From positions 19,753,351 to 19,817,350 of the forward strand of contig NC_065544.1 of the NCBI RefSeq assembly GCF_932294415.1: a stretch of 64,000 nucleotides of DNA. The letters are read 5' to 3'. Below the pieces are notes generated by a model. The model saw only the letters and a list, made by a program, of their open reading frames with translations, had not been told where the DNA came from and ran no database searches. Positions 1-64,000 of this stretch are shown piece by piece (position 1 is the first letter of the stretch; every line of letters begins with the position of its first letter). Source of the DNA: Quercus robur (lineage: Eukaryota; Streptophyta; Magnoliopsida; Fagales; Fagaceae). The position numbers and the translations under genes are program-made.

Positions 1-1289
1 TTTCTATATATATATATATATATATATTGCAAATTTATTAGTACAATATTCATTTGCTATTTGCTACTTAAGTACTTCTACGTTCTTCAAATGTTGTACT
101 TAATTTCCTTTTCATTTTTCTTTTGTACTTTAATTTCCCCGGGGGGGGGGGGGGGGGGGTTGGTATTATATTTTCTGTTAGATAGCTAGATTTGAATCAC
201 CATGTGTGATTTTTTTATGATAACGATGATTTGTATTTTTCTGAACTTCTGATGATAATGATTTTACTATTAGATCAAATCAACCATAACCAGCGGCGGA
301 AGTAGTTAAAATGTCATTTGTTGCTGTCGGAATAAGGACAAATCCAACAACTCCTATAAGCATAGGAATAAAAACTCCAACAAAAGTTAACCTATTTTGC
401 GTGCATTCAAAAATAAATAAATATTATTGTACACTATTAACAAGATGGTCATTCTACAAATGTAAGTGTTTGTGGGGCGTGGAAGAGGCAAAGACTAGAG
501 TTTAAATCTCCAAGAGTGAGCCAGGCATAATAGGACTTCTATTTTCAATAGAAATAGAAGAATACGAGACACTTCTTTTTGTTTTTTAAATAAAGCCGTG
601 TGTATGCATCATTCTAATTCATGAGTAGGGTTTAAGTGGGCTAGAGGTAGTGAATACACCCTCTGATTCATTTCTTTTTTATTATAAAAAAAAACTACTA
701 TGAAAACAAAATAATAATAATAATAATAAGATCAGACTAGAGTATGCCGTAGCTAGGAAATAAAAAAGAAAAAGAAAAGAGAGAAAAGATAAAGTACGTG
801 CATTGTGTGTGTGAGAGCAAATAATTATATCTTTACCCGTGAGACATATATAAGGAATATAAACTGGGAATTTTATTAAGGGAAAGGTTTTGGGTACTGC
901 AACTACAAAGAATTGTTGTATCTAAAGTGAGTGAAGATCTTAGGTGAGTTAATTTTAATTCTTAGAGAGAAGATATAATTGTATTTGGTGTGAATCTTAA
1001 ATTGGGTATAAACTTGCAAAAATATTACAATTGATTTATAATAATGGATTTATTGGGAGTTTGTTTCATGCATTTCCCCTTTAAGGAGAAAGTGTTTTCC
1101 ATGTAAATCTCTATCTTCTTGTGTGTCAGTGTGATTGATATATTGGTTTTGTAATTTTAGTGATAATATTTTTAGGAGATTAGCTAATTTTCTTAATTAA
1201 AATAAAGCTAAGTTGTGGCCTAGCAATTGGTACTAGGGCTTGGTTGATTTAGTGGGTGTTGTTTTTTTTTTTTTTTTTTGGGTGAATCA
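1..1289. other. Non-coding AT-rich DNA
   Basis: No gene is supported here. The stretch opens with a TA microsatellite (about 5-27) and has a 19-base G run at 141-159 preceded by four C. Positions 1096-1220 resemble 2900-3060 (both contain a TCTATCTTCTT/TTTATCTTCTT stretch followed by a TAATTTTNGTGA stretch), so both are probably leader or LTR remains of the same retroelement family whose gag scrap follows at 1310. Confidence 0.6.
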
Positions 1290-1309
1290 ATGATAGATGA
1301 GAAGTATGG

Positions 1310-1415
1310 GACTATGATTTAATTGAAGGGTCCAAATTATCTTATCTGGAAACCTAGGATGGAGGATTTTCTTTGTTGGAAGGATTTGTATGATTAGATT
1401 GAAGTTGATATGTTC
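1310..1415 (+). pseudogene. Ty1/copia gag N-terminal fragment
   Basis: Reading from about 1320, the plus strand gives LKGPNYLIWKPRMEDFL and then a W-K-D-L-Y-D stretch. This is the usual start of plant copia Gag (the region annotated as UBN2/DUF4219, with a G-x-N-Y-x-x-W-K-x-R-M-E motif). An in-frame TAG follows the L-Y-D, and homology stops at about 1415, where an unrelated repeat beginning TAGGGGTGTGCA starts. A region just upstream (near 1220) reads TTGGTACTAGGGC, similar to a decayed tRNA-Met primer-binding site. This is a dead fragment with no protease, integrase or RT nearby. Confidence 0.6.
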
Positions 1416-1814
1416 AAGTAGGGGTGTGCAGACAACCCACCGATGCACCAAAATCGAGTCAACCCAACCCAACCTGCTTGGTATGGTTGCCAATTTTTTT
1501 TTTCTACGGGCTAGGTCGGATTCTGGTAAGGAGATTCACAAATTTGCCTAAAACAATCCAACCCACCTATATTTAATATATATTTAAAATAAATATAATT
1601 TATTTTCATTGATTATTCATTTACCCCTTTTTGTAATATAAAATGGAAACCCAAACCTATTTCCTCATTTCAACTCTTTTTAGTCTCTCACTTCACTCTC
1701 TCCCTAGTCAGAATTTGTGTATGGTGGTGCTACTACATAAAATTTTAAGAAAATGGGAGGGGGTAGCAAACAATTGTAATATTGTTGCTATTATATTTTT
1801 TTCTCAACTGAGTT

Positions 1815-2840
1815 ATCAATCCAAACTGATACATGGTTAACAAGTTAGGGCCATTCTCCTCCTCCTTAGTGAGGATAATGTATTTTTGAGCCCACTCTTG
1901 TTATAACAAGAGTGGTAACAAGAGTGGGCTCAAAAGTACATTGTTGCAAATCCATCAGAGGTGGAATTTCATTTAGACAACCATCGATTCTACTTCATCC
2001 AAGCTCTTATTGCACCAAACGGTAATCGACAAGTCAAATCCTCTGAATAAGGAGACGTGGTGACTTTTTCAATTACATGTTTCACAAATTAGTTATCATA
2101 ATTTTATATACTCTGTTTGTAGTGGGAAGAATTGTATAATTCAATTTCGAAACTAGATTCTGTCCGAAAATACCTCTACAACATCGCTAATAATTTTTTA
2201 AGCTATTAATCGAAACTAATACGTGATTTACAAGTTAGGGTCATTCTCCTACTCCCTAGTGAAAATAATGTATTTTTTGAGCCCACTCTTTTAGACAAAA
2301 TCAAAATGAAGCATATCCACTAGAGGTGGAATTTCATTTAGAAGACGACTGAATCTACTTCATCCAAACTCTTATTGCATCCAACAGCATTCAACAAGTT
2401 GAGTCCTTGGAACAAGGAGAAGTGGTGACTTTTCCAAGACACGTTTCACAAATTAGTTCTCTTAACTACATATACTTTTTTTGTTGGGGGGGGGGGGGGG
2501 GGTGGGGGAATTGATATAATTCAATTTTGAACCTAGATTTGGTCTCAAAATGCCTGTGTGAGATCATGTGATAAATATTTTATTTAACTTATCAATCAAA
2601 ACAAATACGTGGTTAACAAGTTAGGGCTATTCTTCTACTCTCATGTGACAATAATATATTTTTGAGCTCAGTCATGTTGGACACAATCAAAATGAAGTAT
2701 ATCTATCAAAGGTAGAGTGTCAGTTAGATGACAATTGATTCTACTTAATCCAACTCTTATTGCACCCAAGGGCAATCACGCGACAAGTCAAATTCTCAAA
2801 ATTAAGAGACTTCAAGACTTTTCGATTGGAAAGCACCTAG
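1815..2840. repeat. Degenerate tandem repeat, about 388 bp x 2.6
   Basis: Three diverged copies start near 1845, 2233 and 2621, spaced exactly 388 bp. Each carries the landmarks ACAAGTTAGGG, a TATTTTTGAGC stretch, a GGTGGAATTTCATTTAGA-like stretch and CTTATTGCA. Divergence between copies is clearly higher than in the 379-bp array at 4787, and the two arrays do not look homologous. Unit 2 contains a 17-base G run (2486-2502). No coding potential is evident. Confidence 0.75.
1884..1935. repeat. Perfect 20-bp hairpin in repeat unit 1
   Basis: A left arm TTTTGAGCCCACTCTTGTTA (1884-1903) is exactly complementary to 1916-1935, with a 12-base loop. The other two repeat units carry only the left arm, so the right arm was gained locally in unit 1, probably by an inverted template switch. 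Confidence 0.85.
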
Positions 2841-4329
2841 ACCTAATGGGATTCTAGCCTTGTTCTTCTAGGAATTCTAGTATATTTTCAAGGACTCAAT
2901 CATGCAAAATGTTTTCACATAAATCTTTATCTTCTTATGTGTAATAGATATCTAGACTTGGTAATTTTGGTGAAAATATTTTTTTCTTCTAAGATTGGTT
3001 AAAATTCTTAATTAATTTTTTTAATTCATACAAGACTAGATTGTAGCCCAACCGCGTGCATGTGACATGTTTTCTATTCCTAGCTCAAATAATCCCACTA
3101 AGAACATTAATGGAAAACCGAGAAACTATGATGAATTTGATTTGATTTTGAGAATTAAAAAATAAAATTGACACGATCAATAATTAATGTACCAAATTCA
3201 ATTTTGCTAATAGTGGGATGAACAACATAGTATTTTAATTTAAATATAATTGTGTCTGATTCACCTAATTGTTTTTCTTTTTAAGGAATCAAATAATAAA
3301 GAAACATTAAAATGTGTAAAATTTAGTACTACTAATAACGTTTATTTCTCCACTAAGCATAAGTAGATTTTTTTTTTTTTTTTTTTTAAGTTTATCTATT
3401 ATTTTGGTTTTAATTATTTAAAAAAAAAATTATTTTAGATGGTGTGTACAAATTAGACATAATATAGTGGGGGTAATAATGAGTAAGGACAGTAAAGTCG
3501 AAATAAGGACAAAGACCCCATAGCATCATCTTACTCCTAGAGGCCCATTTCTAAGAAAATTACTGGTTATTTGCAGCACACAGAGAAAGAAGATCTTCGC
3601 CTATATATTCGTGGTAGCTCCAAATCTATTCGGATTTCGGATATGTCCTACCACCAATGGCCGCAAAATGACACATCTCTTCATCCTTATTGGTAACTAT
3701 ATATATATATATATTTATATATATTGCTTGCCCTTACCTATATTTATCCGAAAATATTCAACTATATTGATCATCATGTTATTTGCGAGATTTACGTTTT
3801 TTCTATTTTATAATAGTAAAGTTATTAAGCCGCTCCCTCCTATTTGAGGGATTTAAATATTGCAAATGGAATCAACGTGTAAGTTATATCAGTTGACAAG
3901 GGATAATCATTTTATGAAACTAAGTGGTAGGTACTAGGTAGTATATAGAATAGGGTTGGCAAGTTTGGTATATGTTTTGATGAAGGTCTCTCCCACCATC
4001 TTCATCTCCATCCAAAGAAAACAACATTTTGTTTTCCCTTGTGTCAACATCTTTGGCAATTATCAAGAACAAAAAAAGCCAAAATATTACTGTTCACCTC
4101 TAAATGTTAGAGCTTTTTACTTCTTGATGTTCTTTTAAATAAGACTTTTTATTTATTTAAATTTTAAAATCAACCCTATTGGTCCATTCGTCTAATTCCA
4201 TTAGTTTTCTTGTCTATTTGCTTAATGGAACTACAAATATGTGCTAAGGGGAAAAAAAACGTTTACATGGAAAATATGCAAAAATGGGTATAAAATGTAA
4301 ATCTTGTAACTCAACTTATCGATACATTC
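2841..4329. other. Non-coding AT-rich DNA
   Basis: Homopolymer T and A runs (3368-3387, 3420-3429) and a TA microsatellite near 3700. Short open frames at 3611-3847 and 3956-4138 lack recognisable domains and run through microsatellite. I see no gene. Confidence 0.55.
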
Positions 4330-4545
4330 TGAAAAATTTTAATTATAATTCGACTACAATCGTAGACCACGAACTGTCCCTTCGGCATATATATAATAGA
4401 GTCAACAATGACATATTCAGTCTGAACAAGTATTATAGCCTACTGGAAAAGTTCAAGTGTAATTCAACTACAATCGTAGACCACAAACTGTCCCCTTGGC
4501 ATATGATAGAGTCAACAATGACATTTTCACTCTGATTGAATTGAC
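4330..4545. repeat. Two-copy direct repeat, about 114 bp
   Basis: The motif CTACAATCGTAGACCAC and the following GAGTCAACAATGACAT occur twice (near 4355 and 4469), 114 bp apart. An ORF of 83 codons across this repeat is only repeat sequence. Confidence 0.75.
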
Positions 4546-4786
4546 ACCAACTTTCTCTCACACATGGTCTACAAGTTTTATCAGTAAGTCACAAACACCC
4601 TCTTTCCTCTCTGGTGTGTGCGCCTCCAAGTGATGTGATGAATGACACCCTATACAAGGAAATATTATTTTATCCATAGGGTATATATAACGTCTTCTCA
4701 TGTAGGCGTAGATCCTACAAGTATGAGACCTATCTTTATGTGAGAGTTGTGTTATATATGCTTGATGTATCAAATACCTTCTCATA

Positions 4787-7441
4787 CATGAAAGAGTGAA
4801 AATTTCACTAAATTTTAAGGTCTCTACTTTTATAACAAAACTCTTGAATTTTTCATGAGATTATAAAAGAAGAAAACGGATAATGATTGTTCTTTTTATC
4901 ATCAGGCTAAAATATCAATCAATTTTTTGTATAAGCGGAAGATTGAACTTCAGATTTCTTATTCAACTTTTAGAAATTTTATTAGTTGAGCTAGTTAAAA
5001 CTTACAAGTCAGTGGACGAAATTGATTGCATAAAGTTTGTCATCTCTAATTTCCTTAGCTCTACTTGCGGAGTGGGGGTCTCATTTTTTCATTTTTATGG
5101 ATTATTTTTTCATTTTCTTTTTGATGTCTGATTTATGTGATTTGACCAAAGAAATAGATCTCTATCGTGAAAGAGTGAAAATTTCACTAAATTTTAAGGT
5201 CTCTAGTTTTATAACAAAACTCTTGAATTTTTCACGAGATTATAAAAGAAGAAAATGAATAATGATTGTCCTTTTTATCATCAGGCTAAAATATCAATAA
5301 ATTTTTTGTATAAGCGGAGGACTGAACTTCAGATCTCTTATTCAACTTTTAGAAATTTTATTAGTTGAGCTAGTTAAAACTTACAAGTCAGTGGACGGAA
5401 TTGATTGCATAAATTTTGTCATCTCTAATTTCCTTGGCTCTACTTGCGGAGTGGGGGTCTCATTTTTTCATTTTTATGGATTATTTTTTCTTTTTCTTTT
5501 TGATGTCTGATTTATGTGATTTGACCAAAGAAATTGATCTCTATCATGAAAGAGTGAAAATTTCACTAAATTTTAAGGTCTCTAGTTTTATAACAAAACT
5601 CTTGAATTTTTCATGAGATTATAAAAGAAGAAAACGGATAATGATTGTCCTTTTTATCATCAGTCTAAAATATCAATCAATTTTTTGTATAAGCGGGGGA
5701 TTAAATTTCAGATCTCTTATTCAACTTTTATAAATTTTATTAGTTGAGCTAGTTAAAACTTACAAGTTAGTGGACGGAATTGATTGCATAAAGTTTGTCA
5801 TCTCTAATTTCCTTGGCTCTACTTGCGGAGTGGGGGTCTCATTTTTTCATTTTTATGGATTATTTTTTCTTTTTCTTTTTGATGTCTGATTTATGTGATT
5901 TGACCAAAGAAATTGATCTCTATCGTGAAAGAGTGAAAATTTCACTAAATTTTAAGGTCTCTAGTTTTATAACAAAACTCTTGAATTTTTCACGAGATTA
6001 TAAAAGAAGAAAACGGATAATGATTGTCCTTTTTATCATCAGGCTAAAATATCAATCAATTTTTTGTATAAGAGGGGGATTGAATTTCAAATATCTTATT
6101 CAACTTTTAGAAATTTTATTAGTTGAGCAAGTTAAAACTTACAAGTCAGTAGATGAAATTGATTGCATAAAGTTTGTCATCTCTAATTTCCTTGGCTCTA
6201 CTTGCGGAGTGGGGGTCTCATTTTTTCATTTTTATGGATTATTTTTTCATTTTCTTTTTGATGTCTGGTTTATGTGATTTGACCAAAGAAATTGATCTCT
6301 ATCGTGAAAGAGTGAAAATTTCACTACATTTTAAGGTCTCTAGTTTTATAACAAAACTCTTGAATTTTTCACGAGATTATAAAAGAAGAAAATGAATAAT
6401 GATTGTCCTTTTTATCATCAGGTTAAAATATCAATCAATTTTTTGTATAAGTGGAGGACTGAACTTCAGATCTCTTATTCAACTCTTAGAAATTTTATTA
6501 GTTGAGCTAGTTAAAACTTACAAGTCAGTGGATGGAATTGATTGCATAAATTTTGTCATCTCTAATTTCCTTGGCTCTACTTGCGGAGTGGGGGTCTCAT
6601 TTTTTCATTTTTATGGATTATTTTTTCATTTTCTTTTTGATGTCTGATTTATGTGATTTGACCAAAGAAATTGATCTCTATCGTGAAAGAGTGAAAATTT
6701 CACTAAATTTTAAGGTCTCTACTTTTATAACAAAACTCTTGAATTTTTCATGAGATTATAAAAGAAGAAAACGGATAATGATTGTCCTTTTTATCATTAG
6801 GCTAAAATATCAATCAATTTTTTGTATAAGCGGGGGATTGAACTTCAGATCTCTTATTCAACTTTTAGAAATTTTATTAGTTGAGCTAGTTAAAACTTAC
6901 AAGTCAGTGGACGGAATTGATTGCATAAAGTTTGTCATCTCTAATTTCCATGGCTCTACTTGCGGAGTGGGGGTCTCATTTTTTCATTTTTATGGATTAT
7001 TTTTTCTTTTTCTTTTTGATGTCTGATTTATGTGAGTTCACCAAAGAAATTGATCTTTATCGTGAAAGAGTGAAAATTTCACTAAATTTTAAGGTCTCTA
7101 GTTTTATAACAAAACTCTTGAATATTTCACGAGATTATAAAAGAATAAAACGGATAATGATTGTCTTTTTTATCATCAGGCTAAAATATCAATCAATTTT
7201 TTGTATAGGCGGGAGATTGAACTTCAGATCTTTTATTCAACTTTAGAAATTTTATTAGTTGAGCTAGTTAAAACTTACAAGTCGGTGGACAGAATTGATT
7301 GCATAAAGTTTGTCATCTCTAATTTCCTTGGCTCTACTTGCGGAGTGGGGGTCTCATTTTTTCATTTTTATGGATTATTTTTTCTTTTTCTTTTTGATGT
7401 CTGATTTATGTGATTTGTCCAAAGAAACTGATCTCTATCGT
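4787..7441. repeat. Tandem array, 7 units of 379 bp
   Basis: The unit repeats at exactly 379-bp intervals: the landmark TTGTCATCTCTAATTTCC begins at 5037, 5416, 5795, 6174, 6553, 6932 and then 7310 (one base lost in the last unit). The array begins at AAAGAGTGAAAATTTCAC near 4787 and ends in the matching phase near 7441, so it is almost exactly seven whole units. Units differ by scattered substitutions only. Short ORFs recur in every unit, but 379 is not a multiple of three and reading frames break at each unit, so it is not a protein repeat. Confidence 0.95.
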
Positions 7442-7793
7442 GCCTACTTATTTCACAGAAAAGAGGTTATCATTTTTATCCGCTAATCCAAAGCTAATTC
7501 TTGATGAGTGACAGGGAGGAAGAGATGCTTATCTATTATAGACTCAATAATAGAAATGAGAGCACGTTTCTCTTTTTACGATGAAAGCAATTGAACAGAC
7601 ATGGTCTTGCGGCTTTCGATTTCAGGTGTGCGAGCATGTCCAATCTTTTGATTGATACGTACCAGCCAGACTCTTCACTCTTGTAGTATCGGGGATACAG
7701 TGTTCCTTAATAATTTATTTTTTGCCTTGTCGGCATGATAAGATGGAGTCTTGGTAAATATTAACGAACATGGTTCAAAAATAGGACAAACAA

Positions 7794-7823
7794 ACAACTG
7801 TTCAAAAAAAAAGAAAAAAAAAG
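7794..7823 (+). mobile_element. Tail-only retroposon with 14-bp target duplication
   Basis: A 30-bp insert, ACAACTGTTC followed by an A-rich tail, is flanked by perfect 14-bp direct repeats AATAGGACAAACAA (7780-7793 and 7824-7837). This is the signature of poly(A)-primed retrotransposition with extreme 5' truncation. Confidence 0.8.
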
Positions 7824-7860
7824 AATAGGACAAACAAGGATATAGAGTTTGACTACTTAA

Positions 7861-8240
7861 CATAGGTTAGTTACTTACAAAGGTTAGGTCCTTTTGTAAG
7901 TCTTAGTGTTATAAGTTTTTTCTTTTCACTCCCTCTTTCCTCATCCCCTATGTCTTTTGTCTATATTAAAAAAAATAAAAAAAATAAAAGAAAAAAAAGA
8001 AAGAAAAAAGAAGAAGAAGAAGATAAGTGGTCTAAAGTACCACATCGGTTAGTTAGTGAGTGAGTTTTTGGTTTATAAGCCTCGTTAGTATTTATAAAGG
8101 TTAAGCCATTTTGTGAGTGCTAGTGTTGTAAGTCTTGTCTTCCCACTCCCTCTTTCCCCATCCCCTACGTCTTTTGTCTATATTATCTCAAAAAAAAAAA
8201 AAAAAAAAAAAAAACAAAAAACAACAACAACAACAACAAC
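7861..8240 (+). repeat. Two diverged copies of an A-tailed repeat
   Basis: Two copies, about 217 bp apart, share a block containing AGTCTTAGTGTTATAAG or its variant, CACTCCCTCTTTCC and a CTTTTGTCTATATTA stretch. Each is followed by an A-rich tail (7968-8022 and 8190-8240, the latter ending in CAA repeats). The second copy is preceded by ACCACATCGG, a motif typical of small LTR (TRIM-like) or SINE-related plant repeats. Class is uncertain. Confidence 0.5.
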
Positions 8241-9110
8241 AACACATAGGTTAGTGATGCTAGATATTTGTATTAAAGATGTAATAAAAAAAAAGGTATT
8301 ATAGACAAAGAAACCCAATGATTAGTGTTAGGGTTTTAAGGGGAAGAAACAAAATATGTTTAAAGAAGAATTAATCAAAGAAGAAAAGTGGAATTTAGAC
8401 CAAAAATAAAATAGAATTTTGATAAAATGTGGAATGAAATGACCAATTCCATTAAATGAATGACTAAACACATATATACTTGAAAAATCTAAAAAAAATG
8501 TGGGCAATCGACTAAGGAAAGTTGGTGGTGGAATAAGAAGGTTCTAGTAGCAATCTATATAGATGCCAAAAGTTTTATAGTTTAATTGACACCTCTCAAT
8601 GTACAAAATGTTTGGAGTTCTAGTGCAGAAATGGTTTGAATTGTGGAGTTAGCAACATATTGTTATTATTTAGAATGATATGGGCAAATAGCGCCACATG
8701 GCAAGTAGCGATTTGTCCAAACTTGCTATAAAAACACATCATGTCTTCTTAAAATTATATATATATATATATTAATATATATATATATATATATATAATT
8801 TACTAATTTCATATATATTTTTTGGTATTTGCTGTTCACACTTGGCTATTTGATAATGAGCAATATAATTATATAAATGAATATAATAATAACAATCATT
8901 TCCCCATAAAGTTTGCATAAAACCTTTTAAAAAAAAAGTTTTATATAATTAATTAAAGGAATTCCACCTAAATCCAAGCAAGCTTTTATTGAACAATTTG
9001 ATCCTTGATTCTACATCTAAGATCAAACTTGTGCGCACATCTACCTTTAACCAATGTCAAAGGTGTACTAGCTTAGACATATTCTTCTCTTGGACTTTAC
9101 CAAGATCCAA
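8241..9110. other. Non-coding AT-rich DNA
   Basis: Contains an imperfect palindromic TA microsatellite (8755-8802). No open frame of interest and no RNA gene seen. Confidence 0.5.
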
Positions 9111-9113
9111 CTT

Positions 9114-9350
9114 GGCTTTGATACCAATTGTTGCGCAATACCAAAAGCTCTAACACACAAATAAGAAAATAAAACATTCATAAGAGACAACAATATTTAA
9201 CATGATTTGGCCAATTCCATGCTTATGTCCATGGGCAACACCAACCAAAATATCCACTATCAACAAAATGGATTATAACGATATTAATAAATACTTATAA
9301 CTCACACAAACCTCACCAACTTAAACTCACATCTTGTGTTTCCGAAAAGT
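9114..9350 (-). mobile_element. LTR retroelement scrap with PBS-like site
   Basis: On the minus strand, an LTR-like end ...GCGCAACA is followed after a short gap by TGGTATCAAAGCC (9114-9126). This is one base from the plant initiator tRNA-Met primer-binding site used by many copia and gypsy elements. The LTR would lie at about 9129-9350 on the minus strand. No second LTR or coding domain was found, so this is a tentative call. Confidence 0.4.
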
Positions 9351-9540
9351 TAAATAACTTTATTATTATCTCATTGAAATAAAATGAAATTTGGTATACT
9401 TTTGACTTTCTTCCTCCAACTTAAAAAGTAACATTAAAAAAGTCAAGATTTTTCAACTTTGTCTAGTTAAAATTGATAATCTCAACGTTTTAACTTTTTA
9501 CATACTACATAGCACTCTATATATTATATCATATAAAGGT

Positions 9541-9766
9541 GGAGTTTGGATCCACGTTCTACATCCACATTTTCAGCAATTGCGCATTTTCTCCTTTTTT
9601 TTTTTTTTTTTAAGATCAATGCCTGGTGCATTGTTCATGGGACATGAACAGTACACCAAGGCATATGAACAGTAAAAAAGGGTGAACAGTAATTTTTACA
9701 AATTTAAAAATTATTTTGCTACAGTGTTTTCAGTTTTCAGCAAAATAAGTTGTATCCAAACGGACT
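9541..9766. mobile_element. Tourist-like MITE, copy A
   Basis: Both ends carry the inverted motif GTTTGGATCC / GTATCCAAAC, with internal family hallmarks ATGAACAGTA, TTATTTTGCTACAGTG and CAGCAAAATAAGTTG. Three better-preserved copies (20896, 28450, 29020) have TTA/TAA target duplications typical of PIF/Harbinger MITEs. In this copy the duplication is not clear. Confidence 0.7.
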
Positions 9767-11144
9767 CAAAGTTTAACTTTAAACATGTTTAGACCTATCT
9801 TTTTTGATCCATTATGTGACGATTTATAAAAAAATTCATATGTATTATTTAAATAAACTAAGTCATGTGACTAAAATTACACATAAATAGTTTTTTCAAT
9901 AATCATATAATGAATGGAAAAAATATGGTTCTAGAATAAATTTGGAGCCCAACTTTTTTCTATTATGTATAACGTTATTTTAATAGCTGATAGATGGCAT
10001 AAAGAACTTAATATTTTCAACAATTTTGAAGTATGAAATTGTAATACTTTTTAATCCATGTGAAAAATTATATTCTCTCGTTTGACGTAACCAGAGGGTT
10101 TGGGTCAAGAATCAGTTGTTTGGGGAGATATTGGGCTACGAAGAGTACTCTTCGTAGTAATGAGTCAGGCCAGCTAGGTTACTGCCTAGGCTAGGACATT
10201 ACCATGATCTAACATTTCTACCCGAACTCGGCCTAGCCTACCATTAACATGAAATTGGCAGTCCAAGACTCCAAGCCCAATTCCACGTTACACTATGTAT
10301 ATTTGGTGCAGTACTGTATGTGATTAATTTGCTAAACAATTTGAAGTTTCTCTTTACTTATGTTTTTCAATGGGAAGCCTCGGAAAATTATTAAGTACTT
10401 TCGAAACACGAAAAATGATACTCTGAAAGTACCTAAAAATTACTCAAAAGTCTTTTGGATATGAAAAAACAAGAGCTGGCCAAATGGTATTTTTGTCATA
10501 GGCAAGATTTAGGTATAATATTTAGGTGTTGTTCCTTAAGTTCCCATTTTAAGGTTCTGCTATGTGAATTTTTTCTCATGGGATGAAAGTGTATTTTATA
10601 ATTACGTAGTCACATAGCTGAATTTTAAGAGGGGTATAAGAAACAATACCTAAGGTACTATACTTAAGTTTTGTCTTTTTACTATATAACAATTTAGCTT
10701 TCTTTGTTTAACATGGCCGACATTTTATAAGCACATGATTAATAATGGCTTTCATGTTAAACTTATGGATATGGTGCAGTTACTCGAACATGACTGATGC
10801 TATGAAAGAATCCAAGGAGGCATGTTCATATTTCTTCCTTAATTTATTCACTTTCTCCTTTTTATTCCTTAATTTATTTGGTTTCTGTTTATTTATTAAT
10901 TAACAACAATGTGCAACGTAGCTGGCTATGATTATTGTGGAACGTTAGCACTTAGCACTATATTCTTGAACACTTGGTTTCATGCAGTTTTTCAAGCAAA
11001 AATTGTAAAGTTGCCAATTGCTCCTTACTTTTTGCAGGTATCAGAGCAGGACAATTAATTCTACATATTTTGAAAGATATTTAGTGATTCTCATTCTAAC
11101 TATACCTGAATTTACCACTAGATCATATAAACATAAGCCTAGTT
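9767..11144. other. Non-coding DNA
   Basis: No gene supported. A perfect palindrome lies at 10136-10157 (listed separately). The rest is AT-rich without recognisable domains. Confidence 0.5.
10136..10157. repeat. Perfect 22-bp palindrome
   Basis: The half-site CTACGAAGAGT is followed directly by its exact reverse complement with no spacer. It may be a dyad binding site, a relic of an insertion or chance; nothing around it decides this. Confidence 0.85.
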
Positions 11145-11279
11145 AAACTCAGTCATACATTTTTTATTTTTTTTTTATAATCAAACTCAGTCATACTTGA
11201 TGGAAACTTCTTTATGATCATTCATGTTTCAACCCAAACAGTCTAGTTCTTTGTTTTTTTAGTTAAACTTGGTCATACT

Positions 11280-11326
<47 letters not shown>

Positions 11327-11520
11327 CACAAACATACAACAACACGTCAACTCCAAAATTGCTAGTGGCACTTAGAGTTATGGAGCTGTTAATATACTCA
11401 CTACTCACGCACACCAAGCAAACTAGGCGATGTGGGACAAAACCAAACTTGGTCATACTTGATGAAACTTCTTTTTGATCATTCAAGTTTCAACCCAAAC
11501 ACCCTCTTCTTTGTTTGTTT
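11145..11520. repeat. Near-tandem duplication with T tracts and a tail-only retroposon
   Basis: A 24-bp T-rich insert (11159-11182) is flanked by 14-bp repeats AAACTCAGTCATAC (11145-11158, 11183-11196). The block starting AAACT(C/T)(A/G)GTCATACTTGATG is then repeated at 11446, separated by a 40-base T run (about 11281-11322) and a segment containing CGATGTGGGAC, the reverse complement of a GTCCCACATCG motif also present at 16905. This looks like successive retroposon insertions at or near one site. Confidence 0.6.
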
Positions 11521-11970
11521 CTTTTTTTCTTTTTTTTTACCAAGTATTTCAAATTACATATTTATTTAATTTTTAAAAATAATTTGGCATTTTATAGATC
11601 TTTTTCAAATAAGTTGTCAAAATTTGGTTATCATGAAAAGTTATTGAAAATTGAAACGTAACCCCAATTTTTGGAAAATAGTAAAATTTTCATTAAGATT
11701 TATACTTGAGTTAATTATAAATTCCGTTAAGAGAATTTGGATTGATTTCAAATGTATTGGAAATAATTTTAAATAGGTTTGAGAAGTCATTCCCAATATG
11801 GATTTTTGTTAATGAATTCCTTTAATGATTTATTAAATAATTTTTGTACATTTTTTCAAAATAAAGCCAAATTTCACTAAGAATTTTAGTCTTTAGCCAC
11901 GACCAAAAAGTCGTCAAACTTAAGCACACATTTGCGACAATAATTTATGGTTGTAACTAATAAGCACACA

Positions 11971-12842
11971 CAAGGCCGGCCCTAGACATTTTGAGTGCTT
12001 AGGCGAGAACAAAAATGGAGCCTTTTTTTTTTAATATTTATGAATTAATTAAATTAATATTTATTTAATATTTTTATATTATAATATATTTCATTTAAAA
12101 TCAATTTTTCTTGCCTTTTGAGCTACAAATTGACTAATTAAATTTTTGTATTCAAATTCTTCCAACATCTCATTTTCAATCGATAATATAGCTAATCCAC
12201 TTAATCTTTCTTGAGACATTGTCGATCTTAAATATGATTTTATTAATTTTAATTTTGAAAAACTTCTTTCTGCAGAAGCAACTGTAACACGTATTGTTAG
12301 TAAAATTCTATAAGCAATGTATGCATTTGGAAATGAATCTAACATTTTTATATACTTTAGTATGTCAATTGGAGTATACTCTTTATTTGTAAAATTTCTT
12401 TTAAAACTTTTAACTCTGAAAATAAATCTAAACCATCAATATCATAATAAACATCATGTTTGAGAAAAGATTCAAGTTTAAAATAGTATTTTTGTAAACT
12501 ATCATCATCTAGCTAAGAGAGAGAGGCGGAGAACAAGAGCTGAGAGAGAGATGCGGAGAGCAAGACTAAGAAAGAGAAAAGGTATGAACAAATTTTAGGG
12601 ATTTGAGATTTTTGATTTGTATTGATTTGAGATTGTTTTGTGGGTAATTTTTTTGACCGGATTTGCATTTTATCCAGTTGATTTTTGATTTGTCTATAGG
12701 TTAAGGATGATATTTTTGGGATAATTGATTTTGTTTATACCAAAGAATGTTTTTGGATATCAATGATTACAAGGATGTTCCAGATTTTTTGTTCTTTGGT
12801 CACAAGAATGTATCAGATTTTTTGGAGTTTCATTTGAAACTA

Positions 12843-12873
<31 letters not shown>

Positions 12874-12964
12874 TCTACTACCCCTTCTTTTTCAAAATTT
12901 TGGAGCCCTCTTCCACTTGGCCTTAGGCAATGGCCTAATTGGCCTAGTGGAAGGGCCGGCCTTG
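11971..12964 (-). mobile_element. hAT transposon remnant, 994 bp, with TIRs and TSD
   Basis: Perfect 12-bp terminal inverted repeats CAAGGCCGGCCC (11971-11982) and its complement (12953-12964) match the hAT terminal pattern YARNG. They are flanked by 8-bp target duplications AGCACACA and GGCACACA (11963-11970, 12965-12972; 7 of 8 identical). The interior holds a minus-strand transposase C-terminus (12091-12345) and a TA microsatellite near 12841. It is internally deleted and cannot encode a full transposase. Confidence 0.85.
12091..12345 (-). pseudogene. hAT transposase C-terminal dimerisation domain fragment
   Basis: An 84-codon open frame reads FPNAYIAYRILLTIRVTVAS followed by A-E-R-S-F-S-K-L-K-L-I-K. 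This is the conserved hAT C-terminal dimerisation region (the S-x-E-R-x-F-S core), most like the plant TTF-type/ZMYM1-like hAT group. Upstream on the same strand (12346-12480) weak continuation of the same protein can be seen but with broken frame. The DDE catalytic region is missing. It lies within the TIR-bounded element 11971-12964, so it is a residue of the element and not a host gene. Confidence 0.8.
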
Positions 12965-13231
12965 GGCACACATTAGTGATCACATGAGTGGCATTGCTAA
13001 TAGGTTGTTGCTAATGAGATGGGGGTAATTTTTTTCCACTGTTAAAAAGTGGTAGGAAATTAACTTTTAGCGACGACAAATTGGTGTAGTAAAATTAAAT
13101 ACAAAATTAAAAAAGTACATAGGAACTTTAGTTACTACACTATGATGTGGTCAATCACATTCATTGTTATGTTGTAAGTTTTTATTTTTGAAATTGATAG
13201 TATCTTGAGTTTATTTTTACCTTTTTAATAC

Positions 13232-15254
13232 TTATAAAATAACGGGTGCATGTGGACTAGCAACAATTTTGTCAAAGCGTTTGAAACTGCTGCTCAATGA
13301 TGAGGTCATGCCATAACTAGAAAGATCAGAATCATTGGAGAATTCCATCATCCTATACTCTTCGAGGTGAATGGCAGGTGGTAGCGGTGGAAGGCTAGCA
13401 TCTCCCAGTAGGATTTGAAGAATTCTTCTCATACTAGGCCTATGGTCAGGATGTGGAAGAGAGGAGAGCAAACCAAGAACAAGCACGAGCTCAACTTCAT
13501 CTGGGTCACAAGCATCCAGTATTGGATCAACTGCTCTTATGATCTCTCCTTGAGAATGTAGTTCTCTTACCCAATCCACCAACAGTAGTTCCTCAGGGTT
13601 CTTTTTTGGCTCGATCGGTCTCCTTCCACATGCTACTTCTAGCAGAAGTATGCCATAACCATACTCATCTGTGCTTCTTGTGGCTTTCCCAGTCCTTGTA
13701 AATTCAGGGGCTATGTACCCTAGTGTTCCCACAATGTGAGTTGTTTGCGGATTGATACCATGTTTATAAGTTCTAGGCAGGCCAAAATCCCCAAGCCTTG
13801 CATTGAGGTTTGCATCTTTAAGTACATTACTTGGCTTAACATCTCTATGAACCACCCTTTGTTCAGATTCTTCATGGAGGTAGAGCAATGCTTGTGCAAC
13901 ACCGATGAGGATCTTGTGTATTTGCTTCCAAGATAGAATTTTCCTCTGCTCCTCACTATCAAACAAAATCTTGTCGAGGCCTCCATTTGGTACATAGTCA
14001 TAAACAAGAAGGAGCTTGTCTTGTCTACGGCACCACCCATGTAATTAGACAAGATTTCGATGCCTAAGGCATCCCATGCTTGTTATTTCTGCAACAAATT
14101 CTTTCATTCCCTGGCATTAATAATTAGCAACCCTCTTTATTGCCACTGATCTATTCCAATGCTAGGGACTAGCCCCCTGTAAACTCTCCCAAATCCTCCT
14201 GACCCAATAATATTTTTCTCTCCAAATCCGTGTGTGGCAGAGAAGAGTTCAGAATACTTGAATCTACGAGCTCCATATTCAACTTCCCAGTCTTCCAAAA
14301 TCTCATCTTGGCTTCTAATTCTGTGGAGGACAAGAGCAACACCAGAGATCACAAAAATACTAATAGTTCAAGTGATGGCTAACATAAGTCCCTTTCTGTG
14401 CACTACCTCTTCAGAACCTGTCACAAGAGATGGGGGCTCCTTTGGATGTAAGTCTTGTGCCCTCTCCCCAATTCTAAAGCTCCAACCATGCACATTATGT
14501 GTGGCTGCAAGCACACCAGTGGAAGCAGAGAACCCCAAGTACATGTAATCATCAATCACTGTAGAGAGGTCAATGGGGAATGAAATCAAAGGCCAACAAG
14601 GCCTTGGCAAGCCAAGAGGAGAAATTGATACATTGATCAACATCTCTTAGCTTTTATAATCAACCCACACTTGAATTGGGTTTCCACTCTGGAGTATGAT
14701 GGAATTGTTGTAGTAATCCTCTTTTCTTGTGGAGTTGTAGTATGCTGCTGGCTCAGATATGTTTGAGATTAGGCTTGATATATCAATTCTAACATGGTTA
14801 TCATTGATATCTTGGAAATCAGGATTTTGGACAATGTCAAACTCCACGGCTAAAATCCAAGAAGAAGATTCCGTCTTGCCTGTAACATTTGGAAGACCCA
14901 AATATTGGTTTGCACGACAATCCTTTGGTTCTTTGGTGGAAGTGAGAATGAAAGCAAGACCATGTCCTCCGAGATCAGGGTACTTGGAAATGATGGAAAG
15001 AACAAAGTTAGTGCTAAAGGTCACAACTGTGGATAAGTTGTTTGCGTTATTTTTCTTGAATTGTAGAGGAGATGGATAGAAGGCATGCCCAAGAAGCCTC
15101 AATGAATCGTTTGTTATGGAAAGCATGCCATTGGAACTCACAAAATAAGCTCCATCTAAACTCAAGTTGGCTTGGTGAAATTGTAAACAAAACTGGTTTC
15201 TGAGCATGCGAAGCCGAAGAGAAGGAGATGCAAAAAGAAGCCAAATGCTTCCAT
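13232..15254 (-). pseudogene. L-type lectin receptor-like kinase pseudogene
   Basis: Intronless, as usual for this family. From an ATG at 15254 there is a hydrophobic signal peptide. A legume-lectin domain follows (N-L-S-L-D-G-A, then GGHGLAFILTSTKEP, AVEFDIVQN and DINDNHVRID; LGFSAST near 14550), then a membrane-proximal stretch and a kinase domain with GSGGFGRVYRG (about 14170), HRDVKPSNV (about 13830), GDFG, GTLGYIAPEF and GRRPIEPKK. It ends with a C-terminal tail at 13232. It is broken by a frameshift just after the signal peptide (near 15185), a TAA in the lectin domain (about 14649), frame changes near 14360 and 14140, and two in-frame TAA around 14115 and 14060. Several conserved kinase positions have changed (D-F-G-L-P, V-L-K-D, S-T-D-E-Y). 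In intact relatives the protein is a plasma-membrane receptor kinase, often in immunity. Confidence 0.9.
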
Positions 15255-16339
15255 TGCCAGATTTGTGAAGTTGGTTTCGGTGAAAGCTAGGTTCCCCTTG
15301 CCCTTGGAAATTATAGTTTTGGTTGGTCACTGCTGTGATGACTTGCCAAAGGTACTATAAAATAATATAGTTGGAGGGAAACTTTAAAACATGATGGGAA
15401 TGTTAAGAAAATCGATATTGGAGAACAACTTTTGCTGTGAATGAAAAAACTATTAATCGCTTTTACCTGGGGAGGGGCTCAACCTTTGAACTGCAAAATA
15501 AATATCAAAATTTATGTTTTCTTGTAGTCTACGGAACAGTATTGTTCTTGAATTATTTTTCCTAAAATATACATATAAATTATTTTGATGACACATTATC
15601 TCTTTGTTATCATTTTTTTAAGCTTTTTGAAAATAGAATGTTTGAAAATAAATGTAAAAAGAAAAAAAAAAAATTAAGGTATGCTTTAAAGAAGCTTGCG
15701 GCTGCCTGTATATGCTTTTTTTTTTTTGTTTTGTTTTGGTTGAATTCTGTTATGTGCTGTCCAAAAATTGGTAAGTGAATGTTTAATGTTTTACTACAGT
15801 ATTATTTAAATGATTTTTTTAGATAAAATGAGTAGTTATAAAATTATTTATTTATTTTTATAATTTTATAATTATTTATTATTTATTATTTATTTATGAC
15901 ATCATCGGTTTGACCATCGGTTCAACCATAAAACCGAGAACCACTCCCTATTTTGATTCTTTAATTGTACTAGTTTTTAAAATTAGGAAGAAGCTACACT
16001 TGCAAAAAGTTTGTTTCCGAAACCATATGCCAAACTAGCACTTATTACACCACTAAACTATAAAGACAAATAAAATAACTTATTTCATTATAGAAAATGT
16101 TAAAATATTAAAATATTAAAACATCAAAAGAATTTTATTATGTTAATTTTTTTTTTTAATGATATTTAAAAGATGACATATAAGTTTGTAAGATGTATCG
16201 ATTAAAATTTGTAATATCTGAATACTACTCTTTCTTTATATTTTTAACTATCATTGTCACATCGTCGTTAAAATAGAAATTACAACAATATTTAAGCATT
16301 AAAGTAGGGTTTTTTTTATTTTTTATTTTATTTTTTTTT
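15255..16339. other. Non-coding DNA upstream of the LecRK pseudogene
   Basis: A/T homopolymers and ATTTATT repeats (15840-15895). No gene and no clear promoter element tied to the pseudogene. Confidence 0.5.
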
Positions 16340-16640
16340 GGGTTGATAAAATTGCATTTCAAACCCTATAATTTACGAGATGTAACAAATTAAATACTAA
16401 GGTTTTAAAAAATAATTAATTAAACCCTATAGTCTCAAAAGTAACAAATTAAACCATGAGGTTTCAAAAAGTAACATTAAATCTCAACTCAATTAAGTTG
16501 AATGACATGTTTGAGGTTTTATATAGGTTGAATGTTCAATATGTTACTTTAAAATTGGAGGGTTAAAATTGCCACTTTTTGAAATTTTAGAGCTTAATTT
16601 ATTACTCTTAAATATGTGGGTTTCAATTTAATTAACCCTA
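16340..16640. mobile_element. Foldback MITE, about 300 bp
   Basis: The left end GGTTGATAAAATTGCATTTC and the reverse complement of the right end, GGGTTAATTAAATTGAAACCC, match imperfectly, followed by (A/G)AGTAACAAATTAA-type motifs in both arms. This resembles the long-TIR Mutator-like MITEs common in plants. No target duplication could be fixed. Confidence 0.45.
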
Positions 16641-16921
16641 CGTGCAACAGTTCTTAATATACCTTCTAATTGATTTACAATTGAAAATCCGAAACCCTTT
16701 ACTACCTTTATTCAGAGTTAAAGAAAAAACCCTTTATCATAAAAATTCCATTTGACTACACCTGGCATATATGTAAGTGTGGGTACCTGCCCCCTATTAA
16801 TCGGTGTTTGTCCGCTTTGGGGAGCCAGACCCTCACGGTTTTGTCACGAAGGGATGGGAGCTAAGGATTTTTGCCATGAAGTGATTGACACCTAGGCTCA
16901 CCCGAGTCCCACATCGCCTAA

Positions 16922-17788
16922 GTAACCCACCCCGATTCTAAAAATTGACATCAACAGTGACATGATTAGTAGAGAAAATTAATTGCAGAAACTAGCTACA
17001 TTTCACATGTTCTTAACTTTTAATATAGCCATTGAGAGTCACATCGCAACAAATAAATCATGTTTTATTCTGTTTTCTTTACCAATCAAAAGCACAAACA
17101 TATCCTCTCCATATGCACTATACAAAAGCCTACATTATATACACGTGTGAGATGTATACTCTTTCTTTAGCATATGAAGGCATGTGCAGACATGCAACGG
17201 CAATACTCTTTTCTTTAGCATTTGAAGGCACAAATATATCCTTTCCATGTGCACTATACAAAAACCTTAAATTAAACAAACACATACATATACATAAACA
17301 TATAAACTTAAAAAAAAAAAAAATCAAAATATATAATATAAAATAAACAAGCAAACAAAATTACTACATCACTGAAGTGACTAAAAAGAAACAAGTTACT
17401 CATGCTTATGTAAAATCCAAGAAATTGTTATATACTAAGCATAGGCTAATATCAAAAGGAAAGCAAAACCATTTGAAATGCAGCACAGCACAAGGGGGGT
17501 TGGATTGGCTATTTTCATGGGCATTTGAATGCCTCGTAAATAAACGATATTAACCTTATTGTGGAGGGACCAAGTGATGTAACGGGTGGTGCTTATTAAA
17601 TCCTCCATACATCTGCAGCAAAACATTTTGAACAATGAGAGAAGATATCAGGGGCAAACACAACAGATGATTTTTAATAAGCATCATGCACACGCAATAT
17701 CCTAAAACATCTTATGAACACCTGAGCATATGGGAAACGTGGAAAAGACAGAACCTAGGATATTCTTTGATAAAAAAAAAACTTTCAT
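16922..17788 (-). pseudogene. Duplicated fragment of ARC5/DRP5B (exon 14 plus flanks)
   Basis: 867 bp nearly identical to 32962-33831 in the ARC5 gene and in the same orientation. It contains, on the minus strand, the start of exon 15 (to about 16936), all of intron 14, exon 14 (17555-17612, CMEDLISTTRYITWSLHNK) and part of intron 13. Both splice sites of the exon copy are intact (CAG before it, GTTAAT after it). The match ends abruptly at ACTTTCA; sequence beyond is unrelated to ARC5 intron 13. Just upstream (16790-16921) is a repeat containing GTCCCACATCGCC, so a mobile element may mark that breakpoint. No other ARC5 exons were found nearby, so it is a stray gene fragment. Confidence 0.9.
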
Positions 17789-18270
17789 ATGTACTCTAGC
17801 GGAAATAGGAGGAACTTGCTTGATCAAAGAAAATAGGCAACCTATATTATAATCACTACTGCTCATAGACGACATTAAAATTCCATATTTTCTGTTTATT
17901 TCAGAGAAAGAATGATGGATTAAAAATGATATTGATTTAATGATTCCATTCATCTCCAACAATCAAATGAGACCCAACAAAAGGGTAAATTTTTAAGTAT
18001 GAGTACTCAAGAAAACATAACAAAAACAAGTCACTCCAGTGTCACTCTCAATAATTACAAGTCAGTGGTAATCTCAATCAAAATTCCCCAAACCCCAATT
18101 CTTCAAAACTGTCCTGTACACTAAAAACTTAGGCTTTTCTTTCATATCTCTTCCTCTCTGTACACTATATATACTGTGACAATGAAATGATAACAAAATA
18201 GAAGTTGGTCAAGAAAAACTTGAATTAACAATCCCAATTAATCAAATACTACATAATAAATCTATATATA
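17789..18270. other. No gene seen
   Basis: Unique-looking AT-rich DNA after the duplicated ARC5 fragment. A minus-strand open frame at 17702-17962 has no recognisable domain. Confidence 0.45.
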
Positions 18271-19050
18271 CCTATGAAGCACGGGTGTGTTTCGGGACTC
18301 GGGTGCGGGTGTGGGTACGGGTGCGGGACTTGGCAATTTTTGAAAAATGTGAGTGCGGGTGCGGCGGGACTTGGCGGGACTCGGCGATTAAAAAATTATT
18401 AAAAATATTTTTAATATATTACTAAGCATGCTTTTTTTATATAATAATAATAGAAAACTCATATTATAATAATAATAATATTAATAATAATAGTATAGAA
18501 ATAATAATAATAAGTAAAACAAAAAAAAACAAAAAAAGTAGGAGGCTCTCACGTGTAGCTTCCCATTAAAAAAGAAAAAAGAAAAAGAAAAAGAAAGGAA
18601 GATGTGGCTCTCACGTTTGGTCAGAGAGGCACAAAAAACAAAGAAGGAGTTTTTGTACTTACCAAAAAAAGAGAAACAGAAGCTACAGAACACTTCAAAA
18701 AAAAAAAAAAAAAAAAAACACAGAGAACAACTCAGTAGAACACGAAGATGCAAAGATCCAGTCTAGTCCAGAAGGTTTTTTTTTTTTCCCTTACCGGCCG
18801 ATTTCCTTTTTCCGGCCGAAACACGTCGATATTCTGCCGATATGATCCGATTCGGCGCAAATCTGTCCGGTTCGGCGCGAATCGGCATGCGTCGGAGCCG
18901 AATCGACTAGAGTTGGCGTCGATTTGAGCCGCGTCTGCGCGAGTCGGGAAATCCACGTGGCACGGACGCGCGGTCTACGGCGTCCCTCCTGCGTCCCGCC
19001 GCGTCGGACGCGGGTGCGCTGGGTCCGGAGCCACGTCCGTGCATCCCAGG
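18271..19050. mobile_element. TIR element with GC-rich right half
   Basis: The left end CCTATGAAGCACGG and the reverse complement of the right end, CCTGGGATGCACGG, form imperfect inverted repeats; TATATA lies directly outside both ends as a possible target duplication. The interior has GGGTGCGGG / GGACTTGGCG motifs at the left, purine-rich low-complexity sequence in the middle, and a strikingly GC- and CpG-rich right part (18790-19050, many CGGCG/CGTCGG motifs) in otherwise AT-rich DNA. ORFs across it are low-complexity. Probably a non-autonomous hAT- or Mutator-type DNA transposon. Confidence 0.6.
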
Positions 19051-19288
19051 TATATACTCTACAAGAACATTTTGTGGAGAAGAACGAGCTAACTCATTGC
19101 AAAAAATTTGTGGCTCTAAGCAATTGCCTATCTTGCCTAAAGGAAGGGCCAGCCCCGCACAATAGCAAGCTCAAAATGAGCTTAATTCAAGCTTCTTTGG
19201 AGGACAACAAAGAAATATACCTTTCTTAAGCCAAATATTCTTCCAATTAATATTTGCTTGTCAATCAAGTTTAACCACTACATATATA

Positions 19289-19882
19289 CTGTGCAGCCAG
19301 GTAATTTAGTAACTACCATCCAAAATTTACAACTATAACTAGTTTCCAAAATTAGAACTGCTTTCCTCAAATTTATATTTCGAAAATAAATTAAAAGACT
19401 TAAGATTTAAGTTGCTGCTGTAGGAGTTGCTCACACACCGGCTTAGAGGGTCGGGCCATCCCAAATTCGTTTAGCAATGACTCATTGCAACTATTAAGCA
19501 ACATTATTGCAACACCTTGAATAAAACAATAATATACCTAATGCAACATAGTTTCCTCGGACGAGAACTTTCTTTACTGCAGCGAGCTTCGAATCGCCAG
19601 AGTTGTTTAACATGAGTATTTTGTTGACGGAGGAAACTATGCCCCTTTAGGTATTTTGCAATAATGTTGCTTAACAGGTACAATGAGTCATTGCTAAACG
19701 AATTTGGGATGGCCCGACCCTCTAAGGTGGTGTGTGAGCAACTACTACAGCAGCAACTTAAATCTTGAGTGTTTTAATTTATTTTCAAAATACAAACTTG
19801 GGAAAACAGTTCTAATTTTGGAAACTAGTTATAGTTGTAAATTTTGGATGGTAGCTACTAAATTACCTGGCTGCAGTACAGA
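19289..19882. mobile_element. Long foldback element, arms about 250 bp
   Basis: The left arm (about 19289-19566) begins TGCAGCCAGGTAATTTAGTA; the right arm (about 19630-19882) is its reverse complement with roughly 90-95% identity. Shared landmarks in both arms are AACTATAACTAGTTTCC, GTTGCTGCTGTAG, GAGGGTCGGGCCATCCC and GCAATGACTCATTG. The spacer is about 60 bp and contains TTCGAATCGCCAGAG. Transcription across it would give a long hairpin RNA. No target duplication is evident. Confidence 0.85.
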
Positions 19883-20895
19883 AAGTTCTTGTCGGAAGTT
19901 TCAAGACAGCAAACGGAGATTGATTGATTCTGTCTCTCGAGGAAGAAGATGATGGTGTAGAACGGATCTCCGGAGCCAAAATACTAAACCATGACATCGT
20001 AATCTTGCAATAACCATCATCTTTTTGAAAACACGATACATTCACCACGCATATGCCCGAAGAAACTAGGGCTGTCCATGGGTCGGACGGATCGAGTTTG
20101 GGATCAAACCGTCACTTGACCCGCTTAGGTCGGGTGAATAGATTTCTCATCCATTGTTGACCGAATGGTCAGATGAAACCGTTTGTCTCGATTCTTCGGT
20201 TGGGCGGGTCGGATTCGTCGGGTGATCGGTTTGAAGGAAAAGAACAAAAAGAGAGGAAAAATCAACCAAAGAAAAAGCTTGAAATGGCAAAAACTGAGCT
20301 TGGAACGGAGATAAGGAGAGAAACGAGAGAAGATAAAAAGAAAAATGAGATTTTGAAATCATACTTGAGAGATAGGACACCCAACACATGTTAACAAACA
20401 GGAAGCGAAACTCATCGGCAAACAGGAAGAGAAACTCGTCGGCAATGGCCATGGATGGTAGGGAAGAGTCAAGCTACGGTTTGAACTTTAAAGAGAAATT
20501 ATGAATATGGAGCCATTAATATTATTGTTTTCATTTGGTTATTAAGATGAAATTGCATTGAGCCCAGCAACTGCTATAGGACAAAGCTATTAATGCTCAC
20601 GTGAATAGTTACTGCCTAACATTGATTCAAAGTTCAAAGTGACGTGAATAGTTACTGCCTACTAACATTGATTCAAACCATTTTTTTTATAGTTAATTTT
20701 GTGGTGAAAAGCTATTGATATTGAATAGCTACTGACATAACAAAACTTTTTTATGGTTAATTTGTGGTGAATAGCTACTGTCTACTGACCTGACAAAACA
20801 CAGAAGTCTATTTCATCATGAAGAAACTGGATTGTGATCTGTGCAACCTTAGGGTATTACATGGGGCAATATCTGCGATATCAGCCATAGGTTAA
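19883..20895. other. Intergenic; hAT-like end at 20068
   Basis: TAGGGCTGTCCATGGGTCGG at about 20068 fits the left end of hAT-type elements (YARNG), like the right end GGACAGCCCTA seen at 28822 and 28866. A matching right end was not found. Positions 20530-20800 contain repeated GAATAGCTACTG/GAATAGTTACTG motifs. No gene. Confidence 0.4.
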
Positions 20896-21193
20896 GTGTG
20901 TGTTTGGATTCCACTTAAGCTGCGTTGCGTTTCAAAGGTGCATTTTTTTTTTTTTCACGCGTTTTGGAGAAATGTGGTTACTGTTCATTAAACAGTAACT
21001 GAAAATGTTGACTTTTTATAGTGAATAGTGTATATGTGTACTGTTTACGGACCCACAAATTACACTTTTCAGCAACCTTTTCATTAAAAATGGGTCCCAT
21101 GGTACTATTCACACATTTAAAAATTATTTTGCTACAATGTTTTAAGTTTTCAGTTTTCAGTTTTAGCAAAATAAGTTCTATCTAAACAGACCC
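20896..21193. mobile_element. Tourist-like MITE, copy B
   Basis: Inverted ends GTGTGTGTTTGGAT / ATCTAAACAGACCC, flanked by TAA (20893-20895 and 21194-21196), the 3-bp duplication of PIF/Harbinger elements. Internal family motifs ACTGTTCATTAAACAGTAAC, AAATTATTTTGCTACAATG and AGCAAAATAAGTT are shared with copies at 9541, 28450 and 29020. Confidence 0.8.
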
Positions 21194-21196
21194 TAA

Positions 21197-23171
21197 ATTT
21201 AGTGCTTAGAAAATTGACATGTCATATGTCCAAGTTGGCAATCCTCGTGCTTCAAATTTCTCCCATTTCTCTCCTCTTTTCAGTTTTCACTTCAGCAGCT
21301 GTTTACACCCCAAATTTGAATTTCAGAAATTCTTTTTCCCTTTCTTCCATCAGGTTTTTTCTCTCTGCCTCCCTCTCCCTGACGCTCTTCTCTGCTCTTT
21401 TCTCAACCCCGACTGTGTCTCTAGAACAGCCATTACTCCGCCTCGCCGGTTTGACAAGAGTGGGCTCGGTCTCGTCGGATTACCCCAAAATCCACTAATC
21501 TCTTTCCACCTCTACCACCCACACTCTGCTTTGAGCTCTTCTAAAAGCAGCAGAGGGTGTCAATTTCAACGGCTTGTTGTTTGTCTCCGTTGAAGTCCGA
21601 TCATTAGGTTTTGGTTTGGATCGATTCTTGGAGCACACTACTTCGGTTGTTCCAGTCATTTCTAAAATTCATTTTCAAAAAATCTATTTAGCAGCTTTTT
21701 GGGTTAACGGAAAATGTAATGGTTGCAGAATTATGCTTATAGTTCTAAGTTTGGAATTTTATGAGTTTTAATTAAAATCTAGTTCTTATATTGCCTGCAC
21801 CTAATAAGATGATTGGAGCATATATATGGGAAAGGCCCAGTCTTCTTGGACAGACGAGGCTTACTTTTTCTGCAAACCATTGTAATTTCGTGTAACTTTT
21901 GCCAGATAGTCTACAGCCCCTCTGATTTTCATAGTTCACTGGGTTTTATTTTGTAAGATGCTAGAGGACATTTACATGATAGTATGATAATGATAGAAGC
22001 TCTTAAATTTTGAACTGTACGGACTTAGATGTCTCATTCCTTTTGCAATTTTTGGTGAAAACATTTCAAACATGCATGAACTATGTCACATTTTCAACCT
22101 CAATAAATTCCAACCAACCCCATATGTAGATGAAAGGTCCCATATATAAACTGTTTATGAACTTTGCCACTATTTCAATTCAAGCATTGACATGATGTTC
22201 ATATTGCATGTTTAATCATTTATTAGCTTTTTTGTGAATATCATTATCAAGTGAAAGAGAGAGCTGTTAATGCATTGGTGTTGTTCTTTCAAATCATAGA
22301 ATAGATGAGATGATCCAGATGTTTGAAGCCTACATATAACATCTGAAGGGTAATTTTATTGTTGAATTTCGAAGGGTTATTATTAGGTTCCTAATGATGA
22401 AAGTTCGAACCTTGTGGAGCTGTTTGTTTGAGTGTTTAACCAAAAAATGAATGTTCAACACATTGAAAAATGCTTTTGAGGAAAAATTTTGACAGCATGT
22501 ATTTCATCTTAGGTTGTTAAAAAAAGCATGCTTTAGATAGTTAGCAGCTACATCCAACATGAAAAAAGAAGAAACTAAATAGAGTTTTTAACTTGCATTT
22601 GGAGGTAATTATGCAAATTTGACTTTAAAGACTTCTTGTAGACAGGTTATTAAAAAAAAAAATGCTTTTATTGTCTTGAATGATCCATATTGAGTGTCAC
22701 TTGGTTGTACAGATTTTCAAGTTCAAAATTATACAAAATGGACTTTTTAAAATTTTCACTTGTCCTGGCATCCCTAGAAATTGCTATAGATGTAGACTAC
22801 TGGCCATGAAGTTTGTTTTTGTAATGTCTAAATGAAATTGATTCTTTAATCTTAGTCTTTATTTATTTAATTTTTAGGTACTTTGGTTACATGTTTTTTA
22901 TAACTTACAGTACTTTCACAACTCGACTAACAACCATCACAAATCATTATTGTGCTTTGAAACTAATTTTCTCATGTTCATGATGGTTAGGACTTAGGAA
23001 ATTGGGAGTTAATCGTTACCATACTTTAAAGACTTCGCTTTTACCAGTTACCAACTTACCAACAATAATACATAATTTTTAGTTTTCATGACTATGAAGC
23101 TTTTAACTTGCATTCCTTATTCTCTTGTCCTTCAGAGATAGACAAGTTCTACACAGGCAAGTTTTAGAAAT
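21197..23171. other. Intergenic; CT-rich UTR-like stretch at 21330-21560
   Basis: 21200-21600 is pyrimidine-rich, with open frames in two frames (98 and 124 codons) but no recognisable domain or bias; it resembles the 5' UTR of a plant transcript rather than a protein. 21780-23171 has no supported gene. Confidence 0.35.
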
Positions 23172-23176
23172 GTACC

Positions 23177-23948
23177 TATGGGGGCCAATTCATTAGGAAG
23201 TATTATTAAAAGCAGTATTAACTGGGCCCCTGGCCCTGTCCGAGGACATTAGACCATCCGAGGAGGCCCAAATAAGGCTATAAGGGGAATAAAGTTGAGA
23301 AAGGAATAGAGGTAATGTGAGATGGGTCTAATAAGCGTCCGAGGATAAAAATCCCCTTGGTAACGTGTGTTCGAGGTAAATCTGAGTGTCATACCATCAC
23401 AAACTTACTTCAGAGTTACACCATAACTAAGGGTTGGGCATTGGACCAGAGATAAGAAAAGAAAGGTAGACAAATATCTTCAAAAACTGCTACATCCACA
23501 TTAAATGCCTTTCAACCAACTCTCTGGCCGCATTAATGAGGAAATGATTCCTGATCAGTGATCAAGCAGCCTTACAGCCACTGGTTGATGGTTCTAGGAG
23601 ATGTTGGATGGGACAAGAAGGAGTCCCCCAAATCTAACCTACACGTGTGTGGTAAGGATGATACGAAGGTTGCAATATATAACCTGGAAGAACGCACTGA
23701 GAGGGAGATTGGATCTTCTATACAATTAAGGTCTTGAAGAAAATCATATAAAACAAAGAGCTTAGTTTGTTCCGAGGATAAAATTTGATAATCATATTCG
23801 TATCAAACCATCTTGAATCGTTAAGTCTGATCGTCTTTCTTCTGGGATAAATCTAGTTCTTCTATCCACGCTCTATAAATTTATTGTTTGGGCCGTTAGA
23901 GTTTGAGTCCAATCCAATTTTGGGATCAATACAATTTCAGTCCCTACA
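23177..23948. mobile_element. Solo LTR, 772 bp
   Basis: Bounded by perfect 5-bp target duplications GTACC (23172-23176 and 23949-23953) with near-inverted ends TATGGGG / CCCTACA (first base pair of the 5' TG decayed). The interior has LTR-type features: CCGAGGAC/CCGAGGA repeats, a TATA-like CAATATATAACC near 23675 and T-rich sequence downstream. No internal retrotransposon domain adjoins it, so it is the product of LTR-LTR recombination. Confidence 0.8.
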
Positions 23949-23953
23949 GTACC

Positions 23954-25067
23954 CTTCTTGCGCGCAGAGTTGAAGTTTCCAACAAGTTGATCTTCAAGCA
24001 CGCAAGACTTTTTTTTTCCCTCTTTTCTAATGGAAATATGTATCATGATGGTCGAAAAAGTTATTTATTATCATCTATAATATTATTATAACCTTGTAAT
24101 CAAAGTGTATACTTCAATAAAATTCTTATTATTATGGCTGAGCGAAGTGTACAATTCAATATAATTTTATTTTTGTTTTCTTTTGAATCATCGGATGGTA
24201 GGGATGACTTTAAAATTTGACCATTTTCTTCATCCATTAAGGATTAATTCTTCTTTTGGTTTACATAAGTGTAGTAAAAAAAAGAATAAATATGAGAACA
24301 CAATTGAAAAGTGCTGGCAGCATCTATTTTAGGCAAATCTTTGCTGATGGATGGGTATATTTTATTAGAACTCTTATTATTATTATGTTCTTGTAATCAA
24401 AGTTTACATTTCAATAGCATATCATTCATTCTTGGATCAAATCCTTTTCTTGTTTATCTTTCCTCTCATGTATCAATTTGTGACTGTAATGCAACATCAA
24501 AATTGTTCTACTAGTTCAACTTGAAGCATTAGAAAGTAAAAATTAAATCACACAATCAATTGCATTTGCTAAATAATATCGTTAAAGGATAAAAACATGT
24601 TAGTACATTCTCTTGGTTTGAATTCTACATTCTTGAAAGATTGTTGTATAAATAAATAAGGAAACTTTTATGTGTTAAAATTAGAGAATACATTCAATGT
24701 TTCACTAAAACTGAAAATTAGCCTAGGCTGACTTCAAGATATACGGCGCTTCAATTGATCATGGAATGCTTCAAAACCTTTTCTCACAAGATACATTAAA
24801 CTTTTAGCCAGCTAAAGCTAAATTTTTTTCCTATTAACAAGAATCAAACCACAACACTTTCTCTAATTTTATTACTGTAGCCCCAAGAGAGAAAGCCTCT
24901 TATACAAAATAAATTTGCTGTAACACTGCTTATTCAGGAGTTGATATGCCAAAGTTGGTTTCCAAATTGTTTTGAGGAGTCTTCTTTTACACGCACACCT
25001 CACCAAGCAAAACACAATAGTTAGCTAGATCTTATAGAGATACACGTAGCTTTAAACCAATGGACTT
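23954..25067. other. No gene seen
   Basis: AT-rich. Similar phrases TATTATTATAACCTTGTAATCAAAGT and a variant occur near 24080 and 24380, suggesting an old local duplication. Open frames at 23903-24091 and 24311-24514 lack domains. Confidence 0.45.
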
Positions 25068-25672
25068 TCATGCTTCCAAATCATCAGGATTAGCATTCAC
25101 AAAAACTGCCCTCCCAAGTATGGAATGAGATCCAATGAACGGTATCTACAAGGAAAAAAACGTTAGAGAGAAAAAATTAAGATATTCATGCCAACAATTT
25201 AGGTAAACTAACAAGTAATAACACCCATAGTGACACCAAGGAATTGTAAAAGGTAATAAAAACTTAAAAGCAACTTAAAATAAATAAAATTAATTCCATT
25301 TTATTGTGAAGACTTGTTATACAGAGTCTGATACTAACTGCCCTCCCAATTTATTGTGTGACATATCTAATTTGTGCCTCAAATTAAAATGCAATAAAAA
25401 GAAGAGAAAAGATAAATTTAGTATAGATTTGGCAGCCAAAGCATGATACTATAAGTCTATAATTGACATAAATGGATTACTTGGTTGTCCTTAATAGAAA
25501 AATCAGCTACTCCATAAGTGTGAATCGAAGATATACATGACACCGCAATTAATTTCCCGTATAATAGCAAATGAAATCACATTCTGCTATAACGTTACCT
25601 AAATCACCAGCGCGATTCAGTTTATCATTAGAGCTCCATGATCCTTCTTTAGTGGATTGAAAAGGGGCCTAA
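25068..25672 (-). pseudogene. Cu/Zn superoxide dismutase pseudogene fragment
   Basis: Minus strand, three recognisable exon pieces. At about 25672-25590, after an AG acceptor, the translation follows the family motif F-N-P-L-K-K-D-H-G-A and then N-R-A-G-D-L-G-N. At 25525-25481 it reads GVADFSIKDNQ, ending at a GT donor. At 25145-25068, after CTTGTAG, it reads IPFIGSHSILGRAVFVNANP then D-D-L-E-A and stops (TGA 25070-25068). The order and splice phase are those of plant CSD genes; the S-I-L-G-R-A-V wording is closest to the peroxisomal CSD3 type. It is broken: one base is missing before F-N-P, stops lie between the first two pieces, the metal-ligand His of H-A-G-D is Arg, and the C-terminal G-H-E-L-S / G-I-I-G region and the 5' exons were not found. 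Confidence 0.65.
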
Positions 25673-27466
25673 CATAAAAATTCTTTAAGTCATCAATAAC
25701 ATTCTCCAAAGCTACTATACATTACTAAGCAATACATGTTTTCAAAGCACCCAACTATAGGTATTTCATGTCTTGCATCTTGACTATATGTGTACATTCC
25801 ATCTGAAACTTGCAATTTTCAATCTACCCTACAGATATAATTATAGTTAAGTTATACATAAAATATAAAACACTTTCTCAATGATATCATTTAACATCAT
25901 TGCAGATTTATGAAAGATATCATTAATTTTTTTCAACCAATCAAATAATAACAATAAGAATAAGAAAAAGAAGAATATCTCCCTGTTTGGAGCATCTTAA
26001 AAATCAAATTATTATTGGAAATCCATCAACAACAAATAGAATGCATCTTGAAGTTAAGCACTAGCAGCTAAGGATTCTTTGAAAATTTATTTAAATACAA
26101 AACAAGAAAAAGGAAAGGGAGAGAGTTAAAACCATTGCACTATTCATAAGCTCAAGTGTGCAACCTCAGGTGGAAAATCTGCTCTTGATTGTGTGAAAAA
26201 AAAAAGTCTACAATCCCTATTGTAGGGATGTGAGAATACCACATGAGAGAACAATTAATACCTGAATAATTACAACCAAGAGAAAATTATTGTGAAATAA
26301 ATCATATTTTGTTATCATTTCTAGCAAATTTTTGGCTATTCCAATGCTATTAGTTTACTACCAACCAAGAGCACTAAAAGTTTTCAATGTTTGTTCCCAT
26401 CTAAAAGCATGAAGGACTAAAGTAAAGACTCACCTATTAGATATTTGCTAAAACAATTTAGGGCAGCCAACAGACCACTTAATGCAGTTAACAAATAAAT
26501 GGTTTTTCATTTTTGTGCTATTTTGAATACAAAATCATAGCTTTTATGAGAATAATTTGTCTACTGTTTGCCTGAGATAAGTTCTAAACAATAATACACT
26601 AACTTGAAAATCCAATTTCCAGGCACATAACATCACATTTTTTTTTTTTGGGTAAGTACATAACATCACATTAACATAAAATTCCAAAAAAAAGAAGGCA
26701 GAATACAAAGAGATAAACTAAAAACTCTATGAAGCATTTCAACAAACACCTTCAGTGCCTACCCAAAAACTAGCTTTAAAAATGCCAATAATAACAGTTA
26801 TTGCTAATATCAGAAATACAACAGCTTGTCTAATTTAGCTCATGTAAAGAAGCTCTTGCACGCTACAGGCTAAAAACATTCGAGAACTAGAAGCATAGGA
26901 TTTGACCACTATAGTCTATAACATCGAACTTGTAAAATAGATATTTTAGCTATCTCCCCTGTAGAACTGATTATCCATTTCTTTGATTCTGCTCTCCTCT
27001 TACCCAATGATGTGTCTATTTATATAAGTAATTTTTACTTCGATTCGATGTATACAAAAGAGAGAACTCACCACCTTGCGATTGCGAAGTTCGATGTAGG
27101 AAGCGGCCTAGGAATTGCAGATAAATTTGGTCGACACCGGCGGCGACTGTACCAGCGGGGATTTTAGGGATTTCTCGATAAGAAAAAGACCAGTGTCGTC
27201 GGAACCGCCGATCTGGCCAGTGGCTGCGTCGCTTCACACTTGGAGACAGAGAAAGAGGAAAAGTGTGAGTGTTTGGGGGTTTGGTTTCAAATGGTAAGTT
27301 TTAGTTTTTTCTTTGCTTTTGCTGATGGGTATGAGTTGGGGCTGCTGTGACAATGGGTTGAAGAAGAGGAAGTGATCAAGGAGGAGGGCAACTGCACAGG
27401 AGATAGAGAGAGAGAAAATTTTGATTTATGAAATTATGAACTCAGACCCATCAGGTAAGTAGAAAC
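25673..27466. other. Upstream of SOD fragment; unassigned 73-codon frame
   Basis: No earlier SOD exon was recognised. A minus-strand frame (about 27300-27016; RRFRRHWSFSYREIPKIPAG near the start) is basic and is followed by a possible GT donor near 27072. It could be the first exon or UTR of a gene, but I do not recognise it. A tail-only retroposon sits at 26638-26657. Confidence 0.3.
26638..26657 (-). mobile_element. Tail-only retroposon with 13-bp target duplication
   Basis: A 20-bp insert consisting of a T run plus GGGTAAGT (minus strand: ACTTACCC then poly(A)) is flanked by perfect 13-bp repeats ACATAACATCACA (26625-26637 and 26658-26670). Confidence 0.85.
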
Positions 27467-28159
27467 TAGAGGTGTCCAACTCAACCGGTGGCCCGACCCA
27501 CCCGGTAAATTCGACTGGACTCGGACCGACCGCCGGCCGACCCGACTACTCCGGCGGTTGGTGGCGGGTTATCTTCTCCAGAATCCGATCTAGGCAGTTC
27601 GGTCTCAGATTTTCTCCCCAAAACCAGAAGAAACCCGAACCAACCAAGCTCTATAGCATTTGCCAGCGAGATTTTTTAGATCCGGAGAGATTTCAGCTAG
27701 AGCCATGAAATCTCCACCGGGTTTGGTGAGATCTCGTCGTTTACGCTCAGATCCAACTACAATCTAATGGATTTTTCTCAAATAAGGCTCAGATTCGTTG
27801 AAAATATGATGGGTTTTGCTTAAATCCGGCAAAACTCCGATGGTATTTGCTCAAATCCGGCAACGATTTGGTGTATTTTTGCTCAGATCTTATGAGTTTT
27901 TCAAAAATCAGGTGACGATTTGATGTTTTTTTGCATCCAGCGAAGATCCGGTGAAAAATACAGTCACCATCAAAATGGAATCTTTGGCAGCATCATCGTT
28001 GGCTTCGACCGATCTGACCACCGATCAAACAACTCCGATCTGACCTAACCTGTTGGTGTTTGCGGTCTGCAGCGGGTTTTCTTGTCGGAAACTCGATGTC
28101 ATCGGGTCGGTTCCGGGATGGGCACAAACCCGACCCGGACCGACCCGTGGACACCCCTA
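27467..28159. mobile_element. Non-autonomous hAT element, 693 bp
   Basis: Ends TAGAGGTGTCC (27467) and GGACACCCCTA (28159) are inverted repeats matching YARNG. They are flanked by a perfect 8-bp target duplication GTAGAAAC (27459-27466, 28160-28167). The subterminal parts are rich in CCGACCC/CGGGTCGG motifs. Open frames inside lack transposase motifs. The perfect duplication suggests a relatively recent insertion. Confidence 0.9.
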
Positions 28160-28449
28160 GTAGAAACAGTGGGCGGGCTTTGAAAATTTTTTAGGGTGAA
28201 ACAATCTTTTTCTTATTTGGTGAGGTGTCAAAGTTTTGAGTCATTAGATTAAATGAAGGGTTGAGATTTGTGCTATTGCACGGGATCTCATTCCGGAGAA
28301 ACTTACCCACCCACGTGAAAGTGAAATTAAATTTGTAGATGGAGTAGTAGTTTCGATCGGGTTGGTTGCTAAGGTTTTCAAACTTTTAAACCGTCACTCG
28401 AAACAAAACTTCGGTTTTTGTAATATTTAGACCTTATCCGACTAACTTA

Positions 28450-28738
28450 GGATTCGTTTAAATACAACTTATTTTGCTGAAAACTGAAAACACTGTAGCA
28501 AAATAATTTTTAAATATGTAAATAGTACCGTGAGACCCATTTTTAATATTTTTTTCTGAATAAAGTGGTTGTGGGTCTCGTGAACAATGCATAAACAGTG
28601 CATGAATAGTGATGAACAGTGACTTTGTCCCCTAAAGCTAAAACGCGTGCAGGAAAAAAAAAAAGAAAAGAAAAGAAAGAGAAGGAAACAGGAAATGACT
28701 AAACGCAGACGCAGAATAAGTTGAATCCAAACACTACC
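28450..28738. mobile_element. Tourist-like MITE, copy D
   Basis: Ends GGATTCGTTTAAAT / ATCCAAACACTACC, flanked by TTA (28447-28449, 28739-28741; duplication possibly extends to TTAGG). Internal motifs ACTGTAGCAAAATAA, ATGAACAGTGA and AACGCGTGCAGG belong to the same family as copies at 9541, 20896 and 29020. It appears to have inserted into an older hAT-like repeat whose right end is at 28833. Confidence 0.8.
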
Positions 28739-28792
28739 TTAGGTATCTAGAACCGACCGTTGGGTTTTGAGTCGGGCGGGTTCAATTGGTTT

Positions 28793-28879
28793 GGTTAGGT
28801 CATCCATTCGATTGGACAGCCCTAGAGGAAACTATAGGTTAGGTCATCCAACCGATTGGACAGCCCTAGAGGAAACTAT
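28793..28879. repeat. 44-bp tandem duplication of a hAT-like end
   Basis: Two adjacent copies of GGTTAGGTCATCC(A)... ending GATTGGACAGCCCTAGAGG and AAACTAT. The GGACAGCCCTA ending is a hAT-type terminus. An A-tail insert (28902-28926) flanked by AGACTCG(T/G)GTG repeats (28891-28901, 28927-28937) lies just downstream. Confidence 0.7.
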
Positions 28880-29019
28880 GCTGCTTAAATAGACTCGTGT
28901 GATTCAAAAAAAAAAAAAAAAAAAAAAGACTCGGGTGGGTTGGGGATTGAGAATTAGAGTGAGTCATTAACAATAGTTATTATTTATTATTATTATTAAA
29001 AAAAAATTTAGCAGATTTA

Positions 29020-29050
29020 GCTCTGTTTGGATTGGCGTTTGCATTTTTTG

Positions 29051-29083
<33 letters not shown>

Positions 29084-29220
29084 AGCGCCTCTTGCATTAT
29101 TCATGGGACATGAATAGTGTGAACAGGCAAATGAACAGTATTTTTGTGTGAACAGTAACTGAAAATTATTTTTTTATTGTTTTCAGTTTTCATCAAAATA
29201 AGCGGTATCCAAACGCACAC
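29020..29220. mobile_element. Tourist-like MITE, copy C
   Basis: Ends GCTCTGTTTGGATTGG / ATCCAAACGCACAC with TTA duplications (29017-29019, 29221-29223). Contains a long T run, ATGAACAGTA, GTGTGAACAGTAACTG and TCATCAAAATAAGCGG. Shortest of the four clear family members. Confidence 0.85.
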
Positions 29221-29374
29221 TTAATTAATTCTTGCCAAGCTGGCTTTGTCCTAAGAAAAAGACATACTAGCAGTGATAAACTGATAATAATAACATTATT
29301 GTAGTGCACCATATTTTTCAGTAAAAAAAAAAAAAAAAAACCAATCTCCTAGTGCAATCAATTATAAGATCATT

Positions 29375-29394
29375 CTTACCCAAAAAAAAAAAAT
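29375..29394 (+). mobile_element. Tail-only retroposon with 13-bp target duplication
   Basis: The 20-bp insert CTTACCC plus an A run is flanked by TTATAAGATCATT at 29362-29374 and 29395-29407. The CTTACCC-poly(A) end is the same as in the insert at 26638. Confidence 0.85.
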
Positions 29395-29576
29395 TTATAA
29401 GATCATTGTTTAAGATGTATCATCAATGAGCTCGATGTTTTTGTTTTTGTATTTTAGAAAATAACTTTGAAATACATTTTTTCAAAAAATAATTTCAATA
29501 GATATCAAATTGGTTGGTAATTCAATTATAAATAACCCATTTAAAGGCAATTCAACATGTAAATATCAATATGATG

Positions 29577-29720
29577 GAGGATGGGAAATGGTCAAAAGAT
29601 TAAGATTTGGACTGATAAATGGCTTACTAAATCCTACCCTATTGACCTTTAAGGTCACTTCTCCTTTAAATTTGTTGGAGGAACATGCACGTGTATGTGA
29701 GCTGAACAATTGTGACCATG
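29577..29720 (+). pseudogene. LINE (non-LTR retrotransposon) fragment
   Basis: One frame reads GNGQKIKIWTDKWL and, after a frameshift, another reads TFKVTSPLNLLEEHARVCEL. This matches the region after the reverse transcriptase in plant L1-type ORF2 (G-N-G-x-x-I-x-I-W-x-D-x-W-L ... F-K-V-x-S-P ... V-x-E-L-I), just before the zf-RVT domain. Only this scrap remains, with frameshift and stop. Confidence 0.65.
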
Positions 29721-29868
29721 GGGAGTCGAGGGTTCAGGAGGTCAAGTCTATATTTTTTTTCACATGAGGCTGAAACTATTCTGGATATCCCTATTAGTTC
29801 AGCTCTTCTGAAGGATTCTATGATTTGAAATGCTACACCTAATATTAAGTTCTTAGTAAGGAGTGCAT

Positions 29869-29889
29869 TTTTTTTTTTTTTTGGTAAAC
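29869..29889 (-). mobile_element. Tail-only retroposon with 11-bp target duplication
   Basis: A T run followed by GGTAAAC (minus: GTTTACC-poly(A)) between perfect repeats AAGGAGTGCAT (29858-29868, 29890-29900). It lies in a short local duplication: TTCTTAGTAA(A)G(G)GAGTGCATATTTATACTC recurs near 29940. Confidence 0.85.
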
Positions 29890-29900
29890 AAGGAGTGCAT

Positions 29901-31876
29901 ATTTATACTCTTATTTTATTCCAATTTAGGCCTATTAGGTTCTTAGTAAAGGGTGCATATTTATACTCTTATTTTATAAGTGATCGGTAGGATTATAAAA
30001 ATAAGGCTTATTCCAATTTAGGCCCTTTTGAAGGTTAAGAATGCAGGGTTAATTGTTTAATTTATACTCTTAATATATAGGTGATCAAGGCAATGGAAGG
30101 GTTGCTATGAATTTTAGGTGAAGAATGCAGATGTTAGAATCCATACCCCTGCGCTACAAATCAAAGTTTTTTTTTTCTTTCTTCTTCTTCTAGTGCACAG
30201 ATATTTAGAGTAGCTAAATTAATTTGATTTTCTTCTGTCATGGACAAACTAACATACGCTATGAGATGGTAAATTCATGATAAGTGATGATAGACCACTA
30301 ACAGATCTTGTATACAAAAAATGAGTTCTACTATATCAAAATCAGTGACCATTGCCACCATCAATGTTAGATCTTTTACTGCAAGTCTGTGGCATCCAAT
30401 AAAAGACCCAATTTTTTACATGGACCATGTCAACAAGTGCTCGTAGGACAATCGTTAAGGAGAATAAAACAGTTCCTACTACATTGGGAAGAAAGTGGCT
30501 TTGACTGCTTAGAAAAAGTGGTTTGACTGTATTGAGAATTCTACCTTGACAATTGCCGTTAGGAAACTTAATAACAGGACCCTTTTTACATCCGCCCAAA
30601 AATTTCAAAGATCAAAGTGTTTTTGAAATTTTAGGAGAGAGACATTAGGTTTCTACGTACTTTTAAATGACTAGAAGGCAACCATAAGATTAACTCATCA
30701 GTAGTTTCCACCCTACTTTCTATTTGCATTGATCCATCATGATTTCAGTCTGACTTGTGAAGCTAACCAACTCCCTCATTTCCTACAACCATATTATTAA
30801 TCAAAAAAATTATGTGGAGCATATTATTAAGAAATTTATGTGCTTAAATCTTGGCGATTAACAATAGCATTGCATATTTTTAATCCTCTTTTCTCCTATT
30901 TAGCTTTCTTTTTTTAAAATTTTAATTTCTTTTCATGAAAACACTAAACCACAATGTTTTGTGCTCTTAACAGTAACACTAACGGAGATAGAAAGGAGAG
31001 GACCAAAACGAAAAGTTTTGAAAGTGTAAAGGTGACATTTTGGAGGAAGCACAACCAAAATTATTTTAGATTTCATTTTTGAATTTTAAACTAGATTTCC
31101 TTTTGAAGAAACCCTTAAAATCACCTATATCAAGGAAATAAAATGTAAATTCTAAAATTACGAAAACTACATGAAAATATCAAAAGTAACAAATGAAAAA
31201 ATAGACCCCTGTTCTACATTAGATTTTGTCCAGTTCTTTCCATTCCATACCAACCCATCCTGTCTGCATCAACATTCCTCAAATTTATAACACAGGAACC
31301 AAATTAACAACAATCTAAAACTTGGTAGGCCTATTCTTGCATTTTCAAGGCATACAGCCTGATCATTACCCTATAGATTGGAACTCATAAAACTAGGGGA
31401 AAATTTTGAAAATAAAAATAAAAAGTTTTAAAGTTGCATCAAAAGTGAAAGAATCACATACAATTTTTGGGTCATCAAAGTTACAAATGTGACTAGTCAT
31501 CACAGAATAAAACAACCTAATCTGCAGCCATTTACTCCCTTATGTATAACTTCATTTTCACTCATAATTGAGTTCCTAAGTCAAATATTACTGATATATT
31601 ATTATCCAATAGTGAAATCTATAATCTAAGAATCATATGAAAGGGAATACAATTAAATCAGCATTGACATTAACTTTGAAGGTGAATTAACCCGTAGCAT
31701 AATAAGAAGCAAACTAAAGATATTTCATATATAGTAAGCTTATAAAAAATTCTTGTAATGACTACCGGATCATTCTTCTTTCAGAATTATATAATGGAGA
31801 AGCGTCAACAGTAAACTAACAAATGAATAATGTCATCTCACACATCTGATGCATTCAGCAGTATTTTGGATCAGGT
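29901..31876. other. Intergenic, 3' side of ARC5
   Basis: No recognised gene. A minus-strand open frame of 88 codons (30608-30342) is unassigned and has no domain I know. The last few hundred bases (31700-31876) would include the ARC5 3' UTR; no single strong poly(A) signal can be chosen. Confidence 0.45.
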
Positions 31877-34800
31877 TCACTTCGTTGAATCCACGGATGG
31901 CTTTGTCATGACTTCGTGTGAACTAATCTGCTCGTGTATTTGTCTGAATTTCTCTTTAAGCCTCTTAATCTGAGAAAGCACTAGCACATTGGTCAAACAA
32001 ACGAGAGGAAAAGGGCAAATGCCAAGATTGACAGTCAAGGAAAAAGATAAGGAAAGATAATTGCAATACCCTTTTCAGCTCAATCTCTGTATCTCGCTTC
32101 TGCAGGCCTAACGAGTGTTGTAAGTTAGTGATGTCGAAAATATTATCCAAGTCGTCTTCAAAAGCAGATTCCAAGTCCTCTCGGAGGAGTGCAGGCAACT
32201 TGTCAACAACCGGCATTAAAAGGAAGCAGTTGAACTGCAAAAGATACACAAATAAGAAATAATGGGAAAAGAAAAATGAGGCCTAGAAAAGAATGCATCA
32301 AAATATTTTAAAGAAAATCATATCTTTTCCCCTCTCTGTGTTGTACATTTAGTTTCACCAGCAAGTTGTGATAAATCAACAAATACTTTAGCTAGTAAAC
32401 AGCATAGTAGGGGAAAAAAACTAACTACATAAGGACAGAAGCATGACATGTAATAAAATGCAGAAAATAAAAGCAAGCAAAACTGACAAAATAAAATAAA
32501 ATGTTAGCATTCAGAAACAGGCTTGAAATGTCCATCATCCAATTAGCACCGTTTCCCTTATCACTCAGTTGTTATTATTTCCATTGAATTAATCTAGCAA
32601 TGACCAGAAATCAGGATATATATAACCAACCTTTAACTCTGCAGATGCCAAGAAATATTCTCTTATGCCATGAAATATCTGTTGTACCAAAGCATAAACA
32701 ATCCTTTCAGATGATGGAGCAAGCCTCCGATTCCAAAGCGTACTATCTAGAAGATCAGCCAACTTTGTTTCTGATGTCTGGATAGAAGAGCTTGAGTCAG
32801 TACCCAAGGCCAGATGACTGAGCTTTACATCTGCCCTTGGTTTAGAGTCCTGCTTCTCATAGGCAACGGATCCCAATGATGAATCAGGGGAGAGACCAGC
32901 AAACAAAGGATTACCACCTGTGTTGGACTGTTCTGTTCCTCCAAATGAGTCTAAAAATTGACGTAACCCAGCCCGATTCTAAAAATTGACATCAACAGTG
33001 ACATGATTAGTAGAGAAAATTAATTGCAGAAACTAGCTACATTTTACATGTTCTTAACTTTTAATATAACTATTGAGAGTCACATCGCAACAAATAAATC
33101 ATGTTTTATTCTGTTTTCTTTACCAATCAAAAGCACAAACATATCCTCTCCATATGCACTATACAAAAGACTACATTATATACTCGTGTGAGATGTTATA
33201 CTCTTTCTTTAGCATATGAAGGCATGTGCAGACATGCAACGGCAATACTCTTTTCTTTAGCATTTGAAGGCACAAATATATCCTTTCCATGTGCACTATA
33301 CAAAAACCTTAAATTACACAAACACATACATATACATAAACATATAAACTTTTTAAAAAAATCAAAATCAAAATATATAATATAAAATAAACAAGCAAAC
33401 AAAATTACTACATCACTGAAGTGACTAAAAAGAAAAAAGTTACTCATGCTTATGTAAAATCCAAGAAATGGTTATATACTTAGCATAGGCTAATATCAAA
33501 AGGAAAGCAAAACCATTTGAAATGCAGCACAGCACAAGAGGGGTTGGATTGGCTATTTTCTTGGGCATTTGAATGCCTCATAAATAAACTATATTAACCT
33601 TATTGTGGAGGGACCAAGTGACGTAACGGGTGGTGCTTATTAAATCCTCCATACATCTGTAGCAAAACATTTTGAACAATGAGAGAAGATATCAGGGGCA
33701 AACACAACAGACGATTTTTAATAAGCATCATGCACACGCAATATCCTAAAACATCTTATGAACACCTGAGCATATAGGAAACGTGGAAAAGACAGAACCT
33801 AGGATATTCTTTGATAAAACAAAAAACTTTCAGGTTCTTCACAATCGCTATAATCGATGTACACCACCATCAATAGAATTAAAAATATGCATGAGTACAA
33901 AAAACAAATAACATCCTTGTGGATAGGGGTAATTTTAAGTTACCTCCTTAGCTATTTAGAAACTGTCACTAAACCTCCATATAGTTTGGGTTAAAATGAT
34001 CACATTTTTTTCCCGATTGATAGATCCCTCATCACGACATGTCACATGATGGAATCTAATCCTTAGAATGGGCGGGAAAATAGCTATTATACTTTCAAAT
34101 CCAACATCAGTAGTTATTTTTCTAGAGTTGGCCAAATGGGGTGGGTGGACCACTCTAATTTTGAGATAACCAAATGGGCTGAGTTCCAAGAGTTGTCTTA
34201 GGAGTGGACAGTATGTTTTTTCACAACATATATGACGCTGATCTCTAACACTCCATAATGATTTTCAATGCAAAAAACAACATTTTTTCAGTGTATGTCC
34301 AAAAACAAAAACTTTAGAAAACACTGCAAGAAATGGATGCAATGCCTTACATTTTACGTTAATATTGCCAAAGACATAAGTTTTTGCACAATAAGAAATA
34401 GAGAAATTGACACGAAATTAATTCCTGGTAGTGAATACTTGGAGAATGGATAAAAAGGAAAATTTTCTCACTCTCAAAATTTCACTGTTGTCTATAAGTT
34501 CATTAGCTGTAAAGGATTTTATAAATGCAGACATCTACTTTGATGTTTTAAAGCAGATATTATTTATCAAGACAAGGGCCATTGTGACCTTCTAACTATG
34601 AGAATAATGTATTGGCATGTTACATATATATAAAAATTCAAGACTAATCAAAATAATATAATTGTAAAAGAGGCAACCAGTTACTTTTCATGGCAAGCTC
34701 TTTCAGTGGATTCAGCAAAGTTGTTAAAGGCAGTAGCAACACGTCTGAGAAACACTTCATGGCCACTTAAATACTCGCCATCTTTCTGTTGAAACCAAAG

Positions 34801-37800
34801 AATACAGGATGAGTAAATTATAATATTATAATTTTGGACAAATTAAAAAATGATATTTCTGTGGTCTATAAACATAAGGGACAAAAGCCATCAATCCACA
34901 AACAGACAGAGCCCATACTTGAAGAAGATAAACAGAGATAGGAAGCAATCTCTTCAGAATGTGCAGCAGTCTACCACCCAACTGCAACAGAAAGTGAGAA
35001 ATATTAGCTTTCGAGAGAAAGCAACAATAAGGGAGCTAAAAACCAAACCTTGTGATTTGTGAGAAAGAAGAAAAATTATGCAAACTATTCAATGAAGGCA
35101 TGCACAAATCTTTATTTGAAAGGGTAATTATCAAGGAATATAGTCAATCTCATCCACAAATAACATGAATAGATGTAGTAGATGGGGATCAAAACAAAAC
35201 AATAAGAGATATTGGTCAAGAAAATTTTGACTCACTAACGATTGACAAATGCCAATAAGTTCTAGTTCAAATGGATTTCCTTCTTCCATAAGGAGTGTAG
35301 GTTAATGTTAAGGGTTCAAAACCTACTTCAAAATAGTAATAGTAACAAAATTTTGACTAACATTAAGCCATTGAATAAGAAGATCCTAAATTATTTGAAG
35401 GTTTAATAATCATCCACATGCCCTTTTGGACGTTAATTCAATGACAAGAAAAAATCTAATCTTATCTGGTACATCTTGCTGAATAATCATGATCATCAAA
35501 ACAATATCCTGAAAATATTAAGTCATTATAACACTAAATCCCACAAAGAATTCAAGTCTGGTTTATGAATTTAATTAATTAGATTACTCTGCCAGGTAAT
35601 TTTACTTCCCACTCAAACAGGTACGCTAGGAGGGATACTATCCCCATACTCTCTTCAGTTTTATCTTCTCTTCTTCAATAAATCACAAAATCTATAAATA
35701 CAAAATTAAAAAATTGAATAATATTCATGATCTCAGCTATAGCTAACGAAAATTTTTATAGATCCACCATAAGACGAGATATGCTATACAGTAAATATTG
35801 GCAATTAAGAAACAAAAAATCCATAAAAGGGGTACAGCAGTCTATAGCTGTTATGAAGAGAGCAAGCCCACCCTTTTTCTAAAGACAGGTGTCACTCTCA
35901 CAAGGCACCCCCTTGGGATATGTTACTCTCTCACCCTCTGGACCTTCTCTTTCGAATATCTTAATCTACTACTGAAATTTCATTGATGAATTATACTTTC
36001 AAAAACATAATGACACCAACAGCTTTATTCCACTGCATGTGACATAGCTCACAACACCACAAAAATCAAGAAAAAGAAAAATATTGAAAGGTAACAATAC
36101 TGATCACCTGATGAAGAAAAGGTTCAAATGTGTCCCTAGCCTTTGCAACAGCTATTACACAAGCAGTCCTGATTTCTCACAAAAAGAAGGAAGAAAGAAA
36201 AGGGACAGGTAGAAAAATTAAAACAAATATTTATAAAAGCTAAAATGTTAGGAACCCATGGGTAGAACTCACCCTTGAAAACCGGCTTGCAAGGGGAGGG
36301 TGCCCAAGAGCTTGTAAACACATAGTTAAACTTATACTTAATCCATGTGGGACACTAGGATCATAACATAAAAAAAAATATCCCACATACATGATGAAAT
36401 TAGAAAACTATCATTACCTTGAGTAGTTTGTTCCATCATGAATATCTTCTACACCACAAGCATTTACAATTTCTTCCCGCGTAATTGGAGGGCATTTAAT
36501 GCCCCCAACTACAAAACGAAATTCAGCCATGGCACGGTGATATTGTGCACCCCCGTATAGACGCATTCCTGCATTCTACACACAAATGAAACCCTTCTAA
36601 ATGAATTTTCTTGAAAATCTAAAAAGTTTGTGAAACAATAAATCTTATCATTCGATATATAATAGTTCACTAAATACTTATCCACATATTAGTATTTTTT
36701 AGAAGAAAATCTCTTTATATTTAGATTAGGGGACCCATTTAATTCTATAAATTAGAGTGTTACATATGCAGTACTCCATCTCACATTGGGCATGTATTGG
36801 GTCAATCTAAACTATACAAAGTCAATCTAAACTATACAAGTAATTATGAGAAGCTACAATTGTGATTAGTCCTTTTGGATAACATATGTGGCAAACAAAA
36901 GCCTCATGGATTTGAGTGGAGGGAGATTTCCCCTACTCAGGATTTGGAATGGAAGTCACCACTGACTGGGAATGTGATAGCATCATGCAGGCATGTACTG
37001 AGTTCCGCAACAAGTATATATTAGGTCGACTTAAGCTATATAAGCAATCACAGGAAACTCCAAATCACGACTAGTCTTTTTGTGGAATCACACAAATGTG
37101 ACTAGTATATCCTCAGGTCGTGACAAGCTACAGGGTAGAATTTATAAAAGCAACTCAACTCACTCAACATAGCCTTAATCCCAACTAATTGGGTCAGCTA
37201 CATGAATTTTTTTATGATGCTCGATCATGTTAGGATCAATCTTCCTAGCTACATCTTTAATAATCATGTCTTTCCTCATAACTTTCCCCCACGTCATTTT
37301 TTCCCTCCTTTTGCCCATTTTGCTCCAAATTAACATAAAAAGAACAGACTAAACAAGAATTCAAGAAAAATAAAATATGACACAAGTAAAATACACTATA
37401 AAAGAAAGGTACACAGCTTTTCAGCTAAGTAACATGTGTTGAGTTATGTGGCAGTGAAATATATAAAAGCTTCAGCTCATAAAAATGTCTAATGTCAGAC
37501 AATAGTATGCCTTACAGGTATTAGCTTGTGAGGAAAATGAACACCATCAGAAGCAACAAATGCCCCTCCATTAATTCTCTCGTCTTGTAGTGTTTCACCT
37601 ATAATAGAAAGACACTGATTATTCAGAATTGAACAAAGCAGAAGGAGAAGAAAATGACAAAACGTTCAAAGTAAAGTGTAATTTCTGTTTCAATGACGAC
37701 AGAGTAATGATAATATCAATAATATGATTTGAGTTGTCCATGGTAAGCAACAAGAAGATGATTTACCAAATTTATCTGGAGGAGCAACAACTGTCCCTTT

Positions 37801-40800
37801 CAATAGCAACGACAACTGAGTAATAAAGCGTAGTTAGTTCAAATGGATAATTGTGAATAGGGATAATAATATTGTAACATCAGCAATGCCAATATCAGAG
37901 ATAGATATGTTAGTGCATGTGGGTGCAAATTATGTCAATAGTATTGAAAGTGTTTTTTTTCCACATTTCATTTGTGGTGCTGTTTTTCATTTTTTTTAGT
38001 ATTGTAGTTTTTTTTTTTTTTTTTGCTTAATATATACATTGTGTGTTGTATGGAGGAACTCTTTATTAATATTTTTCATATTATGTGGACTTTAAAGTAC
38101 TCTTCAAGTACAAATCCCACCACAAACTAAGAATTTCCTGAATAATTCATGCACTGTCTTTCCATTGCCAGACTCTGTCCTTGTTCAAGAATATGAAGCC
38201 ACCTACAAAAATTAGATATTGGCACGTGACAGGACTAATAATTAATATGACTACTAGAGACTGATAGGGCCCTAATTGAGACCTTGGTCAAGAATAGATC
38301 ATGAAATGCTCGTCCTTTCTCCTTTAATTTTACTTCATCCAGGGTGCTGCACATAAAAATAAGATAAAATAAAATTAATTAATAGATAGAAAGAAAGAAA
38401 ACTATAATAAAAGATTCATTTACAATTATTATTATTGGTAAGTTACACATGAACCTAGTGAGTCTTGAACCCACTACCTCACCTTCCATACTGTTATTAT
38501 AGAAGGAGGAAGCTCCGTTTAGGCAAAATTTAAATCTGTCTAATATTGCCTTCAAACAAACAATTATTAAAAAAAAAAAAAAGGTAAATTTCAGTAACTT
38601 ACCCTAAGGTTTGAGCTAATGCCAACCAAGTCCAGCACATTTCAAAATTGACCAACTTGGTCCTTAAAGCCAATTTAGTCCGTAAACACCATTGGTGCCG
38701 TTAATTATTCTAATCCCGCGCTTCTCTCTCTGATTCTCTCTAGATCTCTCTCTCTCTGATTCTCTCTTCTCTCTTCTCTCTCTCGTCTAACCTTTGCAAA
38801 AGCCATGAGCTTCATAGCTTTAGTGATTTTCTAGGTATTTTTAATGGTATTAATTCACTCTCAGAGTTCACAGATACCACAATAAATTTGGGTTGTTTGT
38901 GAAGGCTGAGGTAAACAAAATGAGAGTGAGATATGGGTTTTGGTGGAATTACGACGCGAGGAAAAGTTAAAAATTGAAGGTTTTGTAGAGACCCACATAG
39001 TTATATTGGAGTAAGCAACAGTGTTTTGTGACTTATATTAATAAAGATTTGATTTTGTGGGTGTCATTTTGGATCACTGCAAAACCTGCTGTTGGGAGGG
39101 TTTTAGCAAAAAGAAAGTGAATCCATGTTAGCAATTGAAGATTTTGCAGAGACCCAAATAGTTATATTGAAGAAATCAACAGCTTTTTGATGGGTTATAT
39201 TAATAAAGATTGGATTTTGTTGGTGACTGAAAAAACCTGTTGTTGGTGCAAAAGAAAGGTGTAGGGATAGTGAAGGTTTTAGCAACTTAGCTCGATGTTC
39301 TATGGCTGGGTTTGGTATACACACAGAGAGAGAAAAGAGATGGACGAGAGAGGAGAGAGAATAGAGGGGTGAGAATAATTAACAGCACTAACAGTGTTAA
39401 GGGAACAAATTGGGTTTAAGGACTAAGTTGGTCAATTTTGAAATGTCTTGGATCTTATTGACATTAACCCAAATCTCAGGGTAATTTAACTAAAATTTAC
39501 CCTAAAAAAAAAATGTTTTATGAGTTAAACTTGAGACCTGAGTTCCCGATTAATTTCATTCAGCTTTCTTGTTGTGTTGTTGTACTCCTTTTCTAGAAGT
39601 GGAATGATCAGTGGAACGCTATCCATATACCTTGCAAGCATAATCTTAGCAAATATTTAGCCACAGAATATCGCAGGAAAACTAAGAGTACTTTGACTAG
39701 AATAGGGGCAAAAAATAAAATGTAAAAGGAAGAAATATATGTACCTTTTCCACAGCAATTCTTCCAAGAATAATCTGAGTTTGCTTACACCTATTCTACT
39801 TATTTCTGCCTTTGACAGTGTCCGGCCCAACTTCTCCTGCAAAGATGTAACATCTTCCACCTCTCTCAAGGATATTGCCTGCATTATAATATTCACTCAT
39901 GTTTTGGAACAACATTAGAAATAAAATAAACAAATAACCTTTAACATATTCACATATCAATATTACAACAATAGACACCTCACATGTACAAAACAACCAA
40001 CAAGCATTCTGTGCTCAACTCAACTAAATGTCAACCCCAGTTGATTACTAAATCTTTTAACAACTAATTCGGTTGGTTACATGGATCATATTTTCTGAAA
40101 CAGCTTTAATGATCACAGCTTTCCTCACTAGCTTCACAATGTCTTTTTTTGCCCGTAACTATCTTCAATGTATTTATTGGTAATAGTTGCACAGGAATGA
40201 AGCATCACAAGTGAGTCCCAATATTGTATCTTACCCTTTACTTTAAATACCCGACTAGACAAAAAACTAGAAAAAGAGTGATTCCCTGTATTCTAATCAA
40301 ACCTAACCAACTAGGGTTTAACCGGTGGTCGGACCAGTTATGTCACAAATAATTCAACTAAAATAATAATTTTTAATACTATAAATAAAATAAATTAATA
40401 CTCCCTTTTTCCCTTTTTGTTGATACTCTGTTTCATTTAAAATGTCTCAAAATATTTTGTGAGCTCTCACAACATATTTTGAGAGATACATTTCATTTTG
40501 AACTTATGAGAGAAATTTGTAAAAAATAATTTCTTGTCAATTAACATGTAAATTTTCAATGTGGAACGTTTGCACCTAAAGAATCAAAAACAAAGGGAAA
40601 GAGTGGTTAATTTATACAATTTTTTTAATTTCATTCTCTAATTCATTGGGGGACTTGTTGATTTGTAAGAACTTATTGAGAGTTTCATATTAGGAAGATA
40701 AAAGAAAATGCTATCTCTATTAATACCATATTCCATCATGAGTTTTGAACATTAAATGTTTAGACTAGCTTTTTTATAGGTATAACATTCTTTTCAATGT

Positions 40801-43800
40801 TAAGTTTGTTATGCAGCTCATTTACTCCCTCGATAAAAGAAGCAATGCATATAAGCTTAACTTCTTCTTTTTCTAGTGGGATAAGTCAAAAAAATTATAA
40901 TTATTAAAAGACAAAAACAGGTTCTAGTGGAGGTTTGACCAGTTGAATAGTTTTGAAAGATGGTTGACTTTTTCAGTTTTTGAGTGTGGATAGGACCAGC
41001 ACACAGTTAAATTGGTCGAACAAGCTGGTTCGGTTCAGTTTTTAGAACTATACAGCATGCTATTTTCCAAATGAATATGGGTTATCATGCTACTAGAAGC
41101 ATCACTCCCCTTCTGTTAGTAAACTGTTGAAGTTTTCAGGAAAAATTAACCTAATTAACTTGTTCTTATAGCAAATCTTGAATTTGTTGAATAATGCTTC
41201 ATTCAGACAGCATACTTGACTAAATAGCATCGAAGCAGATAAAGAAGCCAACACTGACAGAACAATGATTATAACTATCATGTATAAGCAATTTGAATGA
41301 ATTTGATGCAAAAAGACCAACAGAATTCTTTTCTTTTTAGATAAAGACCAAACAGAATACTGAAAATGTATATGTCTAGCATAACTGGTTTAATAGCTTA
41401 AGGTGAGAGAACCACCAAAAATCAACTACAAAAGTAAAGGAAATTTGATGATAACATCAGGCAGACCATAGGAACATGGAAAAACTTCCGCAAGTCTTAA
41501 CACTACCATTCAAACATCAACAGACTAGAGTCGCTAGATAAGGTGAGTAGTTGTAGACTAAACCTGTTTAAACTCATCATTTGTTCTGTAAACTGAATCA
41601 TGTTCAGAACCAACTCTTCCTGAAGGCACAGATGTGAAGAAGGGAGAATCACCCAATATGAAGCCATCAAGTGTACATGCAGGTGGTGAAAGGAAGACTT
41701 CCACATCTGAAGAACGTGCGAATTGGGGTATTTTCGTATCAAGCTTGGTCGAGACAATTACTGTCCTTGAAAGCTCAGGATCAATCTGTAAAATATCATT
41801 AAAACTTTCAAGCTTTTACACTTGTTTATCAATATATACACTTTCTATATGTGTAACTGAAAACTAAATTCAAATTTGTAATTGTTTGCAGGATTGCAAA
41901 ACTTTTGCCTAAAGGTAGTAGACTCAGTTAGGAATAGGGATAATATCAAGGTTTTTCTTTGTGACTTGCCCCAAAAAATAATTGCAAACTCAATAACTCC
42001 AGGCAAAAGAAGACTGTTGTCATTCTATAATACTGGCCCTGAGACTATTCTGCACTTGTTATTAGAATTGCAATTAAATTGTCCATTGGGCTGCTGTGAT
42101 GAGTAGATGCAAGGTGAAGTGAACTAGTTTAAGATGGGAAAAGGAGATTGATTGGTGATAAAACCATTTGAAGAAGAAGGATGCAAGATGCAGGAGCAAC
42201 CAAGTCCAAAGCAAAGTGAACCCACTAGTTCGCTTGGTCCTCTCACTAACTAGCATGGGTCCAGTCTCTATGTGTCATAGTTATGTTTGGTTTCATACTA
42301 TTCATATTTGCTACTCTTTGGTCCATGCTCTTTTAAAGATTCCTGTGACTAAATATTTAAAGAAGGATGAGATCTTATTGATTAGTACAAACAGTCTCTT
42401 AAATAGTCATTTTAGGCAACATTGTGTCATCTATTTTATGAAAATTCATCAGACTATTTCTTGCGCTGTTAAGCCTAGAAACTGGTCTTTTCTAGTTCCA
42501 ACTTCAATCTTTCTTTCTATATTTTCCTATGAAGATGATCTGCTGTCCTAGAGCACTCTCTCACACTGTCCTAATCAAACTAAGTGCAAAGTAAAGTATA
42601 CAATTATAGGGTAAAGTAAATTAAAAAATGAAAAAAGAAAAGAAAAAGAGAAATGGACGTACTTGCATAACAACCCTACGTGTAGTTGCATTGCTCCAGT
42701 CACAACAATCTTCAAGACATAATATAATGAACTCTTTGTGCTGCATTTTCGCTCGCACAAGGGATTCCACTGCACGAGCTTGACTCTGCCAAGAACAGAC
42801 GCAAAAACAATTACCCTTACAATCCGAATTTTTTATTTAAAAAGAAAAACAGTGGTTGAGTGTATTGCGTTAAACCTGTAGCGCTCGATTCTTTCGACCT
42901 GGAGCAGGAGCAATTAGTCCAGGAGTGTCTATAATGGTAAGGTTTGGACAATGCTTATATTCCACTTTAATGATTATTTCCTTAGTTGAGAATTGACAAG
43001 GGTCACGTTCCAACCTCATATTTTCAGCTTCAATGTAGGCCTACAGAACAATAACAAGAAGAAAATCACACTCTCACGTGGATAACCAATTCAAATTGGA
43101 GAATTCTAACAAATTTTAAATAATAATAATAAAAAGAAGGCAAATAACACATTATATTATTAACTTTCACCATGTTCCCCCAAGCAATGCACAATTGACA
43201 CCCTCGTTTCAAAAAATTGTACCATTCTACCCCAAACCATCTAAACAAAGAGTTAAATTAGACCAAAATTGCGATTTTTCATTGCAACCAATAAGGGTAT
43301 TTTCATAATTACATCCAATTTCCATCTCATTTAACTCCCAATTTAGACAACATGAGGCACATTGATACAATTCTTTCAAATCAACTGTCAATCATGATAG
43401 ATTTCACTAGACGAAAATTAATAAGGCTATTTTCACCAAAAGTCTGTAGCTCAATTGGTTGACATGTCCTCACCCCTCCCCCTCCCACATTGGTACAATT
43501 ATTTCAAATTGGGATGTCAATTGTGCAAAGTAATAGTTTACATGTGGGTGAAAAGTTTAGAATAAAAAACTATAGTTTCCGTCAAGACCCTTGTAGAATT
43601 CAAATCATCCCTCCAACATTGTAACTATTGAATTATCAAAAATAAAAAATATAAAAAGAGAGATAGAGAAGAAATGTGACCTGAATTTGTTGAAGAGACT
43701 TTTCATCAGCAAACGTGGAGTCGGAATCAGAGACAAGGCGGCAGAGAGGGAGGCTGCAAAGAGGGTTATACTTCATGTGGAGAGTAATGGGGCGCCTGGT

Positions 43801-44073
43801 CTTGGTGCCGCCGCCGACATGGTTGAACTGGAAACCCATGAGGGCTTCCACCAGTGCGCTCTTCCCGTCCGTCTGATGACCCACCACCAACACCGCGGGG
43901 GCCTCGAATGGGGTCTCGAACTCTTGAGCTAGACTGTGTAGCTCGTTGTAAGCCTCGTACAGCCTCCATTGCTTCTCCACTTCCAGTTCCAATTCCGAGT
44001 CGTCCTCCATTGTAGCAGAAGAAGTAATGCCTAAGGAGTCTGACCCATCCTCTTCACTTCCCTCCATTCTCAT
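31877..44073 (-). CDS. ARC5: ARC5/DRP5B dynamin-related plastid-division GTPase, 17 exons
   Basis: A cytosolic dynamin-like GTPase recruited to the outer chloroplast envelope, where it drives the last step of plastid (and peroxisome) division. Exons, 5' to 3': 44073-43681, 43040-42876, 42785-42663, 41785-41564, 39878-39745, 39630-39538, 38346-38283, 37815-37767, 37598-37516, 36575-36418, 36168-36108, 34981-34919, 34785-34685, 33656-33599, 32978-32631, 32234-32070, 31969-31877. All introns are GT-AG and phases agree, giving 790 residues without a stop (Arabidopsis ARC5 is about 777). The GTPase has P-loop GHQTDGKS (65-72), switch-I GGGTKTRRP (87-95), DTPG (169-172) and TKLD (240-243). The C-terminal half ends with an LPALLREDLESAF helix and a basic I-K-R-L-K-E-K tail. 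The start was taken at the first ATG (MRMEG); a second ATG lies two codons on. Residue wording follows ARC5, not the DRP5A paralogue. Introns carry transposon insertions. Confidence 0.95.
36246..36368. mobile_element. Small solo LTR (TRIM-like), 123 bp, in ARC5 intron 10
   Basis: Begins TGTTAGGA and ends ATAACA, flanked by perfect 5-bp duplications TAAAA (36241-36245, 36369-36373). It contains AACCGGCTTGCAAGG, GAGGGTGCCCAAG and CCATGTGGGAC, motifs of very short plant LTR elements. It sits between exons 10 and 11 of ARC5 and does not touch the splice sites. Confidence 0.7.
36600..37500. other. Repeat-rich part of ARC5 intron 9
   Basis: Intron 9 (36576-37515) holds a short direct repeat GTCAATCTAAACTATACAA (near 36800) and, at 37145-37310, the common plant repeat containing CCTTAATCCCAACTAATTGGG. 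A related copy of the latter is at 40010-40140 in intron 4. No exon-like sequence is present. Confidence 0.5.
38583..39503. mobile_element. Long-TIR foldback element (Mutator-like MITE) in ARC5 intron 6
   Basis: The left end GGTAAATTTCAGTAACTTAC continues into TTTCAAAATTGACCAACTTG and CCGTTAATTATTC. The right end is the inverted copy, with the same order on the other strand beginning AGGGTAAATTTTAG. The arms are about 130 bp. Both sides are A runs, so an A-rich 9-bp target duplication is possible but cannot be proved. The middle contains a CT microsatellite (38721-38788) and internal repeats. The right end lies about 33 bp inside the intron from the exon 6 donor. Confidence 0.75.
41327..41342 (-). 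mobile_element. Tiny pyrimidine insert with target duplication, ARC5 intron 4
   Basis: 16 bp TCTTTTCTTTTTAGAT between AAAGACCAACAGAAT (41312-41326) and AAAGACCAAACAGAAT (41343-41358). On the minus strand this is an A-rich tail, like the other tail-only insertions in the window. Confidence 0.6.
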
Positions 44074-44762
44074 TTTATCACTGATGCGGAGTCCAGACTC
44101 AAAAGTGTGTTTACTCAAGTTTTTACTGTTTCGAGTTTACTCGTGGAAGCAACGTACCATATCCATCGATATCCACTTTTTCTTTCGGCCCGCCCGATAT
44201 ATCCACTTTTTTATCTTTTCTATTTTTAAATTTTAGGCAAAATCCATGGGAAAATGGCTATTTGATTTCATCCGTTTATTTTTGGAAACTCCATTAATGT
44301 GTGTCCGTTTGACATGATTAATTTTGTCAATTTATTTTATTATTTAACTTATTTTTGTTATTATTTATGAGTCATATTGCACTTTTTAATACTATTCATG
44401 GTTTCTACTGTATTATTTTAGTTAACTTTTACCTTTATTTACAGTAATTTTAACAAAAAATTTTCAATTTCAGCAAAATAAGTAGACCCCAAATAGACCT
44501 TGCATATTTTGCCACTTAAAATTCTGCATAGTTTTGCTAGATAATTTGAAAAAATGGTTGTTTGGCTAAATAGTTTAAAAATAAAGGGCATAGTCATTTT
44601 AAAAATACACATAGAACTCTAAAAATACATGTAAAAACACACATAGAACTCGACATCAATAATCTTGAGTTCCAAAACAGGGGTATTTTGCTAGATACTT
44701 AAAAAAGAGAGATGTTTTACAACATACTTCAAAATAAATGGTATTTATCCATTTTTCCCTAA
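44074..44762. other. ARC5 upstream region with a decayed MITE
   Basis: Should hold the ARC5 promoter and 5' UTR; no unambiguous TATA box can be assigned. 44303-44498 resembles the MITE family of 20896 (GTCCGTTTGAC at the left; CAGCAAAATAAGTAGACCCC and CAAATAGACC at the right) but is very diverged. Confidence 0.4.
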
Positions 44763-46197
44763 AGACCATTTTGGTAATATAGTGTCACCACAATTTGGTC
44801 CTGCATTTTGATAGTAGTTAATTTAGTCTATGTTATTTTTAATTTGTTGTAATTTGGTATTTAATGTCAACTCATTAATAGAAATTAATTGCAAGTTGAT
44901 TGAAAATTGAAAATAGTACAATATAGGAATCGAATTGACAATAAGGTCAAAAAATAGAGACTAATATAACATTTTTGCTTGAATTTTATACTTAAATCAT
45001 AGGTACTTTTTTAATTAAAAAAAATTCAGTTAGCCTTTTTTTATGTGAAAATCAACTGGTATCATAAATAGCAATTATCATGAAAAATAAATAATTATAA
45101 TTATAATAATAATGTATTATAAACATAAATATTGTATCTCAAATTATTATAAAAAGGAGAATTATAAAAATTTTTCATTAAAAAAATAATGCAAGACCTT
45201 TAATAATTACTTCCTTTATAAAAAGTAAAAATTACTATTCTTAAAAAAAAAAAAAAGTTAAAAATTACTAGGTATTAATTGACCAATAAAAGAGTAAAGA
45301 CCATGTTTTCAAGCTTCAAGCTTATAATCCCATGAGTTTATAAAAAATAAAAATAAAAACTGCTAAAATGTAAATTGCATCCTTTAAGTTTGGCTAAAAT
45401 TCATTTAAGTCCTCTAATTATACTTTTGTTTAGTTAAGCACTCTAAGTTTCAAAACACAATTATACCTTTTTGATTTGGTGAATAGTCACTTTCATTCTT
45501 TTTTAAGTTTTATTTTTATCATTTTAATTCATAAAGTATCTATTTGTTGTCAATGTTGATCGTTTGTCCATCCCATTGACAACTTGCCGTTTAAACCAAC
45601 CTAGGTTTTTCCCCCCTCCATTTTTGCCAATTTGTTTATACTATAAATTTTACTTTCAATTTTTAATATATAAATTAAAAGCAAGAATTTTCTTTCAGCC
45701 CAATCTCCATTTTTTTTTATCTTTTCTTTTGTTCTGGTTTTTCTAAATTTGTCTTGTTAAATTTTAAGCTAAAATATTATTTTGGTAATACAAGGATTAA
45801 ATTCAATTTAGTCCTTACATTTTGGTAGTAGTCAACTTGGTTCGTGTTATTTTCAACTTGTAATAATTTAGTTCCTAGTGTTAACTCACTAACAAAAATT
45901 AATTGCAAGTTGACTAAAAATTGAAAATGACATTAACCAAGTTGAAAATGACCCCAAAATGTAAGGACCAAAATAATTTTTTTCACCTAAATTTTATACT
46001 AAAAATAATAGGTATTTTTCAATTAAAAATGTCAATTGGTATTTTTTGTAAGTGAAAAATTAATTCGTCTCTTAACATAATAATAAATAGCAATTATCAT
46101 GCAACATAAATAATATATCTCAAATTATAATAAAAATGATAATTATAAAAATTATTCATTAAAAAATGCAAGATCTTTAATAATTACTTCCCTTTAT
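44763..46197. repeat. Direct duplication of about 440 bp (44763-45213 and 45773-46197)
   Basis: Both copies begin TTTTGGTAATA, pass through an AATTAATTGCAAGTTGA stretch, TAAATAGCAATTATCATG and AATAATTACTTCC, in the same order. The second copy ends directly at the microsatellite where the pararetrovirus copy A1 begins. 45214-45772 between them has no recognised gene. Confidence 0.75.
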
Positions 46198-46225
46198 ATA
46201 TGTATATATATTTATGTATGTAGGA

Positions 46226-46269
<44 letters not shown>
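46198..46269. repeat. TA/TG microsatellite at the pararetrovirus boundary
   Basis: TATATA-rich sequence with (TA)n at 46227-46248 runs into (TG)n to 46269. The next bases (GTATTCCTGATGG) are already pararetroviral coat-protein coding sequence. Endogenous florendoviruses are known to be frequent neighbours of TA simple repeats. Confidence 0.9.
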
Positions 46270-46270
<1 letters not shown>

Positions 46271-49041
46271 GTATTCCTGATGGTGTTAATACCTTGATCA
46301 ATACCATTCTCAAACACTTTGTTGGTACTCCATCCAATATTTCATCTCATGATTATTTAAATGATTTGAGTTGTCCAACTGTGTCTGAATACAGATGGTA
46401 TCAAGATGTTTTTATTTCCAGAGTGATGCTCCGGAAAGATTGTCTTAAGTTTTATTAGAAAGAAAAGTTTATTGACGGTTTGCCTCCTATCTTTGCTCAT
46501 AAGGTAAAACAAGAATTAGTAAGTAAAAATGATTCTAGTGATTATAATAATTTAACCTATGAAGATATTTTCAATACTATTAAAAAACTTAGTACCAATA
46601 GGTGTAATGATAAAAAATTGTTAAAACACCAATTAAGGTACAGATATAACTTTGTTAAACCTAATTATTTCTATGCTAAGAAGAGACGTGTTAACTGTGG
46701 AAAATCTGGATACTTTAATAAAAATTGTAAAAGAAAACCTAGTAATTTAAAAGACAAATTCAACATACTAAATATTGGTAATTCTTCTAATATTATTGGG
46801 AGTAGAGGTTCTTGTTGCAAGGTTATTAAAACCAATGTTCTCATCAAGAGTAAAGAGGATAAAATTTTGGAAAAATTTAATAAAAAGAAATCTAAAAAAC
46901 TAACTGTTAATGATTTACAACATGAAATTAATATTGTTAAACAAGAGATAAGCGAATTAAAACATGATTTTAAAGATGTTAAAAGTAATCTTAAACAAGA
47001 ACTTGAGCATAATGATGGAGATGAATCCTATCAACAAGCTCTTCTTTCTGGTAAAGGTATTCCTGATGATGTTACTATTTCTCAACTTGCTCTTGTTAAT
47101 AAAATATTTCCTCCAAAATGGTTTACAAAAGTCAAAATTGTTGTTTCTCTTGATTATCATTTCACTGTTATTGCTATGATAGATTCAGGTGCGGACATGA
47201 ACTGTATCCAAGAAGGACTGATTCCTTCAAAATACTTTGAAAAATCTACTGAAAGATTGGTTTCTGCTAATGGTTCTCAAATGAAAATAAAGTATGAATT
47301 GAATAATGCTTATGTATGCCATGCTAATATTTGTTTCAAGATTTCTTCTGTTCTTGTTAAAAATATGACTGATAAAGTGATTCTTGGTTTGCCTTTTATA
47401 AATGCTTTATATCCTTTCCTTGTTGAACATGATGGAATTACTACTGATCCTTTTGGACAAAAAGTAAAGTTCAAATTTGCTTCGAAGTTTGATATTGATA
47501 CTAATACTGCTTCAAACATGATTCATGCTAAAATTAAACATCTTCAATTTCTTCAGCAAGAAGTTAGATACAAGAAAATTGCTGAACAAATTTCTGATAA
47601 ATTGTTGCAATCCAAAATTGATAATTTTCAGAAAATGTTGATTGATGATGTTTGCTCCGATGTTCCTAATGCTTTCTGGCATAGAAAGAAACATATTGTT
47701 GATTTGCCATATGTCAAAGATTTTGATGAGAAAAATATTCCTACTAAAGCTCGTCCTATCCAAATGAATGTTGAAACTGTTGAATTTTGCAAAAAAGAAA
47801 TCCATGATTTGTTGCAGAAAAAATTGATTAGGAATAGCAAGTCTCCCTGGTCTTGTTCAGCCTTTTATGTCCAAAAAAATGCTGAAATTGAGAGAGGAAC
47901 CCCAAGATTAGTCATTAACTACAAACCCTTGAATAAGGTTTTAGAATGGATTCGGTATCCCATTCCCAACAAGAATGACCTTGTCCATAGGTTGAATGAA
48001 GCTGTTGTGTTCTCCAAGTTTGATATGAAATCTGGGTTTTGGCAAATTCAGATTAATGAGAATGATAGGTACAAAACTGCTTTCACCACTCCTTTTGGAC
48101 ATTATGAGTGGAATATTATGCCATTTGGTCTTAAAAATGCCCCAAGTGAGTTTCAAAATATCATGAATGATATTTTTAACTCCTTCAGTCATTTCACCAT
48201 TGTTTATATTGATGATGTTCTTGTTTACTCTAGCTCTATTGACTAACACTGGAAACACTTGAATTCGTTTCTAGATACTATCAAAAGAAATGGTCTTGTT
48301 GTCTCAGCCAAGAAGGTTAAACTATTCCAAACCAAAGTTCGTTTTCTTGGCTACGATATCTCTGAAGGACAGATTCGTCCTATAGATAGAGCCATCCAGT
48401 TTGCCGATAAGTTTCCTGATGTTATCATTGACAAGACACAGCTCCAAAGATTTCTTGGGTCATTAAACTATGTTGCAGATTTTTACAAAGATATGAGGAA
48501 ACAATGCAAACCTCTGTTTGATCGATTAAAAAGTAATCCTCCCCCTTGGTCTGATGTTCATACTTCTATTGTTAAACAAATCAAAACTCATGTTAAGACA
48601 TTGCCTTGTCTTGGTATTCCTACTATTGGTGCTTTCAAAATTGTTGAGACCGATGCCTCTGATGTTGGTTATGGTGGTATTCTAAAACAAAAAGTTTCTC
48701 CTGAGTCATCTGAACAAATTGTTCGTTTCTATTCAGGCATTTGGAACAATGCACAGTTAAATTATAGTACTATTAAAAAGGAGATTTTATCTATAGTACT
48801 ATGTATTTCAAAATTTCAAAGTGATTTGTTAAACCAAAAATTTTTGTTACGAATTGATTGCAAAAGTGCTAAATATGTTATTGAAAAAGATGTTGAAAAT
48901 ATTGCTTCAAAACATATTTTTGCTAGATGGCAAGCTATTTTAAGCGTTTTTGATTTTGATATTGAATATATTAAAGGATCTCAAAATTCTATCCCTGATT
49001 TCCTTACCCGTGAATTTCTGCAGTGTCACAATGGCAAGTAG
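46270..49041 (+). pseudogene. Pararetroviral polyprotein (ORF1), truncated, A1
   Basis: Caulimoviridae-type polyprotein lacking the movement protein and the N-terminal part of the coat protein. Seen in order: coat protein region; a degenerate zinc knuckle near 46690 (NCGKSGYFNKNC, with the first Cys and the His of CCHC lost); aspartic protease MIDSGAD at 47176; RT with GFWQIQ and the YIDD catalytic box near 48210; RNase H with ETDASDVGYGG near 48650; stop TAG 49039-49041. In-frame stops interrupt it: TAG 46456-46458 and TAA 48244-48246. The TAA lies just after the YIDD box and is shared with A2. No functional enzyme can be made in one piece. Confidence 0.92.
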
Positions 49042-50275
49042 AAGACCAAAAGATAATCCTCCTGTTGAAACCCCTAAACAAATTGTTAAAAAAGAACCTG
49101 CTTCTCCCCTTGACATAACCAACCGTTTCACCACCCTAGGAACCATTCCTAGGATTAATTACTCCACTGTTCTTGCTTCATCTTATGATCCTTATGCCTT
49201 AACCCCTGTTAACCGGCCCATTAAAACTGTTTTTCCAAAAAGTTCCCCTCAATACATCAAAAAACAATATTACCAACACCTGTTTTATGTTGAACCCAAC
49301 AAAGCCTTTATTTCTGATTCTCTCAGACTTGCTAAGAGTTATTTCTCTCCAAAGTTTCATTGGATTCCGGAGCATAGGGAAAAGAATTTAAATTATTATT
49401 CTGATCTTCTGCGCCATGAAAGATCTATTATTATTAACACCATTTCTGATCAAAAGGACACTCCCAAAATTATTTACCACAATGTTTACTTGGTCAATTT
49501 CATTTCTGAAGAACAATGGGGCTCTTCTCTTACATCTACCAGAACAATGCCAAGTTCCCCCATTCCCTATTCATATTATGATTATATCATGGCTTGGACA
49601 AGATTCATGCTGCACCAGAATGAAAACATGTCTCATTCCTGGTTTGTTAACTTTGACAAAGAATTCACTGGTGATTTGCCCCTTTGGTTCAACCGCTGGT
49701 GGGCCCAATTTGGTCCTGTTACTGAATTATTTCCTGCACCATTGCTTGATGCTTTCAACTGTTTCAAGAGATGTTATAGGTGTGATCCTTATGGAGCCAA
49801 ATTTCCTGCTTTGCTTCATTTTGTTAAGAAATATAAAATACCTTGGATATTGAAATGGCAATATGAGAAAGATGGTGATGTTCTCTCTAGACATTGGTAT
49901 GTAAAATGGTGGGGAAAATTCCCTCACACTCAAAAGATCATTACTGCTGTTGCCTCTATTTCCAGAGAATCTTCATCTACTGCTGCTTTGCCCATGGCAA
50001 AAAATCATTCCTTTGTTCAAACCCCTGCTCCTGCTGATGCTCCCTCTTCTTCTTCCGGCAAAAATGTTCAGAATAAAAGCTCCTCTATTGACAATTTGAG
50101 AAAGAATCCTGATGCTCTTCGAGCTTTACTCAAATGGGCAGAAGAAGCTGTTGCTGATCAAGAAGAATCCAAAGCCTCCTCAGAAGAATCTGTTGCTCAC
50201 AATCCCTATTTCCCATATGACCAAGAGCTGTTTGGACATGATGAAGATAACACTCCAGATCTTCAAGAAGATTGA
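49031..50275 (+). CDS. Pararetroviral ORF2, unknown function, 414 codons (A1)
   Basis: Starts at ATG 49031, overlapping the ORF1 stop by 11 bases (ATGGCAAGTAG), and runs open to TGA 50273-50275. The N-terminus is basic and Pro-rich (MASRRPKDNPPVETP). The middle is aromatic-rich (FHWIPEHREKN, SYYDYIMAWTRF, PLWFNRWWAQFGPV, HWYVKWWGKFPH). The C-terminus is Ser-rich and then acidic. No known enzyme motif was recognised. Florendoviruses are known to carry a second ORF of unknown role at this place, which this resembles. The A2 copy of the same ORF has a nonsense codon. Whether A1 ORF2 is transcribed is unknown; its upstream promoter would be missing in this truncated copy. Confidence 0.8.
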   Translation: MASRRPKDNPPVETPKQIVKKEPASPLDITNRFTTLGTIPRINYSTVLASSYDPYALTPVNRPIKTVFPKSSPQYIKKQYYQHLFYVEPNKAFISDSLRLAKSYFSPKFHWIPEHREKNLNYYSDLLRHERSIIINTISDQKDTPKIIYHNVYLVNFISEEQWGSSLTSTRTMPSSPIPYSYYDYIMAWTRFMLHQNENMSHSWFVNFDKEFTGDLPLWFNRWWAQFGPVTELFPAPLLDAFNCFKRCYRCDPYGAKFPALLHFVKKYKIPWILKWQYEKDGDVLSRHWYVKWWGKFPHTQKIITAVASISRESSSTAALPMAKNHSFVQTPAPADAPSSSSGKNVQNKSSSIDNLRKNPDALRALLKWAEEAVADQEESKASSEESVAHNPYFPYDQELFGHDEDNTPDLQED

Positions 50276-51100
50276 GCTTATTTGTCTAGCCTGCATAAAG
50301 GCCAAATGCTACACTGTTTACTAGTGGACTTTCACTGTTAATTTCCAATCCTGATGATAATGTTCTGAAAAGTTGATTCCCTGTGTTTCCCGCGACTTTT
50401 AGTCACACCAAGATTGCTTTCAGTAATTTATCTTTTACTGTTAACTTTTACTGTTCATAAGTACTGTTTACTCAAAACTTTGCCTATTTAAGGGGGGTTG
50501 TCCCTTGGGCTTCTCAAGCAAAGTTGGAAGCAAAGTTTTAGTTCTGATTTCTCTTCCCTTAGAACTAGCCTTCTTAGAGAGAGAACCCACTTGCTTCCAC
50601 TACTACTACAACCTTGTTCACCTTTGTTCACTACAAGCCTTGTAATCCTACAAACCTTGTAACTAGGACTAGTTCAAGCTTTGTAACTGATAACCTGTAA
50701 CTGTTGAGATCTTGTATTCACTACTATTACTGTAAGTGTTTATCCTACTTTCAATAAGAAGTATTTTCAGTTCTATATTCATTACTTTACTTGTTGCTAC
50801 CACCACCTTGGACGGATTACTGCCATACCGGATGGTTCTAAATTGCTTTCATTTACTTTGAACTATTGTTCTTATTTACTTTGAATTATTTTGATATATA
50901 CTGTTTGGCTGGTTCTACCGCCTTATTACTGTGCTTACATTCAAGCGATCTACTTTCAAGTTATTTACTTTCAAGTTCTTTACATTATTTCCATTTACAA
51001 TATTTCCATTTACATATCAAGTTCTTTGTCTCTTTTCCATTTACAATATTACTGTGCTTCCGTCTCCTTCTCTTCAGTAGTGCGTCCCCTTCCCCCTTTA
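50276..51100 (+). promoter_or_regulatory. Pararetroviral intergenic region: promoter, leader, poly(A) signal (A1)
   Basis: After ORF2 come ACTGTTTACT/ACTGTTAACT-type repeats (50310-50470), a TATA box TATTTAAG (50485-50492), and a leader of about 600 bases to the PBS. A likely poly(A) signal AATAAG (50753-50758) lies about 260 bases downstream of the TATA box, which fits the terminally redundant RNA of caulimovirids. A2 and B hold almost the same region on the minus strand (51554-52150, 58808-59400). Confidence 0.7.
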
Positions 51101-51114
51101 TGGTATCAGAGCCA
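51101..51114 (+). promoter_or_regulatory. tRNA-Met primer-binding site (A1)
   Basis: TGGTATCAGAGCCA, complementary to the 3' end of plant initiator tRNA-Met, the minus-strand DNA primer of Caulimoviridae. It is 283 bases or less from the ORF1 ATG, as in A2. Confidence 0.92.
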
Positions 51115-51445
51115 CTCTTTTCTGGCCAGTGGTAGTGTGGTTGTGTTCTTTGTCTCTTGTCCGTGTCTACCCGAACGCTTGATATTCCGTTGTTGTGTTC
51201 CCTTCTTACCGTCGTTGGCGCCACCCTAGTCGTAAAGTGAAGTCCTAGAACCTAGCTGTAAGGCCCGTTTGAGCCAAGAGAGGGCGTGTAGGGCATGAGA
51301 GATATAAGGTTGGTTAGGGTATGTGTTACGAAATGCAATGGTTGTGAGAAAAACATGATAACTGAGTGTTGAATCTAGGATAGTATGGATAAGTTGTGGA
51401 GATCCAACTCCTCTATCAGCTCCAGGATTAGTTGTCCTCCTGATA

Positions 51446-51539
51446 TTGTAAATCATTAATAGTTAGTTCTTTAGATTTCTTTTTATTAAATTTTTCCAAA
51501 ATTTTATCCTCTTTACTCTTGGTGAGAACATTGGTTTTA
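51446..51539 (-). repeat. Chimeric centre: coat-protein fragment between the two A copies
   Basis: This short piece matches the minus-strand coat-protein region at about 55703-55791 (AGTTAGTTCTTTAGATTTC onward). It joins A1 at an 8-base microhomology TTGTAAAT (51446-51453) and joins the PBS of A2 at 51539/51540. It shows end-joining of viral fragments rather than a simple duplication. Confidence 0.85.
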
Positions 51540-51553
51540 TGGCTCTGATACCA
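51540..51553 (-). promoter_or_regulatory. tRNA-Met primer-binding site (downstream end of A2)
   Basis: TGGCTCTGATACCA on the plus strand, the reverse complement of TGGTATCAGAGCCA. Confidence 0.9.
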
Positions 51554-52343
51554 TAAAGGGGAAGGGGACGCACTGCTGAAGAGAAGGAGACGGAGGCACA
51601 ATAATATTGTAAATGGAAATAATGTAAAGAACTTGAAAGTAAATAGCTTGAAAGTAAATAACTTGAATGTAAGAACAATAATAAGGCGGTAGAACCAGCC
51701 AAGCAGTATATATCAAAATAATTCAAAGTAAATAAGAACAATAGTTCAAAATAAATGAAAGCAATTTAGAACCATCCGGTATGGCGGTAATCCGTCCAAG
51801 GTGGTGGTAGCAACAAGTAAAGTAATGAACATAGAACTGAAAATACTTCTTATTGAAAGTAAGATAAACACTTACAGTAATAGTAGTGAATACAAGATCT
51901 CAACAGTTACAGGTTAACAGTTACAAAGCTTGAACTAGTCCTAGTTACAAGATTTGTAGGATTACAAGGCTTGTAGTGAACAAGGATGAACAAGGTAGTA
52001 AACAAGGTAGTAGTAGTAGTAGAAGCAAGTGGGTTCTCTCTCTAAGAAGGCTAGTTCTAAGGGAAGAGAAATCAGAACTAAAACTTTGCTTCTAACTTTA
52101 CTTGAGAAGCCCAAGGGACAACCCCCCTTAAATAGGCAAAGTTTTGAGTGAACAGTACTTGTGAACAGTAAAAGTTAACAGTAAAAGATAAATTACTGAA
52201 AGCAATCTTGGTGTGAGTAAAAGTCGCGGGAAACACAAGGAATCAACTTTTCAGAACATTATCATCAGGATTGGAAATTAACAGTGAAAGTCCACTAGTA
52301 AACAGTGTAGCATTTGGCCTTTATGCAGGCTAGACAAATAAGC
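51554..52343 (-). promoter_or_regulatory. Intergenic promoter/leader region (A2)
   Basis: Minus-strand equivalent of 50276-51100. The TATA box TATTTAAG lies at 52134-52127. A conserved CTTATTTGTCTAGCCTGCA (about 52342-52324) directly overlaps or follows the ORF2 stop. From 52150 to 51554 it is nearly identical to 59400-58808 of unit B. Confidence 0.7.
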
Positions 52344-53588
52344 TCAATCTTCTTGAAGATCTGGAGTGTTATCTTCATTATGTCCAAACAGCTCTTGGTC
52401 ATATGGGAAATAGGGATTGTGAGCAACAGATTCTTCTGAGGAGGTTTTGGATTCTTCTTGATCAGCAACAGCTTCTTCTGCCCATTTGAGTAAAGCTCGA
52501 AGAGCATCAGGATTCTTTCTCAAATTGTCAATAGAGGAGTTTTTATTCTGAACATTTTTGCCGGAAGAAGAAGAGGGAGCATCAGCAGGAGCAGGGGTTT
52601 GAACAAAGGAATGATTTTTTGCCATGGGCAAAGCAGCAGCAGATGAAGATTCTCTAGAAATAGAGGCAACAACAGTAATGATCTTTTGAGTGTGAGGGAA
52701 TTTTCCCCACCATTTTACATACCAATGTCTAGAGAGAACATCACCATCTTTCTCATATTGCCATTTACATATCCAAGGTATTTTATATTTCTTAACAAAA
52801 TGAAGCAAAGCAGGAAATTTGGCTCCATAAGGATCACACCTATAACATCTCTTGAAAAAGTTGAAAGCATCAAGCAATGGTGCAGGAAATAATTCAGTAA
52901 CAGGACCAAATTGGGCCCACCAGCGATTGAACCAAAGGGGCAAATCACTAGTGAATTCTTTGTCAAAGTTAACAAACCAGGAATGAGACATGTTTTCATT
53001 CTGGTGCAGCATGAATCTTGTCCAAGCCATGATATAATCATAATATGAATAGGGAATGGGGGAACTTGGCATTGTTCTGGTAGATGTAAGAGAAGAGCCC
53101 CATTATTCTTCAGAAATGAAATTGACCAAGTAAACACTGTGGTAAATAATTTTGGGAGTGTCCTTTTGATTAGAAATGGTGTTAATAATAATAGATCTTT
53201 CATGGCGCAGAAGATCAGAATAATAATTTAAATTCTTTTCCCTATGCTCCGGAATCCAATGAAACTTTGGAGGGAAATAACTCTTAGCAAGTCTGAGAGG
53301 ATCAGAAATAGAGGCTCTGTTGGGTTCAACATAAAACAGGTGTTGGTAATATTGTTTTTTGATGTATTGAGGGGAACTTTTTGGAAAAACAGTTTTAATG
53401 GGCCGGTTAACAGGGGTTAAGGCATAAGGATCATAAGATGAAGCAAGAACAGTGGAGTAATTAATCCTAGGAATGGTTCCTAGGGTGGTGAAACGGTTGG
53501 TTATGTCAAGGGGAGAAGCAGGTTCTTTTTTAACAATTTGTTTAGGGGTTTCAACAGGAGGATTATCTTTTGGTCTTCTACTTGCCAT
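52344..53588 (-). pseudogene. Pararetroviral ORF2 with one nonsense codon (A2)
   Basis: Second copy of the 414-codon ORF2, from ATG 53588 to TGA 52346-52344. A TAA at 53105-53103 interrupts it about 40% of the way along, where A1 keeps a sense codon. Apart from this, differences from A1 are a few substitutions. The start again overlaps the ORF1 stop. Confidence 0.88.
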
Positions 53589-56500
53589 TGTGACACTGCA
53601 GAAATTCACGGGTAAGGAAATCAGGGATAGAATTTTGAGATCCTTTAATATATTCAATATCAAAATCAAAAACGCTTAAAATAGCTTGCCATCTAGCAAA
53701 AATATGTTTTGAAGCAATATTTTCAACATCTTTTTCAATAACATATTTAGCACTTTTGCAATCAATTCGTAACAAAAATTTTTGGTTTAACAAATCACTT
53801 TGAAATTTTGAAATACATAGTACTATAGATAAAATCTCCTTTTTAATAGTACTATAATTTAACTGTGCATTGTTCCAAATGCCTGAATAGAAACGAACAA
53901 TTTGTTCAGATGACTCAGGAGAAACTTTTTGTTTTAGAATACCACCATAACCAACATCAGAGGCATCGGTCTCAACAATTTTGAAAGCACCAATAGTAGG
54001 AATACCAAGACAAGGCAATGTCTTAACATGAGTTTTGATTTGTTTAACAATAGAAGTATGAACATCAGACCAAGGGGGAGGATTACTTTTTAATCGATCA
54101 AATAGAGGTTTGCATTGTTTCCTCATATCTTTGTAAAAATCTGCAACATAGTTTAATGACCCAAGAAATCTTTGGAGCTGTGTCTTGTCAATGATAACAT
54201 CAGGAAACTTATCGGCAAACTGGATGGCTCTATCTATAGGACGAATCTGTCCTTCAGAGATATCGTAGCCAAGAAAACAAACTTTGGTTTGGAATAGTTT
54301 AACCTTCTTGGCTGAGACAACAAGACCATTTCTTTTGATAGTATCTAGAAACGAATTCAAGTGTTTCCAGTGTTAGTCAATAGAGCTAGAGTAAACAAGA
54401 ACATCATCAATATAAACAATGGTGAAATGACTGAAGGAGTTAAAAATATCATTCATGATATTTTGAAACTCACTTGGGGCATTTTTAAGACCAAATGGCA
54501 TAACATTCCACTCATAATGTCCAAAAGGAGTGGTGAAAGCAGTTTTGTACCTATCATTCTCATTAATCTGAATTTGCCAAAACCCAGATTTCATATCAAA
54601 CTTGGAGAACACAACAGCTTCATTCAGCCTATGGACAAGGTCATTCTTGTTGGGAATGGGATACCGAATCCATTCTAAAACCTTATTCAAGGGTTTGTAG
54701 TTAATGACTAATCTTGGGGTTCCTCTCTCAATCTCAGCATTTTTTTGGACATAAAAGGCTGAACAAGACCAGGGAGACTTGCTATTCCTAATCAATTTTT
54801 TCTGCAACAAATCATGGATTTCTTTTTTGCAAAATTCAACAGTTTCAACATTCATTTGGATAGGACGAGCTTTAGTAGGAATATTTTTCTCATCAAAATC
54901 TTTGACATATGGCAAATCAACAATATGTTTCTTTCTATGCCAGAAAGCATTAGGAACATCGGAGCAAACATCATCAATCAACATTTTCTGAAAATTATCA
55001 ATTTTGGATTGCAACAATTTATCAGAAATTTGTTCAGCAATTTTCTTGTATCTAACTTCTTGCTGAAGAAATTGAAGATGTTTAATTTTAGCATGAATCA
55101 TGTTTGAAGCAGTATTAGTATCAATATCAAACTTCGAAGCAAATTTGAACTTTACTTTTTGTCCAAAAGGATCAGTAGTAATTCCATCATGTTCAACAAG
55201 GAAAGGATATAAAGCATTTATAAAAGGCAAACCAAGAATCACTTTATCAGTCATATTTTTAACAAGAACAGAAGGAATCTTGAAACAAATATTAGCATGG
55301 CATACATGAGCATTATTCAATTCATACTTTATTTTCATCTGAGAACCATTAGCAGAAACCAATTTTTCAGTAGATTTTTCAAAGTATTTTGAAGTAATCA
55401 GTCCTTCTTGGATACAGTTCATGTCTGCCCCTGAATCTATCATAGCAATAACAGTGAAATGATAATCAAGAGAAACAACAATTTTGACTTTTGTAAGCCA
55501 TTTTGGAGGAATTATTTTATTAACAAGAGCAAGTTGAGAAATAGTAACATCATCAGGAATACCTTTACCAGAAAGAAGAGCTTGTTGACAGGATTCATCT
55601 CCATCATTATGCTCAAGTTCTTGTTTAAGATTACTTTTAACATCTTTAAAATCATGTTTTAATTCGCTTATCTCTTGTTTAACAATATTAATTTCATGTT
55701 GTAAATCATTAACAGTTAGTTCTTTAGATTTCTTTTTATTAAATGTTTCCAAAATTTTATCCTCTTTACTCTTGGTGAGAACATTGGTTTTAATAACATT
55801 GCAGCAAGAACCTCTACTCCCAATAATATCAGAAGAATTACCAATATTTAGTATGTTGAATTTGTCTTTTAAATTACTAGGTTTTCTTTTACAATTTTTA
55901 TTAAAGTATCCAGATTTTCCACAGTTAACACGCCTCTTCTTAGCATAGAAATAATTAGGTTTAACAAAGTTATATCTGTACCTTAATTGGTGTTTTAACA
56001 ATTTTTTATCATTACACCTATTGGTACTAAGTTTTTTAATAGTATTGAAAATATCTTCATAGGTTAAATTATTATAATCACTAGAATCATTTTTACTTAC
56101 TAATTCTTGTTTTACCTTATGAGCAAAGATAGGAGGCAAACCGTCAATAAACTTTTCTTTCCAATAAAACTTAAGACAATCTTTCCGGAGCATCACTCTG
56201 GAAATAAAAACATCTTGATACCATCTGTATTCAGACATAGTTGGACAACTCAAATCATTTAAATAATCATGAGATGAAATATTGGATGGAGTACCAACAA
56301 AGTGTTTGAGAATAGTATAGATCAAGGTATTGACACCATTACAAACAATATTTTCATCAAAAATAGGCAAACATTCATCATTCTTTTTAACAGCATGTTT
56401 AATAGACTCTCTAGATTCTTCAGTGATATATGAATCCCACCATCCACGAAGAGCACCAGAAAAACCAGTAACAAGTAAGTTAATAATATCAGGTTGATCA

Positions 56501-58524
56501 AGATTATGGTTTTTTTGATAAGCAATACTAACCATAGACATGTGAATCATTTTAGTAACGATTTCCAGTTCAGACAAACCATCAATATTCCATTCATAAA
56601 GTTCATCAGTAGGAACAGAAGAAACAGAAGACACAGTATCAGAATCTGTATTTTCTTCAGAAACAATTTCTTTTTTGGAAATAATTCGAGCAATCGGGGT
56701 ACTTGTAGAGGTACCCTCAGTTTTAACTTTTAAATCAGAAAGCATTTTTTCAACAATTTCAAGAGTCTTGGACTGAGAAGTTTTAAACATAACTTTTTCT
56801 CTTTGACTGGGTAAATCAATCAAAGGTTTCTCAATTTTAATAGGATCAGATTTTTCAGGAACAGAAACAGTTTTTTCAACAAATTTTTCTTTAATACGGT
56901 CAAGCTGTTGACCAATGATATGCAAAGATTGATTAGTAAAATTGTTTTGTTCAATAAGGCTAACAATAGGAGTTTGATCATCAGCAATTTTGAAAGGAGA
57001 GGCCTTCACTTCCTCTTTTGTCACTTCATCTTTCTTAGTAGTTATCAGAATTGAATCAAGAGGAGGATGACTAGACCTAATAATGGTTTTATCAATCTTA
57101 ACAAAATTTGATTTCTTTATCACATTTAAATGTTGTTTTGAAACCTCATTATTTGGAACATAATGGTTTTCAAGAAAATCAAAAAACAAAATATGTTTTT
57201 TCAATTGATTCATCATTTCCAACCATTTTCTTTTAACACGGTCTTTATTAGACTGAGCAAAATTATTTTGGAAATATTTTCTCTTGGTTTTGTTTGTTGC
57301 AAGCATAAACTCATTGTACAAAGAATCCCAATCAATTTCAAAATCATCATTTAAAACAGTCAAAACTCTTAATTGATTTTGGTAAACAGGAGGATTTTCA
57401 ATAGGAGAATCAAAATCAGATGGAGTAACAGAAACAATGTCTTCCTCATCTTCATTAGCAGTTTTACTAAATGGAGTGGAAGTTTCAGGTTTAGTTGAAT
57501 AGTAAACAGAGCTAAATTGGGATTTATCACTTGAAATACCTTTTAGCTTCAAATCAGAGGATTTTTCCAAATTCTTTTTCAAAAATCCATTGATCTCGCG
57601 ATCTCTTTTTGAAATACTTTCAGATCTAGCAAAGGAATGTCTTCCTTCGTTGATCCTCAAAGGTGGATTGTTTTGAAAACTTATTTTAACAGTACCATCA
57701 AGATATTGTTGAATATGGGTGAGATTAAGCTCATCAAAAATGGGTTCAGCAGGAGGGGTTTCTTGTTCTAACAACCAATCATTAGGAATTTTAACATCTT
57801 GCCATTGAATCATTTTTGGAACTTGAATTTTAGCATCAGAAGTTGAACATTGAATTAACATGGTTTTACTCGAAGGTTCTCTAGGAATCATAGCACAAGG
57901 ATTCATTTGAGTACCCATTATTCTATAATAAATGCGGTAGATCAAAGCAAAAGGCTTACTACCCTCTTCCATATGATAACCAGATGAAGCAATATTCAAT
58001 GTCAAAGCTTTAACAATATTAGGATCATCCAAAGCAAGAGTAAGATCAGGATAACAGTTAAAATAAACAGGACCATCATACATAGAAGCAGTGATCATAC
58101 CAAGAATGTTATCTTTAAAAATCTTAAATCTAGCATCTCTTAAACACATGAGAATAGAAGCATTAATACCCTTTCGGGTAAGCGGTTTAATAGCAACTTG
58201 AACCATACTAATATGCAAATAATAGAATTTTTTAGCAGCAAGGAAGTCATTAATATTCTTTTTAGTGAACAAACAGCATTTTTTCATGAATTCTCGAAAT
58301 AGAGAAAATTTGTTCAACAGTTCTAGCTTTGTAAGCAGAATGAAAAGCACTTTCAACAAAACTAGTTTATAAATAGTTTTAGTATCAACTTTAGGAATAG
58401 TCCATTTACGAAAATCAGGGATCACCTCATTATCATCAATAGTGTGATCTTCTTCATTTACAATATCAGGAGGACAACTAATCCTGGAGTTGATAGAGGA
58501 GTTGGATCTCCACAACTTATCCAT
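53578..58524 (-). pseudogene. Pararetroviral polyprotein ORF1 (MP-CP-PR-RT-RH), A2
   Basis: 1649 codons from ATG 58524 (MDKLWRSNSS) to TAG 53580-53578, interrupted once by TAA 54375-54373 just after the RT active site. Domains by residue: 30K-type movement protein about 100-240 (MVQVAIKPLTRKG, ILMCLRDARFK, YDGPVYFNCYPDL); Ser/Lys-rich linker; coat protein core about 660-840; degenerate zinc knuckle about 863-875 (only two Cys, Tyr for His); aspartic protease D-S-G-A-D about 1030; RT with F-D-M-K-S-G-F-W and Y-I-D-D about 1370; RNase H D-A-S-D-V-G-Y-G-G after the stop. The order is that of petuviruses and florendoviruses, where one polyprotein holds all functions. The shared stop and knuckle defects with A1 argue that both descend from one already defective sequence. 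Confidence 0.93.
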
Positions 58525-58793
58525 ACTATCCTAGATTCAACACTCAGTTATCATGTTTTTCTTACAACCGTTGCATTTCGTAACACATACCTAACCAACC
58601 TTATACCTCTCATGCCCTACACGCCCTTTCTTGGCTCAAACGGGCCTTACAGCTAGGTTCTAGAACTTCACTTTACGACTAGGGTGGCGCCAACGACGGT
58701 AAGAAGGGAACATAACAACGGAATATCAAGCGTTCGGGTAGACACGGACAAGAGACAAAGAACACAACCACACTACCACCGGCCAGAAAAGAG
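58525..58793 (-). other. Leader between PBS and ORF1 (A2)
   Basis: About 270 bases, minus strand. The same sequence occurs in A1 at 51115-51383. It contains a GGCGCCACCCTAGTCG stretch. No separate ORF is supported. Confidence 0.6.
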
Positions 58794-58807
58794 TGGCTCT
58801 GATACCA
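58794..58807 (-). promoter_or_regulatory. tRNA-Met primer-binding site at the B/A2 junction
   Basis: Plus strand TGGCTCTGATACCA. Unit B's intergenic region ends here and unit A2's leader begins, with no extra bases between. Confidence 0.92.
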
Positions 58808-59894
58808 TAAAGGGGAAGGGGACGCACTGCTGAAGAGAAGGAGACAGAAGCACAGTAATATTGTAAATGGAAATAATGTAAAGAACTTGAAAGTAAATAG
58901 CTTGAAAGTAAATAACTTGAATTTAAGAACAATAATAAGGCGGTAGAACCAGCCAAGCAGTATATATCAAAATAATTCAAAGTAAATAAGAACAATAGTT
59001 CAAAATAAATGAAAGCAATTTAGAACCATCCGGTATGGCGGTAATCCGTCCAAGGTGGTGGTAGCAACAAGTAAAGTAATGAACATAGAACTGAAAATAC
59101 TTCTTATTGAAAGTAAGATAAACACTTACAGTAATAGTAGTGAATACAAGATCTCAACAGTTACAGGTTAACAGTTACAAAGCTTGAACTAGTCCTAGTT
59201 ACAAGATTTGTAGGATTATAAGGCTTGTAGTGAACAAGGATGAACAAGGTAGTAAACAAGGTAGTAGTAGTAGTAGAAGCAAGTGGGTTCTCTCTCTAAG
59301 AAGGCTAGTTCTAAGGGAAGAGAAATCAGAACTAAAACTTTGCTTCTAACTTTTCTTGAGAAAAAACCCCCAAAACATAAGGGACAACCCCCCTTAAATA
59401 GGCAAAATTCGGAGTGAACAGTGTCATGAATAGTAACGGATGAACAGTAACAGTGAATAGTGACAGATGAATAGTGACAGGTGAATAGTAAAATGGAAAT
59501 TTTCTTCTCTTTTTGACCCAATCTTGTGAGGAATCCACAAGATTATGGGAATCCTCCTTAGACATCAGCAATAGGCCTATACGTGTAGGAACAAGGCCTC
59601 ATTATTGGTGTCCTTAAGAGACAAAAAGAAGCCAATAAGAAAGAAGTCACTAATAGGCATGCACTTTGTTGTCTTCACGTGAACATCATTCTTTGGGATC
59701 CTTTAGAAGCATCATAATGGTGAAAAACCAGCTTCTAGTAGTAGTAAATATTGGAGCATTGGCCATTGTGCAGGCTAGACAAATAAGAGAATCAAAATCC
59801 TCCGCAAAATACGGAGTATCAGTTCTGAATATTTTGGCTGTTGTGCAAGCCAGGCAAATAAAGTAACACCAGTCTTGTAGCAGTAGTGACCTCA
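58808..59894 (-). promoter_or_regulatory. Intergenic region of unit B
   Basis: 58808-59400 is nearly identical to A2 51554-52150, including the TATA box TATTTAAG (59400-59393). Upstream of the TATA box it differs: 59413-59493 holds tandem GAATAGT(G/A)AC / GAACAGT repeats, and 59760-59870 carries two copies of a GTGCA(G/A)GC(T/C)AG(A/G)CAAATAA motif also found at the ORF2 end of A2. The shared part suggests both units used the same promoter and leader. Confidence 0.75.
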
Positions 59895-62800
59895 TCAATC
59901 AGTAGAGGGAGCATCGGAGGGATAACCATCAAAAGTATCAAAAGGACCTTGTGGAGAATCACATACATGCTCATGGTAAATAGCATACTTGTTACAGAAT
60001 CCACAATATAAAATTGGCTCAAACTTTGGAGTTTTTCCTGGGATAAGAAGACTGTGCTTCCTATGAAATGATAATTTTTCCATAGATCATGAGCAACTTC
60101 ACGAATTTGATTATTAAAATAATTTCTCCAGCATTTTGCAAGACCAAAAGGATCTTTAAAAGACAATTGAGAATTTCCCTTGAACCATGGCCCTTGGTGA
60201 GTATAACCATTAATGAGAATGAGATGCTTTGAGGGGTTAACATTCATCCAGTTATTTTTCTCCCATTTTGGTAGAGTGCTCCAGCATCTAATAGTAACAA
60301 AAGGTCTAGTGGAAGAGTTTTCAAACCCTTTAATAGCATTCTGAATGATCTGTGGAAGTTGGCTAGCCTGTTTATGACTTGTCAACTTTACAAACCTAAC
60401 AAAGCCATATTCAAACATTTGGGAAAGCCAGCTAGAATTAGGATCATCATCATCACTATCATTTGAATCTTCATCAGTGAAATATGAACCATCATCAAAA
60501 TTAATAAGGAGACCAGGAAATGGATGTTTCTTTTCATATACTCTGAGACTGCTCCCAAAGTGATCTTCCCATTCAAGCTGAATAAAGACATTATCACCTT
60601 CGTCTATTTCATTAGGGTCAGGAATAGTAGCAGTAACAAGTTTTCTGAAATACTTGGACCATAGGTCAAAAGACCTAGACATAGCCTTGCTATCCAGAAT
60701 ACGAGATTGTAAATCTGAAGGCAAGTTGGCAACAGCACTTCTTAACATGGATTGGGTCTTAAGACTCAATCTAGCATAATCAGTGCCCATTATAGTCTTT
60801 TTATCCATCGAATGGATTTCCTCTTTGCCAAAGAGTTGACTAATGTAGGCTTTAAGATGGCTCACAAGAGCCTCATTTTTTGAAACAAGGTTATTTTCTA
60901 GAACAAAGTCAATATTTGAAGCAAGGTCATTATCTGGAATAAGGTTACCATAATGGCTCATATAAATCTCGTTTTGAGCAGTAAGGTTAACAAGGTGGAT
61001 TTCAAGGGCTCTAAGGGTTTTGTGAAAAACATTACTGTGGTTTTTGGTAAAAGCAAACTGAAGGTTATCAAGAATGAATTTAATAGAATCTGGTAATTCT
61101 GAATAGGTACCATTGTGGAATTGTAGATTTTTTGACAAAACTTCCTGTAAAGCAATTAATATATCACCATTGGAGTATGTCACCTCCGCCGGGACATCTC
61201 CTTGAAGGGATGTTGATCCACTGGGTTTTACACCAAAAGATGCGCCTTCATGCATTTTAAAAGGTCGTCCCACTGGGAACCCTTTGCTTTGGGAATAGTC
61301 CTGTGCAGGAGCTTTTCCCTTGTTTTTCTTTTCCATAATAATCCACTTACTAGTGGTATAAATATGAATATTATTATTGTGCCACTTATTAGTGGTATTT
61401 ATCCACGCATCATTATCCGATTCCTGCAAAGAATCATTAATATTGTTAGGATAATGGATAGTTTTTAACATTTTGGTGTTATGAAAATTACCTTTAAAAT
61501 CATCAGAATTCATTATTAGTTCTTGAACAAGTTCATTCATGGGAGAGTCTTTCTTATAAGACAGATTATCAATATCAATTTCAAACTTTGAAGCAAATTT
61601 TAATTTTACTTTCTGTCCAAATGGATCAGTAGTAATTCCATCATGTTCAACAAGAAAGGGATACAAAGCGTTAATAAATGGCAGACCAAGAATCACTTTA
61701 TCAGTCATATTTTTGACAAGAACAGAAGGAATCTTGAAACAAACATTATCATGGCACACCTGAGCATTATTCAATTCATACTTAATTTTCATTTGAGAAC
61801 CATTAGCAGAAACCAATCTTTCAGTAGATTTTTCAAAATATTTTGAGGGAATTAATCCTTCTTGGATGCAGTCCATATCTGCACCAGAATCAATCATAGC
61901 AATAACAGTGAAATGATAATCAGGAGAAACAACAATTTTAACTTTTGTAAACCATTTTGGAGGAAATAATTTATTAACAAAAGCAAGTTGGGGATTAGTG
62001 AAAGTATCAGGAGTACCTTTATTAGAAAGAAGAGTCTGTTGACCAGAATCATTTCCATCACTATGCTCATTTTGTTCGTTACTGGATTTATTAAGATCTT
62101 TATCAAGTTTTAGCATTGTCAATTCTTGTTTGAGATTATGGTTATCACTTTTCATGCTTTTAAATTCATGTTTTAATTCATTTATCTCTTGTTTAACAAT
62201 ATGAATTTCATTTTGGAGATCATTAACAGTTAGTTCTTTAGATTTCTTTTTATTAAATCTTTCCAAAGTTTCTTCAAAACTTATGGTTGATTTTGGTTTT
62301 TTACCAATTTCATCTCTTATCAAGTTTTTCTTAAACCTATCCAAATATTCTTTCTGGAGTTCAGGGTTTTGAATTTGATTTATTAGCTGAATTATCAATT
62401 TTTCATCTTCTTCACTCTTGGTGAGAGCATTAATAACATTGCAACAGGAATCTCTATAACCAATTCTAATATTAGGAGAATCAGAAGAATCATCAGCAGA
62501 TTGATAGCAAGAATCAGATGAAGAAGAAAAATCATCTTCCAAAGAATCAGACGGGGTGTTTGATTCAAGGATTCTGAATAATTCTTCTTGCACATTATCA
62601 TCAATGTTTAACATGTTGAACTTGTTTTTTAACTTACCAGGTTTTTCTTTACAGTCTTTACTAAAGTGTCCAGGTTTATTACAGTTAAAGCATTTACCTT
62701 TACTTGGTCTTTGTTTAACATGTTTTTTAGAAACATTTTTCTTCTTAGCATAAAAATCATTAGGTTTAATAAAGTTATTTCTGTATTTTTTATGGCTTTT

Positions 62801-64000
62801 ATTATGTTTTTTACTTTTTTGCCTAGAAGGAGTAATAGGAGGCAGACCATATTGTTCACAGAAATTTCCCATTTCATATTTAGCTTTTCTTTTATTCTTT
62901 AATTGGTGTTTTAACAATTTTTCATCATTGCACATATTAATACCAAGTTTTTTAATAGTACTGAAAATATCACCATAAGTTAAATTATCATAATCAATAG
63001 AATCATTTTTACCCATTAATTCTTGTTTTACCTTATGAGCAAAGATAGGAGGCAGACCGTCAATAAACTTTTCTTTCCAATAAGGCTTATGGCAATCTTT
63101 CCGGAGCATCACCCTGGAAGTAAAAACATCTTGATACCATCTGTAATCAGACATAGTTGGACAACTCAAATTATTCAGATAATCAGAAACACGGGATGAA
63201 ATATTGGATGGAGTACCAACAAAATGTTTGAGAATGGTATAGATCAAGGTATTAACACCATCAGGAATACCACGACCAATACTTTCATCAAAAATAGGCA
63301 AACCTTCCTCATTCTTTTTAATAGCATGTTTAATAGACTCTTTGGATTCTTCAGTGATGTATGAATCCCACCATCCATGAAGAGTACCAGAAAAACCAGT
63401 AAGAAGCAAGTTAACAATTTCCGGTTGATCAAGATCATGGTTGTTTTGATAAGCAATACCAACCATAGACATGTGACTCATTTTATTAATGATTTCCTGT
63501 TTAGACAAACCATCAATATTCCATTCATAGAGCTTATCAGCAGAGACAGAAAACTGTGTTTGAAAAGATCTCTCTTCAAACTGCATATCAGGAGGAGTAG
63601 GTTTTGGATACCAATTTTTTGTAAAAGACATGGGTTTGGAGTTCCCAACAAATCTTTTAATTTCTGGGAAATCATCATCAAAGATTCTTTCTGCAGGAAC
63701 AGAAGAAACAGTATCAGAATCTGTATTTTCTTCAGAAACAATTTCTTTTTTGGAAATAGTTCGAGCAGTTGGAGTACTTGTAGAAGTACTAGTACCCTCA
63801 GTTTTAATCTTTAGATTAGAAAGCATTTTGTCAACAATTTCAAGAGTCTTGGACTGAGAAGTTTTAAACATAACTTTTTCTCTTTGACTGGGTAAATCAA
63901 TCAAAGGTTTCTCAGTTTTAATAGGAACAGATTTTTCAGAAACAGAAACAGTTTTTTCAACAAATTTTTCTTCAATACGGTCAAGCTATTGACCAATAAT
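59819..64000 (-). pseudogene. Unit B polyprotein: coat-protease fused to a novel C-terminal region, no RT
   Basis: Runs off the window at 64000; a TAG (63988-63986) interrupts its first visible codons, then it is open to 59819. From 63985 to about 61580 it matches A2 closely: coat protein, an intact zinc knuckle CFNCNKPGHFSKDC (about 62680), a Ser/Asp-rich linker, a coiled-coil-like stretch (KKKSKELTVNDLQNEIHIVK) and the protease D-S-G-A-D (about 61888). At about 61575, just after KFASKF, homology ends. The remaining 560 residues have no YIDD, no RNase H and no known domain. An internal Met (MEKKNKGKAPAQ, 61336) could start a separate product. Near 60060 the frame seems to slip: the frame ending at 59895 has a Cys/His cluster of the form C-x2-C-x6-H-x-H-x-C and looks more protein-like than the frame ending at 59819. 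The movement protein, if present, lies outside the window. Confidence 0.85.

What the first reader, a model, noticed from the sequence alone, without database searches (positions are those of the whole stretch)
51540..64000. Two different pararetrovirus genome units (A and B) joined at one primer-binding site: a candidate two-component genome
A2 is a complete 7254-base unit with RT and RNase H. B, directly upstream on the same strand, has the same coat-protease region and a nearly identical 600-base promoter/leader, but no RT/RNase H. Shared ends with different coding content is what a bipartite virus would leave, and such an arrangement has been proposed for some endogenous florendoviruses. 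Seeing B and A fused exactly at the PBS suggests template switching between two co-packaged or co-replicating components.
Basis: partly seen in the sequence, partly recalled or inferred. Interest (0 to 1): 0.9.

Follow-up and report, generated by a model that had tools for sequence, protein, structure and literature searches.

The report
Fossil two-part plant virus
A plant genome carries many fossil copies of a virus that copied itself through RNA and seems to have split its genes over two DNA molecules, one keeping the copying enzyme and the other keeping a working coat protein.

Summary
The window holds a compound endogenous florendovirus insertion: an inverted, truncated unit (A1), a full-length unit (A2) and a second kind of unit (B). 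B is not a local chimera: its RT-less 3' part ("tail") has 40 scored matches, the window's own included, at 37 loci of the host genome and relatives in Lithocarpus and Castanea. B reads MP-CP-protease-tail; A reads MP-CP-protease-RT-RNase H plus ORF2. A2 is not complete: 15 of 19 informative A copies, A2 among them, share in-frame coat-protein losses at a broken zinc knuckle that 13 of 14 B rows keep. Polymorphisms shared among copies show coat protein relaxed in A (pN/pS 0.40-0.62), constrained in B (0.10-0.20), and RT constrained in A (0.04-0.11). A and B share start-site-to-PBS, leader and MP; promoter and CP differ by component. A lies within 15 kb at 10 of 37 B loci, 0.05-0.5 expected. 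A two-component virus is well supported, but the fusion is not "exactly at the PBS": the sequence type changes about 560 nt upstream. Bipartite florendoviruses were published in 2014; this is a new variant whose tail is not recognisably ORF2.

The parts
46226..46249 (.). (AT)12 microsatellite, followed by a TG run, at the outer edge of the compound insertion
   Evidence: a second (AT)11 run lies beside the other edge, outside the window (L028)
46268..51442 (+). A1: 5'-truncated A unit in inverted orientation (no MP), with PBS and leader at its 3' side
   Evidence: 97.3% to A2 over 46280-51114; leader continues after PBS 51101-51112
48950..50275 (+). ORF2 of A1, open, 441 aa
51443..51539 (-). 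97-base CP fragment joining A1 and A2
   Evidence: 97% to 55696-55792
51540..58793 (-). A2: full-length component A unit (7254 bases)
54373..58524 (-). A2 ORF1, 1383 codons: MP, DUF7588, DUF7746/CP, protease, RT to an in-frame stop
   Evidence: stop shared with A1, absent from 20 of 20 other A loci examined
55640..56919 (-). A2 CP region with in-frame losses (6, 144, 9, 6, 111, 45, about 120 in two pieces, 132 nt) and broken CCHC knuckle
53578..54360 (-). A2 RNase H frame
52344..53203 (-). A2 ORF2 region, interrupted by one stop
51542..51553 (-). PBS (word taken as the initiator tRNA-Met complement from recall), 3' end of A2
58796..58807 (-). PBS between B and A2
58794..59355 (-). shared block from predicted transcription start to PBS, 98.9% to A2's own copy
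59393..59400 (-). TATA-like box of the B promoter, 593 nt upstream of the PBS
59356..59821 (-). B-specific promoter/3' region (U3)
59819..63904 (-). B ORF as it stands, 1361 codons: CP with CCHC, protease, tail; frame shifted near its end by an 82-base deletion; 18 of 19 other B stretches keep that piece, the 19th (L025) breaks off before it
59822..61567 (-). B tail: no Pfam hit above cut-off and no PDB hit; several relatives end in a CxxC...HxHxxC pattern
61567..62271 (-). B protease region
62272..64000 (-). B CP region with intact CCHC knuckle

Best explanation
This is a compound insertion of both components of a bipartite endogenous florendovirus (Caulimoviridae) in a plant that is probably of the Fagaceae. 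Shown: component A carries MP, a shrunken CP, protease, RT, RNase H and ORF2; component B carries MP, an intact CP, protease and a tail. Both have the same start-site-to-PBS block, leader and MP; each has its own promoter. Inferred: both pregenomic RNAs were packaged with the B coat protein and reverse-transcribed by the A enzyme in co-infected cells. RT jumping between A and B RNAs, above all at the obligatory first strand transfer (strong-stop DNA from the PBS to the RNA 5' end) and again within leader/MP, kept the shared block alike while CP and the rest diverged. With B supplying CP, CP in A decayed in in-frame steps because protease, RT and RNase H downstream still had to be translated. 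Both molecules were then captured together at a TA microsatellite during break repair.
For: B tail: 40 scored matches of 334 candidates, each covering 1385-1401 of 1401 bp, at 37 loci, window included. Of the 20 B stretches fetched, only L016/L019 share host flank; the other pairs share viral pieces only, though five stretches (L010, L017, L023, L026, L028) have under 1.3 kb of flank to compare. A RT: 40 scored full-length matches of 369 candidates, A1 and A2 included. Complete B order seen in the chromosome; 2 of 19 B stretches have an open stretch of 1932-1970 aa, the length expected of one MP-CP-PR-tail polyprotein; Castanea gene models P0137 and P0155 read MP-CP-PR-start of tail. Of 233 proteins collected, 60 match the tail and none of them RT or RNase H; 38 match RT or RNase H and none of them the tail. 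CP losses shared by A copies are multiples of 3, come in steps, and are losses because Carya, Castanea and Lithocarpus sequences have the segments. pN/pS for variants in at least 3 copies: A CP 0.62, B CP 0.15, B tail 0.16, A RT 0.04; columns near gaps removed: A CP 0.57, B CP 0.16, A RT 0.04. Mean identity AA/AB/BB: start-PBS 94.5/94.7/94.8, U3 93.6/84.4/93.9; leader 98.1/97.8/97.5, MP 94.7/95.7/97.4. MP tree mixes A and B (100/99), CP tree holds all 14 B rows in one clade (100/100). Co-location 10 of 37 B loci. TA runs at both edges.
Against: No particle, transcript or protein was seen; all is from fossils. A CP versus B CP is significant in 4 of 5 versions of the test (p 0.007, 0.008, 0.023, 0.024) but not in the smallest (core domain, at least 3 copies: p 0.2). 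Variants shared by at least 3 copies in MP give 0.26 and in B protease 0.41 (few sites), so B is not strictly constrained throughout. Three A loci (L044-L046) have fuller CP and L044 an intact knuckle; Castanea A gene models also keep CCHC, so a one-part helper virus may have existed beside B. The window's own copies are broken in RT (A1, A2) and in the tail (B). The start site is predicted from a TATA box only.
Confidence: 0.75

Rival explanations
1. B (and perhaps the eroded A too) were non-autonomous parasites of an ordinary one-part florendovirus with intact CP and RT; they shared its ends but were not obligate partners.
For: L044-L046 A copies have fuller CP; Castanea has A gene models with CCHC beside B; MP is present in both components, so the split is redundant.
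Against: B keeps CP and tail under constraint, which a mere passenger need not; 15 of 19 informative A copies are eroded and CP is relaxed there; the loci with fuller CP are a separate MP lineage.
Confidence: 0.2
2. Copies of B multiplied by host segmental duplication or transposition of the locus, not as virus.
For: L016/L019 share map and about 3.7 kb of host flank; L009/L010 and L024/L026 are local inverted pairs.
Against: No other pair of the 20 stretches shares host flank; junction partners and truncations differ; shared variants under purifying selection.
Confidence: 0.03
3. B is a local chimera of viral ends and host or transposon DNA.
For: Tail has no Pfam or PDB match.
Against: Tail DNA at 37 loci, fused to CP/protease in the fetched ones, and in proteins of Lithocarpus and Castanea.
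Confidence: 0.01

Closest known systems
Bipartite florendoviruses of Vitis (VvinBV, VvinDV), Oryza (OsatBV) and Sorghum, Geering et al. 2014, PMC4241990 (passages seen)
   Same: Component B is one polyprotein MP-CP-AP plus C-terminal extension without RT; component A has reduced CP; intergenic region over 90% and MP over 87% alike; compound A/B loci; TA repeats at insertions.
   Different: Here the B extension is not recognisably ORF2 and no RNase H remnant was found; A keeps the full order with internal in-frame CP losses, whereas the Vitis A is described as truncated at the amino terminus; a contrast in selection on CP between A and B is added. The words Quercus and Castanea do not occur in that paper's main text.
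Ordinary florendoviruses with two ORFs (for example Lotus japonicus A virus; Carya and Castanea copies seen here)
   Same: MP-CP-AP-RT-RH in ORF1, then ORF2.
   Different: One molecule, intact CP; among the 57 tail relatives listed none is named as from Carya or Prunus.
Petunia vein clearing virus, genus Petuvirus (as described in PMC4241990 passages)
   Same: MP, CP, AP, RT and RH1 in one large polyprotein.
   Different: No ORF2; not divided.

Membership tests
Florendovirus | ORF1 order MP-CP-AP-RT-RH1 | tested here: met
   (A2, with a stop inside RT; RNase H follows in the same frame)
Florendovirus | second ORF with relatives only in florendoviruses | tested here: inconclusive
   441-aa ORF2 in A1, 63 relatives (Lithocarpus, Castanea, Carya, Prunus, unnamed contigs), no Pfam family above cut-off; homology to the published ORF2 not tested, those sequences are not held
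Florendovirus | place in RT tree | not tested
   no RT tree with reference viruses was built
Florendovirus | insertion at TA repeats | tested here: met
   this locus only
Bipartite florendovirus | component B: single polyprotein MP-CP-AP plus extension, no RT | tested here: met
Bipartite florendovirus | B extension homologous to ORF2 | tested here: inconclusive
   hhalign probability 0.1-3.3%, the better ones only at the N-termini; positive controls 100%
Bipartite florendovirus | C-terminal part of RH1 kept in B | tested here: not met
   0 of 60 tail proteins match A RNase H at 1e-5; no Pfam RNase H hit in the tail
Bipartite florendovirus | intergenic region over 90% and MP over 87% identical between A and B | tested here: met
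   start-PBS 94.7%, MP 95.7%; the promoter part is 84.4% where alignable
Bipartite florendovirus | component A lacks part or all of CP | tested here: met
   15 of 19 informative A copies share the 111- and 45-nt losses
Bipartite florendovirus | compound A/B insertions | tested here: met
Bipartite florendovirus | trans-complementation in infected cells | not testable with these tools
   fossil sequences only

The most novel reading that the evidence does not exclude
An obligate bipartite reverse-transcribing virus caught in the act of dividing its genome: one host genome holds A copies with intact, partly lost and wholly lost coat zinc knuckles, the shared losses always in frame, with coat selection moved to B, and with the start-site-to-PBS block kept alike by strong-stop DNA jumping between the two RNAs, while the B tail is a new protein with its own putative zinc motif.
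Probability: 0.5. Interest if true: 0.85.

Novelty: new variant of a known kind. Interest (0 to 1): 0.7.

Why it matters
Whether any reverse-transcribing virus really had a divided genome rests, in the papers seen, on complementary gene maps, sequence likeness and compound loci in fossils. Here another line of evidence is added: selection acts on the coat gene in one component and on RT in the other, and intermediate copies suggest the order of loss. It also gives a mechanism that predicts which stretch the two components should share, which can be tested in Vitis, Oryza and Sorghum with existing genomes.

Tried and rejected
B as local chimera: rejected. Tail as ORF2 relative: not shown. Tail in IMG/VR: no pattern match. 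Tail or ORF2 profiles in PDB sequences: none at E up to 1. Structure prediction: unavailable. RT stop as programmed readthrough: rejected, 20 of 20 other A loci examined are open there. Dating in years: not attempted, no rate tested. In one search I had counted an intergenic copy of unknown type (L017 upstream) and a short L015 copy as A and the 5' fragment of L028 as B; one search repeats the comparison without them and its numbers are the ones given. Papers: none held with florendovirus and Quercus, or endogenous pararetrovirus and Fagaceae, nor beetEPRV with bipartite; the searches on caulimovirid components, CaMV coat zinc finger and strong-stop gave listings only and nothing from them is used. 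PMC4241990, PMC10377300 and PMC9719215 were seen as passages, not read whole.
Full report
What is in the window. Two exact PBS matches on the minus strand at 51542 and 58796 bound a 7254-base unit, A2. Its first ORF carries movement protein, DUF7588, DUF7746 and coat domain, protease and RT up to an in-frame stop; RNase H follows in the same frame and ORF2 after it. An inverted, 5'-truncated sister copy, A1, lies at 46268-51442 on the plus strand, 97.3% identical over 46280-51114, with ORF2 open. Unit B starts at 58794 and runs past the window end. Its ORF has coat domains, an intact zinc knuckle, protease and about 580 further residues ("tail") without RT or RNase H.

The junction. The stretch from about 59,355 to the PBS is 98.9% identical to the stretch before A2's own downstream PBS and 99.1% to a 219-base piece at B's own upstream side; against A1 and copies at other loci it is 92.2-97.1%. 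Upstream of the TATA box the B promoter differs from that of A. Downstream the sequence runs into the leader just as in A1. So the change from B type lies near the predicted transcription start; the TATA box is 593 nt from the PBS. The change is not at the PBS. The stretch equals what minus-strand strong-stop DNA would span; that reading is inference.

B elsewhere. The host genome is 786 Mb in 42 contigs. The tail DNA has 40 scored matches out of 334 candidates, all covering at least 1385 of 1401 bases, the window's own at 100% and the others at 95-99%, at 37 loci when hits within 20 kb are merged. They show the B order leader-MP-CP-protease-tail-promoter-PBS. Unit length is about 7.16 kb by adding the mapped pieces, against 7.25 kb for A. 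The window copy has an 82-base deletion near the tail's end that shifts its frame; 18 of the 19 other stretches keep that piece and L025 breaks off before it. With viral pieces masked, only L016/L019 share host flank; five stretches have under 1.3 kb left to compare. A-specific sequence adjoins B in 5 of 17 loci (L009/L010, L017, L024/L026, L027, L028; the pairs L009/L010, L016/L019 and L024/L026 each counted once; a 29-base A-like piece in L015 not counted). In the two top-40 lists an A lies within 15 kb of B at 10 of 37 B loci; 0.05 expected from 36 A loci, 0.52 if 369 A loci exist.

B in other plants. The tail search gave 57 proteins, from Lithocarpus litseifolius or from ENA contigs without a name; candidates over about 1018 aa were outside its length range. 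The CP search listed 120 of 170 hits. Of the 233 proteins so collected 60 match the tail, none of them RT or RNase H, and none of 38 RT or RNase H matches has the tail. Gene models and contigs are fragmentary, so this is weaker than it looks. Two Castanea dentata models read MP-CP-protease-start of tail. In a quick protein CP tree these two sit among Castanea A rows. Lithocarpus models P0026 and P0052 run tail-MP-CP and ORF2-CP-tail, as expected of compound insertions there too.

Coat protein in A. A1, A2 and the A copy in L026 share losses of 6, 111, 45, about 117-120 and 132 nt against B; A2 and L026 also share losses of 144, 9 and 6 nt in a part that A1 lacks; all are multiples of 3. Carya, Castanea and Lithocarpus proteins have the lost segments. 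Of 18 further A loci fetched, L030 and L031 gave too little CP and were dropped. With A1, A2 and L026 there are 19 informative copies: 15 share the 111- and 45-nt losses, L035 has one larger in-frame loss there, and L044-L046 lack these losses. L032 and L033 do not show the 144-nt loss and L034 cannot tell; L033 and L034 keep the knuckle histidine. Of the A rows read, only L044 has a full CCHC knuckle; 13 of 14 B rows do, L017 being the exception. Changes that are not multiples of 3 occur in single copies or small groups. This is a graded series, read as stepwise loss.

Selection. Counting sites where the minority letter occurs in at least 3 copies: A CP 43 N, 17 S, pN/pS 0.62 (14 copies); B CP 10 N, 16 S, 0.15 (14); B tail 10 N including one stop change, 15 S, 0.16 (19); B protease 5 N, 3 S, 0.41 (18); A RT 4 N, 26 S, 0.04 (22); MP 46 N, 45 S, 0.26 over 20 A and B rows. 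Singletons, taken as mostly younger than insertion, give 0.35-0.68. Fisher tests: A CP against A RT 1e-7 (same loci 1e-4), against B CP 0.007. Leaving out columns near gaps and using thresholds of 2 and 3 copies, A CP 0.40-0.57, B CP 0.10-0.20, A RT 0.04-0.11; A CP against A RT p at most 2e-4 in all four versions; A CP against B CP p 0.008, 0.023, 0.024 and, for the core domain with 3 copies, 0.2. Copies within one clade are not independent, so the p values are guides.

Exchange. Mean identities within A, between A and B, within B: start site to PBS 94.5, 94.7, 94.8 and promoter 93.6, 84.4, 93.9 for the alignable part (4 A and 12 B copies); leader 98.1, 97.8, 97.5; MP 94.7, 95.7, 97.4; CP by window 88-96, 83-94, 96-99. 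The MP tree (13 A, 7 B rows; loci with too little MP left out) has a group with 100/99 support holding 7 A and 2 B rows, and A as one clade occurs in 0% of 200 bootstrap trees; A rows L057-L059, the loci with fuller CP, branch apart. The CP tree puts all 14 B rows in one clade at 100/100, with L035 and L044-L046 between B and the eroded A. So the MP end was exchanged and CP was not.

Mechanism. Shown: two unit types, complementary content, shared block, different selection, co-insertion, and (AT)n runs at both edges of this compound locus. Inferred: trans-packaging by B coat protein, trans-copying by A RT, and strand transfer between A and B RNAs. That the coat zinc finger binds the RNA leader in CaMV is recalled and was not checked.

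What is known. Geering et al. 2014 (PMC4241990, passages) described bipartite florendoviruses in Vitis, Oryza and Sorghum with the same general plan; a 2023 review adds Beta (PMC10377300, passages). CAULIFINDER reports lower sensitivity for B components (PMC9719215, passages). New here, as far as these searches show, are a probable Fagaceae host (inferred from nearest relatives and from twelve large contigs met; no name was given), a tail without recognisable ORF2 kinship, the graded in-frame CP loss and the selection contrast. No paper on florendoviruses with Quercus or endogenous pararetroviruses with Fagaceae was found in this library; other literature was not searchable.

Noticed in passing
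window 4787-7442: Tandem array of about seven 379-base units, 95-96% alike.
   Followed up: no
window 16922-17787 and 32963-33832: Direct repeats of about 870 bases, 97% alike, 16 kb apart; could be the long terminal repeats of a large retrotransposon.
   Followed up: no
window 19292-19875: Long self-inverted repeat, 80% complementary, MITE-like.
   Followed up: no
window 13232-15330: Minus-strand kinase and legume-lectin domain frames, probably a lectin receptor kinase gene or its remains.
   Followed up: no
window 43636-44118: Frame with the start of a dynamin domain.
   Followed up: no
window 46268-51114 against 51540-56339: A1 and A2 are unevenly alike: about 99-100% over RT and RNase H, 96-98% towards the intergenic end; gene conversion or mosaic origin not tested.
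   Followed up: no
L016 and L019: Two B loci about 466 kb apart with the same map and shared host flank, a segmental duplication.
   Followed up: partly
P0010, P0009, P0020, P0016, P0038, P0046: Relatives of the B tail end in a YCxxC...HxH pattern, mostly followed by a Cys, a putative zinc site.
   Followed up: partly
P0042, P0050, P0052, P0053 (Lithocarpus), P0169 (Quercus rubra): A second, deeply diverged coat lineage; its four Lithocarpus members listed here also match the B tail, so a second two-component virus is likely.
   Followed up: partly
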